From assembly GCA_902793685.1 (NCBI GenBank), contig CADBEN010000020.1, positions 1-40,720 of the forward strand: a stretch of 40,720 nt of DNA, written 5' to 3'. The position numbers and the translations under genes are program-made. Below the pieces are notes generated by a model, which saw nothing but the letters and a program-made list of their open reading frames with translations, made no database searches and was not told the origin of the DNA. The stretch is from an uncultured Lachnospiraceae bacterium (lineage in GTDB: Bacteria > Bacillota > Clostridia > Lachnospirales > Lachnospiraceae). This document shows positions 1-40,720 of this stretch, one piece after another (within the stretch, counting starts at the first letter, position 1; each line of letters begins with the position of its first letter).

Positions 1-43
1 CCAACTGAATCTTGTCTCTGATCGTATTTTTGGCCGAAATAAA

Positions 44-61
44 CCCCGGCCAGAGCCGGGG
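44..61. terminator. GC-rich hairpin, possible terminator of an upstream gene
   Basis: CCCCGGC and GCCGGGG form a perfect 7-bp stem around the loop CAGA. On the minus strand it is followed by GTTTATTT, so it could terminate a leftward transcript; on the plus strand the tail is A-rich. It lies before the first gene and no other feature was seen in the first 107 bases. Confidence 0.3.
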
Positions 62-107
62 CATAGTACCTAAAAATAAAATCAGCTGTGAATAGTAACC
101 TATTACC

Positions 108-980
108 GTGAAGCAGACTGTTCCGCGTGTTGACTATGTCAGCAACGTCGTTTACAAGCAGATCAACACTCCGAATTCCCATCAGTCCCTGGTTCTGAAT
201 CTGCTGCTTCCGAAGCTGAAGGACGATGCCCCTGCTCCGGTCGTCATGTTCGTTAAGGGCAGCGGCTTTACTGCCATGAACCTGGACGGTTTTATGCAGC
301 AGCGTATGTATCTTGCACAGAAGGGCTTCGCCGTAATCGAAGTTGAGACCAGGGTTGTTCCCCAGGCGACTTTCCCGGCCCAGACCATCGACCTCAAGGC
401 TGCGATCCGTTTTGTCCGCACCCATGCCAAGGAGTTCAACCTGAATGTTGACAAGATCGGTGTCTGGGGCGATTCCTCCGGCGGATGGGCGGCTACTGTG
501 GCTGCCACATCCAATGGCGTCAAGGACTTTGAAGAAGGTGAAAACCTTGACTTCTCCAGCGATATTGCTGCCTGTGTCGATTTCTACGGACCCACTGATC
601 TGCAGACCATCGGAAAGGGCCAGGGCAAGGACATTGAGAAAGGCCATGATTCTTCTTCCACCACCGAGGCAATGCTGGTGAACGGCACCGCTTTCGGCAC
701 CAATCCCGGCGGCTCCATCAACTCCGATCCTGAAAAGGCCAAGAAGGCGAACCACATCACTTACATCGACAAGAAGGATCCCGCTTTCCTGATTTTCCAC
801 GGCACCAATGACAACCTGGTATCGGTCTACGAGTCCCAGATCCTGTATGAGAACCTGAAGAAAGCCGGCGTTCCCGCGAAGCTCGTCTATGTTAAGGGCG
901 GAACCCACGGCGGAGTCGACTTCTATCAGCCCGAGATCATGGATATGGTTGCTGACTTCTTCGAAGAGCAGCTCAAGTAA
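108..980 (+). CDS. Alpha/beta hydrolase (BD-FAE / esterase-lipase type)
   Basis: A 290-residue cytoplasmic serine hydrolase, with no signal peptide. The nucleophile elbow GDSSG puts the catalytic serine at residue 123; Asp235 (HGTNDNLV) and His267 (GGTHGG) complete the triad. VKGSGF near residues 49-54 replaces the usual HGGG oxyanion loop, and the cap between residues 165 and 215 is rich in Gly, Asp and Ser. The family covers feruloyl and acetyl esterases and small carboxylesterases, so the natural ester cannot be told. The GTG at 108 is the only good start after an in-frame stop at 96-98, but no clear Shine-Dalgarno precedes it, so the N-terminus may have been eroded or the start is atypical. 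It stands alone, ended by a strong terminator at 1028. Confidence 0.85.
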   Translation: MKQTVPRVDYVSNVVYKQINTPNSHQSLVLNLLLPKLKDDAPAPVVMFVKGSGFTAMNLDGFMQQRMYLAQKGFAVIEVETRVVPQATFPAQTIDLKAAIRFVRTHAKEFNLNVDKIGVWGDSSGGWAATVAATSNGVKDFEEGENLDFSSDIAACVDFYGPTDLQTIGKGQGKDIEKGHDSSSTTEAMLVNGTAFGTNPGGSINSDPEKAKKANHITYIDKKDPAFLIFHGTNDNLVSVYESQILYENLKKAGVPAKLVYVKGGTHGGVDFYQPEIMDMVADFFEEQLK

Positions 981-1027
981 AAAGAAACGGCAACATGACA
1001 CATTCTTCGGTGTGACATGACCTTCAT

Positions 1028-1061
1028 GAGTACCTTCCAAAATGGGAGGTACTCTTTTTTT
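1028..1061 (+). terminator. Rho-independent terminator of the hydrolase gene
   Basis: GAGTACCTTCC pairs with GGGAGGTACTC (one T-G wobble) around a 5-nt loop, followed by seven T. It closely resembles the hairpin at 7202-7235 that ends the glycine riboswitch. Confidence 0.85.
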
Positions 1062-1153
1062 GTAATCAGATCTGCGGAGAGTACAAAGGGAAATAGGTTT
1101 AAAACGCCGAATATTATACAATTAATTTGACAATGTTTTGTGCAATATTGACA

Positions 1154-1182
1154 TTGAACCCGCGCCGCAGAAAGAGTATGAT
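1154..1182 (+). promoter_or_regulatory. Putative sigma-70 promoter of the CstA-family gene
   Basis: TTGAAC (1154-1159), a 17-bp spacer and TATGAT (1177-1182). The predicted start near 1189 gives a leader of about 67 nt that contains the perfect inverted repeat at 1197-1229. Confidence 0.5.
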
Positions 1183-1196
1183 GAACGTGTGGTTTA

Positions 1197-1229
1197 GAAA
1201 GTTTTTATGCTTTCTTTATAAAAACTTTC
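1197..1229 (+). promoter_or_regulatory. Perfect 12-bp inverted repeat in the CstA leader
   Basis: GAAAGTTTTTAT (1197-1208) is exactly complementary to ATAAAAACTTTC (1218-1229) around a 9-nt loop. No T-run follows, so it is not a terminator. It lies in the predicted 5' untranslated region, about 13 nt before the ribosome site AAAGGAGG. It could stabilise the mRNA or be a protein-binding dyad. Confidence 0.6.
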
Positions 1230-1255
1230 CGTTTCAAATTCAAAAGGAGGTTATT

Positions 1256-2722
1256 ATGATCAGCTTTATTGTCTGTCTTGCCATTATTATTTGCGGATAC
1301 CTGACATACGGTAAGGTCGTCGACAACACCTTCGCTCCGGATGACCGGGAGACACCTGCAGTAGCCATCAACGACGGCGTTGACTTTGTGGTCCTTCCGC
1401 AGTGGAAGCTGTTCCTGATCCAGCTTCTGAACATCGCAGGCCTCGGCCCGATCTTCGGTGCCATGCAGGGAGCCCAGTGGGGCCCCATCGTATTTCTGTG
1501 GATCACTTTTGGTACTGTTTTTGCAGGATCTGTTCATGACTATTTTGCAGGAATGCTTTCAGAGCGCAATAACGGCGCCTCCATTTCCGAAGTCACCGGT
1601 ATTTATCTTGGTTCGACAATGAAGACCATCATGCGTGTGTTCTCCGTGATCCTGCTGATCATGGTCGGTACTGTTTTTGCGGTAGGCCCCGCAGGTCTTC
1701 TGGTTAAGCTGCTGACCGAGAAGGGCGTGAGCGGCGCGTTTGCTTCCACTACGGTATGGCTTGCCATCATCCTGATCTATTACTTCATCGCGACTTTCAT
1801 TTCCATTGATGCCATCATCGGCAAGATCTATCCGCTTTTCGGCTTCTGCCTGATCGCAATGGCTGTCGGCGTTGCCTTCGGACTTCCGTTAAACGGGTAT
1901 CAGATCCCGGAAATTTTCTCCAACTTCCGCAACATGCATGCGGCAGGCACCCCGATCTGGAGCTTCATGTTCATCACTGTCGCCTGCGGCGCTATTTCCG
2001 GTTTCCACGCAACTCAGTCCCCGCTGATGGCACGCTGCATGAAGAGCGAGCGTCAGGGACGCTTTGTATTCTACGGTGCAATGTGCGCTGAAGGCTGCAT
2101 CGCTCTTGTCTGGGCAGCTGCCGGCTGTGCGATCTATGAGAAGACCGGCGGCCTGAGCACGGGCCTTGCGGAGATCCTGAAGGGTGGCCAGTCCGTCGCC
2201 ATCTATGACGTCTGCGTCAAGACCATGGGCTCTGTCGGCGTCATCCTCGCAATGCTCGGCGTTATCGCCTGCCCGATCACTTCCGGCGATACCGCATTCC
2301 GTTCCGCGCGTCTTACCCTTGCTGACTGGCTGAAGCTGGATCAGGAATCCTTCTCCAACAGACTGAAGCTCTGCATCCCGGTTCTGGGCGTCGGCGCATT
2401 CCTTGGCTTCGGCAACACCCTCGGCTTCCTGAGCTATCAGGTCATCTGGAGATATTTCAGCTGGTCCAACCAGACTCTGGCTATGATCGTTCTCTGGGCA
2501 GGTGCCATGTACCTTCTGCAGGAGAAGAAGAATTACTGGATCGGCGCTGTCCCGGCAACCTTCATGAGTGCCGTTTCCTGCACTTACTTTATGATGGCTC
2601 CGGAGTGCCTCGGCCTGATCGGATTCTTTAAGAACAACACCATGGTCGCATATCCGGTCGGTCTGATCTTCGCGGCATTCTGTTTCTTCCTCTTCAGGAA
2701 AGCGGCTAAAAAGTACGAATAA
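1256..2722 (+). CDS. CstA-family carbon starvation / pyruvate or peptide transporter
   Basis: A 488-residue polytopic membrane protein. The ATG at 1256 follows AAAGGAGG at good spacing; the open frame extends further upstream but overlaps the promoter. CstA-type blocks are evident: FAPDDRETPA with an IND-GVDF segment near residues 24-41, GPIFGAMQGAQWGP near 65-80, and HDYFAGMLSERN near 96-107. About a dozen hydrophobic helices follow and fill the rest. It is shorter than E. coli CstA (about 700 residues) and matches the compact form common in Clostridia. Known members of the family import pyruvate (BtsT, CstA) or have been linked to peptide uptake; the substrate here cannot be decided. The leader hairpin suggests post-transcriptional or repressor control. 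Confidence 0.85.
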   Translation: MISFIVCLAIIICGYLTYGKVVDNTFAPDDRETPAVAINDGVDFVVLPQWKLFLIQLLNIAGLGPIFGAMQGAQWGPIVFLWITFGTVFAGSVHDYFAGMLSERNNGASISEVTGIYLGSTMKTIMRVFSVILLIMVGTVFAVGPAGLLVKLLTEKGVSGAFASTTVWLAIILIYYFIATFISIDAIIGKIYPLFGFCLIAMAVGVAFGLPLNGYQIPEIFSNFRNMHAAGTPIWSFMFITVACGAISGFHATQSPLMARCMKSERQGRFVFYGAMCAEGCIALVWAAAGCAIYEKTGGLSTGLAEILKGGQSVAIYDVCVKTMGSVGVILAMLGVIACPITSGDTAFRSARLTLADWLKLDQESFSNRLKLCIPVLGVGAFLGFGNTLGFLSYQVIWRYFSWSNQTLAMIVLWAGAMYLLQEKKNYWIGAVPATFMSAVSCTYFMMAPECLGLIGFFKNNTMVAYPVGLIFAAFCFFLFRKAAKKYE

Positions 2723-2832
2723 GTTCTTTCAGTGAATTGCTGCAGTGGGCGGGAGGTCCGGACTTCCCGCCTGTTTTCTTTCGTGAAGGATTTTCTGCGC
2801 CGGCGCTGATCCGCCGGTATATCGGAGGCAGT

Positions 2833-3864
2833 ATGGCTATAATTCCCCCCCGTCCCATCGGCAAGACCAGGCTTTCCCCGGAGGCACTGAAATCGGATCT
2901 CCGGACTATGGTGAAATTCGGGCCCTGCGGACTTGGTGAAAGAGCCGTTTACCTAAACAGCTTTTTTATTGACCGCAGGTACTATGTGACCTATCCAGAT
3001 ATCAGAAGGATCTTTAAAAGGATAGCCATGTCCAAAGGCGGTTTCACCGGAAAAGGGGCTTTCGGCTCAATCCCCTATCTGGTGGTCCTGTTCCGGGACG
3101 GAACAGAGCGCCAGTTTATTTTCCGCTTTGAAGAAGAAGTGGACAAACTATTAAACCGTATCAAAAGAACGCATCCGGAGATCCCCACCCTGAGCGAGGC
3201 AGGGGAGAAAAGAGTGACAGAGGAACGGGCGAAGGAAGAAGCCCGCTATTTAAAGGAACTTTCCCCTGAGGCGGAGAATGCGGTCCTGCACCTTCGTTCT
3301 GCCAAAGCGTGGCTGGAGGAAGAACCGGAGATCTCTGACGGCCTCGCCTATGCGGCCAGACAGAAGCGGGTAATTGACCGGATGAATCCCACTTACCGCT
3401 GGGCGGCGGCGGCAATCTTTCTGCTGGCAGCCGGAGCTTTTGTTTTCGGAGTCATTTCCCTCCTGCGGCACGAGGGCTTCGCGGCATATTTTGTCCTTTT
3501 TGGCATCGCGTTCATGTTTTATACCATGTCCTCGCAGGTCCTTCCTACAGGGAGGAATAACAAGCGCTACGCAAATGAACAGTGGCAGAAGGCTCTGGGC
3601 GCCTCCGCAGACCGTATTTCCTGCTACGGGGACGGGGACTTCCCGGTCCCCGCACAGTACGCCCATCCGGCTGCTCTTGACCGCATGATCCGTGTGATCC
3701 GGGAGGGCCGCGCTCGATCAGTGGAAGAAGCGTGGAAGATTATGAAGGATGAACTGAAAGCTGTCAATTCCGACGTCACCGTATCACAGACGGAATATGA
3801 CGAGATCGTGACGATCAAACCGATGTTCCTCCTTTGCGGATATGAGGATATCATTTCGGACTGA
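2833..3864 (+). CDS. Membrane protein of unknown function, first gene of AAA+/VWA unit
   Basis: 343 residues from the ATG at 2833, preceded by GGAGG. I do not recognise the family. The N-terminal 110 residues look like a compact beta-rich domain (alternating hydrophobic strands YYVTYPDI, YLVVLFRDG, RQFIFRF), perhaps PH/GRAM-like. A charged helical linker follows (residues 120-185, rich in Glu, Lys and Arg). Two adjacent transmembrane helices lie near residues 189-211 and 216-236, and about 105 hydrophilic C-terminal residues follow. It ends 19 bp before the AAA+ ATPase gene and reads with it and the VWA gene as one unit, so a role as membrane anchor or client of that ATPase is an inference from context only. 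Confidence 0.7.
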   Translation: MAIIPPRPIGKTRLSPEALKSDLRTMVKFGPCGLGERAVYLNSFFIDRRYYVTYPDIRRIFKRIAMSKGGFTGKGAFGSIPYLVVLFRDGTERQFIFRFEEEVDKLLNRIKRTHPEIPTLSEAGEKRVTEERAKEEARYLKELSPEAENAVLHLRSAKAWLEEEPEISDGLAYAARQKRVIDRMNPTYRWAAAAIFLLAAGAFVFGVISLLRHEGFAAYFVLFGIAFMFYTMSSQVLPTGRNNKRYANEQWQKALGASADRISCYGDGDFPVPAQYAHPAALDRMIRVIREGRARSVEEAWKIMKDELKAVNSDVTVSQTEYDEIVTIKPMFLLCGYEDIISD

Positions 3865-3883
3865 AAAATTGTTTGGAGCAGAC

Positions 3884-4807
3884 ATGACAGACATTCTTGA
3901 ATTTCTGAAAAAAGAAGGGGTCAGCAGCGATCTGCTGGACGGCGTTTCCGAATTCAGAGCCGCGTATCCGGCAGCCGGTGAGAAGCAGGAGGGCAGAGTT
4001 CCTTTTACGGATTACACCTATTACGGGAAAGGAGTCTGGGAAAAGGCCCTGGCAGCTCTCCTTGCGGGAAAGAACCTTCTGCTGTGCGGTCCCAAAGCTA
4101 CCGGTAAAAATGTTCTGGCTGACAACCTTGCGTCCTGCTTTCACCGGCCGGCGTGGAACATTTCCTTTCATGTCAGCATGGACGCTTCCTGGCTGATCGG
4201 CGCGGATACCTTCGACGGGAACCGGGTGGTGTTTCGTCCGGGGCCGGTGTGGCTCTGCGCAAAAGAAGGGGGCTTCGGTATCCTTGACGAGGTCAATATG
4301 GCCCGGAACGAGGCGCTTGCCGTGCTTCATTCCGCACTGGATCACCGCCGCATGATCGATGTTCCCGGTTACGAGAAGATCAATGTACATCCGGCTGCCA
4401 GGTTCATCGGCACCATGAATTACGGTTACGCGGGCACCAGGGATCTGAATGAGGCGCTGAGTTCCCGGTTTGCCATCCTTCAGATGCCTTCCATCTCCGA
4501 GATTGATCTGGAAAGACTTCTTGCTTCGAGATTCCCGGGGATGAAAGGAAAGATCCGCAGTCAGTTCGTCCGTCTGTTCATTGAGATCGATAAAAAGGCG
4601 GAAAGCGCTGAGATCTCTGAGCGGGCCCTGGATCTCCGCGGGCTTCTGGACGCGATCGCCCTTACAGAAAAAGGGATCAAAGCGGGAGATGCTCTTGAGA
4701 TGTGTGTAGTCAACAAGACCTTTGACAAATATGAACGCGCGATGATCAGGGATGTGATCAGCGCGCGTATCCCTGCGGATCTCGGACGAAACGAGATTTT
4801 CGGATGA
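3884..4807 (+). CDS. MoxR-class AAA+ ATPase, CbbQ/NorQ-like
   Basis: 307 residues, starting at the ATG at 3884 behind GGAG. The P-loop is GPKATGKN at residues 69-76, with Asn where Ser or Thr normally follows the lysine. Walker B is GILDEVNMA (Asp135, Glu136), sensor 1 is Asn179 in GTMNYGY, and a likely arginine finger is Arg195 in LSSRF. This arrangement fits the AAA_5 / MoxR group. Partners of this group, such as NorQ with NorD or CbbQ with CbbO, use ATP to remodel or activate metal enzymes. The VWA gene begins 19 bp downstream, the classic pairing. The client enzyme is unknown; nothing here resembles nitric oxide reductase or Rubisco. Confidence 0.85.
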   Translation: MTDILEFLKKEGVSSDLLDGVSEFRAAYPAAGEKQEGRVPFTDYTYYGKGVWEKALAALLAGKNLLLCGPKATGKNVLADNLASCFHRPAWNISFHVSMDASWLIGADTFDGNRVVFRPGPVWLCAKEGGFGILDEVNMARNEALAVLHSALDHRRMIDVPGYEKINVHPAARFIGTMNYGYAGTRDLNEALSSRFAILQMPSISEIDLERLLASRFPGMKGKIRSQFVRLFIEIDKKAESAEISERALDLRGLLDAIALTEKGIKAGDALEMCVVNKTFDKYERAMIRDVISARIPADLGRNEIFG

Positions 4808-4826
4808 ACAGGCGGAGCGGAGAACC

Positions 4827-6584
4827 GTGATAAAACAGCATTATGAACAGGCGTCCCGGAGGGCGCTGAATATCATATGGAACGCGGCAGGCCGCTATGA
4901 CTTTACACCTTGTTTTACAGCGTTCCATCCCAACGGACAGCCTGATGATTACTTTAATATCATCATCGGGCTGACAGAAAAATGGCTGGGCCTTTCAGGC
5001 GTCAAAGCCTTTTTTTCGCTGTTCGAAGGGCATGCGAGAGCGGAAGAGTTTGATGAGATTCTATGGCTCGGTCTGGAAAACTATGCTTTTGAACGGGAAC
5101 TTCCGGACCGTCCTGTTCTGAAGGAACTGCGGAAAAAGAGGGGAGAAGAGTTTTTCCTTGTACAGCAGACTCTTTCAGAGCAGCAGATGGCTCTGCAGAG
5201 CATGCCGGTCTATCGCCAGCAGCAGGCCCGCTGGGCTTTTGTCACGGGAAGATCTCTGCCGATTCTTTCGTCCAAAGCGTCAAAGATGATGGAGGCCCTG
5301 CGCTTTCCGGGGACGCTTGATCCTGATGAAGTGATCTTTTGCATGCGCAGGATCCTGAAGGACTTTTTTCACTATGATCCGGTATCGGATCCGAAGGAGA
5401 AGAGAGGCCTTACCGGGTTTCGCGCGTGGTACAGGCGTTTTGCTTCCCGCAGGCAGCCGGGGGCGGATGTCCTTCTGATCCGTACGGGCAGCGGGCAGGG
5501 GGACCCTGCCAATACCGCAGCTCTCCGCCGGGAGGACCGGAAGCCTGCTCTCCGGAGCGAAAAACAGGATGCAGAAGATCTTCAATACATCAGGGCGCTG
5601 TTTGGACCGTCCGGTGTTACGGAAGACGAGCGGAAACAGGCGGAAGCCTTTCTGTGTACAGGTCCTGACGATGGCTGCAGGCTGTGGATCTCCCGGGGCA
5701 TGGGAGCAGAGAGAAAAAAGCCGGGCGAATCTGACCGAAGAGAAACCGCCGACACGCTCCGACGCATGGATCATCAGAAAAAAAGAAACGAGCGCTTCCT
5801 CTCGGAGCGCCGTCTTATGATCGGGGAAAATATCCGGAAACTCTCCTCCGAGCTGGGAGTACTTCTCGATTCTTTCAGCCGGGGACTTCCGGAGCTTTCC
5901 AGGACCGGAAAACTGCTTACTGAACGGGCCTACCGCGTCAGGCTCCTTCAGGATCCCTTTGTCTTTGCAAGAGAAGGAGAAGAACGGGAGATGCATCTCC
6001 GCGTGGAGCTGCTGCTGGATGCTTCCCAGTCCCGTATGAATGCCCAGGAGCAAATCGCCGCGGAAGCCTATATTGTTGCCAGAAGCCTGGTAAACTGCCA
6101 TGTACCGGTCTCGGTCACAGCTTTCAGAAGCCTGCGCGGATATATGGTGATACAGGAACTGAAGTCCGCAGACGAAACAGACTGCAGCGGCATCACAGGC
6201 TACTATGCCGGCGGCTGGAACCGGGATGGTCTCGCACTGAAGACCATGCGGTATCTTGCCGCGCAAAAACCGGGACCGGCCGGAGAATTCCGGCTTTTGC
6301 TGGTCCTGACGGATGCCAGTCCCAACGATACCGTGCGGGGGTCGGCATTCGGGAAAAACTATGAAGGGAATGCAGCCGTGGAGGATGCTGCCGATGCGGT
6401 GAAAAAACTCCGCGCGGACGGCATCCGCACGGCAGCGGTTTTTCACGGTTCCACTTCCCATCTTGAGAACTTATACCGCATCTACGGAAAGGAATACATC
6501 CGGGTGCAGAGTCTCCAGCAGTTCTCGGGAAGTGTTGTCGATCTGATGCGGATGGCATTGTCTGAGGGCTTTCAGCTTCGCTGA
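4827..6584 (+). CDS. VWA-domain protein, NorD/CobT-like partner of the AAA+ ATPase
   Basis: 585 residues from a GTG start behind GCGGAG. The first 380 residues are mostly helical and charged. The C-terminal von Willebrand A domain (about residues 390-580) has the MIDAS motif DASQS at 398-402, NRDG at 465-468 in the position of the NxDG seen in CobT/NorD proteins, and LLVLTDASPND at 491-501 giving the distal aspartate. The following NYEGNAAVEDA segment matches the NorD/CbbO pattern. In those systems the VWA protein binds the target and the AAA+ hexamer remodels it. Residues 210-320 look low in conservation and may be a flexible linker. The gene overlaps the end of the convergent minus-strand gene by 13 bp. 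Confidence 0.8.
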   Translation: MIKQHYEQASRRALNIIWNAAGRYDFTPCFTAFHPNGQPDDYFNIIIGLTEKWLGLSGVKAFFSLFEGHARAEEFDEILWLGLENYAFERELPDRPVLKELRKKRGEEFFLVQQTLSEQQMALQSMPVYRQQQARWAFVTGRSLPILSSKASKMMEALRFPGTLDPDEVIFCMRRILKDFFHYDPVSDPKEKRGLTGFRAWYRRFASRRQPGADVLLIRTGSGQGDPANTAALRREDRKPALRSEKQDAEDLQYIRALFGPSGVTEDERKQAEAFLCTGPDDGCRLWISRGMGAERKKPGESDRRETADTLRRMDHQKKRNERFLSERRLMIGENIRKLSSELGVLLDSFSRGLPELSRTGKLLTERAYRVRLLQDPFVFAREGEEREMHLRVELLLDASQSRMNAQEQIAAEAYIVARSLVNCHVPVSVTAFRSLRGYMVIQELKSADETDCSGITGYYAGGWNRDGLALKTMRYLAAQKPGPAGEFRLLLVLTDASPNDTVRGSAFGKNYEGNAAVEDAADAVKKLRADGIRTAAVFHGSTSHLENLYRIYGKEYIRVQSLQQFSGSVVDLMRMALSEGFQLR

Positions 6585-6907
6585 AATGCCCTCACAGAGG
6601 CGTCCTGCATCAGTTCTTCGGTGGTTTTTACTTCTGCCACAAGGCCGCTCTGAAGGATAAGTTCCTTCGCGCGCTGAGCATCCTTTTCCTTTACCTTGAT
6701 ACAGTATACGTCATGATCGGCCTTCCCCTTCGCTCCGAAATCTCTCGGATCGAGCTTGGCTCCGCAGCCGCAGGCCATCACCGTATCCTGCGCATAATGG
6801 CTTGCGCTTACCCCCTTTAACCCTCCGCTTTTCAGTGCGTCTCTGATCTCCAGCCAGGTCTCCCTGTCTTTCTTTTTGTATATCGTTACTTTTTTTTCAA
6901 ACAGCAT
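6572..6907 (-). CDS. Small uncharacterised protein, possibly DUF2007-like
   Basis: 111 residues, starting at the ATG at 6907, which has AAGGAG 7 nt upstream. An upstream TTG at 6922 is in frame but lies on the wrong side of the ribosome site. The N-terminal strand-helix pattern (FEKKVTIYKKKDRETW) and the VYCIKVKEKDAQRAKEL segment resemble small signal-transducing-like ferredoxin-fold proteins of the DUF2007 type. MACGCGAKL near residue 50 holds two Cys that might bind metal. No function can be assigned. Its stop lies inside the 3' end of the convergent VWA gene. Confidence 0.6.
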   Translation of the reverse strand: MLFEKKVTIYKKKDRETWLEIRDALKSGGLKGVSASHYAQDTVMACGCGAKLDPRDFGAKGKADHDVYCIKVKEKDAQRAKELILQSGLVAEVKTTEELMQDASVRAFQRS

Positions 6908-6927
6908 GGTGTTCTCCTTCAAAAAGT

Positions 6928-6945
6928 ATCACCGGGGTGATTATA
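6928..6945 (-). promoter_or_regulatory. Candidate -10 box with overlapping dyad, minus-strand small gene
   Basis: On the minus strand TATAAT (6945-6940) is followed at once by the dyad ATCACC-CC-GGTGAT (6941-6928), perfectly symmetric over 6 bp per arm and placed across the expected transcription start. No good -35 box is seen at 16-18 bp. The arrangement suits a repressor operator, but this is inference. Confidence 0.35.
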
Positions 6946-7001
6946 TGGTACTCTTGCTCTCCGGATCCTGCAAGTTCCATAATAATGATTTACCGGCCCG
7001 C

Positions 7002-7031
7002 TTGACATGTTTCATGATCCATCACTATAAT
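7002..7031 (+). promoter_or_regulatory. Consensus sigma-70 promoter of the glycine riboswitch transcript
   Basis: A perfect TTGACA (7002-7007), an 18-bp spacer and a perfect TATAAT (7026-7031). The start is predicted near 7038, a dozen bases before the first aptamer stem. Confidence 0.85.
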
Positions 7032-7039
7032 ACTCGGGA

Positions 7040-7205
7040 AGCGGGATGAACTGTCCGGGAGAGAATCTGCAGCGCAGGTCACCGAAGGGGTCATACTCTC
7101 AGGTAACAGGACTGGACAGGGACCGCACTCTGGAAAGCATAAGCACCGACGAAGCAATCGGCATTCCGTATTCCGCCGAGCATCTTTCAGGTTTAAAGAC
7201 AGAGT
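7040..7205 (+). ncRNA. Tandem glycine riboswitch (two aptamers)
   Basis: Both glycine aptamer signatures are present. Aptamer 1 (about 7051-7119) has P1 CTGTCC/GGACAG, GGGAGAGAA, CACCGAAGGGG and CTCTCAGGTAACAGGAC. Aptamer 2 (about 7127-7205) has P1 ACTCTG (7127-7132) / CAGAGT (7200-7205), TGGAAAG, CACCGACGAAGCAATCGG and CTTTCAGGTTTAAAGAC. The short linker between them fits the tandem class. The 3' strand of the second P1 shares GAGT with the 5' arm of the terminator at 7202, so glycine binding should prevent terminator formation and switch the downstream gene on. Confidence 0.93.
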
Positions 7206-7235
7206 ATCTTCCAAAACGGGGAGGTACTCTTTTTT
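7202..7235 (+). terminator. Riboswitch expression-platform terminator that also masks the ribosome site
   Basis: GAGTATCTTCC (7202-7212) pairs with GGGAGGTACTC (7219-7229) with two T-G wobbles, followed by six T ending right at the ATG (7236). The GGGGAGG ribosome site (7218-7224) is in the 3' arm, so the same hairpin can stop transcription and hide the translation start. Confidence 0.88.
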
Positions 7236-7862
7236 ATGTCTGTTTTTCTCGAACTTCTGGAACTGGTTGGAACGGCTGCTTTTGCAGTGTCCGGAGCCAT
7301 GCTCGGCCTGAAGAAGCAAATGGATCTGTTCGGCGTCTGCATGATGGGACTGGTCACTGCCTGCGGGGGCGGCATGCTGAGGGATCTGTTCCTCGGCTCG
7401 GCGCCGCCCGCCGTATTCCGGGATCCCCGCTGCGCCCTGGTGGCGGCCGGGGTCTCACTGGCGTTTTTCCTGGCAGCCCGAAAGCATCTCTTTCATGCGG
7501 GGGTGCCGGCCTTTGAGCCGGTCATGCTGCTGGCGGATTCTATGGGACTGGGTGTCTTTACTGCTGCGGGCGTCGCGGCCGCCGAACAGTCGGGGTTTGG
7601 AGACAGTATTTCGTACTGCGTATTTCTCGGGACGCTGACCGGCGTGGGCGGAGGTACGATCCGTGACGTGCTGGCAGGCCTGCCCCCGTATATTTTTGTG
7701 AAGCATATCTATGCCTGCGCCTCCATTGCGGGAGGAATTGCCTGCGCCCTTCTGTGGAGATCCGCCGGACAGACTTGTGCTGTTCTGGTCTGTTTTTCTC
7801 TTGTGTTCCTGATCCGCATCCTGGCTGCCAGGTTTCGCTGGAGCCTTCCGAAAGCAGCCTGA
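7236..7862 (+). CDS. TRIC/UPF0126 family membrane protein, probable glycine transporter
   Basis: 208 residues with about seven hydrophobic helices arranged as two similar three-helix repeats. Each repeat carries the family motif: GGGMLRDLFLGSAPP near residue 45 and GVGGGTIRDVLAGLPP near residue 132. Bacterial UPF0126 proteins (YadS/YicG-like) are structurally related to TRIC cation channels, and members are often controlled by glycine riboswitches, so a role in glycine movement is likely. Control by the riboswitch directly upstream supports this: expression should rise when glycine is abundant, consistent with export or with uptake for catabolism. The ATG starts immediately after the terminator T-run. 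The next gene starts 12 bp downstream. Confidence 0.88.
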   Translation: MSVFLELLELVGTAAFAVSGAMLGLKKQMDLFGVCMMGLVTACGGGMLRDLFLGSAPPAVFRDPRCALVAAGVSLAFFLAARKHLFHAGVPAFEPVMLLADSMGLGVFTAAGVAAAEQSGFGDSISYCVFLGTLTGVGGGTIRDVLAGLPPYIFVKHIYACASIAGGIACALLWRSAGQTCAVLVCFSLVFLIRILAARFRWSLPKAA

Positions 7863-7874
7863 CCGGAGGTAAAT

Positions 7875-8810
7875 TTGAGAGAACTATATCCAGCGCACTA
7901 TACGCGCTTTCACTGTATCGCTTCTTCCTGCGATTTCACCTGCTGCAGAGAATGGAAGATTTATGCGGACGATGCTGTCTTCCGCAAGTGGCAGAAGAAC
8001 GGGATCCGGAAAGTCACCCGGTGGGTGGACGGGCAGCGCGTCGTCAGGCTTACAGAGGATCTGGATTGTCCCCATCTGGCGGAAGACGGGCTCTGCCGGC
8101 TCATCACTGAGTACGGAGAAGGTCTGATCCCCGGGAGCTGCCGCGCCTTTCCGAGAGAAATCAGGGAATATCCGGACCGGACAGAAAGATCCCTCATGCT
8201 GGCATGCCCCGCAGTGATCGACCTCCTTGCGGAGGGATTCTCTGTTCCCGGGAACGAAAGCCCGGAAGCGACCGGACGGCTGAGAGAGCATTGGATGCGT
8301 ATCATCCGAGAATCTGCCGCTCCGGAGGAGGCGTTTCTCCGTCTGTTCCGGGTTCCGGAAGACTACCCGGCGGTGCCGGCAGATGCGCAGAAAGAAGAGG
8401 AAGCACAGCTGTACGCAGATCTCACGGAGAATTACAGGGCAGAGGGATACTACCGGAGATTCTGGGAAGAGGAAGCGGACGTGAACCGGGGGAACATGAC
8501 TCTCTGGAGGACTCACAAAGATATCATCATGAACTGTATTCTGAATGACGTCTGGTCCGAGTGCCTGAAGCCCGGTTTTACAGAGCAGGAAATGCGGCTG
8601 AAGTTAGAGTGGACCGCACTGAAATATGCTGCGGTACGCCATTTCCTGCGGATCCGTCCTCGTAAAGGAGGGTTTCGGACCGTCAGAAACGGGATCGTCC
8701 TCATGACGCGGATCATGAGCATGGACGACGAAGAGATATTCACATGGCTTCATGAGATGTTTGACGGAACGCTCTGGGGTCCGGAGTATCCGGCTTTGCT
8801 GTTCGGGTGA
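7875..8810 (+). CDS. FliB-like cysteine-rich protein (annotated family: flagellin lysine-N-methylase)
   Basis: 311 residues from a TTG start with GGAGG 5 nt upstream. The N-terminus carries a metal-binding cysteine set: Cys14, Cys19, Cys23 and Cys24, then Cys65, Cys74, Cys89 (CRAFPR) and Cys111 (ACPAV). This matches the FliB / YkgJ-like pattern that probably binds an Fe-S cluster or zinc. FliB methylates flagellin lysines in Salmonella, but most Clostridia homologues are far from flagellar genes, and none is visible here. The C-terminal 180 residues are helical and less typical. It lies 12 bp after the glycine-riboswitch gene and is probably cotranscribed, so its level may follow glycine. Confidence 0.7.
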   Translation: MRELYPAHYTRFHCIASSCDFTCCREWKIYADDAVFRKWQKNGIRKVTRWVDGQRVVRLTEDLDCPHLAEDGLCRLITEYGEGLIPGSCRAFPREIREYPDRTERSLMLACPAVIDLLAEGFSVPGNESPEATGRLREHWMRIIRESAAPEEAFLRLFRVPEDYPAVPADAQKEEEAQLYADLTENYRAEGYYRRFWEEEADVNRGNMTLWRTHKDIIMNCILNDVWSECLKPGFTEQEMRLKLEWTALKYAAVRHFLRIRPRKGGFRTVRNGIVLMTRIMSMDDEEIFTWLHEMFDGTLWGPEYPALLFG

Positions 8811-8823
8811 GAGGAAGTACAAT
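8796..8823 (+). promoter_or_regulatory. Possible promoter of the secreted-protein gene
   Basis: TTGCTG (8796-8801), a 16-bp spacer and TACAAT (8818-8823), inside and just after the end of the preceding gene. Confidence 0.35.
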
Positions 8824-8854
8824 TAATGATGAATGCAAAGAAGGGAGGATTCCG

Positions 8855-10003
8855 ATGAGAATAAAAAAGATTCCGTTCGCTGCCGCGGCGGCATTGACGG
8901 TGGTCCTGCTGAGTCTGAATATGGCAGTTCCGGCTGCAGGGGCGGATGTTCATTCCGTGGATCTGACCGGCCAGATGCGGTATTTTGCGGACCCGGGGAA
9001 GAACGGGCCTGCAGAGAAATCCTTCCCCCTCTTTCTTCCGGAGGCCGGCAGCATCGCCCTCAATTACTGGTCCAATTATTTCACGGAAGAGACCCCGGAG
9101 AAAAACGTGAGCCATATCCGTGTCACCGGTGCGGACGGAAGGCTGGTCTGGAGTCAGGAACGGATCGGGAAGGGGGACCAGGTCTTCAATCTGTCTCTGG
9201 ATGCCGGCAAGTATGAGATCACGGTGGGAAGCGGCACGGCGGACGGCCGGATCAGCTTTGAAGTCTTCTACACTCCGGGAAGCGCGGCCGGCAGCTTTCA
9301 GGGAGAACTTCATGCTGCGGAGATCGCGGGCGATGCCGGCTGCAGGACCCTTTCGCTGAGCGGGGACGCCAGTCTTCGTCTGGACACGGACCTCACGGTG
9401 GAGCGGCTGGAAGCCCTGGGCGGAGAAGACCGGACACTGACGGTCACGGGACCGGGAACCCTGCGGATCCAGGCGCCCGCGCTCCGGGCTGAGAAGGTGC
9501 TTCTCAATGTCGCAGGAGGCACGGTGGTCGCGCCGGAGCTTGGCGGTTTTATACAGACAGGCGGAACAGTCCGTATTCTCGGCGGTTCTGCGGACAGCTT
9601 CCGGATCTTCGGCGGGGAACTGATCGTGGAAAGTGACGGGGACGGTCTGACCGGCCCCTTTGAGATCCACGGCGGCAATGTCCGGGTGAATGCCGCCGGC
9701 TGCGGGATCTGCTGTTCCCTGTTCGGCGGGGCGCCGGTCATCACCGGCGGAACGGCCCTGATCCGGGGAGGGCGGAGAGCAGTCCTGGTGGAACGGCTGC
9801 GGGAGGAAGGCCAGAGAAGTTCAGACAATCTCGGGTACCGTCTGGTGAGGGAAGAGCTCCCGCTCTTTATCGCAGAGAATGTCGCTGTGGAACGGCCCTC
9901 CGATGGCTGGATCCGGATCAGCGGCACAGAGTATCTGTTCCCGGAAGAGATCCGGGAGGTGGTACTGACAGGCAGGGACAGCGTGAACCCGATCAAGGAC
10001 TGA
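8855..10003 (+). CDS. Secreted beta-rich protein of unknown function
   Basis: 382 residues starting at the ATG at 8855, 6 nt after GGGAGG. A Sec signal peptide is clear: RIKK, a hydrophobic core, then PAAGA before Asp-Val, with cleavage near residue 31. Residues 32-150 form a beta-sandwich-like segment. Residues 150-320 have short repeated turns (LRIQAPALRAEKV, GGTVVAPELGGF, GGTVRILGG, GGELIVESDGDGL, GGNVRVNAAG, GGTALIRGG), the look of a right-handed beta-solenoid or the carbohydrate-binding DUF4353-type fold. Three Cys cluster in CGICC. I do not recognise a named family; extracellular polysaccharide binding is a guess. Nearby lipoprotein and glycosidase genes fit a surface role. Confidence 0.7.
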   Translation: MRIKKIPFAAAAALTVVLLSLNMAVPAAGADVHSVDLTGQMRYFADPGKNGPAEKSFPLFLPEAGSIALNYWSNYFTEETPEKNVSHIRVTGADGRLVWSQERIGKGDQVFNLSLDAGKYEITVGSGTADGRISFEVFYTPGSAAGSFQGELHAAEIAGDAGCRTLSLSGDASLRLDTDLTVERLEALGGEDRTLTVTGPGTLRIQAPALRAEKVLLNVAGGTVVAPELGGFIQTGGTVRILGGSADSFRIFGGELIVESDGDGLTGPFEIHGGNVRVNAAGCGICCSLFGGAPVITGGTALIRGGRRAVLVERLREEGQRSSDNLGYRLVREELPLFIAENVAVERPSDGWIRISGTEYLFPEEIREVVLTGRDSVNPIKD

Positions 10004-10022
10004 CGATCCATTACTCATGGCA

Positions 10023-10053
10023 GACTGAAGTCACGGATCTCGTGGCTGAAGTC
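10023..10053 (+). repeat. Short hairpin with repeated CTGAAGTC
   Basis: CTGAAGTC occurs twice (10025-10032, 10046-10053). CACG-GATCT-CGTG makes a small central hairpin, and outer GACT/AGTC can extend it. It sits in the gap between the secreted protein and the lipoprotein. It resembles the other short hairpins in this window only in size. Confidence 0.3.
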
Positions 10054-10116
10054 TTTCGATCTCTGCCCGAAAAGCAGAAACGGTACCGGATAATTTACGA
10101 AACAGGAGGAATGATC

Positions 10117-10569
10117 ATGAAAAGGAGAAAGATCTCCGGCATCACTGTTTTACTGTTTCTCTGCTGCATGCTGTGCGGCTGCGCGGCTGCGGCCGGGGGA
10201 CAGACGACCGCAGAGGAGACCCCTGTTCTGTGGCCCGAAACGGAAATGCCGGCGGCCCTTAAGTATGACCGTATGTGGATCTACAGTGCTCAGGCAGAAA
10301 CGGAAGACCCGGAGGTGATCCGGGACATCGTCGAGGCAGTCAGGAATATCCGGGTGCAGGAGAAAGAAGGCTCCCGGGCGGAGGATTACACGGACATTCT
10401 CCTGTTCACCTTCCGGGACGGACATACATACCGCCTGGAATTCGAGGCGGACAGCTGGCTTGCGGACGATAACACCTGCCTGCACGTGGAAGGACTCTCC
10501 GTCCTCCGGACTCTGCTGGACGGGCTGCTGGAAAAAGACGCGGAAAATGCGAACCCGAAAAAGGACTGA
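10117..10569 (+). CDS. Small putative lipoprotein
   Basis: 150 residues. The ATG at 10117 lies 7 nt after AGGAGG; the ATG at 10111 is too close to the ribosome site. The N-terminus has KRRK, a hydrophobic core and the lipobox-like LCGC, so lipidation of Cys22 is expected, with the mature chain anchored to the outer face of the membrane. The remainder (about 125 residues) alternates charged and hydrophobic strands (ILLFTFRDGHTYRLEFEAD), suggesting a small beta-sheet domain. No family was recognised. It follows the secreted protein and precedes the TIGR04076 gene by 46 bp, all in the same direction. Confidence 0.65.
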   Translation: MKRRKISGITVLLFLCCMLCGCAAAAGGQTTAEETPVLWPETEMPAALKYDRMWIYSAQAETEDPEVIRDIVEAVRNIRVQEKEGSRAEDYTDILLFTFRDGHTYRLEFEADSWLADDNTCLHVEGLSVLRTLLDGLLEKDAENANPKKD

Positions 10570-10615
10570 ACCGGTCCGGAGCAGCCGGGAAATGAACGTG
10601 CGGAGGAACCAGAAC

Positions 10616-10930
10616 ATGAAAAAAGTCCGGATCACAGTAAAAAAGATCGCCCGGTATGACGATCTGATGGAACAGTATGAAAATCCGATCGAGCATGCAT
10701 GTGATATGCAGCTCGGCCAGACCTTTGTCTGCAATGGCTGGAAAAAACCGGAAGGCTTCTGCGACAGCGCCTGGGATACAGTGTCTTCTTTCGTCATGAC
10801 GCTGTCTCACGGCGGAGAAAACTTCTATGACGGATGGATGAAGAATCCGAAATCTGCGATGATCTCCTGCAATGACGGTTTCCGGCCGGTGAGTTTCCTG
10901 TTGGAGACGATGGAGGAGGAAGCAGATTAA
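10616..10930 (+). CDS. TIGR04076 family protein
   Basis: 104 residues, ATG at 10616 with GGAGG 9 nt upstream. The pattern VRITVKKIARYDDL, an internal GQTFVCNGWKKPEGFCDSAW and CNDGFRPVSFLLE fits the small TIGR04076 family known from anaerobes; its function is not established. Four Cys (residues 31, 41, 51 and 87 approximately) may coordinate metal. The gene is ended by a long terminator at 10953 and is probably the last of the 8855-10930 run. Confidence 0.7.
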   Translation: MKKVRITVKKIARYDDLMEQYENPIEHACDMQLGQTFVCNGWKKPEGFCDSAWDTVSSFVMTLSHGGENFYDGWMKNPKSAMISCNDGFRPVSFLLETMEEEAD

Positions 10931-10952
10931 AAACTGTCTGAAGCTGTCGAGA

Positions 10953-11010
10953 CTGTCGCATTAAGAGATGATATCATTTCGCTCTTAGTGCGGCAGCCCT
11001 TTTCTTTTCT
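10953..11010 (+). terminator. Rho-independent terminator after TIGR04076 gene
   Basis: CTGTCGCATTAAGAG (10953-10967) pairs with CTCTTAGTGCGGCAG (10982-10996), a 15-bp stem with two T-G wobbles, followed by a CCCTTTTCTTTTCT tract. Confidence 0.85.
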
Positions 11011-11084
11011 GGCGGATTTTTCTTTCCGGGCACGTAAGAGGAGCGGAGCAGTGGATTATTCCATAGTTCCGTGATACCCTGATT

Positions 11085-11090
11085 TATAAT
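11085..11090 (+). promoter_or_regulatory. Candidate -10 box of the GH2 gene
   Basis: A consensus TATAAT lies 36 bp before the GH2 start codon. No convincing -35 box is seen 16-18 bp upstream, so an activator may be needed. Confidence 0.35.
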
Positions 11091-11126
11091 AGTCGGGCGA
11101 ATGATTCAGAAAAGGAGCGGCAGTCT

Positions 11127-13016
11127 ATGCGGATCGGAGATGCCATCGGGTCTCTTCAGCTTGGAAGAAAAAAGAATCCACGGCTGAACCAGCTTTGTAC
11201 GCCGTGGAGTGAAATGAAAGACGGGCCGGCTGCGGTCCCGCTTTCAGAGTACCCGCGGCCGCAGATGGTGCGGGAAAACTGGACCTGCCTGAACGGATGG
11301 TGGGACTACAGCATCCGGAAGGCGGGGGAAAAAATGGGAACGCCGGACGGAAAGATCCTGGTGCCTTTCTCCCCAGAGACCAGGCGTTCCGGGGTACAGA
11401 GGACCCTGCTTCCGGGGGAAGTCCTGTGGTACCGGCGCAGGATCCCGGGTCTTTCCCTGCCGGCGGGAATGCGCCTCCTGCTTCATTTCGGCGCGGTGGA
11501 TGAGCGCTGCGTCATCTGGTGGAACGGGAAAAAAGCGGGAAAGCACAGGAATGGCTACCTGCCTTTCTGCCTTGACGTCACGAACCATGTCCGCCCCGGG
11601 GACAATGAACTGGTGGTGGCGGTGCGGGATGATACGGACGCAGGCCATGCCTGCCGGGGAAAGCAGACACTGCAGCCGGGCGGCATGTATTATCACGCCC
11701 AGAGCGGCATCTGGCAGACGGTCTGGATGGAGATGGTCCCGGCGCAGCATATCGCAGGGGTCCGGATCACCCCCAGACCGGAGGAGGAGGCAGCGGAGTT
11801 TCAGCTGACCCTTTCGGAAGATGTTGAGACTGAGGTGGTTTTCCGGCTTGAGGCTCACGGGCCAGGCGTTTCTGAATCTGAGGATCCCGGGCCGGGTTTT
11901 CACGAGGACGATGTTTTCAGGCCTGGACTTTGCGGGGACGATGATCTCGAGATCCATTTTCACGGAAGATCCGGCATGAAGTTCCGGGTCCCGGTGCCGG
12001 CCCCCCGGCTCTGGTCGCCGGAAGATCCTTTCCTGTACCATTTCCGGCTGCGTGCCGGAGTGGATGAGATCCAGGGATACTTCGGGATGCGTACCTTCGG
12101 AACAGGATCCGACGGGAAAGGAAGGCCCTGCCTTACGCTGAACGGCGCCCCGTATTTCTTCCATGGTGTGCTGGATCAGGGGTACTGGCCGGAGAGTCTG
12201 ATGACGGCCCCGGCGGACGAGGCCATGGTCTTCGATATCCGTGAAATGAAGAAGCTCGGCTTCAACATGATCCGGAAACACGTGAAAATCGAGCCCGCCA
12301 GGTGGTATTATCACTGTGACAGGCTCGGAATGGTGGTCTGGCAGGACATGGTGAACGGAGGCGGCCCGGTCCGGAAGCTTTTGGAGACCTATCTCCCGAA
12401 CATCGTCCCCGCCATCTGTCAGCATGTGAAGGATGATCTCTGGTACCGCATCCTGTCCAGACATGACAGGAAGGCCCGAAAAGCCTTCGAAAGGGATCTG
12501 ATCTCGATGGTGCGGATCCTTTACAGCACCCCCTGTATTGGCCTCTGGACCATCTTCAACGAGGGCTGGGGCCAGTTCGACGCGCTGCGGCTCTCCGCGC
12601 TGGTGCGGAAGGAAGATCCCACCCGGCCGCTGGATCACGCCAGCGGATGGTTCGACCAGGGCGGCGGAGACCTGAAGAGCATCCACAACTATTTCCGGCC
12701 CCTGGCGGTGGAAAAGGATCCGCGTCCCTGCGTCGTCAGTGAGTACGGCGGGATCAACTGCACGCTGCAGGGCCATGCCATGAGCGAGGAAGTGTACGGC
12801 TACCAGAAAAAGGACGCAGCATCCTTCCCAGGCAGCTTCGCAGCACTCATGGAGAACATAAGGCGGCTGCATGAACAGGGGCTGGCGGGCGCTGTGTACA
12901 CCCAGGTTTCGGATATCGAGGAGGAGACCAACGGTCTCCTGACCTACGACCGGAAAGTAGTGAAAACCTGCCCGGCGGCGGATGCGCACGCGCGCGGCAA
13001 GGAAGGAGTTGCCTGA
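11127..13016 (+). CDS. Glycoside hydrolase family 2 (beta-galactosidase/glucuronidase-like)
   Basis: 629 residues, ATG at 11127 behind AAGGAG. Domains: a jelly-roll sugar-binding domain (about 45-205, with LNGWWDYSI, WYRRRIP and WWNGKKAGKH), an Ig-like domain (about 210-330) and a TIM barrel (from about 335). The acid/base glutamate is Glu479 in IFNEGWGQ, and the likely nucleophile is Glu539 in VSEYGG. There is no signal peptide, so the enzyme is cytoplasmic and would act on imported glycosides. An acidic, Gly/Pro-rich insert at residues 244-280 is made of degenerate repeats. The C-terminal dozen residues are encoded within GC-rich hairpins, suggesting recent change of the 3' end. The sugar specificity cannot be told. 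Confidence 0.88.
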   Translation: MRIGDAIGSLQLGRKKNPRLNQLCTPWSEMKDGPAAVPLSEYPRPQMVRENWTCLNGWWDYSIRKAGEKMGTPDGKILVPFSPETRRSGVQRTLLPGEVLWYRRRIPGLSLPAGMRLLLHFGAVDERCVIWWNGKKAGKHRNGYLPFCLDVTNHVRPGDNELVVAVRDDTDAGHACRGKQTLQPGGMYYHAQSGIWQTVWMEMVPAQHIAGVRITPRPEEEAAEFQLTLSEDVETEVVFRLEAHGPGVSESEDPGPGFHEDDVFRPGLCGDDDLEIHFHGRSGMKFRVPVPAPRLWSPEDPFLYHFRLRAGVDEIQGYFGMRTFGTGSDGKGRPCLTLNGAPYFFHGVLDQGYWPESLMTAPADEAMVFDIREMKKLGFNMIRKHVKIEPARWYYHCDRLGMVVWQDMVNGGGPVRKLLETYLPNIVPAICQHVKDDLWYRILSRHDRKARKAFERDLISMVRILYSTPCIGLWTIFNEGWGQFDALRLSALVRKEDPTRPLDHASGWFDQGGGDLKSIHNYFRPLAVEKDPRPCVVSEYGGINCTLQGHAMSEEVYGYQKKDAASFPGSFAALMENIRRLHEQGLAGAVYTQVSDIEEETNGLLTYDRKVVKTCPAADAHARGKEGVA

Positions 13017-13058
13017 CGGCAACCCGCGCGCGGCGCGCAAGTCCCGCAAGCGGGACTT
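12990..13058 (+). repeat. GC-rich nested hairpins across the GH2 stop codon
   Basis: Outer stem GCGCGCGG (12990-12997) / CCGCGCGC (13024-13031) encloses TTGCC (13009-13013) / GGCAA (13018-13022), whose loop holds the stop codon. A separate 9-bp stem follows: AAGTCCCGC (13039-13047) / GCGGGACTT (13050-13058). The 16-mer AAGCGGGACTTGAATT (13048-13063) recurs exactly at 17959-17974. No T-run follows, so termination is unlikely. Confidence 0.6.
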
Positions 13059-13083
13059 GAATTTGAATAACGGAGGTAGAACA

Positions 13084-13710
13084 ATGAGCAAAGTGATCCT
13101 TCTGAACGGCAGTGCCAACCAGCACGGATGTACCGCGGCGGCGCTGGAAGAGATGATCAAGGTGTTTGAGGCGGAAGGCATTGAGACCGAACTGATCCAG
13201 GTGGGGACAAAAGCCGTGCGCGGCTGCATCGGCTGCAATCACTGCTACGAGGCGGGAAAGTGCGTGTTTGACGACCTGGTGAATGAGGTGGCGCCGAAGT
13301 TTGAAGAGGCGGACGGCCTGGTGGCAGGAAGCCCGGTGTATTTTGCTTCCCCGAACGGAAATCTCATTTCGTTCATGGACAGGCTGTTTTACAGCACGCA
13401 TTTCTCAAAGCACATGAAGGTCGGCGCCGCAGTGGTCAGCTGCAGAAGAGGCGGCAATTCCGCCAGCTTTGACGTGCTGAACAAGTACTTTACGATCAGC
13501 GGCATGCCTGTGGCCTCTTCGACCTACTGGAACCAGGTGCACGGCTTTACCGCGGACGATGTGAAAAAAGATCTGGAAGGTCTCCAGACCATGCGCAATC
13601 TTGCCCGGAATATGAGCTTCATGATCAGGGCATTTGCGGATGCGAAAGAGAAGTACGGCTATCCGGAAGTGGAGAGCGGGACCTTTACGAACTTCATGGA
13701 CGGGAAATAA
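13084..13710 (+). CDS. Iron-sulfur flavoprotein / NADPH-dependent FMN reductase family
   Basis: 208 residues, ATG at 13084 behind CGGAGG. The flavodoxin-like fold starts with VILLNGSANQHGCT, the phosphate-binding loop for FMN, and continues with AGSPVYFASPNG, the second FMN loop. CIGCNHC-x5-C at about residues 49-61 has the compact cysteine spacing seen in Isf-type flavoproteins, which hold a [4Fe-4S] cluster. Such enzymes move electrons from ferredoxin or NADPH to quinones, nitro groups or oxygen species; the substrate is open. It follows the GH2 gene by 67 bp across the hairpin region and is ended by the terminator at 13758. Confidence 0.82.
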   Translation: MSKVILLNGSANQHGCTAAALEEMIKVFEAEGIETELIQVGTKAVRGCIGCNHCYEAGKCVFDDLVNEVAPKFEEADGLVAGSPVYFASPNGNLISFMDRLFYSTHFSKHMKVGAAVVSCRRGGNSASFDVLNKYFTISGMPVASSTYWNQVHGFTADDVKKDLEGLQTMRNLARNMSFMIRAFADAKEKYGYPEVESGTFTNFMDGK

Positions 13711-13757
13711 TTCTGAGCCGTTTCTTTCCTCTGAACTGAAAATATTTTGCGCGAAGA

Positions 13758-13788
13758 GGGACCTGCGTTTGACGCAGGCCCCTTTTTT
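13758..13788 (+). terminator. Rho-independent terminator after the flavoprotein
   Basis: GGG-A-CCTGCG (13758-13767) pairs with CGCAGGCCC, with one bulged A, followed by six T. It separates the plus-strand run from the convergent tartrate dehydratase operon. Confidence 0.85.
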
Positions 13789-13817
13789 GAGCAGTATGAG
13801 TATTTGAACAGTCCGGG

Positions 13818-14444
13818 TTATTTGATGAACTTTACCTGAGCGCTGATCTTTTCGATCTGCTCGTCTTTTCTCTTGTTGTACTCAACTTTCTTCTCCTCGA
13901 AGTAGTTGCGGCCCTTTGCGTCGATGGAGACGATCAGGGGACCGAACTCCTTCACGCGGCAGTTCCAGAGGGTCTCGGGCATGCCCAGGTCTCTCCATTC
14001 AGCGCGCTCAATTTCTTCCACCGCGACGGCTGCCACGACTGCGTTGCCTGCCGGGATGACCACGTGGATCGCTCCAAAGTCCTTACATGCCGCGGCGGTC
14101 TGTTCCTTCATGCCGCCCTTGCCGACGATGACGCGGACGCCGGTGATCTTTACGAACTCATACTCGAACTTTTCCATTCTCATGGATGTGGTCGGTCCGA
14201 CGGAGACCATCTCGAATTTGTCGTTCTCCAGGGGCCGGATAATGGGGCCTGCATGCAGGATCGCATTGTTCCGGACATCTACCGGGATCTCACGTCCTTC
14301 TTCCACGACACGGCGGTGCGCCACGTCGCGGCAGGTGGTCAGACTGCCTGAAAGGTAAACAATATCGCCGATCTTGATGTCTTCCAGATCTTCTGCTGAA
14401 ATCGGTGTAACCAGGATTTTCTTTCCGTCTCTGTATTCTACCAT
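13818..14444 (-). CDS. ttdB: L(+)-tartrate dehydratase, beta subunit
   Basis: 208 residues. [35 protein letters not shown] and the terminal VKFIK match E. coli TtdB closely, more than the fumarase class I beta part. With TtdA it forms the heterotetrameric Fe-S dehydratase that converts L-tartrate to oxaloacetate in the cytoplasm. Its ATG overlaps the TAA stop of ttdA by one base, so translation is coupled. A class I fumarase role cannot be fully excluded from sequence alone, because the two enzymes are homologous. Confidence 0.85.
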
Positions 14445-15343
14445 TATAATTCCACCCCCGAATGCGTTGTGATCGTGTAGTTAAGGTCCTTGTCAAAGAT
14501 GATGTGTCCGCGTCTGTGGCTCCAGCAGCCAACATTGACTGCCACGCCGATTGCGGAAGGATGACGCGCCGTGTTCTCGATGTGCACGCCCATGACAGAG
14601 TAGTTTCCGCCCATGCCCTGCGGCCCGAGGCCGATGGCGTTGATACCGTCTTCAAGAAGCTTCTCCATCTTTGCTGCACGCTCGTTCTCGTTGTGAGAAC
14701 CGATGGGGCGCATCAGCGCTTTTTTGGAGAGAAGGGCCGCAGTCTCGACGCTGGTCGCGACTCCGACGCCGACCAGAAGCGGCGGGCAGGCGTTCAGACC
14801 ATAGCTGGTCATGCGGTCCAGGACGAACTTGGTCACGCCCTCGTAGCCCTCGCCCGGCATCAGAACGGTTGCATTTCCGGGAAGGGTGCAGCCGCCGCCG
14901 GCCATGTAGGTGTAGATCTCGCACTTGTCGGAGTGGGGGACGATATCCCACCACACAGTCGGTGTTCCTTTGCCGACATTCTTTCCGGTATTGTACTCGT
15001 CAAAGGTCTCGACGGAGTTGTGGCGAAGAGGCGTCTCGAAGGTCGCCTTGATGACTGCTTCTCTGAGAAGGGCCTCCAGGTCGTCAATCAGCGGGAACCG
15101 GGTTCCGCATTTGACCCAGAACTGCAGGACGCCGGTGTCCTGACATGAGGGCCGGTTCAGCTTGACTGCAAGCTCCTGGTTCCGGAACATGGTGTCGTAG
15201 ATCACCTTTGCCATCGGGCTGTCTTCTTTGCCGCGAAGCTCTTCGAGCTTCGCAATTACATCATCCGGCAGCTTCTTGCCGGTATGGCCAACGAACTTGG
15301 CCATCATTTCGGTCATTCTCCGGACCTGTTCTTCGTGCGTCAT
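14444..15343 (-). CDS. ttdA: L(+)-tartrate dehydratase, alpha (Fe-S) subunit
   Basis: 299 residues, ATG at 15343 with GGAGG 7 nt upstream. Blocks typical of the alpha subunit are present: [69 protein letters not shown] and GCWSHRRG. Cys67, Cys186 and Cys273 are the likely ligands of the catalytic [4Fe-4S] cluster, whose free iron binds the substrate; such enzymes are quickly damaged by oxygen, which fits an anaerobe. It lies between the transporter gene (86-bp gap) and ttdB. Confidence 0.88.
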
Positions 15344-15429
15344 AATTTATCCTCCATATTATTTTTGATAAACAGTTGCGTTATATTTCAGAATCGGAGC
15401 CTGTACATTCTTCACTGCCGGACTTCCGG

Positions 15430-16701
15430 TCACGGATAGAAGGGGAACAGGATGGGAAGCAGCACCATGCAGATCACAAAGGAGATCAGGATCAGCGGGA
15501 GACCAGCCTTTACGTAGTCGGTGAAGCGGTAGCCGCCGAGACCGACGACCATGGTGTTTGCCGGCATGCCGATGGGCGTTGCATAAGCGCAGGAACATGC
15601 GATGACAGTGGCGATGATCATGGACCGCGGATCTGCGCCCAGGCTCGTTGCCAGAGAAGTAGCAATCGGGACCATCAGCGCCGTAGTGGCGGTGTTGGAC
15701 ATGAAGTTCGTCAGGGCGCAGCCGACGATGAAGATCACCAGAAGAAGGATCATCGGGTTCGGGCTGGAACCGAGGGCGCCTACGATGGTGTCGGCGATCA
15801 GTGTGCCGGCGCCGGTGGAATCCAGTGCGCTTGCCAGCGCCAGGGAGCCGCCGAACAGCAGGGCGACCTTCAGGTCGATGGACTTCAGTGCCTCATTTTC
15901 GGTGACGACTCCGGTCAGGACCAGGAAACATGCAGCGACGCAGGCGGTGACCTGAAGCTTGATCCCGATCTGACTCTCGAAAATCATAGCCAGGATGCAG
16001 ACGATCAGGACGATCAGGGACACATACTGTTTCCAGACGGGAATATCGTCAAAGCTTTTCTGCTTCTCAACTGCATCCATTGTTCTTCCGGTGCCGTCCG
16101 GGAGGAATTTGTATCCGACCAGTGCGTAGAAGAGGATGCCTGCGATCAGCATGGGGACACCTACCGGTGCATACATGAAGAAGCTGGTCGGCTCGCCCAT
16201 CTCCTGCAGAGCGTTCACGCCCATCAGGTTTCCGGGAGCGCCGATGATCGAAAGGTTTCCGCCGAGTGCTGCTGCAAAGACCAGAGGCATGAGAAGACGG
16301 CTTCTGGAGTATCCGGACTCGTCCGCGATGCCGCAGACCACCGGGATCAGGACTGCGGCGGTGCCGGTGTTGGAAAGGAATCCGGACATGACACCCACGA
16401 TGACCATGATGGCGACGATCAGCATCCGTTCGCTCTTCGCGAATTTCGTGACGATTCCGCCGATGCGGTTCGCCATGCCGGTCTCGAACAGGGCCTGACC
16501 GACAACGAACATGCCGACGCAGAGGATGACGTTGGAATTGACATAGCCTGCAAATGTTGTTTTGACGTCAAGAACGCCTGTCAGGTTCAGGCCCAGTGCG
16601 ACGATGGTCGCCGTCAGGCCGAGCGGGATCTTTTCCAGCACAAAACTGATGACTGCAAACGCGAGAAAAATCAATGTGATGGTAGTTGGTGACAAGTTCA
16701 T
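15430..16701 (-). CDS. SLC13/DASS-type anion permease, probable tartrate or dicarboxylate transporter
   Basis: 423 residues, about 11-12 transmembrane helices, ATG at 16701 behind AGGGGG. The two family repeats are visible, each ending in an SNT hairpin: MSGFLSNTGTAAVLIPV near residue 105 and LTNFMSNTATTALMVPI near residue 340. These Ser-Asn-Thr loops bind sodium and the carboxylate substrate in DASS proteins. Being first in the operon with ttdA and ttdB, it most likely imports L-tartrate, or exchanges it for succinate. A strong promoter and a LysR box lie upstream. Confidence 0.85.
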   Translation of the reverse strand: MNLSPTTITLIFLAFAVISFVLEKIPLGLTATIVALGLNLTGVLDVKTTFAGYVNSNVILCVGMFVVGQALFETGMANRIGGIVTKFAKSERMLIVAIMVIVGVMSGFLSNTGTAAVLIPVVCGIADESGYSRSRLLMPLVFAAALGGNLSIIGAPGNLMGVNALQEMGEPTSFFMYAPVGVPMLIAGILFYALVGYKFLPDGTGRTMDAVEKQKSFDDIPVWKQYVSLIVLIVCILAMIFESQIGIKLQVTACVAACFLVLTGVVTENEALKSIDLKVALLFGGSLALASALDSTGAGTLIADTIVGALGSSPNPMILLLVIFIVGCALTNFMSNTATTALMVPIATSLATSLGADPRSMIIATVIACSCAYATPIGMPANTMVVGLGGYRFTDYVKAGLPLILISFVICMVLLPILFPFYP

Positions 16702-16772
16702 TTACCCCCTTTGGTCCTGGTTATTTCCGCGGATCATCTCTTTGCACCGGCCGATGCGTTTTCTGTGAGTTC

Positions 16773-16801
16773 ATTGTATCCCTCTGCAAGACATAGTTCA
16801 A
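16773..16801 (-). promoter_or_regulatory. Promoter of the transporter-ttdA-ttdB operon
   Basis: On the minus strand TTGAAC (16801-16796), a 17-bp spacer and TACAAT (16778-16773). The start is predicted near 16766, giving a leader of about 65 nt. Confidence 0.65.
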
Positions 16802-16822
16802 ATTAATGAAAAATGTAGTACA

Positions 16823-16837
16823 ATAAAAATTTTTTAT
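16823..16837. promoter_or_regulatory. Candidate LysR box for tartrate operon
   Basis: ATAAAAA-T-TTTTTAT is a perfect 7+1+7 dyad and contains the T-N11-A spacing of LysR recognition sites (T16824, A16836). Its centre is about 64 bp upstream of the predicted operon start, the usual place for a LysR recognition site, and it lies in the divergent gap next to the lysR gene. Confidence 0.55.
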
Positions 16838-16970
16838 GACAGATGGACAATTATTCCTGGCAGCGGTATGCTGAAAACGAACGTGCACAAAGAGCGCAGA
16901 CACGGGACTCAGTATACAGATAACAGAATGTACGCACAGAATGCTGCGCAATACCTGTGAAGGAGGCTGC

Positions 16971-17846
16971 ATGACACTTGCCCAGTTAAGATATTTCTGC
17001 ACTGCCGCCCAGTACCACAGCATAACTAAGGCGGCGGAAGCTTTGTTCGTGACGCAGCCCACCATTTCCATCGCCGTGAGGGATCTTGAGAAGGAGTTTT
17101 CCCTGACTCTCTTTTCCCACGCAAACAACCATCTGGTGCTGACTGCGGAGGGAGAGGAGTTCTACCGGAAGGCCTATGCGATCCTTGCATCCTGCGATGA
17201 CCTTCAGGCGGAGTATGTCAGCCTGGAACGGCACCGGATCCAGGTCCGGATCGGAATCCCGCCGATGCTGAGCACGGTCTTTTTCCCGGAACTTCTGGAT
17301 GCTTTCCACACAAAACATCCGGACATCTGGCTGGAATTGCAGGAGTTCGGTTCGGTCCGATGCTGTGACCTGGTTCAGGACGAGATCCTGGACATCGGCC
17401 TCATCAACATGGAGATCCACAATATCGATAAATACAATTCTATGGAACTTACGCGCGATCCCCTTTATTACGTGGTTTCCCCGCAGCATCCTCTCGCGGG
17501 GGAGGCGGAGCTTTCGCTGTCCATGCTGGACGGTCAGCCGCTGATCCTCTATAATCAGGATTCGGTCCAGAACCAGATCCTTCAGGCACGTTTCAACGCG
17601 CTGAACATTTCTCCCCGAATCGTCATGCGGAGCAGTCAGCTTCAGACGATACTTAAGTTTCTTCGTCAGGGCAGCTGTGGATGCTTTTTCTACCAGCGGG
17701 TGCTGGCGCAGTTCCCGGAACTTACCGGTATTCCCCTCACGTCTCCAATCATGACAAAGGCCGGCCTGATATGGAAGCGTGGACGTTTCATCAGTGCCGG
17801 CATGCAGGCTTTTATCAGTTTTTGCAGGGATTTCTACCGGTCCTGA
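16971..17846 (+). CDS. LysR-family regulator of the tartrate operon
   Basis: 291 residues, starting at the ATG at 16971 after AGGAGG (spacing only 4). The N-terminal winged helix (residues 1-60) has LAQLRYFCTAAQYHSITKAA and TQPTISIAVRDLEKE, typical of LysR. The remaining 230 residues form the periplasmic-binding-like effector domain. It is divergent from the transporter-ttdAB operon and separated by 269 bp that contain the operon promoter and a matching dyad, so it is probably the tartrate-responsive activator. The link to tartrate is from context only. Confidence 0.85.
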   Translation: MTLAQLRYFCTAAQYHSITKAAEALFVTQPTISIAVRDLEKEFSLTLFSHANNHLVLTAEGEEFYRKAYAILASCDDLQAEYVSLERHRIQVRIGIPPMLSTVFFPELLDAFHTKHPDIWLELQEFGSVRCCDLVQDEILDIGLINMEIHNIDKYNSMELTRDPLYYVVSPQHPLAGEAELSLSMLDGQPLILYNQDSVQNQILQARFNALNISPRIVMRSSQLQTILKFLRQGSCGCFFYQRVLAQFPELTGIPLTSPIMTKAGLIWKRGRFISAGMQAFISFCRDFYRS

Positions 17847-17944
17847 AGGACTTTTACCTGCTCAGAAGGAATCCGTCCCGGCATCTTTCAGAGCTTTTTT
17901 CCTGTGATTTGATATACTGTCATAGGACTGACTGAATTGAATGC

Positions 17945-17974
17945 TCCCGCAGCTTTAGAAGCGGGACTTGAATT
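17945..17974 (+). repeat. Short GC hairpin with shared AAGCGGGACTTGAATT
   Basis: TCCCGC (17945-17950) pairs with GCGGGA (17961-17966) around AGCTTTAGAA. The right half is identical over 16 bp to 13048-13063. It sits directly before the EamA start codon, flanked by TTGAAT on both sides (17936-17941 and 17969-17974 approximately). Confidence 0.5.
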
Positions 17975-18946
17975 ATGAAGGGAAAAGGGATGGAATCTGA
18001 CAGACTGCAGAAAAATGAAAGGGTGATCTGGGCCTGGTACCCGGTGACGGTCCTCACGGCGGTGTTTTGCTGTGTGCTGTGGGGAAGCGCCGTACCTACG
18101 ATCAAGATCGCCTATGAACTGTTTCAGATCGGGCCGGAGGATACCGCATCGAGGATCCTCCTGGCGGGCACCAGATTCATGATCGCGGGCGTGATGACCA
18201 TCGCGGCCGGTTCCCTACTCGCCGGAAAGCTCCTGGTGCCGAAGAAAGAAAGCCGGAGGAAGGTCGCAGTCCTTTCCCTGGTGCAGACGGTGCTGCAGTA
18301 CTATTTCTTTTTTATGGCGCTGGCAAACACGTCAGGTGTGCGGGGGTCGATCATCGTCGCTGCGGGCAATTTCTTCACGATCCTGTTTGCGGCTTACATT
18401 TTCCGCTTCGAAAAGATGACCCTGCGGAAGATGCTGGGCTGCCTTGTGGGGTTCGCGGGGATCCTGACGATCCTCGGAGGAGGAAAAGCCCTGGCGGAAG
18501 GGGGACAGATGACCCTTGCCGGCGAGGGCGCCATGCTGGCATCGGACTTCTTCTATGCGGCATCGGGCTGTCTCATCAAAGTTTTCTCGCGGGATGAGAA
18601 CCCGGTGACGCTGAGCGGATATCAGTTTTTCACCGGCGGAATGATCCTTGCCGTGATCGGCCTGTTCATGGGAGGAAGACTGGATTTCAGAGGCATGAAC
18701 TGCGTGCTGAACCTTCTCTATCTCGGGTTTATTTCAGCCGGCGCATATACAATGTGGGGCGTGCTGCTGAAGTATAACACGGTAAGCCGGGTGTCGATCC
18801 TGGGATTCGTAAACCCTGTGATGGGCGTTCTTTTGTCGGCACTGTTCCTCGGGGAGGGCAGGGAAGCGTTTTCCCTGACGGCCATCCTGGCTCTGCTTCT
18901 TGTCAGCGCAGGGATCGTGATCGTCAACACCGCGGAGAAAAAATGA
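17975..18946 (+). CDS. EamA/DMT-family transporter
   Basis: 323 residues with about ten transmembrane helices in two five-helix EamA repeats (first about 25-160, second about 175-318). CVLWGSAVPTIKIAYE and GFINPVMG-like segments (GFVNPVMGVLLSALFLGE) are typical of the drug/metabolite transporter superfamily. The second repeat contains the family's terminal glutamate. Such proteins mostly export amino acids or other metabolites; the substrate is unknown. The start is uncertain: ATG 17975 has only GGGA nearby, whereas ATG 17990 follows AAGGGAAAAGGG. The mobile-looking hairpin just upstream may have altered the native leader. Confidence 0.8.
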   Translation: MKGKGMESDRLQKNERVIWAWYPVTVLTAVFCCVLWGSAVPTIKIAYELFQIGPEDTASRILLAGTRFMIAGVMTIAAGSLLAGKLLVPKKESRRKVAVLSLVQTVLQYYFFFMALANTSGVRGSIIVAAGNFFTILFAAYIFRFEKMTLRKMLGCLVGFAGILTILGGGKALAEGGQMTLAGEGAMLASDFFYAASGCLIKVFSRDENPVTLSGYQFFTGGMILAVIGLFMGGRLDFRGMNCVLNLLYLGFISAGAYTMWGVLLKYNTVSRVSILGFVNPVMGVLLSALFLGEGREAFSLTAILALLLVSAGIVIVNTAEKK

Positions 18947-18953
18947 CAGGAAC

Positions 18954-18989
18954 GGAAAAGCTGACAAGACCGGAAAAGCTGACAAGACC
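18954..18989 (+). repeat. 18-bp perfect tandem direct repeat
   Basis: GGAAAAGCTGACAAGACC is present twice without spacer (18954-18971, 18972-18989), followed by purine-rich partial copies (GGGAAAAGG, GACCGGGAAAG) up to about 19019. It lies between the EamA stop and the YitT start; no hairpin or ORF is evident. Confidence 0.8.
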
Positions 18990-19047
18990 GGGAAAAGGCC
19001 GGAGAAAGACCGGGAAAGAAAACAGATAAGAAAAGGACCTGTAAACT

Positions 19048-19935
19048 ATGACAACACAGAAAAAACTGGATCTCCGGGAATTTGCGATACTCTCATTGGC
19101 GACGCTGATCATCGCCGCCGCAGTGTTCTTTTTCCTGGTCCCGAGCCGGACTTCCGTGAGCAGCATCTCCGGTCTGGCGATTGTCCTGACCAACTTCATT
19201 CCTCTGCCCGTATCGGCCATCACCATGGTCCTGAACGTGGTCCTGCTGATCATCGGCTTCCTGACCTGCGGCAATGATTTCGGCATCAAGACCGTTATAA
19301 CGAGCATCCTTCTGCCCCTGTATCTCGCGGTCTTTGAGAAGCTGTTTCCCGGGTATGAATCCATGACCGGCAGCGACTGGCTGGACGTGGTCTGCTACAT
19401 TTTTACCGTCAGCATCGGCCTCGCCATCCTGTTCAACAGGAATGCATCCTCCGGCGGCCTGGACATCGTCGCGAAGATCATGAACCGGTATCTCCACATG
19501 GATCTGGGGCACGCGATGAGCATGTCGGGTATGGTCGTTGCCCTCTCATCCGCCCTGGTCTATGAAAAGCGGGCCGTGGTCCTCTCCATTCTCGGGACTT
19601 ATCTTAACGGACTGGTGCTGGACCATTTCATTTTCGGACAGGACATGAAGCGCAGGGTCTGCATCGTCTCTCTGAAAAAGGAGAAGGAGATCCTGGATTT
19701 CATTCTTTACACACTTCACAGCGGAGCCACGCTGTATGATTCCATCGGCGCATATACCGGGGACCGGCACACGGAGATCATCACCATCGTGGACAAGCAT
19801 GAATATCAGAAGCTGATGGATTACATCATCAGCACGGACCCGGATGCCTTTGTCACCGTCTACAATGTCAGTAATATGCGGTACCGTCTGAAGCCGAAGA
19901 GCAGTGCGGAAGCCGGCGCGCGGCACGGGGCGTGA
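19048..19935 (+). CDS. YitT family membrane protein with C-terminal DUF2179 domain
   Basis: 295 residues. The first 200 contain about five or six transmembrane helices, with the family-like NRNASSGGLDIVAKI segment near residue 130. The last 85 residues form the soluble DUF2179 domain (KRRVCIVSLKKEKEI to VYNVSNMRYR), thought to be a small regulatory ferredoxin-like fold. The biochemical function of YitT proteins is not settled. The ATG at 19048 has AAAAGGA about 10 nt upstream. It lies 101 bp after the EamA gene, and the decayed VOC gene begins 19 bp after it, so they probably formed one transcript. Confidence 0.85.
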   Translation: MTTQKKLDLREFAILSLATLIIAAAVFFFLVPSRTSVSSISGLAIVLTNFIPLPVSAITMVLNVVLLIIGFLTCGNDFGIKTVITSILLPLYLAVFEKLFPGYESMTGSDWLDVVCYIFTVSIGLAILFNRNASSGGLDIVAKIMNRYLHMDLGHAMSMSGMVVALSSALVYEKRAVVLSILGTYLNGLVLDHFIFGQDMKRRVCIVSLKKEKEILDFILYTLHSGATLYDSIGAYTGDRHTEIITIVDKHEYQKLMDYIISTDPDAFVTVYNVSNMRYRLKPKSSAEAGARHGA

Positions 19936-19954
19936 AAGAGAAAAGGAGAAACCA

Positions 19955-20169
19955 ATGAAGATCGACCGCATTGACCATCTGGTGATCACGACAGCAGATC
20001 CGGAAAAGATGACACCGCGGTCCATTACGACCTGGGTGTCTGCCTTGTTTCGGGAATCGATCCCGAGAGGGGAAAGAGCGAACTGGAGATCGCGGCATCG
20101 ATGAAAGACGATCCTGATCTTTCTGTGTCTGCGGAAAATGTTCTGGCTGCTTTAAACCAGGAGCAGTAA
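19955..20169 (+). pseudogene. Remnant of a VOC (glyoxalase) gene fused to an unknown tail
   Basis: A good ribosome site (AAAAGGAG) and an ATG lead into MKIDRIDHLVITTADPEK, the exact type of N-terminus found in VOC-superfamily metalloproteins. Right after PEK the similarity ends and the frame stops at 20104. From about 19990 another frame reads DTAVHYDLGVCLVSGIDPER and on to a stop at 20167-20169, which looks like the C-terminus of an unrelated protein. A deletion joining two genes out of frame explains this best. Confidence 0.6.
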
Positions 20170-20225
20170 CATGGCGCCTGACGCTCCTGAAAAGCTGCGA
20201 CGGGAAGATCTGAAAACAGACATTT

Positions 20226-20268
20226 GAGGAACAGCTGCCGGTGTTTTTGCCGGCAGCTGTTCCTCTTA
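20226..20268 (+). terminator. Terminator hairpin between the pseudogene and V-ATPase operon
   Basis: GAGGAACAGCTGCCGG (20226-20241) and CCGGCAGCTGTTCCTC (20250-20265) form a perfect 16-bp stem with loop TGTTTTTG. The following TTA is short, so termination may be partial. Confidence 0.65.
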
Positions 20269-20343
20269 CTGTCCCGCGTGAACACGTATTACTAAAGCAC
20301 TCATGTTTTGACGAAAACAGTATAACTATGCATTTTTCGCCCG

Positions 20344-20372
20344 TTTATATTTATCTTTAAATATGATATTAT
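20344..20372 (+). promoter_or_regulatory. Possible promoter of the V-ATPase operon
   Basis: TTTATA (20344-20349), a 17-bp spacer and TATTAT (20367-20372), in a markedly AT-rich stretch (20300-20390) unlike the GC-rich surroundings. TATACT at 20383 is an alternative -10 box. Confidence 0.4.
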
Positions 20373-20386
20373 ATTAAATGTTTATA

Positions 20387-20439
20387 CTCTGAAGTAGTGC
20401 ACTGTCATGGCCGGCCCGTGCCGATGCATTTCTTCAGAG
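20387..20439 (+). promoter_or_regulatory. Structured leader of the V-ATPase operon
   Basis: CTCTGAAG (20387-20394) is exactly complementary to CTTCAGAG (20432-20439), and CATGGC can pair with GCC-G-ATG inside. The structure would lie about 33 nt before the ribosome site AGGAGG. No T-run follows. Apart from this, the promoter and the terminator, I see nothing in the 313-bp gap before atpE. Confidence 0.4.
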
Positions 20440-20482
20440 AAAAGATCAAAAAGGGCTCTAATAGCTGGAATAGGAGGTGCCT

Positions 20483-21046
20483 ATGGAATTACAGATTCAA
20501 AACCTTGTATCCTCGATCCGTAAAGAGGGGATAGAGGCGGCGAATAAGGAAGCCGAGTCCATTATTGCGGAGGCTAAGAAGAAAGCGGAAGCGATCGTGG
20601 CCGGTGCAAAGACGGAGGCGCAGCAGTACAAAGACAGCGCGGAGAAGGATATCGCGATCCTCCGTGAGAGTGCTGCAGTAAGTGCCGAGCAGGCAAAGAG
20701 GGATGCCGTCCTGGCATTCAAGGCAGAAGTACAGGGCGAATTCGAGAAGCTTCTCGCTGCGGACATCGGCAAGGAGTTTTCCGGAGAGAGTCTTGGAAAG
20801 CTGATCCGGGCTGCAGTGACAGGGGAGGATATTTCCGCATATGCCGCTGAAGTCTCAGATGTAAGCGATGCCCTGAAGCAGGAGCTTGCAAAGGAGATCA
20901 AGGACGGCCTTGAGATCCGTCCCACAAAGAGCGTTCAGAAGGGGTTCCGTCTCGCAGCCAAGGATGGTTCCGGATATTTCGACTGCTCTGACGACGCGAT
21001 CATGGAAATGCTCATGCCGTACTTCAGAAATCTGGACTTCCAGTAA
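20483..21046 (+). CDS. atpE: V-type ATPase subunit E (peripheral stalk)
   Basis: 187 residues, ATG at 20483 after AGGAGG. The N-terminal half is a long charged coiled coil with repeated Ala, Glu and Lys (EAANKEAESIIAEAKKKAEA and onward), and the C-terminal half is a globular domain, as in E/NtpE stator subunits. It would connect the catalytic A3B3 head to the membrane subunit I. In typical operons a short G/H partner accompanies E; none is visible here. Confidence 0.8.
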   Translation: MELQIQNLVSSIRKEGIEAANKEAESIIAEAKKKAEAIVAGAKTEAQQYKDSAEKDIAILRESAAVSAEQAKRDAVLAFKAEVQGEFEKLLAADIGKEFSGESLGKLIRAAVTGEDISAYAAEVSDVSDALKQELAKEIKDGLEIRPTKSVQKGFRLAAKDGSGYFDCSDDAIMEMLMPYFRNLDFQ

Positions 21047-21058
21047 AGGAGGCACCAA

Positions 21059-21580
21059 GTGGCTTCTTATTATTATCTGATAGCAAGCCTGCCTGAACTG
21101 GGTACAACTGGAGATATGCCGATCACGTACGATGAATTCCTGTCCTGCTGCCAGTCCAATGTGAGCGAACAGGATTATGAGATCCTTAAAAACCTGACGC
21201 TCTCTTCCAAAAAAGGCCCTCTGGTAGAGGACTGGGCAAAGTTTTACCAGATGCTGACCAGGGAACTGGGTTATCAGAGAAGCCTGAATCTCGGAAGAAG
21301 CTATTCATCTTCGTATGACAAGGACGCATTTATCTCTCAGGCTGTTGCATCGGCACTCTCAGCAAAGAATCCGCTGGAAGCAGAGCGGGGACTTCTGGAG
21401 TACGAGTTTCAGGCTCTTGACTCAATGGTAGGACTGCATATGTTCGACGACTATGTACTGTTCGGCTATGCGATCAAGTTGAAGCTGCTGGAGCGTCTCT
21501 CATGCTTCGAAAAGGAGAAGGGCAAGGCTGAGTTTCAGTCACTCTTTGACGGGATACAACAGCAAGTATACAGTTTGTAA
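21059..21580 (+). CDS. DUF2764 protein, V-ATPase-associated (C/d-like role?)
   Basis: 173 residues from a GTG start with AAAGGAGG upstream. It begins YYYLIASLPEL, a hallmark of the DUF2764 family, which is found in V-ATPase operons of Bacteroidetes and spirochaetes between subunits E and A. These operons lack a normal subunit C, so DUF2764 is thought to take its place as the link between rotor and central stalk; that is an inference. The protein is helical with no membrane segment. The gene is 12 bp after atpE and 12 bp before atpA. Confidence 0.75.
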   Translation: MASYYYLIASLPELGTTGDMPITYDEFLSCCQSNVSEQDYEILKNLTLSSKKGPLVEDWAKFYQMLTRELGYQRSLNLGRSYSSSYDKDAFISQAVASALSAKNPLEAERGLLEYEFQALDSMVGLHMFDDYVLFGYAIKLKLLERLSCFEKEKGKAEFQSLFDGIQQQVYSL

Positions 21581-21592
21581 CAGGAGTATAGT

Positions 21593-23323
21593 ATGAAAAC
21601 AGAAACAGGATTTGTAGCCGGAGTCAACGGCAACCTGATCAATGTTGATTTCAAAGGCTCCGTCCGCAAGAATGAGGTGGGTTACATTCTTGTTGAGGGC
21701 AAGCGCCTGAAGGGCGAGGTCATCCGGATCAACAACGGCATCGTCAGCATGCAGATCTACGAGATGACGAACGGCATCAAGGTGGGAGATCCGGTGGAAT
21801 TCACCGGCGAACTCATGAGCGTGGATCTGGGACCCGGACTGCTGACGCAGGTGTATGACGGTCTGCAGAATCCGCTGCCCAAGCTGGCGGAGGAATGCGG
21901 TTTCTTCCTGGAAAGAGGCGTCTATCTGGACGCGATCCCGGACCGTGAATGGGAATTCACACCGGTTGTCAAGGAGGGAGATTCCGTGAAGGCGGGAAGC
22001 ACCATCGGCACCGTTCCGGAAGGATTGTTCACCCACCATATCATGGTTCCTTTCACCCTGAAGGGAACAGACTGGACCGTAAAGTCCATCAAAGCGAAGG
22101 GTTCCTACAATGTCCGGGAGACCATCTGCGTGATCGCGGACAGCAAGGGCGAGGAGAAAGAGCTCTCCATGGTGTTCAGCCAGCCCATCAAGCAGCCGGT
22201 GAAGTGCTACGCTGAAAGGCTTCGCCCGAATGAGCCGCTGGTCACGAAGATCCGCTGTATCGATTCCTTCCTGCCCGTGGCCAAGGGCGGCACCTTCTGC
22301 ACCCCCGGACCCTTCGGCGCAGGCAAGACCGTGCTTCAGCACATGCAGGCAAAGAACTCTGACGTGGATATCGTTATCGTCGCGGCGTGCGGAGAGCGCG
22401 CGGGCGAGGTCGTCGAAGTCCTGAAGGAGTTCCCGGAACTGATCGACCCCAAGACAGGCCGCTCCCTGATGGAGCGTACCATCATCATCTGCAACACGTC
22501 CTCCATGCCGGTCGCTGCCCGTGAGGCATCCTGCTACACGGCTGTCACCCTGGCAGAGTACTACAGGCAGATGGGACTGGATGTCCTGCTGCTGGCCGAT
22601 TCCACCAGCCGCTGGGCGCAGGCCATGCGTGAGATGTCCGGACGTCTGGAAGAGATCCCGGGCGAGGAAGCATTCCCCGCATACCTTGAGTCTACTATCG
22701 CGGCATTCTATGAGAGAGCCGGAAAGGTCCGTCTGGAAGACGGCACCATCGCTTCCATCACCATCGGCGGAACCGTTTCCCCGGCAGGCGGCAACTTTGA
22801 GGAGCCTGTGACCCAGGCGACACTGAAGGTGGTCGGCGCGTTCCACGGCCTTGCCCGTGAGCGTTCGGATGCCCGTAAGTATCCCGCGATCCACCCGGTG
22901 GACTCCTGGTCCAAGTACAAGGGCGTCGTCGATATGGACCGCGTGAACACAGCCCGCGGCATGCTGATCCGCGGCACCGAGGTCAACCAGATGATGAAGG
23001 TCGTCGGCGAGGAAGGTACTTCCAGTGAAGACTTTATCATCTATCAGAAGGGAGAGCTTCTCGATGCGGTCTATCTGCAGCAGAACTCCTTTGACCCGAT
23101 TGATGCTGCCGATATCCCTGAAAGACAGTGCCGGGAGTTTGACAGACTCTATGACGCGATGATGAAGACCTACGATATCACAGACAAGACAGAGATCAGA
23201 GCCTTCTTCAACCAGCTCAGACAGGAATTCCTTGACTGGCACGGCTTCGAGTTCAACACGCCTGAGTTCGATCAGCAGGAAAAGAAGATCACTGACTTTT
23301 ATATGTCAAGGGCTATTGACTAG
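21593..23323 (+). CDS. atpA: V-type ATPase catalytic subunit A
   Basis: 576 residues, ATG at 21593. The P-loop GPFGAGKT is at 239-246, the catalytic glutamate region is ACGERAGEVVEV near 267, and LLLADSTSRWAQAMREMS gives the Walker B and conserved Ser-Thr-Ser-Arg region. The non-homologous insert typical of V-type A subunits (about residues 115-200) is present. It hydrolyses or makes ATP in alternation with subunit B in the cytoplasmic A3B3 head. Size is normal. Confidence 0.95.
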   Translation: MKTETGFVAGVNGNLINVDFKGSVRKNEVGYILVEGKRLKGEVIRINNGIVSMQIYEMTNGIKVGDPVEFTGELMSVDLGPGLLTQVYDGLQNPLPKLAEECGFFLERGVYLDAIPDREWEFTPVVKEGDSVKAGSTIGTVPEGLFTHHIMVPFTLKGTDWTVKSIKAKGSYNVRETICVIADSKGEEKELSMVFSQPIKQPVKCYAERLRPNEPLVTKIRCIDSFLPVAKGGTFCTPGPFGAGKTVLQHMQAKNSDVDIVIVAACGERAGEVVEVLKEFPELIDPKTGRSLMERTIIICNTSSMPVAAREASCYTAVTLAEYYRQMGLDVLLLADSTSRWAQAMREMSGRLEEIPGEEAFPAYLESTIAAFYERAGKVRLEDGTIASITIGGTVSPAGGNFEEPVTQATLKVVGAFHGLARERSDARKYPAIHPVDSWSKYKGVVDMDRVNTARGMLIRGTEVNQMMKVVGEEGTSSEDFIIYQKGELLDAVYLQQNSFDPIDAADIPERQCREFDRLYDAMMKTYDITDKTEIRAFFNQLRQEFLDWHGFEFNTPEFDQQEKKITDFYMSRAID

Positions 23324-23339
23324 GAGGTCTGCGTAAACT

Positions 23340-24635
23340 ATGCAAAAAGTCTATACAAAGATTGAATCAATTGTCGGTAACGTCGTTACCGTCCGCGCAC
23401 AAGGCGTCAGAAACGCCGACCTTGCGCTGGTGGGCGACAGTTACGCGAGCGTTATCAAGCTGGACAAGGACAAGGTCTCCCTCCAGGTCTTTGCCGGCGC
23501 GCAGGGTGTCAGCACCACCGACCCGGTGCGCTTCCTCGGCAGGCCGATGATGGTTTCTTTCTCAGACCACCTGCTGGGACGTATCTTCGACGGTGCGGGT
23601 GTCCCGAGAGACAACGGTCCTGCCCTTACAGAAAACATGATCGCTATCGGCGGCCCGTCGTTCAACCCGGCAAAGCGTATCCTTCCCACGAAGATGATCC
23701 GTACCGGTATTCCGATGATCGACGTGTTCAACACCCTGGTCGAGAGCCAGAAGCTTCCGATCTTCTCCATCTCCGGCGAGCCGTACAACCAGCTTCTGTC
23801 CCGGATCGCCATGCAGGCGGAGGTCGATGTCATCATCCTCGGCGGCATGGGTCTGAAGTATGACGATTACATGGAGTTCCGCGATACCCTGGAGAAGGGC
23901 GGCGCCATGAGCCATACCGTCATGTTCATCCACACCGCGGCAGACCCCATCGTTGAATGCACCCTGGTGCCGGATATGTCCCTGGCAGTGGCGGAGCAGT
24001 TCGCCCTGGAAGGAAAGAGAGTGCTGGTGCTGCTGACCGATATGACGAACTTCGCCGACGCCCAGAAGGAAATGGCGATCACGATGGAGCAGGTGCCTTC
24101 CAACCGTGGTTATCCGGGCGATCTGTACAGCTGCCTTGCCTCCAGATACGAGAAGGCGGTGGATATCGAAGGCGCAGGTTCCATCACGATCCTTGGCGTC
24201 ACCACGATGCCCGGCGATGATGTCACCCATCCGGTTCCGGACAACACAGGATATATCACCGAAGGACAGTATTATCTGAAGAACGGTCATATCGAGCCGT
24301 TCGGATCCCTGTCCCGTCTGAAGCAGAACGTCAACGGCAAGACGAGAGACGATCACCGTGCCCTGATGGACGGTATGATCCGCCTGTATGCCCAGTACAA
24401 GGAGAGCCTTGAGAAAAAGTCCATGGGCTTCATGATGAGTGAGTGGGACGACAAGCTCCTGAAATACGGCGAACTGTTTGAGACAAAGATGATGGACCTC
24501 CGTGTGAATATCCCGCTGGAAGCCGCGCTTGATCTGGGATGGGAGATCCTTGCAGAATGCTTCGAGCCCAACGAGACCGGTCTCAAGACAAGTCTGCTCA
24601 AGGAGAGATGGCCGAATAAAGCTGCTTTGAAGTAA
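23340..24635 (+). CDS. atpB: V-type ATPase regulatory subunit B
   Basis: 431 residues, ATG at 23340; AGGAGG lies 12 nt upstream, a rather long spacing. As expected for the non-catalytic subunit the P-loop is absent; [12 protein letters not shown] stands in its place (about residue 143). [20 protein letters not shown] and [18 protein letters not shown] are diagnostic. It forms the A3B3 hexamer with AtpA. Confidence 0.95.
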
Positions 24636-24650
24636 AAAAGGAGCGTGTCT

Positions 24651-25259
24651 ATGGCTATCAAACTAACAAAGAATGAGCTGAAGAAGCAGAAGGACAACCT
24701 GAAGCAGTTTCTTCGCTATCTTCCTACCCTGCAGCTGAAGAAACAGCAGCTTCAGTCCGTGATCATGAAGATACGGGGAGAGCTTGCGGAGAAGGAAGCG
24801 GAGCGGCTTCAGATGATTGGCGATCTGGATGACTGGGTAGCTGTATTCGGAGAAAACGAAATCTTTGAAGAGGACCTCCGGCTCGACAAACTGGTGCAGC
24901 CTGACAAGGTGGTCACCAAAGAGGAGAACATTGCCGGCGTCAAGATTCCTTCTTTCGAGGAACTGACCTTCAAGGATATCGAATACAACGTGGACGACTA
25001 CCCGCTCTGGGTCGACACAGCAGTTTACAAGCTTCGTGAGATTGCCAGACTGGACGCCCTGGTTGCGACTTTCCGCAAACAGGTGCAGCTTCTGGAGGCT
25101 GAACTCCGTACGACCTCGCAGAGAGTGAACCTCTTCGAGAAGGTCAAGATACCTGAGGCAAGGGAAAATATCCGTGTGATCCAGGTATTTATCGGAGATC
25201 AGCAGACGGCGGCCGTGGTCCGCGGCAAGATCGCGAAGAAGAAGCTGGTGGAGGTATAA
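24651..25259 (+). CDS. atpD: V-type ATPase subunit D (central stalk)
   Basis: 202 residues. The ATG at 24651 has AAAAAGGAG 7 nt upstream; the GTG at 24645 is too close. N- and C-terminal helices rich in Lys, Gln and Leu (LTKNELKKQKDNLKQFLRYL and ARENIRVIQVF) form the antiparallel coiled coil that turns inside the A3B3 head, typical of the D/gamma-like rotor subunit. The middle of the protein is more acidic and variable than in enterococcal NtpD. Position between B and I is conserved for this operon type. Confidence 0.88.
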   Translation: MAIKLTKNELKKQKDNLKQFLRYLPTLQLKKQQLQSVIMKIRGELAEKEAERLQMIGDLDDWVAVFGENEIFEEDLRLDKLVQPDKVVTKEENIAGVKIPSFEELTFKDIEYNVDDYPLWVDTAVYKLREIARLDALVATFRKQVQLLEAELRTTSQRVNLFEKVKIPEARENIRVIQVFIGDQQTAAVVRGKIAKKKLVEV

Positions 25260-25261
25260 CG

Positions 25262-27088
25262 ATGATTGAGAAAATGAAAATGGTTCACATCGTTACATCT
25301 GCCTCCGGGAAAGAGGAGATGCTGAAGGGGCTCCGGGATGCCGGGATCCTGCATCTCGCGGAAAGACAGAATGCGGACCGCAGCCTGAGCGAACAGTTCC
25401 AGACGCTTTCGAAGGCGGAGAACGCGCTGAAGGAGTATGCGGATCCGAAGAGCAAGGAGCCGAAGGCCGGAGTCCTTAGCGACGACGAGTTTGAAAAGAT
25501 GTACCGGGGCGTGCTGGACGCGATCGAGAAGAAAGAATCCCTCACGCAGGCCATCGGCGCAGCCAACACAGAACTCGACAGGATCAGCGCATGGGGTGAT
25601 TTCTCGCCTGAAGACGTGAAGGCGCTCAAGGCCGAAGGCTTTGACCTCCACTTTTACAGGCTGGGAAGCAGGGAATTCCAGGATGCCGTGAATGACGAAA
25701 ATGTCAAATTGATCCGTCTGGCCCCCGTGGATAAGATGGATACGGTGGCGGTTTTCGGAACACTTCCCCCGGAGATCCCGGCGACTGAGTTCATGCTTCC
25801 GGAGCACAGCATCACCGAGCTGAAGGAGCAGATCGGGACTTGCAGAAAGGGCATAGCGGAGTGTGAAGAAACGCTCCGGGCAGCCTCTGTCTATGACGCA
25901 AGCTTCAACGATCAGAAGGTAAAGCTCCAGAACCGGATGAACTATTCCGCAGCCGGCAATACCGCCCAGTCGGACGAGGACTTTGTCTGGATCTCCGGAT
26001 ATATCCCGGAAGAGGATCTGGACCAGTTCAAGGCGATGGCGGAAGAAAAGAGCCTCGCATGGGCCGTGGAGGATGTCTCGGAAGATGACGAGAACATTCC
26101 CACCAAGGTCAAGTACAATAAGGTCTCCGGGCTGATCAAGCCGGTCTTCGACGTCCTCGGCATCCTGCCGGGATACAGGGAGCAGGATATTTCGCTTTGG
26201 TTCTTCCTGTTCTTCACGCTGTTCTTCGCGATGATCATCGGAGACGGCGCCTACGGAGTCCTGATCCTGCTTGGAACCATTGCGCTCCATGTAAAGCAGA
26301 AAAAACTCACCAATGCAACATTCCTCCTCTATGTACTGTCTATTGCGACGATCATATGGGGAGCGGTAACGGGAACCTGGTTCGGTATGGAAAGCGTTAT
26401 GAACATACCGTTCTTCAAGAGACTGGTGATCCCCAGCATAGCGACCTATCCGGAGTATTTCGGCCTCACGGCCTCTGACTCCCAGAATGCGATCATGAAG
26501 TTCTCCTTCACGATCGGCGCGGTGCAGATGGCACTGGGCTCTCTTCTGGCGATCAGAAAGAAGATTCCGGCAAAGGATCTTTCCTGGGTCGCGGATGCCG
26601 GCTGGATAATCGCGATCCTCGCGATGTACATGCTGGCGCTGAATCTGGTGATCCATGAGGACATTGACCTCAAGCCGGTATTCATACTGATCGGCGTAGC
26701 TTTTGTCCTGGTCGTACTTTTCGGCGCTATGGCGCCGGGTGTGCCCTTCGGCGAGGGCCTGAAGGCCGGACTTGGCGGTGCGTTTACGCAGTTCCTCAAC
26801 ACGATCAGCTGCTTCGGCAATGTGATGAGTTACATCAGACTGTTCGCAGTCGGCATGGCGGGCGTGGCGATCTCCCAGAGCTTCAACGGGATCGCGTCAG
26901 GCATGCACGGGCCGCTGATGATCGTCGGAGTCATTGTGGTTGTGGTTGGTCACGCACTGAATATCGTAATGTGCTTCCTGTCTGTTGTGGTTCACGGAGT
27001 GCGACTGAACGTCCTCGAATTCTCCGGCCAGGTCGGCCTGGAGTGGACCGGTATCCCGTACGAACCGTTTAAAAAGTTAAATAATTAA
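25262..27088 (+). CDS. atpI: V-type ATPase subunit I (a-type membrane subunit)
   Basis: 608 residues, ATG 2 bp after the atpD stop and with GGAGG in the atpD end. Residues 1-310 are cytoplasmic with coiled-coil segments, and about seven or eight helices follow from residue 315. GDGAYGVLILLG near 331 and the helix SYIRLFAVGMAGVAISQSF near 528 (with the essential arginine, about Arg532) are the landmark motifs. The arginine helps release the ion from the K ring. It anchors the peripheral stalks. Confidence 0.92.
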   Translation: MIEKMKMVHIVTSASGKEEMLKGLRDAGILHLAERQNADRSLSEQFQTLSKAENALKEYADPKSKEPKAGVLSDDEFEKMYRGVLDAIEKKESLTQAIGAANTELDRISAWGDFSPEDVKALKAEGFDLHFYRLGSREFQDAVNDENVKLIRLAPVDKMDTVAVFGTLPPEIPATEFMLPEHSITELKEQIGTCRKGIAECEETLRAASVYDASFNDQKVKLQNRMNYSAAGNTAQSDEDFVWISGYIPEEDLDQFKAMAEEKSLAWAVEDVSEDDENIPTKVKYNKVSGLIKPVFDVLGILPGYREQDISLWFFLFFTLFFAMIIGDGAYGVLILLGTIALHVKQKKLTNATFLLYVLSIATIIWGAVTGTWFGMESVMNIPFFKRLVIPSIATYPEYFGLTASDSQNAIMKFSFTIGAVQMALGSLLAIRKKIPAKDLSWVADAGWIIAILAMYMLALNLVIHEDIDLKPVFILIGVAFVLVVLFGAMAPGVPFGEGLKAGLGGAFTQFLNTISCFGNVMSYIRLFAVGMAGVAISQSFNGIASGMHGPLMIVGVIVVVVGHALNIVMCFLSVVVHGVRLNVLEFSGQVGLEWTGIPYEPFKKLNN

Positions 27089-27103
27089 AAGAGGAGAGTT
27101 ATT

Positions 27104-27532
27104 ATGAATCTTGCATTTATTGGTATGGCTGCGGCTCTTGGTTTATCTGCTGCTGGATCAGCATTTGGTGCCGGATTTGCCGGTATGTCTTCTGTCGGAG
27201 CATGGAAAAAGTGCTACGCTGCCGGAAAGCCCGCTCCCTTCATCATGATCGCGTTTACCGGTGCACCTCTTACCCAGACGATCTACGGCTTCCTTCTGAT
27301 GAACTTCATCAGAAGCGCCAACTGTGACGCCGGCATGGCGCTCGGCTGCGGAATCTTCGGCGGCCTTGCCATCGGCCTGTCCGCACTGTTCCAGGGAAGG
27401 ATCGCTGCGGCTTCCGCTGACGCCCTCGGCGCAACCGGAAAGGGTACCGCGAACTACTTTATCGTCATCGGTATCGCCGAGACGGTCGCTCTGTTTACCC
27501 TGGTCTTCTGCCTGCTGCTGCTGAACAGCTGA
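27104..27532 (+). CDS. atpK: V-type ATPase subunit K (rotor ring), Na+-type ligands
   Basis: 142 residues, four transmembrane helices as two hairpins, AGAGGAG upstream of the ATG. The ion site has Thr57-Gln58 (PLTQTIYGF), Gln97 (ALFQGRIAAAS) and Glu126 (GIAETVALF). Thr64, Gln65, Gln110 and Glu139 of Enterococcus hirae NtpK, which bind sodium, align with these. Only the first hairpin lacks its own carboxylate, as in NtpK. This suggests a sodium-coupled pump; whether it makes or uses ATP cannot be told. Last gene of the operon. Confidence 0.9.
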   Translation: MNLAFIGMAAALGLSAAGSAFGAGFAGMSSVGAWKKCYAAGKPAPFIMIAFTGAPLTQTIYGFLLMNFIRSANCDAGMALGCGIFGGLAIGLSALFQGRIAAASADALGATGKGTANYFIVIGIAETVALFTLVFCLLLLNS

Positions 27533-27605
27533 TCGATCAGGCAGTCATCCTGCGCAGAACGGGAGCGTTAAATACGGAAAACTGCTATTGCAGTAATATC
27601 AGGGA

Positions 27606-27645
27606 GGACTGCCGTACCGTAGGGGATACGGCGGTCCTTTCTTTT
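27606..27645 (+). terminator. Terminator of the V-ATPase operon
   Basis: GGACTGCCGTA (27606-27616) pairs with TACGGCGGTCC (27627-27637), one T-G wobble, followed by TTTCTTTTC. It lies 74 bp after atpK. Confidence 0.85.
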
Positions 27646-27682
27646 CCCGGAAACTGTCACCGCTGAAACAAGTCTGGTATGA

Positions 27683-27714
27683 CCCGCCGGTCAAGAGGCG
27701 GGGAGACTTCTCCC
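27683..27714 (+). repeat. Two overlapping short GC hairpins
   Basis: CCCGCC (27683-27688) pairs with GGCGGG (27697-27702) around GGTCAAGA; the next dyad GGGAGA-CT-TCTCCC (27701-27714) shares bases with it. The loop AAGA and the GCGGG stem resemble the elements at 17945 and 33800. It lies between the V-ATPase terminator and the DUF2971 gene. Confidence 0.45.
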
Positions 27715-27738
27715 ACTGAGATAACCAGGAGGGATGGT

Positions 27739-28581
27739 ATGGAGATCAACCGCAAAGAGAGCGTCCTGTATCACTATACGGATTACATCGCGTTCAACGG
27801 GATCATGCGGGACCGGGAACTGCGGGTAAACAATGTGCGGAACATGAACGATGCGGCAGAGATGCACCTCTTCATCAGCGGCATTTTCCGGGCCGTGGAA
27901 AATCAGCTTGAACAGGAAAAAGCTGAGAAAAAGCTGGAAAAATTCAAAAAGCTTGAAGAGGAACTGAGCAAAAAGTATTTTGACTATGCCGCCTATGCAG
28001 CCTGCTTTTCCACTTACCGGGACGATGCTTCCCAGTGGGAGAGGTACGCGAACCGGGGCAAGGGAGTCTGTCTGGGCATTGACCGAAGCATTTTGGAAGC
28101 AATGACAGGCGGCGCCATCACCCTGCAGAAGGTGTATTACCAGGATGATGTGGAGTCACACCCGCTGGTGAAGAAGCTGCATGACCTGACACTGTCGGAG
28201 GAGGTCTTTTCGGAGAATAATCCGATACTGAAGGCCGCTCTGGCGGAATGCTGGCGAAACTCTGCTTCCTTCAAACATCCATCCTTTTCCAGTGAGCACG
28301 AGGTGCGTCTGGTGGTCATGCCCTACGATGCGGAGAGCTTTGACGTAAAGCCCCGTTTCCATGTGGCAAGGGACAGGATCAAGAAGTATTATCCTCTGGA
28401 TCTCGATGACATGTGCAGAAAAGCCGGTTCCAGCCTGGAGGAGCTGATCGTCGAGATCATCGTGGGACCGGAGTCCACCCAGTCTCTGCCCATCCTCAGA
28501 GACTATCTGAACGATCTGTCCCTGCCGAAGCTGTCGAAACGGATCTTCCTGTCCGACTGTCCTTTAAGGAGCAAAATGTGA
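27739..28581 (+). CDS. DUF2971 domain protein
   Basis: 280 residues, ATG at 27739 behind AGGAGGG. LYHYTDYIAFNGIMRDRELRV, NDAAEM, ACFSTYRDDASQWERYANRG, GVCLGID and HEVRLVVMP follow the DUF2971 order (YHYTS, LND, FS, WRAYG, GIGF, EWRL). The domain is widespread, often in mobile or stress-related regions, and its activity is unknown; the conserved polar residues suggest an enzyme or nucleotide-binding role. A charged coiled coil (residues 55-90, many Glu/Lys) is inserted. It overlaps the next gene by 4 bp. Confidence 0.8.
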   Translation: MEINRKESVLYHYTDYIAFNGIMRDRELRVNNVRNMNDAAEMHLFISGIFRAVENQLEQEKAEKKLEKFKKLEEELSKKYFDYAAYAACFSTYRDDASQWERYANRGKGVCLGIDRSILEAMTGGAITLQKVYYQDDVESHPLVKKLHDLTLSEEVFSENNPILKAALAECWRNSASFKHPSFSSEHEVRLVVMPYDAESFDVKPRFHVARDRIKKYYPLDLDDMCRKAGSSLEELIVEIIVGPESTQSLPILRDYLNDLSLPKLSKRIFLSDCPLRSKM

Positions 28582-29396
28582 ACGGATATCTATTATTTGC
28601 GCTGGACATGGACGGGACGCTTCTCACGTCCGACAAACGGATCCACCCGGAGACGGTCCGGGACATTGCCTGTGCCGCCGGCAGGGGCGTGCACATCGTA
28701 TACAGCTCCGGCAGAGGCGCCGTGGAGCTGACGCCCTATGCCAGACAGCTGCCGGGGATCCGGTGGGCCATCTGCTCCAGCGGTGCGGAAGTTTATGATT
28801 TTCAGGAGAAGCGGTTCGTGTTTCGCAGCGGGATCGCCATTGATCTGATCCGGGAAGTGATCAGGGCTGTGGGCGAGGAAGACTGTATGGTCCACTTCCT
28901 CAATGAACTGTGTTCCTTTGTGCGGAAGGACAAGATCACCCATATGGAGGATTACCATATGGGCCTATATAAGCCGCTATATGACCAGGTGGCGACCGCA
29001 GTCCCATGTATGCTGGAAGAAGCGGAAAAGCATGAGTTCATTGCCAAAATGAATCTCTTTTTCCGTACGCCGGAGGACCGGGAGACAGCTTTCCTGAAGA
29101 TCCGGCATCTTCCGCTGACGTTTGTCAAAGGGGAAGACTCCAATCTCGAGATCAACGCAGCCGGGGTCAGCAAGGCTATGGGGCTGGAAAAGCTGGCGGC
29201 ACATCTTGGCATTCCTATGGAAGAGACGGTGGGCATCGGGGACGGGGAGAATGACCGCGCCCTGCTTGAAGCGGCCGGCTGCGCGGTAGCCATGGGAAAC
29301 GCAGATCCCGGCATCAGGGCGATCTGCGATCTGGTGACGGACGATAATGATCATAACGGTGTGGGAAAAGCAATCAGGCGCCTGATCGGCGCCTGA
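28578..29396 (+). CDS. Cof-type HAD-IIB phosphatase
   Basis: 272 residues from a GTG start that overlaps the TGA of the DUF2971 gene; AAGGAG lies just upstream. Motif I is DMDGTLL (residues 10-16), motif II is YSSGRG near residue 46, the C2-type cap lies about residues 85-185, and GDGENDRALLEAAG near 222 gives motif IV. KAMGLEKLAAHLGI is the usual lysine-containing motif III segment. It would dephosphorylate sugar phosphates or nucleotide intermediates. Cotranscription with DUF2971 is likely. Confidence 0.88.
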   Translation: MNGYLLFALDMDGTLLTSDKRIHPETVRDIACAAGRGVHIVYSSGRGAVELTPYARQLPGIRWAICSSGAEVYDFQEKRFVFRSGIAIDLIREVIRAVGEEDCMVHFLNELCSFVRKDKITHMEDYHMGLYKPLYDQVATAVPCMLEEAEKHEFIAKMNLFFRTPEDRETAFLKIRHLPLTFVKGEDSNLEINAAGVSKAMGLEKLAAHLGIPMEETVGIGDGENDRALLEAAGCAVAMGNADPGIRAICDLVTDDNDHNGVGKAIRRLIGA

Positions 29397-29418
29397 AGTC
29401 TGAGTGTATAAAACGTCC

Positions 29419-29448
29419 TTGCGTTTTCCGGGGCGGAGGGAATATAAT
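29419..29448 (+). promoter_or_regulatory. Candidate promoter of the hyd maturation cluster
   Basis: TTGCGT (29419-29424), an 18-bp spacer and TATAAT (29443-29448). The predicted start near 29455 would leave only about 14 nt of leader before the TM1266-type gene. AAAACG/CGTTTT (29410-29426) forms a small dyad over the -35 region. Confidence 0.5.
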
Positions 29449-29468
29449 ACGCCGAGGAGGAATCGAAT

Positions 29469-29714
29469 ATGGAGAACAGAGTCGCAGTGCTGAGCATCAT
29501 CGTGGAAGACGAGAATGCTGTCAGCGCGCTGAATGAACTGCTTCACCGGTTCGGGAAATATATCATCGGACGGATGGGAATCCCCTACCGCCAGAAGAAC
29601 GTGAACATCATCTGCATTGCCATCGACGCACCCGGCGATGAGATCAACGCCCTGACCGGAGCGCTGGGCCGCATCAAAGGCATCACTGCCAAGGCCACTT
29701 ACTCCAAGGTCTGA
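29469..29714 (+). CDS. TM1266-family putative regulator of iron-only hydrogenase system
   Basis: 81 residues, ATG at 29469 behind GAGGAGG. RVAVLSIIVEDENAVSALNE, GKYIIGRMGIPYR and NIICIAIDAP match the TM1266-like small protein, a ferredoxin-fold relative of NikR/ACT domains that is found next to hydrogenase maturation genes in anaerobes. It has been proposed to regulate the hydrogenase system; direct evidence is lacking. The gene heads the hydF-hydE-hydG cluster but is separated from hydF by 191 bp containing a strong terminator. Confidence 0.85.
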   Translation: MENRVAVLSIIVEDENAVSALNELLHRFGKYIIGRMGIPYRQKNVNIICIAIDAPGDEINALTGALGRIKGITAKATYSKV

Positions 29715-29845
29715 CGCCGGAGCATATTCGAAACGCCTGCAAGAAACAGAAAAAGAAAACTGAATCCGGTTCGACATCCCCTGACGCCGAAACTCACACT
29801 TGAGGCGAAAGACAAGATGGAGCGGCTTCCTTGGAATGTTTACGG

Positions 29846-29882
29846 GACCGCTGTACCCTTGTCCGGGGTACAGCGGTCTTTT
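29846..29882 (+). terminator. Terminator or attenuator directly upstream of hydF
   Basis: GACCGCTGTACCC (29846-29858) and GGGTACAGCGGTC (29866-29878) form a perfect 13-bp stem followed by TTTT. The hydF start codon is only 24 bp further on, so reading into hydF must begin after, or pass through, this hairpin. Confidence 0.8.
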
Positions 29883-29905
29883 CTATTGCTGAAAAAGGAG
29901 GAAAC

Positions 29906-31114
29906 ATGAGTCTGAATGAAACACCGTCCGGAGAACGGACACACATCGGGTTTTTCGGCGTGCGGAACGCCGGGAAATCCAGCCTGGTCAACGCGGTGAC
30001 CGGCCAGGACCTGGCTGTGGTGTCCGACGTGAAGGGCACCACCACGGACCCCGTAAAGAAGGCGATGGAGCTTTTGCCTCTGGGCCCCGTGGTCATCATT
30101 GACACTCCGGGCTTTGACGACGCGGGAGCGCTCGGCCGGGAGCGTGTGAAGAAAACGAAGGAGATCCTGAATACCTGTGATATTGCGGTGCTGGTGGCCG
30201 ATGCCGGCAAGGGGCTTACAGATACGGACCGGGAGCTGCTCGTTTTGATCAAGGAGAGGAAGATCCCCTGCCTTATCGCATGGAACAAGACAGATCTCTC
30301 CGGGACAAAACCTGCGCCGGAAGGAGCTGCGCAGGTCAGCAGTCTGACGGGGGCGGGTATCGATGCCCTGAAGGAACGGCTGGCGCGCATGATCCCGGAA
30401 AAGAAGGAGCGGAAGCTGGCGGGAGACCTGGTCTCTGCCGGCGACCTCTGCGTCCTGGTCTGTCCCATGGATGAGTCCGCCCCCAAGGGCCGGCTGATCC
30501 TGCCCCAGCAGCAGACCATCCGGGATCTGATGGACCGGGGAGCGGTGCCGGTGGTCTTCCGGGACACGGAACTGGAGATCGTCCTGAAGAAACCGGGGAT
30601 CGCCCCCGCGCTGGTGATCACGGACAGCCAGGCTTTCCGGACGGTCAGCGACCTGGTGCCGGATGAGATCCCGCTGACATCCTTTTCCATCCTGATGGCC
30701 CGGTACAAGGGCTTTCTGGAGACAGCTGTGAAGGGAATCAGCACACTGAAGGATCTTAAAGACGGGGACCGGATCCTGATGGCAGAGGGCTGCACCCATC
30801 ACCGTCAGTGCAACGACATCGGCACGGTGAAGATCCCGCGCTGGCTGAAGTCACATACCGGAAAAGAGCTGGTTTTTGAGACCTGCTCAGGCAATGGGTT
30901 CCCCGAGGACCTTACCCCGTACCGTCTGGTGATCCACTGCGGCGGATGCATGCTGACAGAAAATGCCGTGCTCGCCAGAATGCGGCAGGCGGAAAAACAG
31001 GAGGTGCCGTTCACGAACTACGGGATCGCCATTGCCTTCATGACGGGTGCCCTGGAGCGGAGTCTCCGCCTTTTCCCTGCGCTGCACAGCCTTCTTCCGG
31101 AGGGTGCGGGATGA
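29906..31114 (+). CDS. hydF: [FeFe] hydrogenase maturation GTPase HydF
   Basis: 402 residues, ATG at 29906 behind AGGAGG. The GTPase domain has GVRNAGKS (18-25), TTTDP (46-50), DTPG (66-69) and NKTD near 125. The C-terminal cluster domain has Cys296-x-His298 and Cys345-x2-Cys348, the ligands of its [4Fe-4S] cluster. HydF is the scaffold on which the H-cluster 2Fe subcluster is assembled before delivery to the hydrogenase. Its stop overlaps the hydE start by 4 bp. Confidence 0.95.
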   Translation: MSLNETPSGERTHIGFFGVRNAGKSSLVNAVTGQDLAVVSDVKGTTTDPVKKAMELLPLGPVVIIDTPGFDDAGALGRERVKKTKEILNTCDIAVLVADAGKGLTDTDRELLVLIKERKIPCLIAWNKTDLSGTKPAPEGAAQVSSLTGAGIDALKERLARMIPEKKERKLAGDLVSAGDLCVLVCPMDESAPKGRLILPQQQTIRDLMDRGAVPVVFRDTELEIVLKKPGIAPALVITDSQAFRTVSDLVPDEIPLTSFSILMARYKGFLETAVKGISTLKDLKDGDRILMAEGCTHHRQCNDIGTVKIPRWLKSHTGKELVFETCSGNGFPEDLTPYRLVIHCGGCMLTENAVLARMRQAEKQEVPFTNYGIAIAFMTGALERSLRLFPALHSLLPEGAG

Positions 31115-32190
31115 ACGGGCGCGAAAGGGAGCTGATCGCTGTTCTGGAGAGAGAGCACAGGCTTTCCGAGGCGGAATACGCGGAACTCATCCGAGGCAGG
31201 GACGAGGAGGCGGCCGCCCTGCTGGCGGAACGGGCATCGGAACTGCGCAGGTCCGTATTCGGGGATACAGTCTATCTCCGCGGCCTCATCGAGATCAGCA
31301 GCATCTGCAGGAACAACTGCCTGTACTGCGGGATCCGCAGGGACAACCGTCAGGCGGAACGGTACCGCCTGACGAAGGAGGAGATTCTTTCCTGCGCGGA
31401 CGAGGGATACACGCTGGGGTTCCGCACCTTTGTGCTGCAGGGAGGCGAAGATCTATTCTTCACAGACGAGATTCTCTGCGGGATCGTTTCCGCCCTGAAA
31501 GAACGCCATCCGGACTGCGCCGTGACCCTGTCCATGGGGGAGCGGCGCCGGGAAAGCTATCAGGCACTGTTTGATGCCGGGGCGGACCGGTATCTTCTGC
31601 GGCATGAGACCGCGGACGATGCTCATTACGCAAAGCTTCATCCGGAGGAAATGTCCTTTGAGAACCGGATGCGCTGTCTGCGGGAACTGAAGGACATCGG
31701 ATACCAGGTGGGCTGCGGTTTTATGGTGGGTTCCCCTTTCCAGACGGCAGAGACCCTGGCGAAGGATCTGAAATTTATTGAGACCTTCCGTCCGGAGATG
31801 TGCGGCATCGGCCCCTTCATCCCGCACCGGAACACGCCCTTCCGGGATGAGACGCCGGGCACCCTGGAGCTCACGCTCTTCCTGCTTTCGGTGATCCGCC
31901 TGATCCTGCCGGAGGTACTTCTGCCGGCCACAACGGCTCTGGGCACCATCCATCCCAGGGGCCGGGAACTGGGGATCCTGGCAGGGGCCAACGTGGTCAT
32001 GCCGAATCTGTCGCCGGTGGTCGTCCGGAAAAAATATGAGCTGTATGACAACAAGATCTGCACCGGGGAGGAATCGGCCCAGTGCGTGGACTGTCTCGCG
32101 GCAAGGCTGGATGCGATCGGCTGTCATCCGGCCGTGGACCGGGGTGACGCCCCGGGATTTGCAGCCTTACGGCGCGAAGCAGCAACCTGA
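31111..32190 (+). CDS. hydE: [FeFe] hydrogenase maturation radical SAM protein HydE
   Basis: 359 residues, with ATGA overlap with hydF and GGAGGG upstream. The radical SAM cluster motif is Cys66-x3-Cys70-x2-Cys73 (CRNNCLYC). GEDLFF, SMGERRRESYQ, LLRHETAD and GIGPFIPHRNTPF are HydE landmarks. With HydG and HydF it builds the dithiolate-bridged diiron unit; HydE acts on the organometallic product of HydG. Size is typical. Confidence 0.95.
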   Translation: MNGRERELIAVLEREHRLSEAEYAELIRGRDEEAAALLAERASELRRSVFGDTVYLRGLIEISSICRNNCLYCGIRRDNRQAERYRLTKEEILSCADEGYTLGFRTFVLQGGEDLFFTDEILCGIVSALKERHPDCAVTLSMGERRRESYQALFDAGADRYLLRHETADDAHYAKLHPEEMSFENRMRCLRELKDIGYQVGCGFMVGSPFQTAETLAKDLKFIETFRPEMCGIGPFIPHRNTPFRDETPGTLELTLFLLSVIRLILPEVLLPATTALGTIHPRGRELGILAGANVVMPNLSPVVVRKKYELYDNKICTGEESAQCVDCLAARLDAIGCHPAVDRGDAPGFAALRREAAT

Positions 32191-32310
32191 GACCGAATTG
32201 GCGCGGAGGAAAGACCTGGGACGGAAGCCGCAGGCATCCACGCGCAAATTATCAGAAAGAATGAAATGGTCCGAAAGGATCAATGATTAATAGAAAAGAG
32301 GTAAATAATC

Positions 32311-33759
32311 ATGGCAAATTATGATCCCAGATCCCTGAAGGCAGAGGAATTCATCAATGATGAGGAGATCCGTGCAACTCTTGCCTATGCGGAGGAGAAC
32401 AAGAACAATGAAGAACTGATCGATCAGATCCTGGAGAAGGCACGGCCGGTGAAAAACGGGAACGGCTGTACCTGCGCCGGCCTCACACACCGGGAGGCTT
32501 CCGTGCTTCTGGCCTGCGAAAACCCGGAAAAGATCAAACGGATGTATGAGATCGCAGAGGAGATCAAGCTGGCCTTCTACGGCAATCGTATTGTCCTCTT
32601 TGCCCCGCTGTATCTGTCCAACTACTGTGTCAACGGATGTCTTTACTGTCCGTATCACCTGAAGAACAGGCACATCGCCCGGAAGAAGCTGACCCAGGAG
32701 GAAGTCCGGGCAGAGGTCATCGCTCTGCAGGACATGGGCCACAAGCGCCTGGCCATCGAGGCGGGCGAGGATCCGGTGCACAATCCTATTGAATACATCC
32801 TGGACTGCATCCATACCATCTACAGCGTCCATCACAAAAACGGCGATATCCGCCGCGTGAACGTGAATATCGCCGCCACCACCGTGGAGAACTACCGGAA
32901 GCTGAAGGAAGCCGGCATCGGCACCTACATCCTGTTCCAGGAGACCTACCACAAGGAAAGTTATCTGAAGCTGCACCCCACGGGCCCCAAGCATGACTAC
33001 GACTATCACACGGAAGCCATGGACCGGGCCATGGAAGGCGGCATCGACGACGTGGGCCTTGGCGTACTGTTCGGCCTGGAAATGTACAAGTATGAGTTCG
33101 CGGGCCTGATCATGCATGCGGAGCACCTGGAGGCAGTGCACGGCGTGGGCCCGCACACCATCAGCGTCCCGCGGGTAAAACGGGCGGACGATATCGACCC
33201 GGATATGTTCGACAACGGCATCGACGACGAGACCTTCACAAAGATCGCGGCCTGCATCCGTCTGGCAGTGCCCTACACCGGCATGATCGTCTCCACACGG
33301 GAATCCGAGGAGGTCCGGAAGAGACTTCTGCAGGTGGGCATTTCCCAGGTCAGCGGCGCTTCCCGCACCTCAGTGGGCGGCTATACGGAAGAGGAGCGGC
33401 CCCATGACACCGAGCAGTTTGACGTGTCAGACCAGCGGACTCTGGATGAGGTGGTGCACTGGCTCATGCAGACCGGACATATCCCTTCCTTCTGCACCGC
33501 CTGCTACCGGGAAGGCCGGACCGGCGACCGGTTCATGAGCCTTTGCAAGAACGGGCAGATCCTGAACTGCTGCCATCCCAATGCCCTGATGACTCTGGCG
33601 GAGTATCTGGAAGACTATGCTTCCCCGGAGACGAAGGAGACCGGTTACCGGATGATCGAAGAAGAGCTGAAGCGGATCCCGAAGGACAAGGTCCGGGAGA
33701 TCGCAGAGCAGAATATCCGGGATATCCGTTCCTCCAACCGGCGGGATTTCCGGTTCTGA
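32311..33759 (+). CDS. hydG: [FeFe] hydrogenase maturation radical SAM tyrosine lyase HydG
   Basis: 482 residues, ATG at 32311 behind AGAGG. Cys106-x3-Cys110-x2-Cys113 (CVNGCLYC) binds the radical SAM cluster, and Cys395-x2-Cys398-x22-Cys421 near the C-terminus binds the auxiliary cluster with the dangler iron. HydG splits tyrosine to give CO and cyanide for the H-cluster. EAGEDPVHNP, FQETYHKESY and SGASRTSVGGY are diagnostic. The 120 bp between hydE and hydG hold no clear element. Confidence 0.96.
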   Translation: MANYDPRSLKAEEFINDEEIRATLAYAEENKNNEELIDQILEKARPVKNGNGCTCAGLTHREASVLLACENPEKIKRMYEIAEEIKLAFYGNRIVLFAPLYLSNYCVNGCLYCPYHLKNRHIARKKLTQEEVRAEVIALQDMGHKRLAIEAGEDPVHNPIEYILDCIHTIYSVHHKNGDIRRVNVNIAATTVENYRKLKEAGIGTYILFQETYHKESYLKLHPTGPKHDYDYHTEAMDRAMEGGIDDVGLGVLFGLEMYKYEFAGLIMHAEHLEAVHGVGPHTISVPRVKRADDIDPDMFDNGIDDETFTKIAACIRLAVPYTGMIVSTRESEEVRKRLLQVGISQVSGASRTSVGGYTEEERPHDTEQFDVSDQRTLDEVVHWLMQTGHIPSFCTACYREGRTGDRFMSLCKNGQILNCCHPNALMTLAEYLEDYASPETKETGYRMIEEELKRIPKDKVREIAEQNIRDIRSSNRRDFRF

Positions 33760-33799
33760 TCAGTGCCGATTCCCTTTTCCTTGGTTTTTCCCTGAACAC

Positions 33800-33823
33800 T
33801 CCCGCCGCTTAAGATAAGCGGGG
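33800..33823 (+). repeat. Short GC hairpin related to the 17945 element
   Basis: CCCGC (33801-33805) pairs with GCGGG (33819-33823 approximately) around CGCTTAAGATAA. Both this and the element at 17945 share the order CTCCCGC, one base, GCTT, one base, AGA, AGCGGG. Confidence 0.4.
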
Positions 33824-33846
33824 GATCCCCCCAGATAGTGATAAAC

Positions 33847-33877
33847 AAAAGAGCGTCCCGGCGGGGCGCTCTTTTTT
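33847..33877. terminator. Bidirectional terminator between hydG and the LysR gene
   Basis: AAAA-GAGCGTCCC pairs with GGGGCGCTC-TTTTTT around GGC, with one T-G wobble. T-rich tails exist in both directions (TTTTTT rightward, TTTTGTTTA leftward), and the site lies between convergent genes. Confidence 0.85.
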
Positions 33878-33945
33878 GGCTGGAGAAGAATGCCGCGGAG
33901 TTCGGCACTCCGCCCGGGATGCGGATGCGGCAGGCTCCGGCTCTT

Positions 33946-34947
33946 TCAGGAATTGACGGAAAAATTGCGGGTCACGGTCCGGGCATAAGTCCGGAATATA
34001 GCCTGGGTGTCCCGGATGAAATCCTGGAGAAAGACCGGCGTGGTGAGATCCGAGCGGAACACCAGAGACGTGACGTTCGGAGGGAGGTTATTCCGGACCG
34101 GAAAGGTGTAAAAACGATCTCCGCCGTTTTCTTCTGACGGGGCTTTCTGCTGTCCGTGCTGAAATTCCTTCGCGTGCAGATAGAGCGTGACCGGAGACAG
34201 CAGGCCCACGCCAACCCCCTTTTTTGCGAATTTATAGATGAGGTTCTGCTGCTCGCATTCCAGCACATACTGGGGGCTGATGTAATGGGACAGGAACTGG
34301 TCCAGCACCTCCCGCATCCGGTTGCCCTTGCGGAGCGTGATCAGCGGAAGATGCATGATCTTCAGGAGATCCGCGCCGCCTGAAAAAGAATCCAGCACTT
34401 CCTGCCAGTTGTCCGGAAAGTATCTTTTCAGAAGGCCTTCCGTAAAACAGCACTGCAGATATTCCTCCGCAAGCTGGATGCGGTGCTGGTTCAGGCTGTC
34501 CGGGACGTTGATCGCGATATAGACGTCGATCTTCCCGGCCTGCAGCAGCTCGTCCAGCTTCTGGCTGTTGCCGTTTACGAGCTCCATGGAGATGTTCGGG
34601 TGGGACGGGGCGAAGCGATCCCAGATCATGGGGAAAAAGACGTTGCTTCTCAGGCGGGAGATGCCCAGGCGGAGCGTTGCCCGGGCATTTTCAGTGATAT
34701 CGGAGAAGGCAGCCCGCATGGATGCCTCCGACTGGAGGATCTGCCTGCCGAAGAAGATCATCTTCTGTCCGGCAGGCGTCAGCCGGAACACAGGCTTCCG
34801 GTAGAAAAACTCTACATTATATTCATCTTCCAGACGCTTGATATGGCCCGACAGTGCCTGCTGGCTGATGTTCAGGCGTTCCGCCGCCCGTGTCACGTTC
34901 ATCTCTTCGGCGACGATCAGAAAGTATTCGATGCTCTTCAGGTTCAT
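33946..34947 (-). CDS. LysR-family regulator of the adjacent catabolic cluster
   Basis: 333 residues, ATG at 34947 with AGGAGG upstream. The N-terminal HTH reads YFLIVAEEMNVTRAAERL and SQQALSGHIKRLEDE, typical of LysR. The effector domain (residues 90-310) has the usual alternating alpha/beta pattern. The protein is about 30 residues longer than average, with an extra C-terminal segment. It is divergent from the aldolase operon, and a dyad of LysR type lies in the shared gap and is repeated before the GltS-like gene, so it probably controls both units. The inducer is unknown. Confidence 0.87.
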   Translation of the reverse strand: MNLKSIEYFLIVAEEMNVTRAAERLNISQQALSGHIKRLEDEYNVEFFYRKPVFRLTPAGQKMIFFGRQILQSEASMRAAFSDITENARATLRLGISRLRSNVFFPMIWDRFAPSHPNISMELVNGNSQKLDELLQAGKIDVYIAINVPDSLNQHRIQLAEEYLQCCFTEGLLKRYFPDNWQEVLDSFSGGADLLKIMHLPLITLRKGNRMREVLDQFLSHYISPQYVLECEQQNLIYKFAKKGVGVGLLSPVTLYLHAKEFQHGQQKAPSEENGGDRFYTFPVRNNLPPNVTSLVFRSDLTTPVFLQDFIRDTQAIFRTYARTVTRNFSVNS

Positions 34948-35035
34948 AGGTCCTCCTGCGCCAGATGGTTCCGCCGGCCCATATGTCTGCCAGTTTCTCT
35001 TCTCCTTCATCGTAGCAAAGCCGACAGACAGAATC

Positions 35036-35108
35036 AACAATATTTTTGTTGTTTAAAAGTAAAAATAATGCTGTTAGACATTGTCATAAACGAGGCTTAA
35101 AGTATAAA
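35036..35108 (+). promoter_or_regulatory. LysR-type operator and promoter P1 (aldolase operon)
   Basis: AACAA-N8-TTGTT (35036-35053) is a dyad of the size bound by LysR dimers. CTGTTAGACATTGTC (35071-35085) contains GACA-T-TGTC and leads into the promoter TTGTCA (35081-35086), 16 bp, TATAAA (35103-35108). The dyad centre is about 70 bp before the predicted start. 38 of the first 50 bases match P2 at 37193 without gaps. Confidence 0.65.
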
Positions 35109-35178
35109 CAAATGAATCATATCACTTTTAAAGCCTTTTCATCATTCATCTCAGCAGACAGAAAGAGAGGAGAAAGCA

Positions 35179-36180
35179 ATGAGCGTTACGTTAATGGACT
35201 GCACCCTGAGAGACGGAGCAAATGTGGTCGGCAAGGGCTTTGACGCCGAGATCACCGATATGGTACTGGACGGCCTGACGGCGGCGGGCGTGCCGATCAT
35301 CGAGTTCGGCAATGCCGGCGGCATCGGCGCCTACGAGGTGGCGGGCTTCACCCAGGCGGAAACGGATGATACCTACCTTGAGATCGTGCAGAAATATCTG
35401 AACCGCGGCTCCAAAATCGGCATGTTCCTGAACGCGAAGCGCTATCGCAGCAACAACGTCCTGAAGGCGAAGGAAAACGGCCTTGCCTTCCTCCGCGTGG
35501 GCGCGGACGCGGGCGATGCCGATATCTCCGTCCAGCCGGTGAAGGAGATCAAGGAAGCCGGCCTGATGGCGTTCTACTCTCTGATGAAGGCTTACCTCCT
35601 GACCCCGGACGAGCTGGCTGAGGAGGCGAAGAAGCTGGAGGCGGCAGGCCTCGACGAGATCACCATCATGGATTCCGCCGGCACCATGACTCCGGACCAG
35701 GTCGTTGAGTACACGAAGAAGCTGAAGGCTGCCGTGAAGATCCCGGTGGCGTTCCACTGCCACAACAACCTGGGCCTTTCCGCGGCGAATGCCATCGCGG
35801 CCTATGAGAACGGCGCGGACATCCTGGACTGCGGTCTGATGGGCATGGCCCGCAGCGCCGGCAACCTTGCGACGGAGATTTGCGTGGCCATCATGCAGCG
35901 CTACGGCGAGATGAAGGACATCGACCTCTTCGGCATGCTGGACTTCATCGACACCCGCCTGCAGCCGGCCATGGCGAAGCACAACTATCACAACCCGGTG
36001 ACGCCGTTGGATCTGACCCTCGGCATTTCCGGCTGCCACTCCAGCTTCCTGAAGACCTTCAAGGCGGTCGCGGCGGAGGAGAAGGTGAACCTCTTCAAGC
36101 TGATCTGCGAGGTCTCCGCCATCAACCAGAAGAACCCGAACGAGGCCCTGATCCGCGAAGTGGCTGCGAAGCTGAAGTAA
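35179..36180 (+). CDS. DmpG-like DRE-TIM aldolase (4-hydroxy-2-oxoacid aldolase family)
   Basis: 333 residues, ATG at 35179 after AGAGGAG. The TIM-barrel metal-dependent lyase motif LMDCTLRDG gives Arg11 and Asp12, and AFHCHNNLGL gives His193 and His195, the divalent-metal ligands. MDSAGTM near 164-170 is the mobile-loop region. Relatives such as 4-hydroxy-2-oxovalerate aldolase cut a 4-hydroxy-2-oxo acid to pyruvate and an aldehyde; HMG-CoA lyase and isopropylmalate synthase are more distant. The C-terminal communication domain of DmpG is partly retained, but no partner acylating aldehyde dehydrogenase is nearby. The substrate is unknown. Confidence 0.8.
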   Translation: MSVTLMDCTLRDGANVVGKGFDAEITDMVLDGLTAAGVPIIEFGNAGGIGAYEVAGFTQAETDDTYLEIVQKYLNRGSKIGMFLNAKRYRSNNVLKAKENGLAFLRVGADAGDADISVQPVKEIKEAGLMAFYSLMKAYLLTPDELAEEAKKLEAAGLDEITIMDSAGTMTPDQVVEYTKKLKAAVKIPVAFHCHNNLGLSAANAIAAYENGADILDCGLMGMARSAGNLATEICVAIMQRYGEMKDIDLFGMLDFIDTRLQPAMAKHNYHNPVTPLDLTLGISGCHSSFLKTFKAVAAEEKVNLFKLICEVSAINQKNPNEALIREVAAKLK

Positions 36181-36227
36181 GAATAAAGAAAACCCGGGAA
36201 AACACAGACAAAAAGGAGGCCGGAAAG

Positions 36228-37190
36228 ATGCTGAAAGTCGTTCTCGCGGGGACCTATCCCGCACATACCTATGAAAAGCTTAAGAAACTGCTGCCGGCGG
36301 ATCAGTTCGATTTTGTCGCGGTGGACAGCCAGGAAGCGTATGACGCCATGACGGATGCGGAGATCATGATCCTCCGGATCTTCAAGGCGCCGAAGGAAGT
36401 GATCGAACGCAATCCGAATCTGAAGATGATCCTTCGCTGGGGGGCAGGCTTTGACTCTGTGGACATCGAGGCTGCGGGCGCGAAGGGGATCCTGGTGACC
36501 AACACTCCCGGCGCCAACGCGAACGCGGTTTCGGAACTTGCGGTGACGCTGATGCTGACCGTGTACCGGAAGATCCTGGAGCACACGGACAGCCTGAGAA
36601 GCGGCGAGTGGAGCAAGAACACCTACCTGAATTCCAGTTTCAGTCTTTACGGGAAGCTGGTGGGGATCGTCGGCGGCGGGAACATCGGCCGCCAGGTCGC
36701 CCTGAAGGTGCAGGCCTTCGGCGCGGAGACCCAGTACTATGACGCGTTCCGTCTTCCCCCGGAGATGGAAGAGAAATTCAACCTGAAGTACGTTTCCCTG
36801 GAAGAGCTGCTTCAGACCTCAGACATCGTCACACTGCACGTGCCGCTGTTGGATTCCACCCGTCACATGATCGGGGCGGAGCAGATCAAGGCCATGAAGG
36901 ACGGAGCGGTGATCATCAACACGGCCCGGGGCGGACTGATCGACGATAAGGCGCTTTGTGCCGCGGTGAAGGCCGGGAAGCTGCTGGGCGCGGGCCTGGA
37001 CGGCGTGGAAGAAGAGCCGCTTCCGGCGGGACATGAGCTGCTCACGACGCCGGGCATCGTGGTGAGCCCCCATGTGGGAGGCGGCACGGCGGACATCGGC
37101 GACGTCATCATGCCGATGCTGGCGAAGGACATCTGCGACTTTGCGGAGACCGGGGACTGCGCCCATGTGGTCAACCGGAAGTATCTGTAA
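36228..37190 (+). CDS. D-isomer specific 2-hydroxyacid dehydrogenase
   Basis: 320 residues, ATG at 36228, 8 nt after AAAGGAGG. The dinucleotide-binding loop is GGGNIG (149-154). The catalytic set is Arg234 (NTARGG), the glutamate in VEEEP (261-263) and His282 (SPHVGG). The family reduces 2-oxoacids to D-2-hydroxyacids or works in reverse; candidates are phosphoglycerate, glyoxylate/hydroxypyruvate or substrate-specific enzymes. There is no ACT domain, unlike serine-pathway SerA. It lies 47 bp after the aldolase gene. A role in oxidising the 2-hydroxy group of the aldolase precursor, or in reducing the aldehyde-acid product, is inferred. Confidence 0.85.
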   Translation: MLKVVLAGTYPAHTYEKLKKLLPADQFDFVAVDSQEAYDAMTDAEIMILRIFKAPKEVIERNPNLKMILRWGAGFDSVDIEAAGAKGILVTNTPGANANAVSELAVTLMLTVYRKILEHTDSLRSGEWSKNTYLNSSFSLYGKLVGIVGGGNIGRQVALKVQAFGAETQYYDAFRLPPEMEEKFNLKYVSLEELLQTSDIVTLHVPLLDSTRHMIGAEQIKAMKDGAVIINTARGGLIDDKALCAAVKAGKLLGAGLDGVEEEPLPAGHELLTTPGIVVSPHVGGGTADIGDVIMPMLAKDICDFAETGDCAHVVNRKYL

Positions 37191-37192
37191 AT

Positions 37193-37263
37193 AACAATAT
37201 ATAAGTTGTTGAAAATAAAAATATATACTGTTTAACATTGTCGAATCGAGTTGCTAGTATGAG
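37193..37263 (+). promoter_or_regulatory. LysR-type operator and promoter P2 (transporter-amidohydrolase unit)
   Basis: AACAA-N8-TTGTT (37193-37210) and CTGTTTAACATTGTC (37228-37242) sit at exactly the same spacing (35 bp) as in P1. AGTATGAG (37256-37263) is the counterpart of the P1 -10 region, though the -35/-10 spacing is shorter here. The block starts directly after the dehydrogenase stop codon. Confidence 0.6.
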
Positions 37264-37305
37264 GACACAGGAAGAAAGCAATAAAGAACAGAGGGGAGAG
37301 GCATT

Positions 37306-38721
37306 ATGAGTGAAATTCAGGTTGTGTTATATGATCTGGGGTATCTGAGCATCCTGCTGCTGATGGGTGTATTCCTCAGAAAGAATATCAAGGGTATCCA
37401 GAATCTTTATATCCCGGCATCCCTGTTGGGCGGCTTCTGCGGACTGATCCTCGGACCGCAGGTGCTGGGCTCGGTTTCTCCGGTCTGTTTCCCGGTCACG
37501 TCCACCATCGGAAAGTGGTCGGGCGTCCTGGTCAACATCGTCCTCGGCGTTTCCTTCTTCGGGACCAAGCCCAGCGGCAAGTTCGGCCGGACCGCGCTTT
37601 CAGCGGTGACGGTCGGCGGAATCGCCCATCAGATGCAGGTCGTCTGCGGCCTGATCTGCGCAATGGTCCTGATGACGGTCTACACCGATCTGCCGATCGC
37701 CTTCGGTCTGACTCCGGTGTTCGGTTTCCACGGCGGACACGGCACTGCGAACTCCGCCGGCGCAGCGCTTGAGCAGGCCGGCTGGGTCGACGGAAGCACC
37801 GTCTGCAATACCATGGCGACGGCTGGTCTTCTCTCCGGTATCATCATCGGAATGATCATCATCAACATCGGCGTCCGCCGCGGCTACGCGAAGCTGGTCT
37901 CCAAGCCGGCAGCGGTCCCGCAGTCCGTTAAGGAAGGCATCGTTCCGGAGAACGAGCGCACCTCCATCGGTAAGGGCGTCACCTACAGCGACGCGCTGGA
38001 TCCGCTGGCACTGCAGCTTGCGTTCATCGGTGTGATCCTGATTATGGCAAAGGAGCTTTCCGCCGGACTGATCGCGCTTCATCCGATCCTCAAGAACGTC
38101 CCGATGTTCGCCTGCGCGATGATCTGCGGCGCGGTACTGAACTTCATCATGAAGAAGCTGGGCCTCAGTCACTACATCGACCGTCCGACCATCAACCGCA
38201 TTGCAGGCGTGGCACTGGACTTCCTGGTCTGCTCCGCCATCGCGACCCTTTCCGTGAAGGTCTTCGCGGCATATCTGGTCCCGATGCTGGTCACCATCGT
38301 GGTCGTCATCCTGGCGAACCTGTTCGCCAACTTCTACTTCGGATGGAAGCTGTTCGACGACGATTGGTTTGAGCGCACCCTCGGAAGCTATGGTCTGGAG
38401 AGCGGCGTTCTTGCCACCGGACTGATGCTCCTCAGAGTGGTGGACCCGAAGTTTGAGACCACCGGCCAGGAATCCGCGGCAGCTTCGGCGGCACTGTGCT
38501 ATCCCTGGTCCCTGCCTTACATCATGTTCATGCCGGCACTTGCCATGAGCGGTGCTTCCCCGATGCTTCTCCTCGGGATCAGCGTTGCGCTGCTGGTGGT
38601 CTTCCTGGTGGTCGCGAGAGTGTTCTTCTGGCACAGCGACAGAAAGTTCAGTGATATCCTCAGCGGCACCAGCACCGCTCCGGTCCAGAATCCGGAGGCG
38701 CTCGGAGAACTTTCCAAATGA
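37306..38721 (+). CDS. GltS-like sodium/carboxylate symporter (ESS family)
   Basis: 471 residues, ATG at 37306 behind GGGGAGAGG. About ten to twelve transmembrane helices are arranged as two inverted halves. The signature GFHGGHGTANSAG near 140-155 matches the re-entrant loop GGHG of GltS glutamate transporters, and ESAAASAA in the second half (about 386) takes the opposing position. It is longer than GltS (about 400). The family imports glutamate or similar dicarboxylates with sodium. Here a different anionic substrate, handled by the neighbouring amidohydrolase, is likely. ATGA overlap with the next gene. Confidence 0.8.
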   Translation: MSEIQVVLYDLGYLSILLLMGVFLRKNIKGIQNLYIPASLLGGFCGLILGPQVLGSVSPVCFPVTSTIGKWSGVLVNIVLGVSFFGTKPSGKFGRTALSAVTVGGIAHQMQVVCGLICAMVLMTVYTDLPIAFGLTPVFGFHGGHGTANSAGAALEQAGWVDGSTVCNTMATAGLLSGIIIGMIIINIGVRRGYAKLVSKPAAVPQSVKEGIVPENERTSIGKGVTYSDALDPLALQLAFIGVILIMAKELSAGLIALHPILKNVPMFACAMICGAVLNFIMKKLGLSHYIDRPTINRIAGVALDFLVCSAIATLSVKVFAAYLVPMLVTIVVVILANLFANFYFGWKLFDDDWFERTLGSYGLESGVLATGLMLLRVVDPKFETTGQESAAASAALCYPWSLPYIMFMPALAMSGASPMLLLGISVALLVVFLVVARVFFWHSDRKFSDILSGTSTAPVQNPEALGELSK

Positions 38722-39866
38722 TGGATCTGATCTTAAAGAATGGTTTTCTGTTTGACCCGGCAGCCGGACTTGACGGGAAACAGGGCGATCTTGCCGTCAC
38801 TGACGGCAGGATCACCGCTGTCGGGAATGTTTCCGGCGAAGCGGCGAAGGTGATCGACGTCAGCGGTCTGACCGTGGTGCCGGGGCTCATCGACTTCCAC
38901 GCGCATTTCTACAGCGGCGGGACGAATACTTCCCTGGAATACAGCAGATACGCGGCCGGCGGTGTGACCGGCGCCTGCGACGCCGGAAGCGCCGGCGATT
39001 CCAATATCGAATCGTTTATCTCTGCTCTGTCTGAGCAGGAAAGAAGGAACGCGAAGCTGTACATCAACGCTGCTTCAGAAGGACTCAGCTGTCTGGGAGA
39101 TCATCCGGAGATCATAAACCCGAAGTACTTCAATGTCAGGAAGATCTGCAGACTGGCTGAAAGATACCCGGACCTGATCCGAGGGATCAAGATCCGGATC
39201 AGCCGGGAGATCACCGAGATCAGCGGAACCACCAGCATGGACGCGCTCCGCGGCGCGGTTGAGGTCGGTGAAGCCGCCGGGCTTCCGGTTTCCGTCCATA
39301 TGCCGAATTTCGTCGGAGAGCTGAAAGAATTGATCGACATCCTGCGGCCGGGGGATATCTTCTGCCATGTGTTTACGCCGCAGAGAGGGATTCTTACCGA
39401 GGACGGAAGCGTTTCGAAGGAAATGTTCCGCGCAAGAGAGAAGGGAATCATCCTGGAATCGGCCTGCGGCAAAGGGCATTTCGGACATGACTGCGCCCGC
39501 AGGGCGATCGCGGCGGGACTTTTCCCGGATATCATTTCCGGCGATTTTACCAGGAACACGTATTTCTGTGAACCGGCGGTCTCGCTGACCTATCTGATGT
39601 CCCGGTTCCTGGCCCTGGGTATGACACTGGAGCAGGTAATGCGCTGCGTCACCACGAAGCCTGCGGAAATACTGGGGATCAGCGATGAGGTCGGAAGCCT
39701 GAAGGAAGGGCTTCGGGCAAACATCACGGTCCTCGACAGAAGAAGCGGAGAGATCCGGTTTACGGATGTGAAAGGCGATACCGTGACCGGGCAGGAGCTT
39801 CTGGTGCCGGAGATCACCGTCATTGAGGGCGAGATCGCGTACCGGAATTTCAACACGATCCGCTGA
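38718..39866 (+). CDS. Amidohydrolase / deacetylase family metal hydrolase
   Basis: 382 residues starting at the ATG overlapping the GltS-like stop. The dihydroorotase-like binuclear site is complete: His61 and His63 (DFHAHF), Lys158 (GIKIRIS, the carboxylated lysine), His194 (SVHMP), His217 (CHVF) and Asp276 (SGDF). His254 in GKGHFG is a likely substrate-binding residue. The closest named group is the EF0837/AHA_3915-type amidohydrolases, which include deacetylases acting on N-acetyl-D-amino acids or esters; their true substrates are mostly unknown. It may remove an acyl group from, or open a ring in, the substrate brought in by the symporter. Translational coupling with the transporter supports this. 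Confidence 0.85.
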   Translation: MMDLILKNGFLFDPAAGLDGKQGDLAVTDGRITAVGNVSGEAAKVIDVSGLTVVPGLIDFHAHFYSGGTNTSLEYSRYAAGGVTGACDAGSAGDSNIESFISALSEQERRNAKLYINAASEGLSCLGDHPEIINPKYFNVRKICRLAERYPDLIRGIKIRISREITEISGTTSMDALRGAVEVGEAAGLPVSVHMPNFVGELKELIDILRPGDIFCHVFTPQRGILTEDGSVSKEMFRAREKGIILESACGKGHFGHDCARRAIAAGLFPDIISGDFTRNTYFCEPAVSLTYLMSRFLALGMTLEQVMRCVTTKPAEILGISDEVGSLKEGLRANITVLDRRSGEIRFTDVKGDTVTGQELLVPEITVIEGEIAYRNFNTIR

Positions 39867-39963
39867 CAGACCCCGGAAGAAGGCGGTGTCCGTTATCTCC
39901 CTGTTCGCGCCGCTGTACAGAGAGTACAAGGAAAGAAAAGCAAAAAAGGTTTGATTACAGCAG

Positions 39964-40016
39964 AAAGAGCCTGCCGTATCCTGCCGGAAATTCTCCGGCG
40001 ATGCGGCAGGCTCTTT
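39964..40016. terminator. Hairpin between convergent amidohydrolase and AraC genes
   Basis: AAAGAGCCTGCCG (39964-39976) and CGGCAGGCTCTTT (40004-40016) form a perfect 13-bp stem, and CCGG/CCGG inside adds a second helix. The outer T-runs are short (TTT), so it can serve both directions only with moderate strength. Confidence 0.7.
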
Positions 40017-40030
40017 GCGTTGTCAGTTTT

Positions 40031-40621
40031 TCATTCCGCCGGCTCCGGGACAGCGGCTCCCTGTTCTGCCAGCCCCGCCCGGAAGGCTTTCCTGTACTTC
40101 AGCGGGGATACGCCCTTTTCCTTCCGGAAGAGACGGCTGAAATACATGGGGTTCTCGTAGCCGACGATCCGGGCGATCTCGCTGACGGTCCCGTCGGTGG
40201 TCTCCAGAAGGACCTGGGCATTCCGGATCCGCAGAAGAAGAATGAAGCGCATCGGGGATTCTCCCGCTACAGCCCGGAAGCTTCTGCTGAACCAGCTTGT
40301 GCTCATGTTTCTGGATGCGGAATAGGCTTCGATGCTGATGTCCTCGTTATAGTGCTCCCGGAAATAGTTTTTGGCGTGGTCGATCTCGTTTTGGACGAAG
40401 CCGGTGACTTTCGGGATCTGTTCGTGGATCCGCCGGTTCATGGTGATGAGCAGTTCCCGCAGGTGATAGGTCAGGATCTCTTCGTAGCCCCAGGCACACT
40501 CCGTCAGCTCATCCCGCATTTTCCGGAAGAGATCCTCGTATTCGTAGGAGATCCCTGTGCGGATGATGTATCCGTCCAGCGGGATGCCGTAGCTCTTCAG
40601 GATGTTTTTTACACTGAAACC
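40031..40621 (-). pseudogene. AraC-family regulator, 5' part missing
   Basis: The frame is open from 40621 back to the stop at 40031 and encodes about 195 residues. The C-terminal DNA-binding domain is complete with both helix-turn-helix units (ISIEAYSASRNMSTSWFSRSF and VSEIARIVGYENPMYFSRLF, then GVSPLKYRKAFR). The part before it (VKNILKSYGIPLDG to EYEDLFRKM) is the end of a cupin-type sensor domain, but the first 100 or so residues are absent; a TGA at 40622-40624 and unrelated sequence come instead. An internal ATG at 40519 could still give a 162-residue DNA-binding fragment. It may once have controlled the convergent amidohydrolase unit. Confidence 0.6.
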
Positions 40622-40720
40622 TCAGTTTTTACGTAATAAGTTGACTCCCAGAGAATCAAGCAATTCCTGCGTCTTCTTTTGGATGGCAGAGACCCTGATT
40701 CCTTGGCCGTCACCGGTGTC
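40622..40720 (-). CDS. C-terminal end of an unidentified protein, possibly a mobile-element ORF
   Basis: An open frame enters the window at 40720 and stops at 40622, giving 32 residues that end QELLDSLGVNLLRKN. It bears no likeness to AraC proteins and is directly joined to the truncated AraC gene. A transposase C-terminus is one possibility, but I do not recognise the family. Confidence 0.35.
   Translation of the reverse strand, partial: DTGDGQGIRVSAIQKKTQELLDSLGVNLLRKN

Follow-up and report, generated by a model that had tools for sequence, protein, structure and literature searches.

The window analysed here, a 40,720-nucleotide stretch of DNA from an uncultured Lachnospiraceae bacterium, carries a LysR-family regulator gene on the minus strand followed, all on the plus strand, by genes for an aldolase, a D-2-hydroxyacid dehydrogenase, a GltS-like carrier and an amidohydrolase that we take to be a COG3964 member (Table 1). 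As the first-pass annotation had noted, the transporter and hydrolase ORFs overlap; the shared ATGA can be read in the sequence at positions 38718-38721. A second aldolase locus in the same genome carries a Tct transporter and a different amidohydrolase. The first-pass annotation had also supposed a pathway with an unfamiliar gene order. No description of this gene set or pathway was found in the open-access literature searched, but the order is not unique, as Clostridium symbiosum has the identical four-gene order (L087; 79, 67, 76 and 66% identity, 76% being that of the carrier).

Table 1. Features of the locus, with positions in the window
Feature	Position	Strand	Basis
LysR-family regulator, divergent from aldolase	33946..34944	-	PF00126 and PF03466
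Two-part putative LysR operator, 5' of aldolase	35037..35084	+	pattern scans
Class II pyruvate aldolase related to DmpG, of a distinct subfamily (N15, F83, K137, R225, H287)	35179..36180	+	
D-2-hydroxyacid dehydrogenase, PGDH/glyoxylate-reductase-like	36228..37190	+	PF02826 and PF00389, over cut-off; best PDB matches 1wwk, 6bii
Two-part element, second copy, 5' of carrier and hydrolase	37194..37241	+	pattern scans
GltS-like (ESS-type) secondary carrier	37306..38721	+	29% identity to a same-genome protein matching PF03616 (Glt_symporter)
COG3964-type amidohydrolase (metal-dependent hydrolase)	38718..39866	+	NCBIfam models below cut-off, PDB matches

The survey of aldolase loci drew on the best 80 of 188 candidates, of which 71 were used (L022-L092) and L093-L101, at 25-27% identity, were left out; together with the window, L010 and L018 this gave 74 loci. 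Neighbouring genes were typed by blastp (E 1e-6) to one seed each, with counts covering the seeded types, and Pfam and NCBIfam scans were run on seeds or single representatives only. Among the matches listed, a dehydrogenase gene lies within -6/+7 kb of the aldolase at 66 of 74 loci and is missing from eight, some contigs being short; by comparison, the 2.54-Mb draft genome holds nine such genes, three of them inside its two aldolase loci. Same-strand adjacency of the pair was scored by script at 49 of the 74 loci among the matches listed, and the window, L028 and L075 were additionally read as adjacent, the script having picked a longer ORF starting inside the aldolase. Carriers of five sought types, mostly known for organic acids, accompany 43 of 74 aldolases in the listed matches (Tct 19, GltS 12, TRAP-M 8, MFS 5, DASS 4), and hydrolases of four sought types accompany 27, again with some short contigs. 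The COG3964 type accounts for only seven of the 74 in that listing, and the window version is therefore one variant. The gene order is amidohydrolase-GltS-aldolase-dehydrogenase in L036 and amidohydrolase-aldolase-dehydrogenase in L041, and a COG3964-type gene lies immediately 5' of the aldolase in L039 as well as L041. Several of the listed loci have ABC-permease-like genes instead, named by eye, which suggests other substrates there. The single held-out locus (G961), outside the 74 and the only new one among eight further aldolase loci, contains the aldolase, DUF6282 and the dehydrogenase; TRAP-M was matched there in part and RpiR weakly. Related sets with exchanged transporters and hydrolases are present in other gut bacteria.

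The regulator has the domains of a LysR protein, and a conserved dyad upstream of the target genes forms its putative operator. This 48-bp two-part element lies ahead of each of the two units in the window and also ahead of the other aldolase gene of the same genome. The strict two-part pattern, which was derived from the sites it later found, gave three matches in the 2.54-Mb draft, all 5' of these genes, and none with a reversed-pattern control. Across 1.19 Mb of neighbourhoods of the listed loci it matched nine times, seven before an aldolase and the remaining two before the window carrier and before a DASS carrier-DUF6282 pair in L024. A looser pattern gave 11 matches, the nine strict ones plus one before the GltS gene of L040 and one in L030. 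The L030 match lies where no promoter is expected. The second half alone, allowing up to two mismatches, was not significant in the window (two matches, a number reached by 8 of 100 shuffles). LysR relatives at 59-73% identity occur at five aldolase loci bearing the same element, and in other genomes the element was found alongside a LysR of 58% identity or more; the mapped stretch of the C. symbiosum locus gave neither a LysR match nor the element. The first-pass proposal depended on the genes being conserved together, and they are, with a promoter element in common; it thus came through this check. Neighbourhood conservation across loci and the shared element rule out chance neighbours, and the window genes form a real unit.

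We favour, at a probability of roughly 55%, a reading of the locus as a catabolic regulon under LysR control, made up of two transcription units, which would convert an anionic acid to pyruvate and a polar aldehyde through a DmpG-related aldolase subfamily. The sparse hydrolase and the dehydrogenase missing from part of the listed loci count against it. It is improbable that the units are independent under one regulator, carrier and hydrolase salvaging one compound, aldolase and dehydrogenase another, with the inducer alone in common. Each unit does have its own upstream element, and the aldolase-dehydrogenase pair often stands without a recognised hydrolase among the 74 listed loci, but C. 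symbiosum keeps all four genes uninterrupted, both L039 and L041 have the COG3964-type gene directly ahead of the aldolase, and in L024 the element is followed by a carrier-hydrolase pair of another kind. Also counting against the regulon reading, carrier and hydrolase stand behind a separate promoter and may act in another step.

The aldolase has an HMGL-like TIM barrel with an Arg and an Asp, His, His metal site; alignment to DmpG shows R11, D12, H193 and H195 to be kept, residues whose role is known in DmpG/BphI. His21 and Tyr291 of DmpG are replaced by Asn15 and His287, and both are replaced in 68 of 68 aligned sequences, an alignment that leaves out fragments below 300 aa (L057, L088, L089) and L049, L090 and L091, loci lacking a member of the aldolase cluster. 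The first-pass claim that all active-site residues of the three enzymes are present therefore holds for the hydrolase and the dehydrogenase and fails in part for the aldolase. N15, F83, K137, R225 and H287 are invariant throughout the alignment, with Phe83, Lys137 and Arg225 new relative to DmpG/BphI. The active-site position of H287 stays putative, because the C-terminal part of the model is placed unlike DmpG. Curated NCBIfam cut-offs were missed (TIGR03217, 200.8 of 286; NF006049, 223.1 of 229). A canonical DmpG-DmpF meta-cleavage operon was rejected, as the active-site residues differ and no DmpF was found: TIGR03215 (DmpF type) had no match in the draft genome, a weak control in that none of 14 control genomes exceeded the cut-off either. 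Unlike DmpG/BphI, the window aldolase adjoins a D-2-hydroxyacid dehydrogenase.

Because the aldolase carries K137 and R225, we infer an anionic substrate tail, and a 4-hydroxy-2-oxoglutarate-like substrate would fit these new Lys and Arg residues. Allowing for a one-residue numbering shift, L87 of BphI corresponds to F83 and L89 to N85 (Asn in 43 of 68). In the BphI study, the engineered L87W/Y290F variant is (4R)-specific (PMC3962088). Since the natural Phe83/His287 pair occupies the Leu87/Tyr290 places, (4R) selectivity is possible for this aldolase by analogy.

The fold is common to isopropylmalate and homocitrate synthases and carboxyltransferases, and the chemistry of these relatives counts against the regulon reading. 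A decarboxylase or condensing enzyme, acting for example on substituted oxaloacetate, could also be reconciled with the RraA-like genes at seven of the 74 loci among the matches listed, of which the one scanned scores, below cut-off, on a 4-carboxy-4-hydroxy-2-oxoadipate aldolase/oxaloacetate decarboxylase model. We consider this unlikely, the barrel being closest in both sequence and fold to 4-hydroxy-2-oxovalerate aldolases. RraA-type HMG/CHA aldolases show the same pairing with a D-2-hydroxyacid dehydrogenase in the aldolase cluster of contig C8, L027 and L028, but they are unrelated to the window aldolase and no RraA-type gene lies in 33946..39866.

The dehydrogenase has the Arg-Glu-His triad, with R234 and H282 conserved in 75 of 75 aligned sequences and E263 in 71 of 75, window counted. 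The same enzymes might work in another order, in which cleavage by the aldolase comes first and the dehydrogenase then reduces the acidic aldehyde, directly or as its tautomer (glyoxylate giving glycolate, hydroxypyruvate giving D-glycerate), so that NAD+ is regenerated. Glyoxylate reductases among its PDB relatives are consistent with such a role, as are nine of the 74 loci, among the matches listed, that have an Ldh_2-type and a 2-hydroxy-3-oxopropionate-reductase-like gene (model score below cut-off) beside the aldolase, two of them (L062, L063) with an additional glycerate-kinase-type gene. The D-2-hydroxyacid dehydrogenase is nevertheless also present at all nine, so its job is not simply aldehyde reduction, and its best NCBIfam model, below cut-off, is phosphoglycerate dehydrogenase; we regard this order as distinctly the less probable. 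These nine loci resemble GarL-GarR-GarK, the aldarate route, in combining a pyruvate aldolase with a reductase-like gene and, at two, a kinase-type gene, whereas the aldolase is of another family, the window operon has neither reductase nor kinase gene, and no dehydratase was recognised by eye on the maps of the clusters.

In the amidohydrolase, H61, H63, K158, H194, H217 and D276 make up the HxH, Lys, His, His, Asp metal ligands of the COG3964 family and are invariant in all seven COG3964 hydrolases encoded at aldolase loci, that of the window among them. The protein is similar over nearly its full length to COG3964 structures among its PDB matches (8je0, 8wzy, 2ogj, 2ics), of which 2ogj, 2ics and 8je0 presumably include Atu3266 and EF0837. 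It differs in gene context and in falling under every NCBIfam cut-off listed (PRK12394, 311.8 of 442; PRK09237, 296.7 of 371; EF_0837, 195.8 of 432). COG3964 amidohydrolases are known for hydrolysing acylated (R)-2-hydroxy acids, and Atu3266 cleaves acetyl-(R)-mandelate; no paper on DUF6282, Atu3266 or 8JE0 was found in the open-access literature searched. A search of the window's genome at E 1e-10 gave two amidohydrolases of this type, both belonging to the clusters around its two copies of the aldolase, and a search of 98 relatives (E 1e-60) and 391 genomes of the class (E 1e-65) returned just 35-37% homologues in three other genomes. The carrier had no credible Pfam or NCBIfam match; up to E 1 there were two chance-level Pfam hits, PF03616 not among them. 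Its model is weak (pLDDT 67, four sequences), which makes its likeness to CitS (TM up to 0.51) only suggestive; the top Foldseek rows are NhaP-type antiporters, with lower TM than CitS.

Gene set, shared element, conserved unit and aldolase signature can be read from the DNA itself, and on them we infer substrate, reaction order and stereochemistry. The GltS-like carrier would take up an anionic compound, the amidohydrolase would open an ester, lactone or amide and free a 2-hydroxy acid, the dehydrogenase would oxidise this to a 4-hydroxy-2-oxo acid, and the aldolase would release pyruvate and a polar aldehyde, probably carboxylate-bearing, our best guess being glyoxylate or tartronate semialdehyde. 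In the regulon reading, import and hydrolysis would be exchangeable parts of the route. The earlier interpretation is partly supported.

These results name an aldolase subfamily by a distinct invariant active-site signature and tie it to a regulon through a DNA element found in several genomes. They also offer a testable route to pyruvate for an acid that anaerobes of gut and rumen would consume, and DUF6282, of no known function in Pfam, likely gains a context. It is tempting to speculate, tentatively, that bacteria of gut and rumen have a hitherto undescribed anaerobic catabolic system built on a (4R)-selective pyruvate aldolase subfamily specific for 4-hydroxy-2-oxo di- or tricarboxylates, with a D-2-hydroxyacid dehydrogenase replacing DmpF, and that unrelated importers (Tct, ESS, DASS, TRAP, MFS) and unrelated hydrolases (COG3964, DUF6282, MBL, HD) may give it access to a single kind of plant acid in its various conjugated forms.

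Translation and family scans bore out the five-gene arrangement proposed by the first-pass annotation, a LysR regulator followed by genes for a DmpG-related pyruvate aldolase, a dehydrogenase, a carrier and an amidohydrolase (see table). From LysR to carrier, consecutive genes are separated by 234, 47 and 115 bases, and the carrier and amidohydrolase genes share a 4-base ATGA overlap. One scan of a species-genome collection gave 188 aldolase relatives, the best 80 of which were considered; 71 of these, with three further loci, form the sample to which all counts out of 74 refer. A D-2-hydroxyacid dehydrogenase lies within -6/+7 kb of the aldolase in 66/74 loci; the window's own genome has nine such genes, three within its two aldolase loci. 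In C. symbiosum ATCC 14940 the four genes follow the order of the window, from aldolase through dehydrogenase and carrier to hydrolase, and stand between genes resembling eno and rnr (identified by eye in the sequences). Hydrolases close to that of the window stand in aldolase clusters of C. transplantifaecale and a Eubacteriales MAG (63 and 60%), and one locus carries an aldolase frame broken into two pieces. The gene set is real and conserved, and apparently co-regulated.

Features at the aldolase loci and elsewhere in the window
Feature	Location	Strand	Basis or remark
LysR regulator	window, within 33946-39866	-	family scan
HMGL-like aldolase, D-2-hydroxyacid dehydrogenase, GltS-like carrier, COG3964-type amidohydrolase	window, within 33946-39866	+	family scans; in that order
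RraA-type aldolase, then second D-2-hydroxyacid dehydrogenase	L010 (contig C8, own genome) 6621-8511		directly upstream of aldolase copy
Broken aldolase frame	L057 (Clostridia bacterium UC5.1-2E3) ~9956-11031		
Small HD-domain proteins, examples	L044 9326-9961; L030 4902-5579		
HydF, HydE, HydG, [FeFe]-hydrogenase maturation set	window 29831-33759	+	all above cut-offs
L(+)-tartrate dehydratase TtdA and TtdB subunits	window 13818-15343	-	both above curated cut-offs
438-aa ORF	window 15376-16692		divergent from TtdA/TtdB, adjoining
ORF with FliB match	window 7875-8810	+	above cut-off

The intergenic regions before the window aldolase and carrier have in common a two-part element, ACAA-N8-TTGT and CTGTT-N4-ATTGT with an 18-base spacer (19 in some relatives), which also precedes the aldolase on contig C8. 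In the 2.54-Mb draft the strict pattern matched exactly these three sites and a reversed-pattern control gave 0 matches; because the pattern was built from those sites, only its absence elsewhere in the draft is independent. The second half alone gave 2 matches in the window with up to two mismatches, a number reached by 8/100 shuffles, and with one mismatch 7 in the genome, 3 being known element sites. Across the 74 neighbourhoods (1.19 Mb) there were nine strict matches: seven precede an aldolase, one precedes the window carrier, and the ninth, from a Synergistaceae MAG, precedes a DASS carrier accompanied by DUF6282; a one-letter variant precedes the GltS gene of locus L040. A looser two-part pattern occurred upstream in 7 of the 74 loci, versus 0.01 predicted from block shuffles of these regions. 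The element is present in all six loci with a LysR that shares 58% identity or more with that of the window (window counted), and in no other of the 74 loci matching the window LysR; the mapped C. symbiosum stretch contained neither a LysR match nor the element. On these findings, carrier and hydrolase very likely share one regulon with aldolase and dehydrogenase, and in the Synergistaceae MAG an unrelated carrier-hydrolase pair fills the place of the window pair.

The C8 locus comprises RpiR, an RraA-type aldolase (RraA-like genes: 7/74 loci), a dehydrogenase, the aldolase copy, a dehydrogenase, TctCBA and an amidohydrolase, and no LysR was found in its mapped stretch. The aldolase copy is 96% and the amidohydrolase 36% identical to the corresponding window protein. 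The aldolase is rare: it was detected in 2 of 398 genomes sampled from the phylum (E 1e-60) and 8 of 397 sampled from the family (E 1e-100), each count taking in the own genome. The hydrolase was detected in none of six same-genus genomes (E 1e-60); this patchy spread suggests horizontal transfer.

Partners vary among the 74 loci, with Tct (19), GltS (12), TRAP-M (8), MFS (5) and DASS (4) carriers, and hydrolases in 27, namely HD (14, small proteins of ~190-225 aa), COG3964 (7), DUF6282 (4) and MBL (2). DUF6282, a family of no known function, takes the hydrolase place in aldolase loci L034, L053, L024, L018 and L136. On a quick tree (22/65 inner branches starred) the carrier labels required a minimum of 17 changes and the hydrolase labels a minimum of 10, counts inflated because mixed labels were treated as states. 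Ldh_2-type and 2-hydroxy-3-oxopropionate (tartronate semialdehyde) reductase-like genes accompany the aldolase in 9/74 loci, four of which (L065, L080, L081, L084) add a PL22-like (oligogalacturonate lyase) gene, a possible sign of a branch for uronates or pectin.

The earlier pathway outline of uptake, hydrolysis, redox step and aldolase cleavage stands in its general form. The most economical account of the gene set is a route in which an anionic conjugate would be imported and hydrolysed to a 2-hydroxy acid, which would be oxidised to a 4-hydroxy-2-oxo acid and cleaved to pyruvate and a polar aldehyde; alternatively, the dehydrogenase may act last, reducing the aldehyde. Elsewhere in the window, the hydF, hydE and hydG genes upstream belong to a different function, and a further ORF matches the flagellin lysine-N-methylase FliB over its first 119 residues. 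At the thresholds applied, neither Pfam nor NCBIfam gave a match for the ORF adjoining the tartrate dehydratase genes. The L-tartrate dehydratase itself, while no proof for the aldolase set, points to a host handling hydroxy di-acids.
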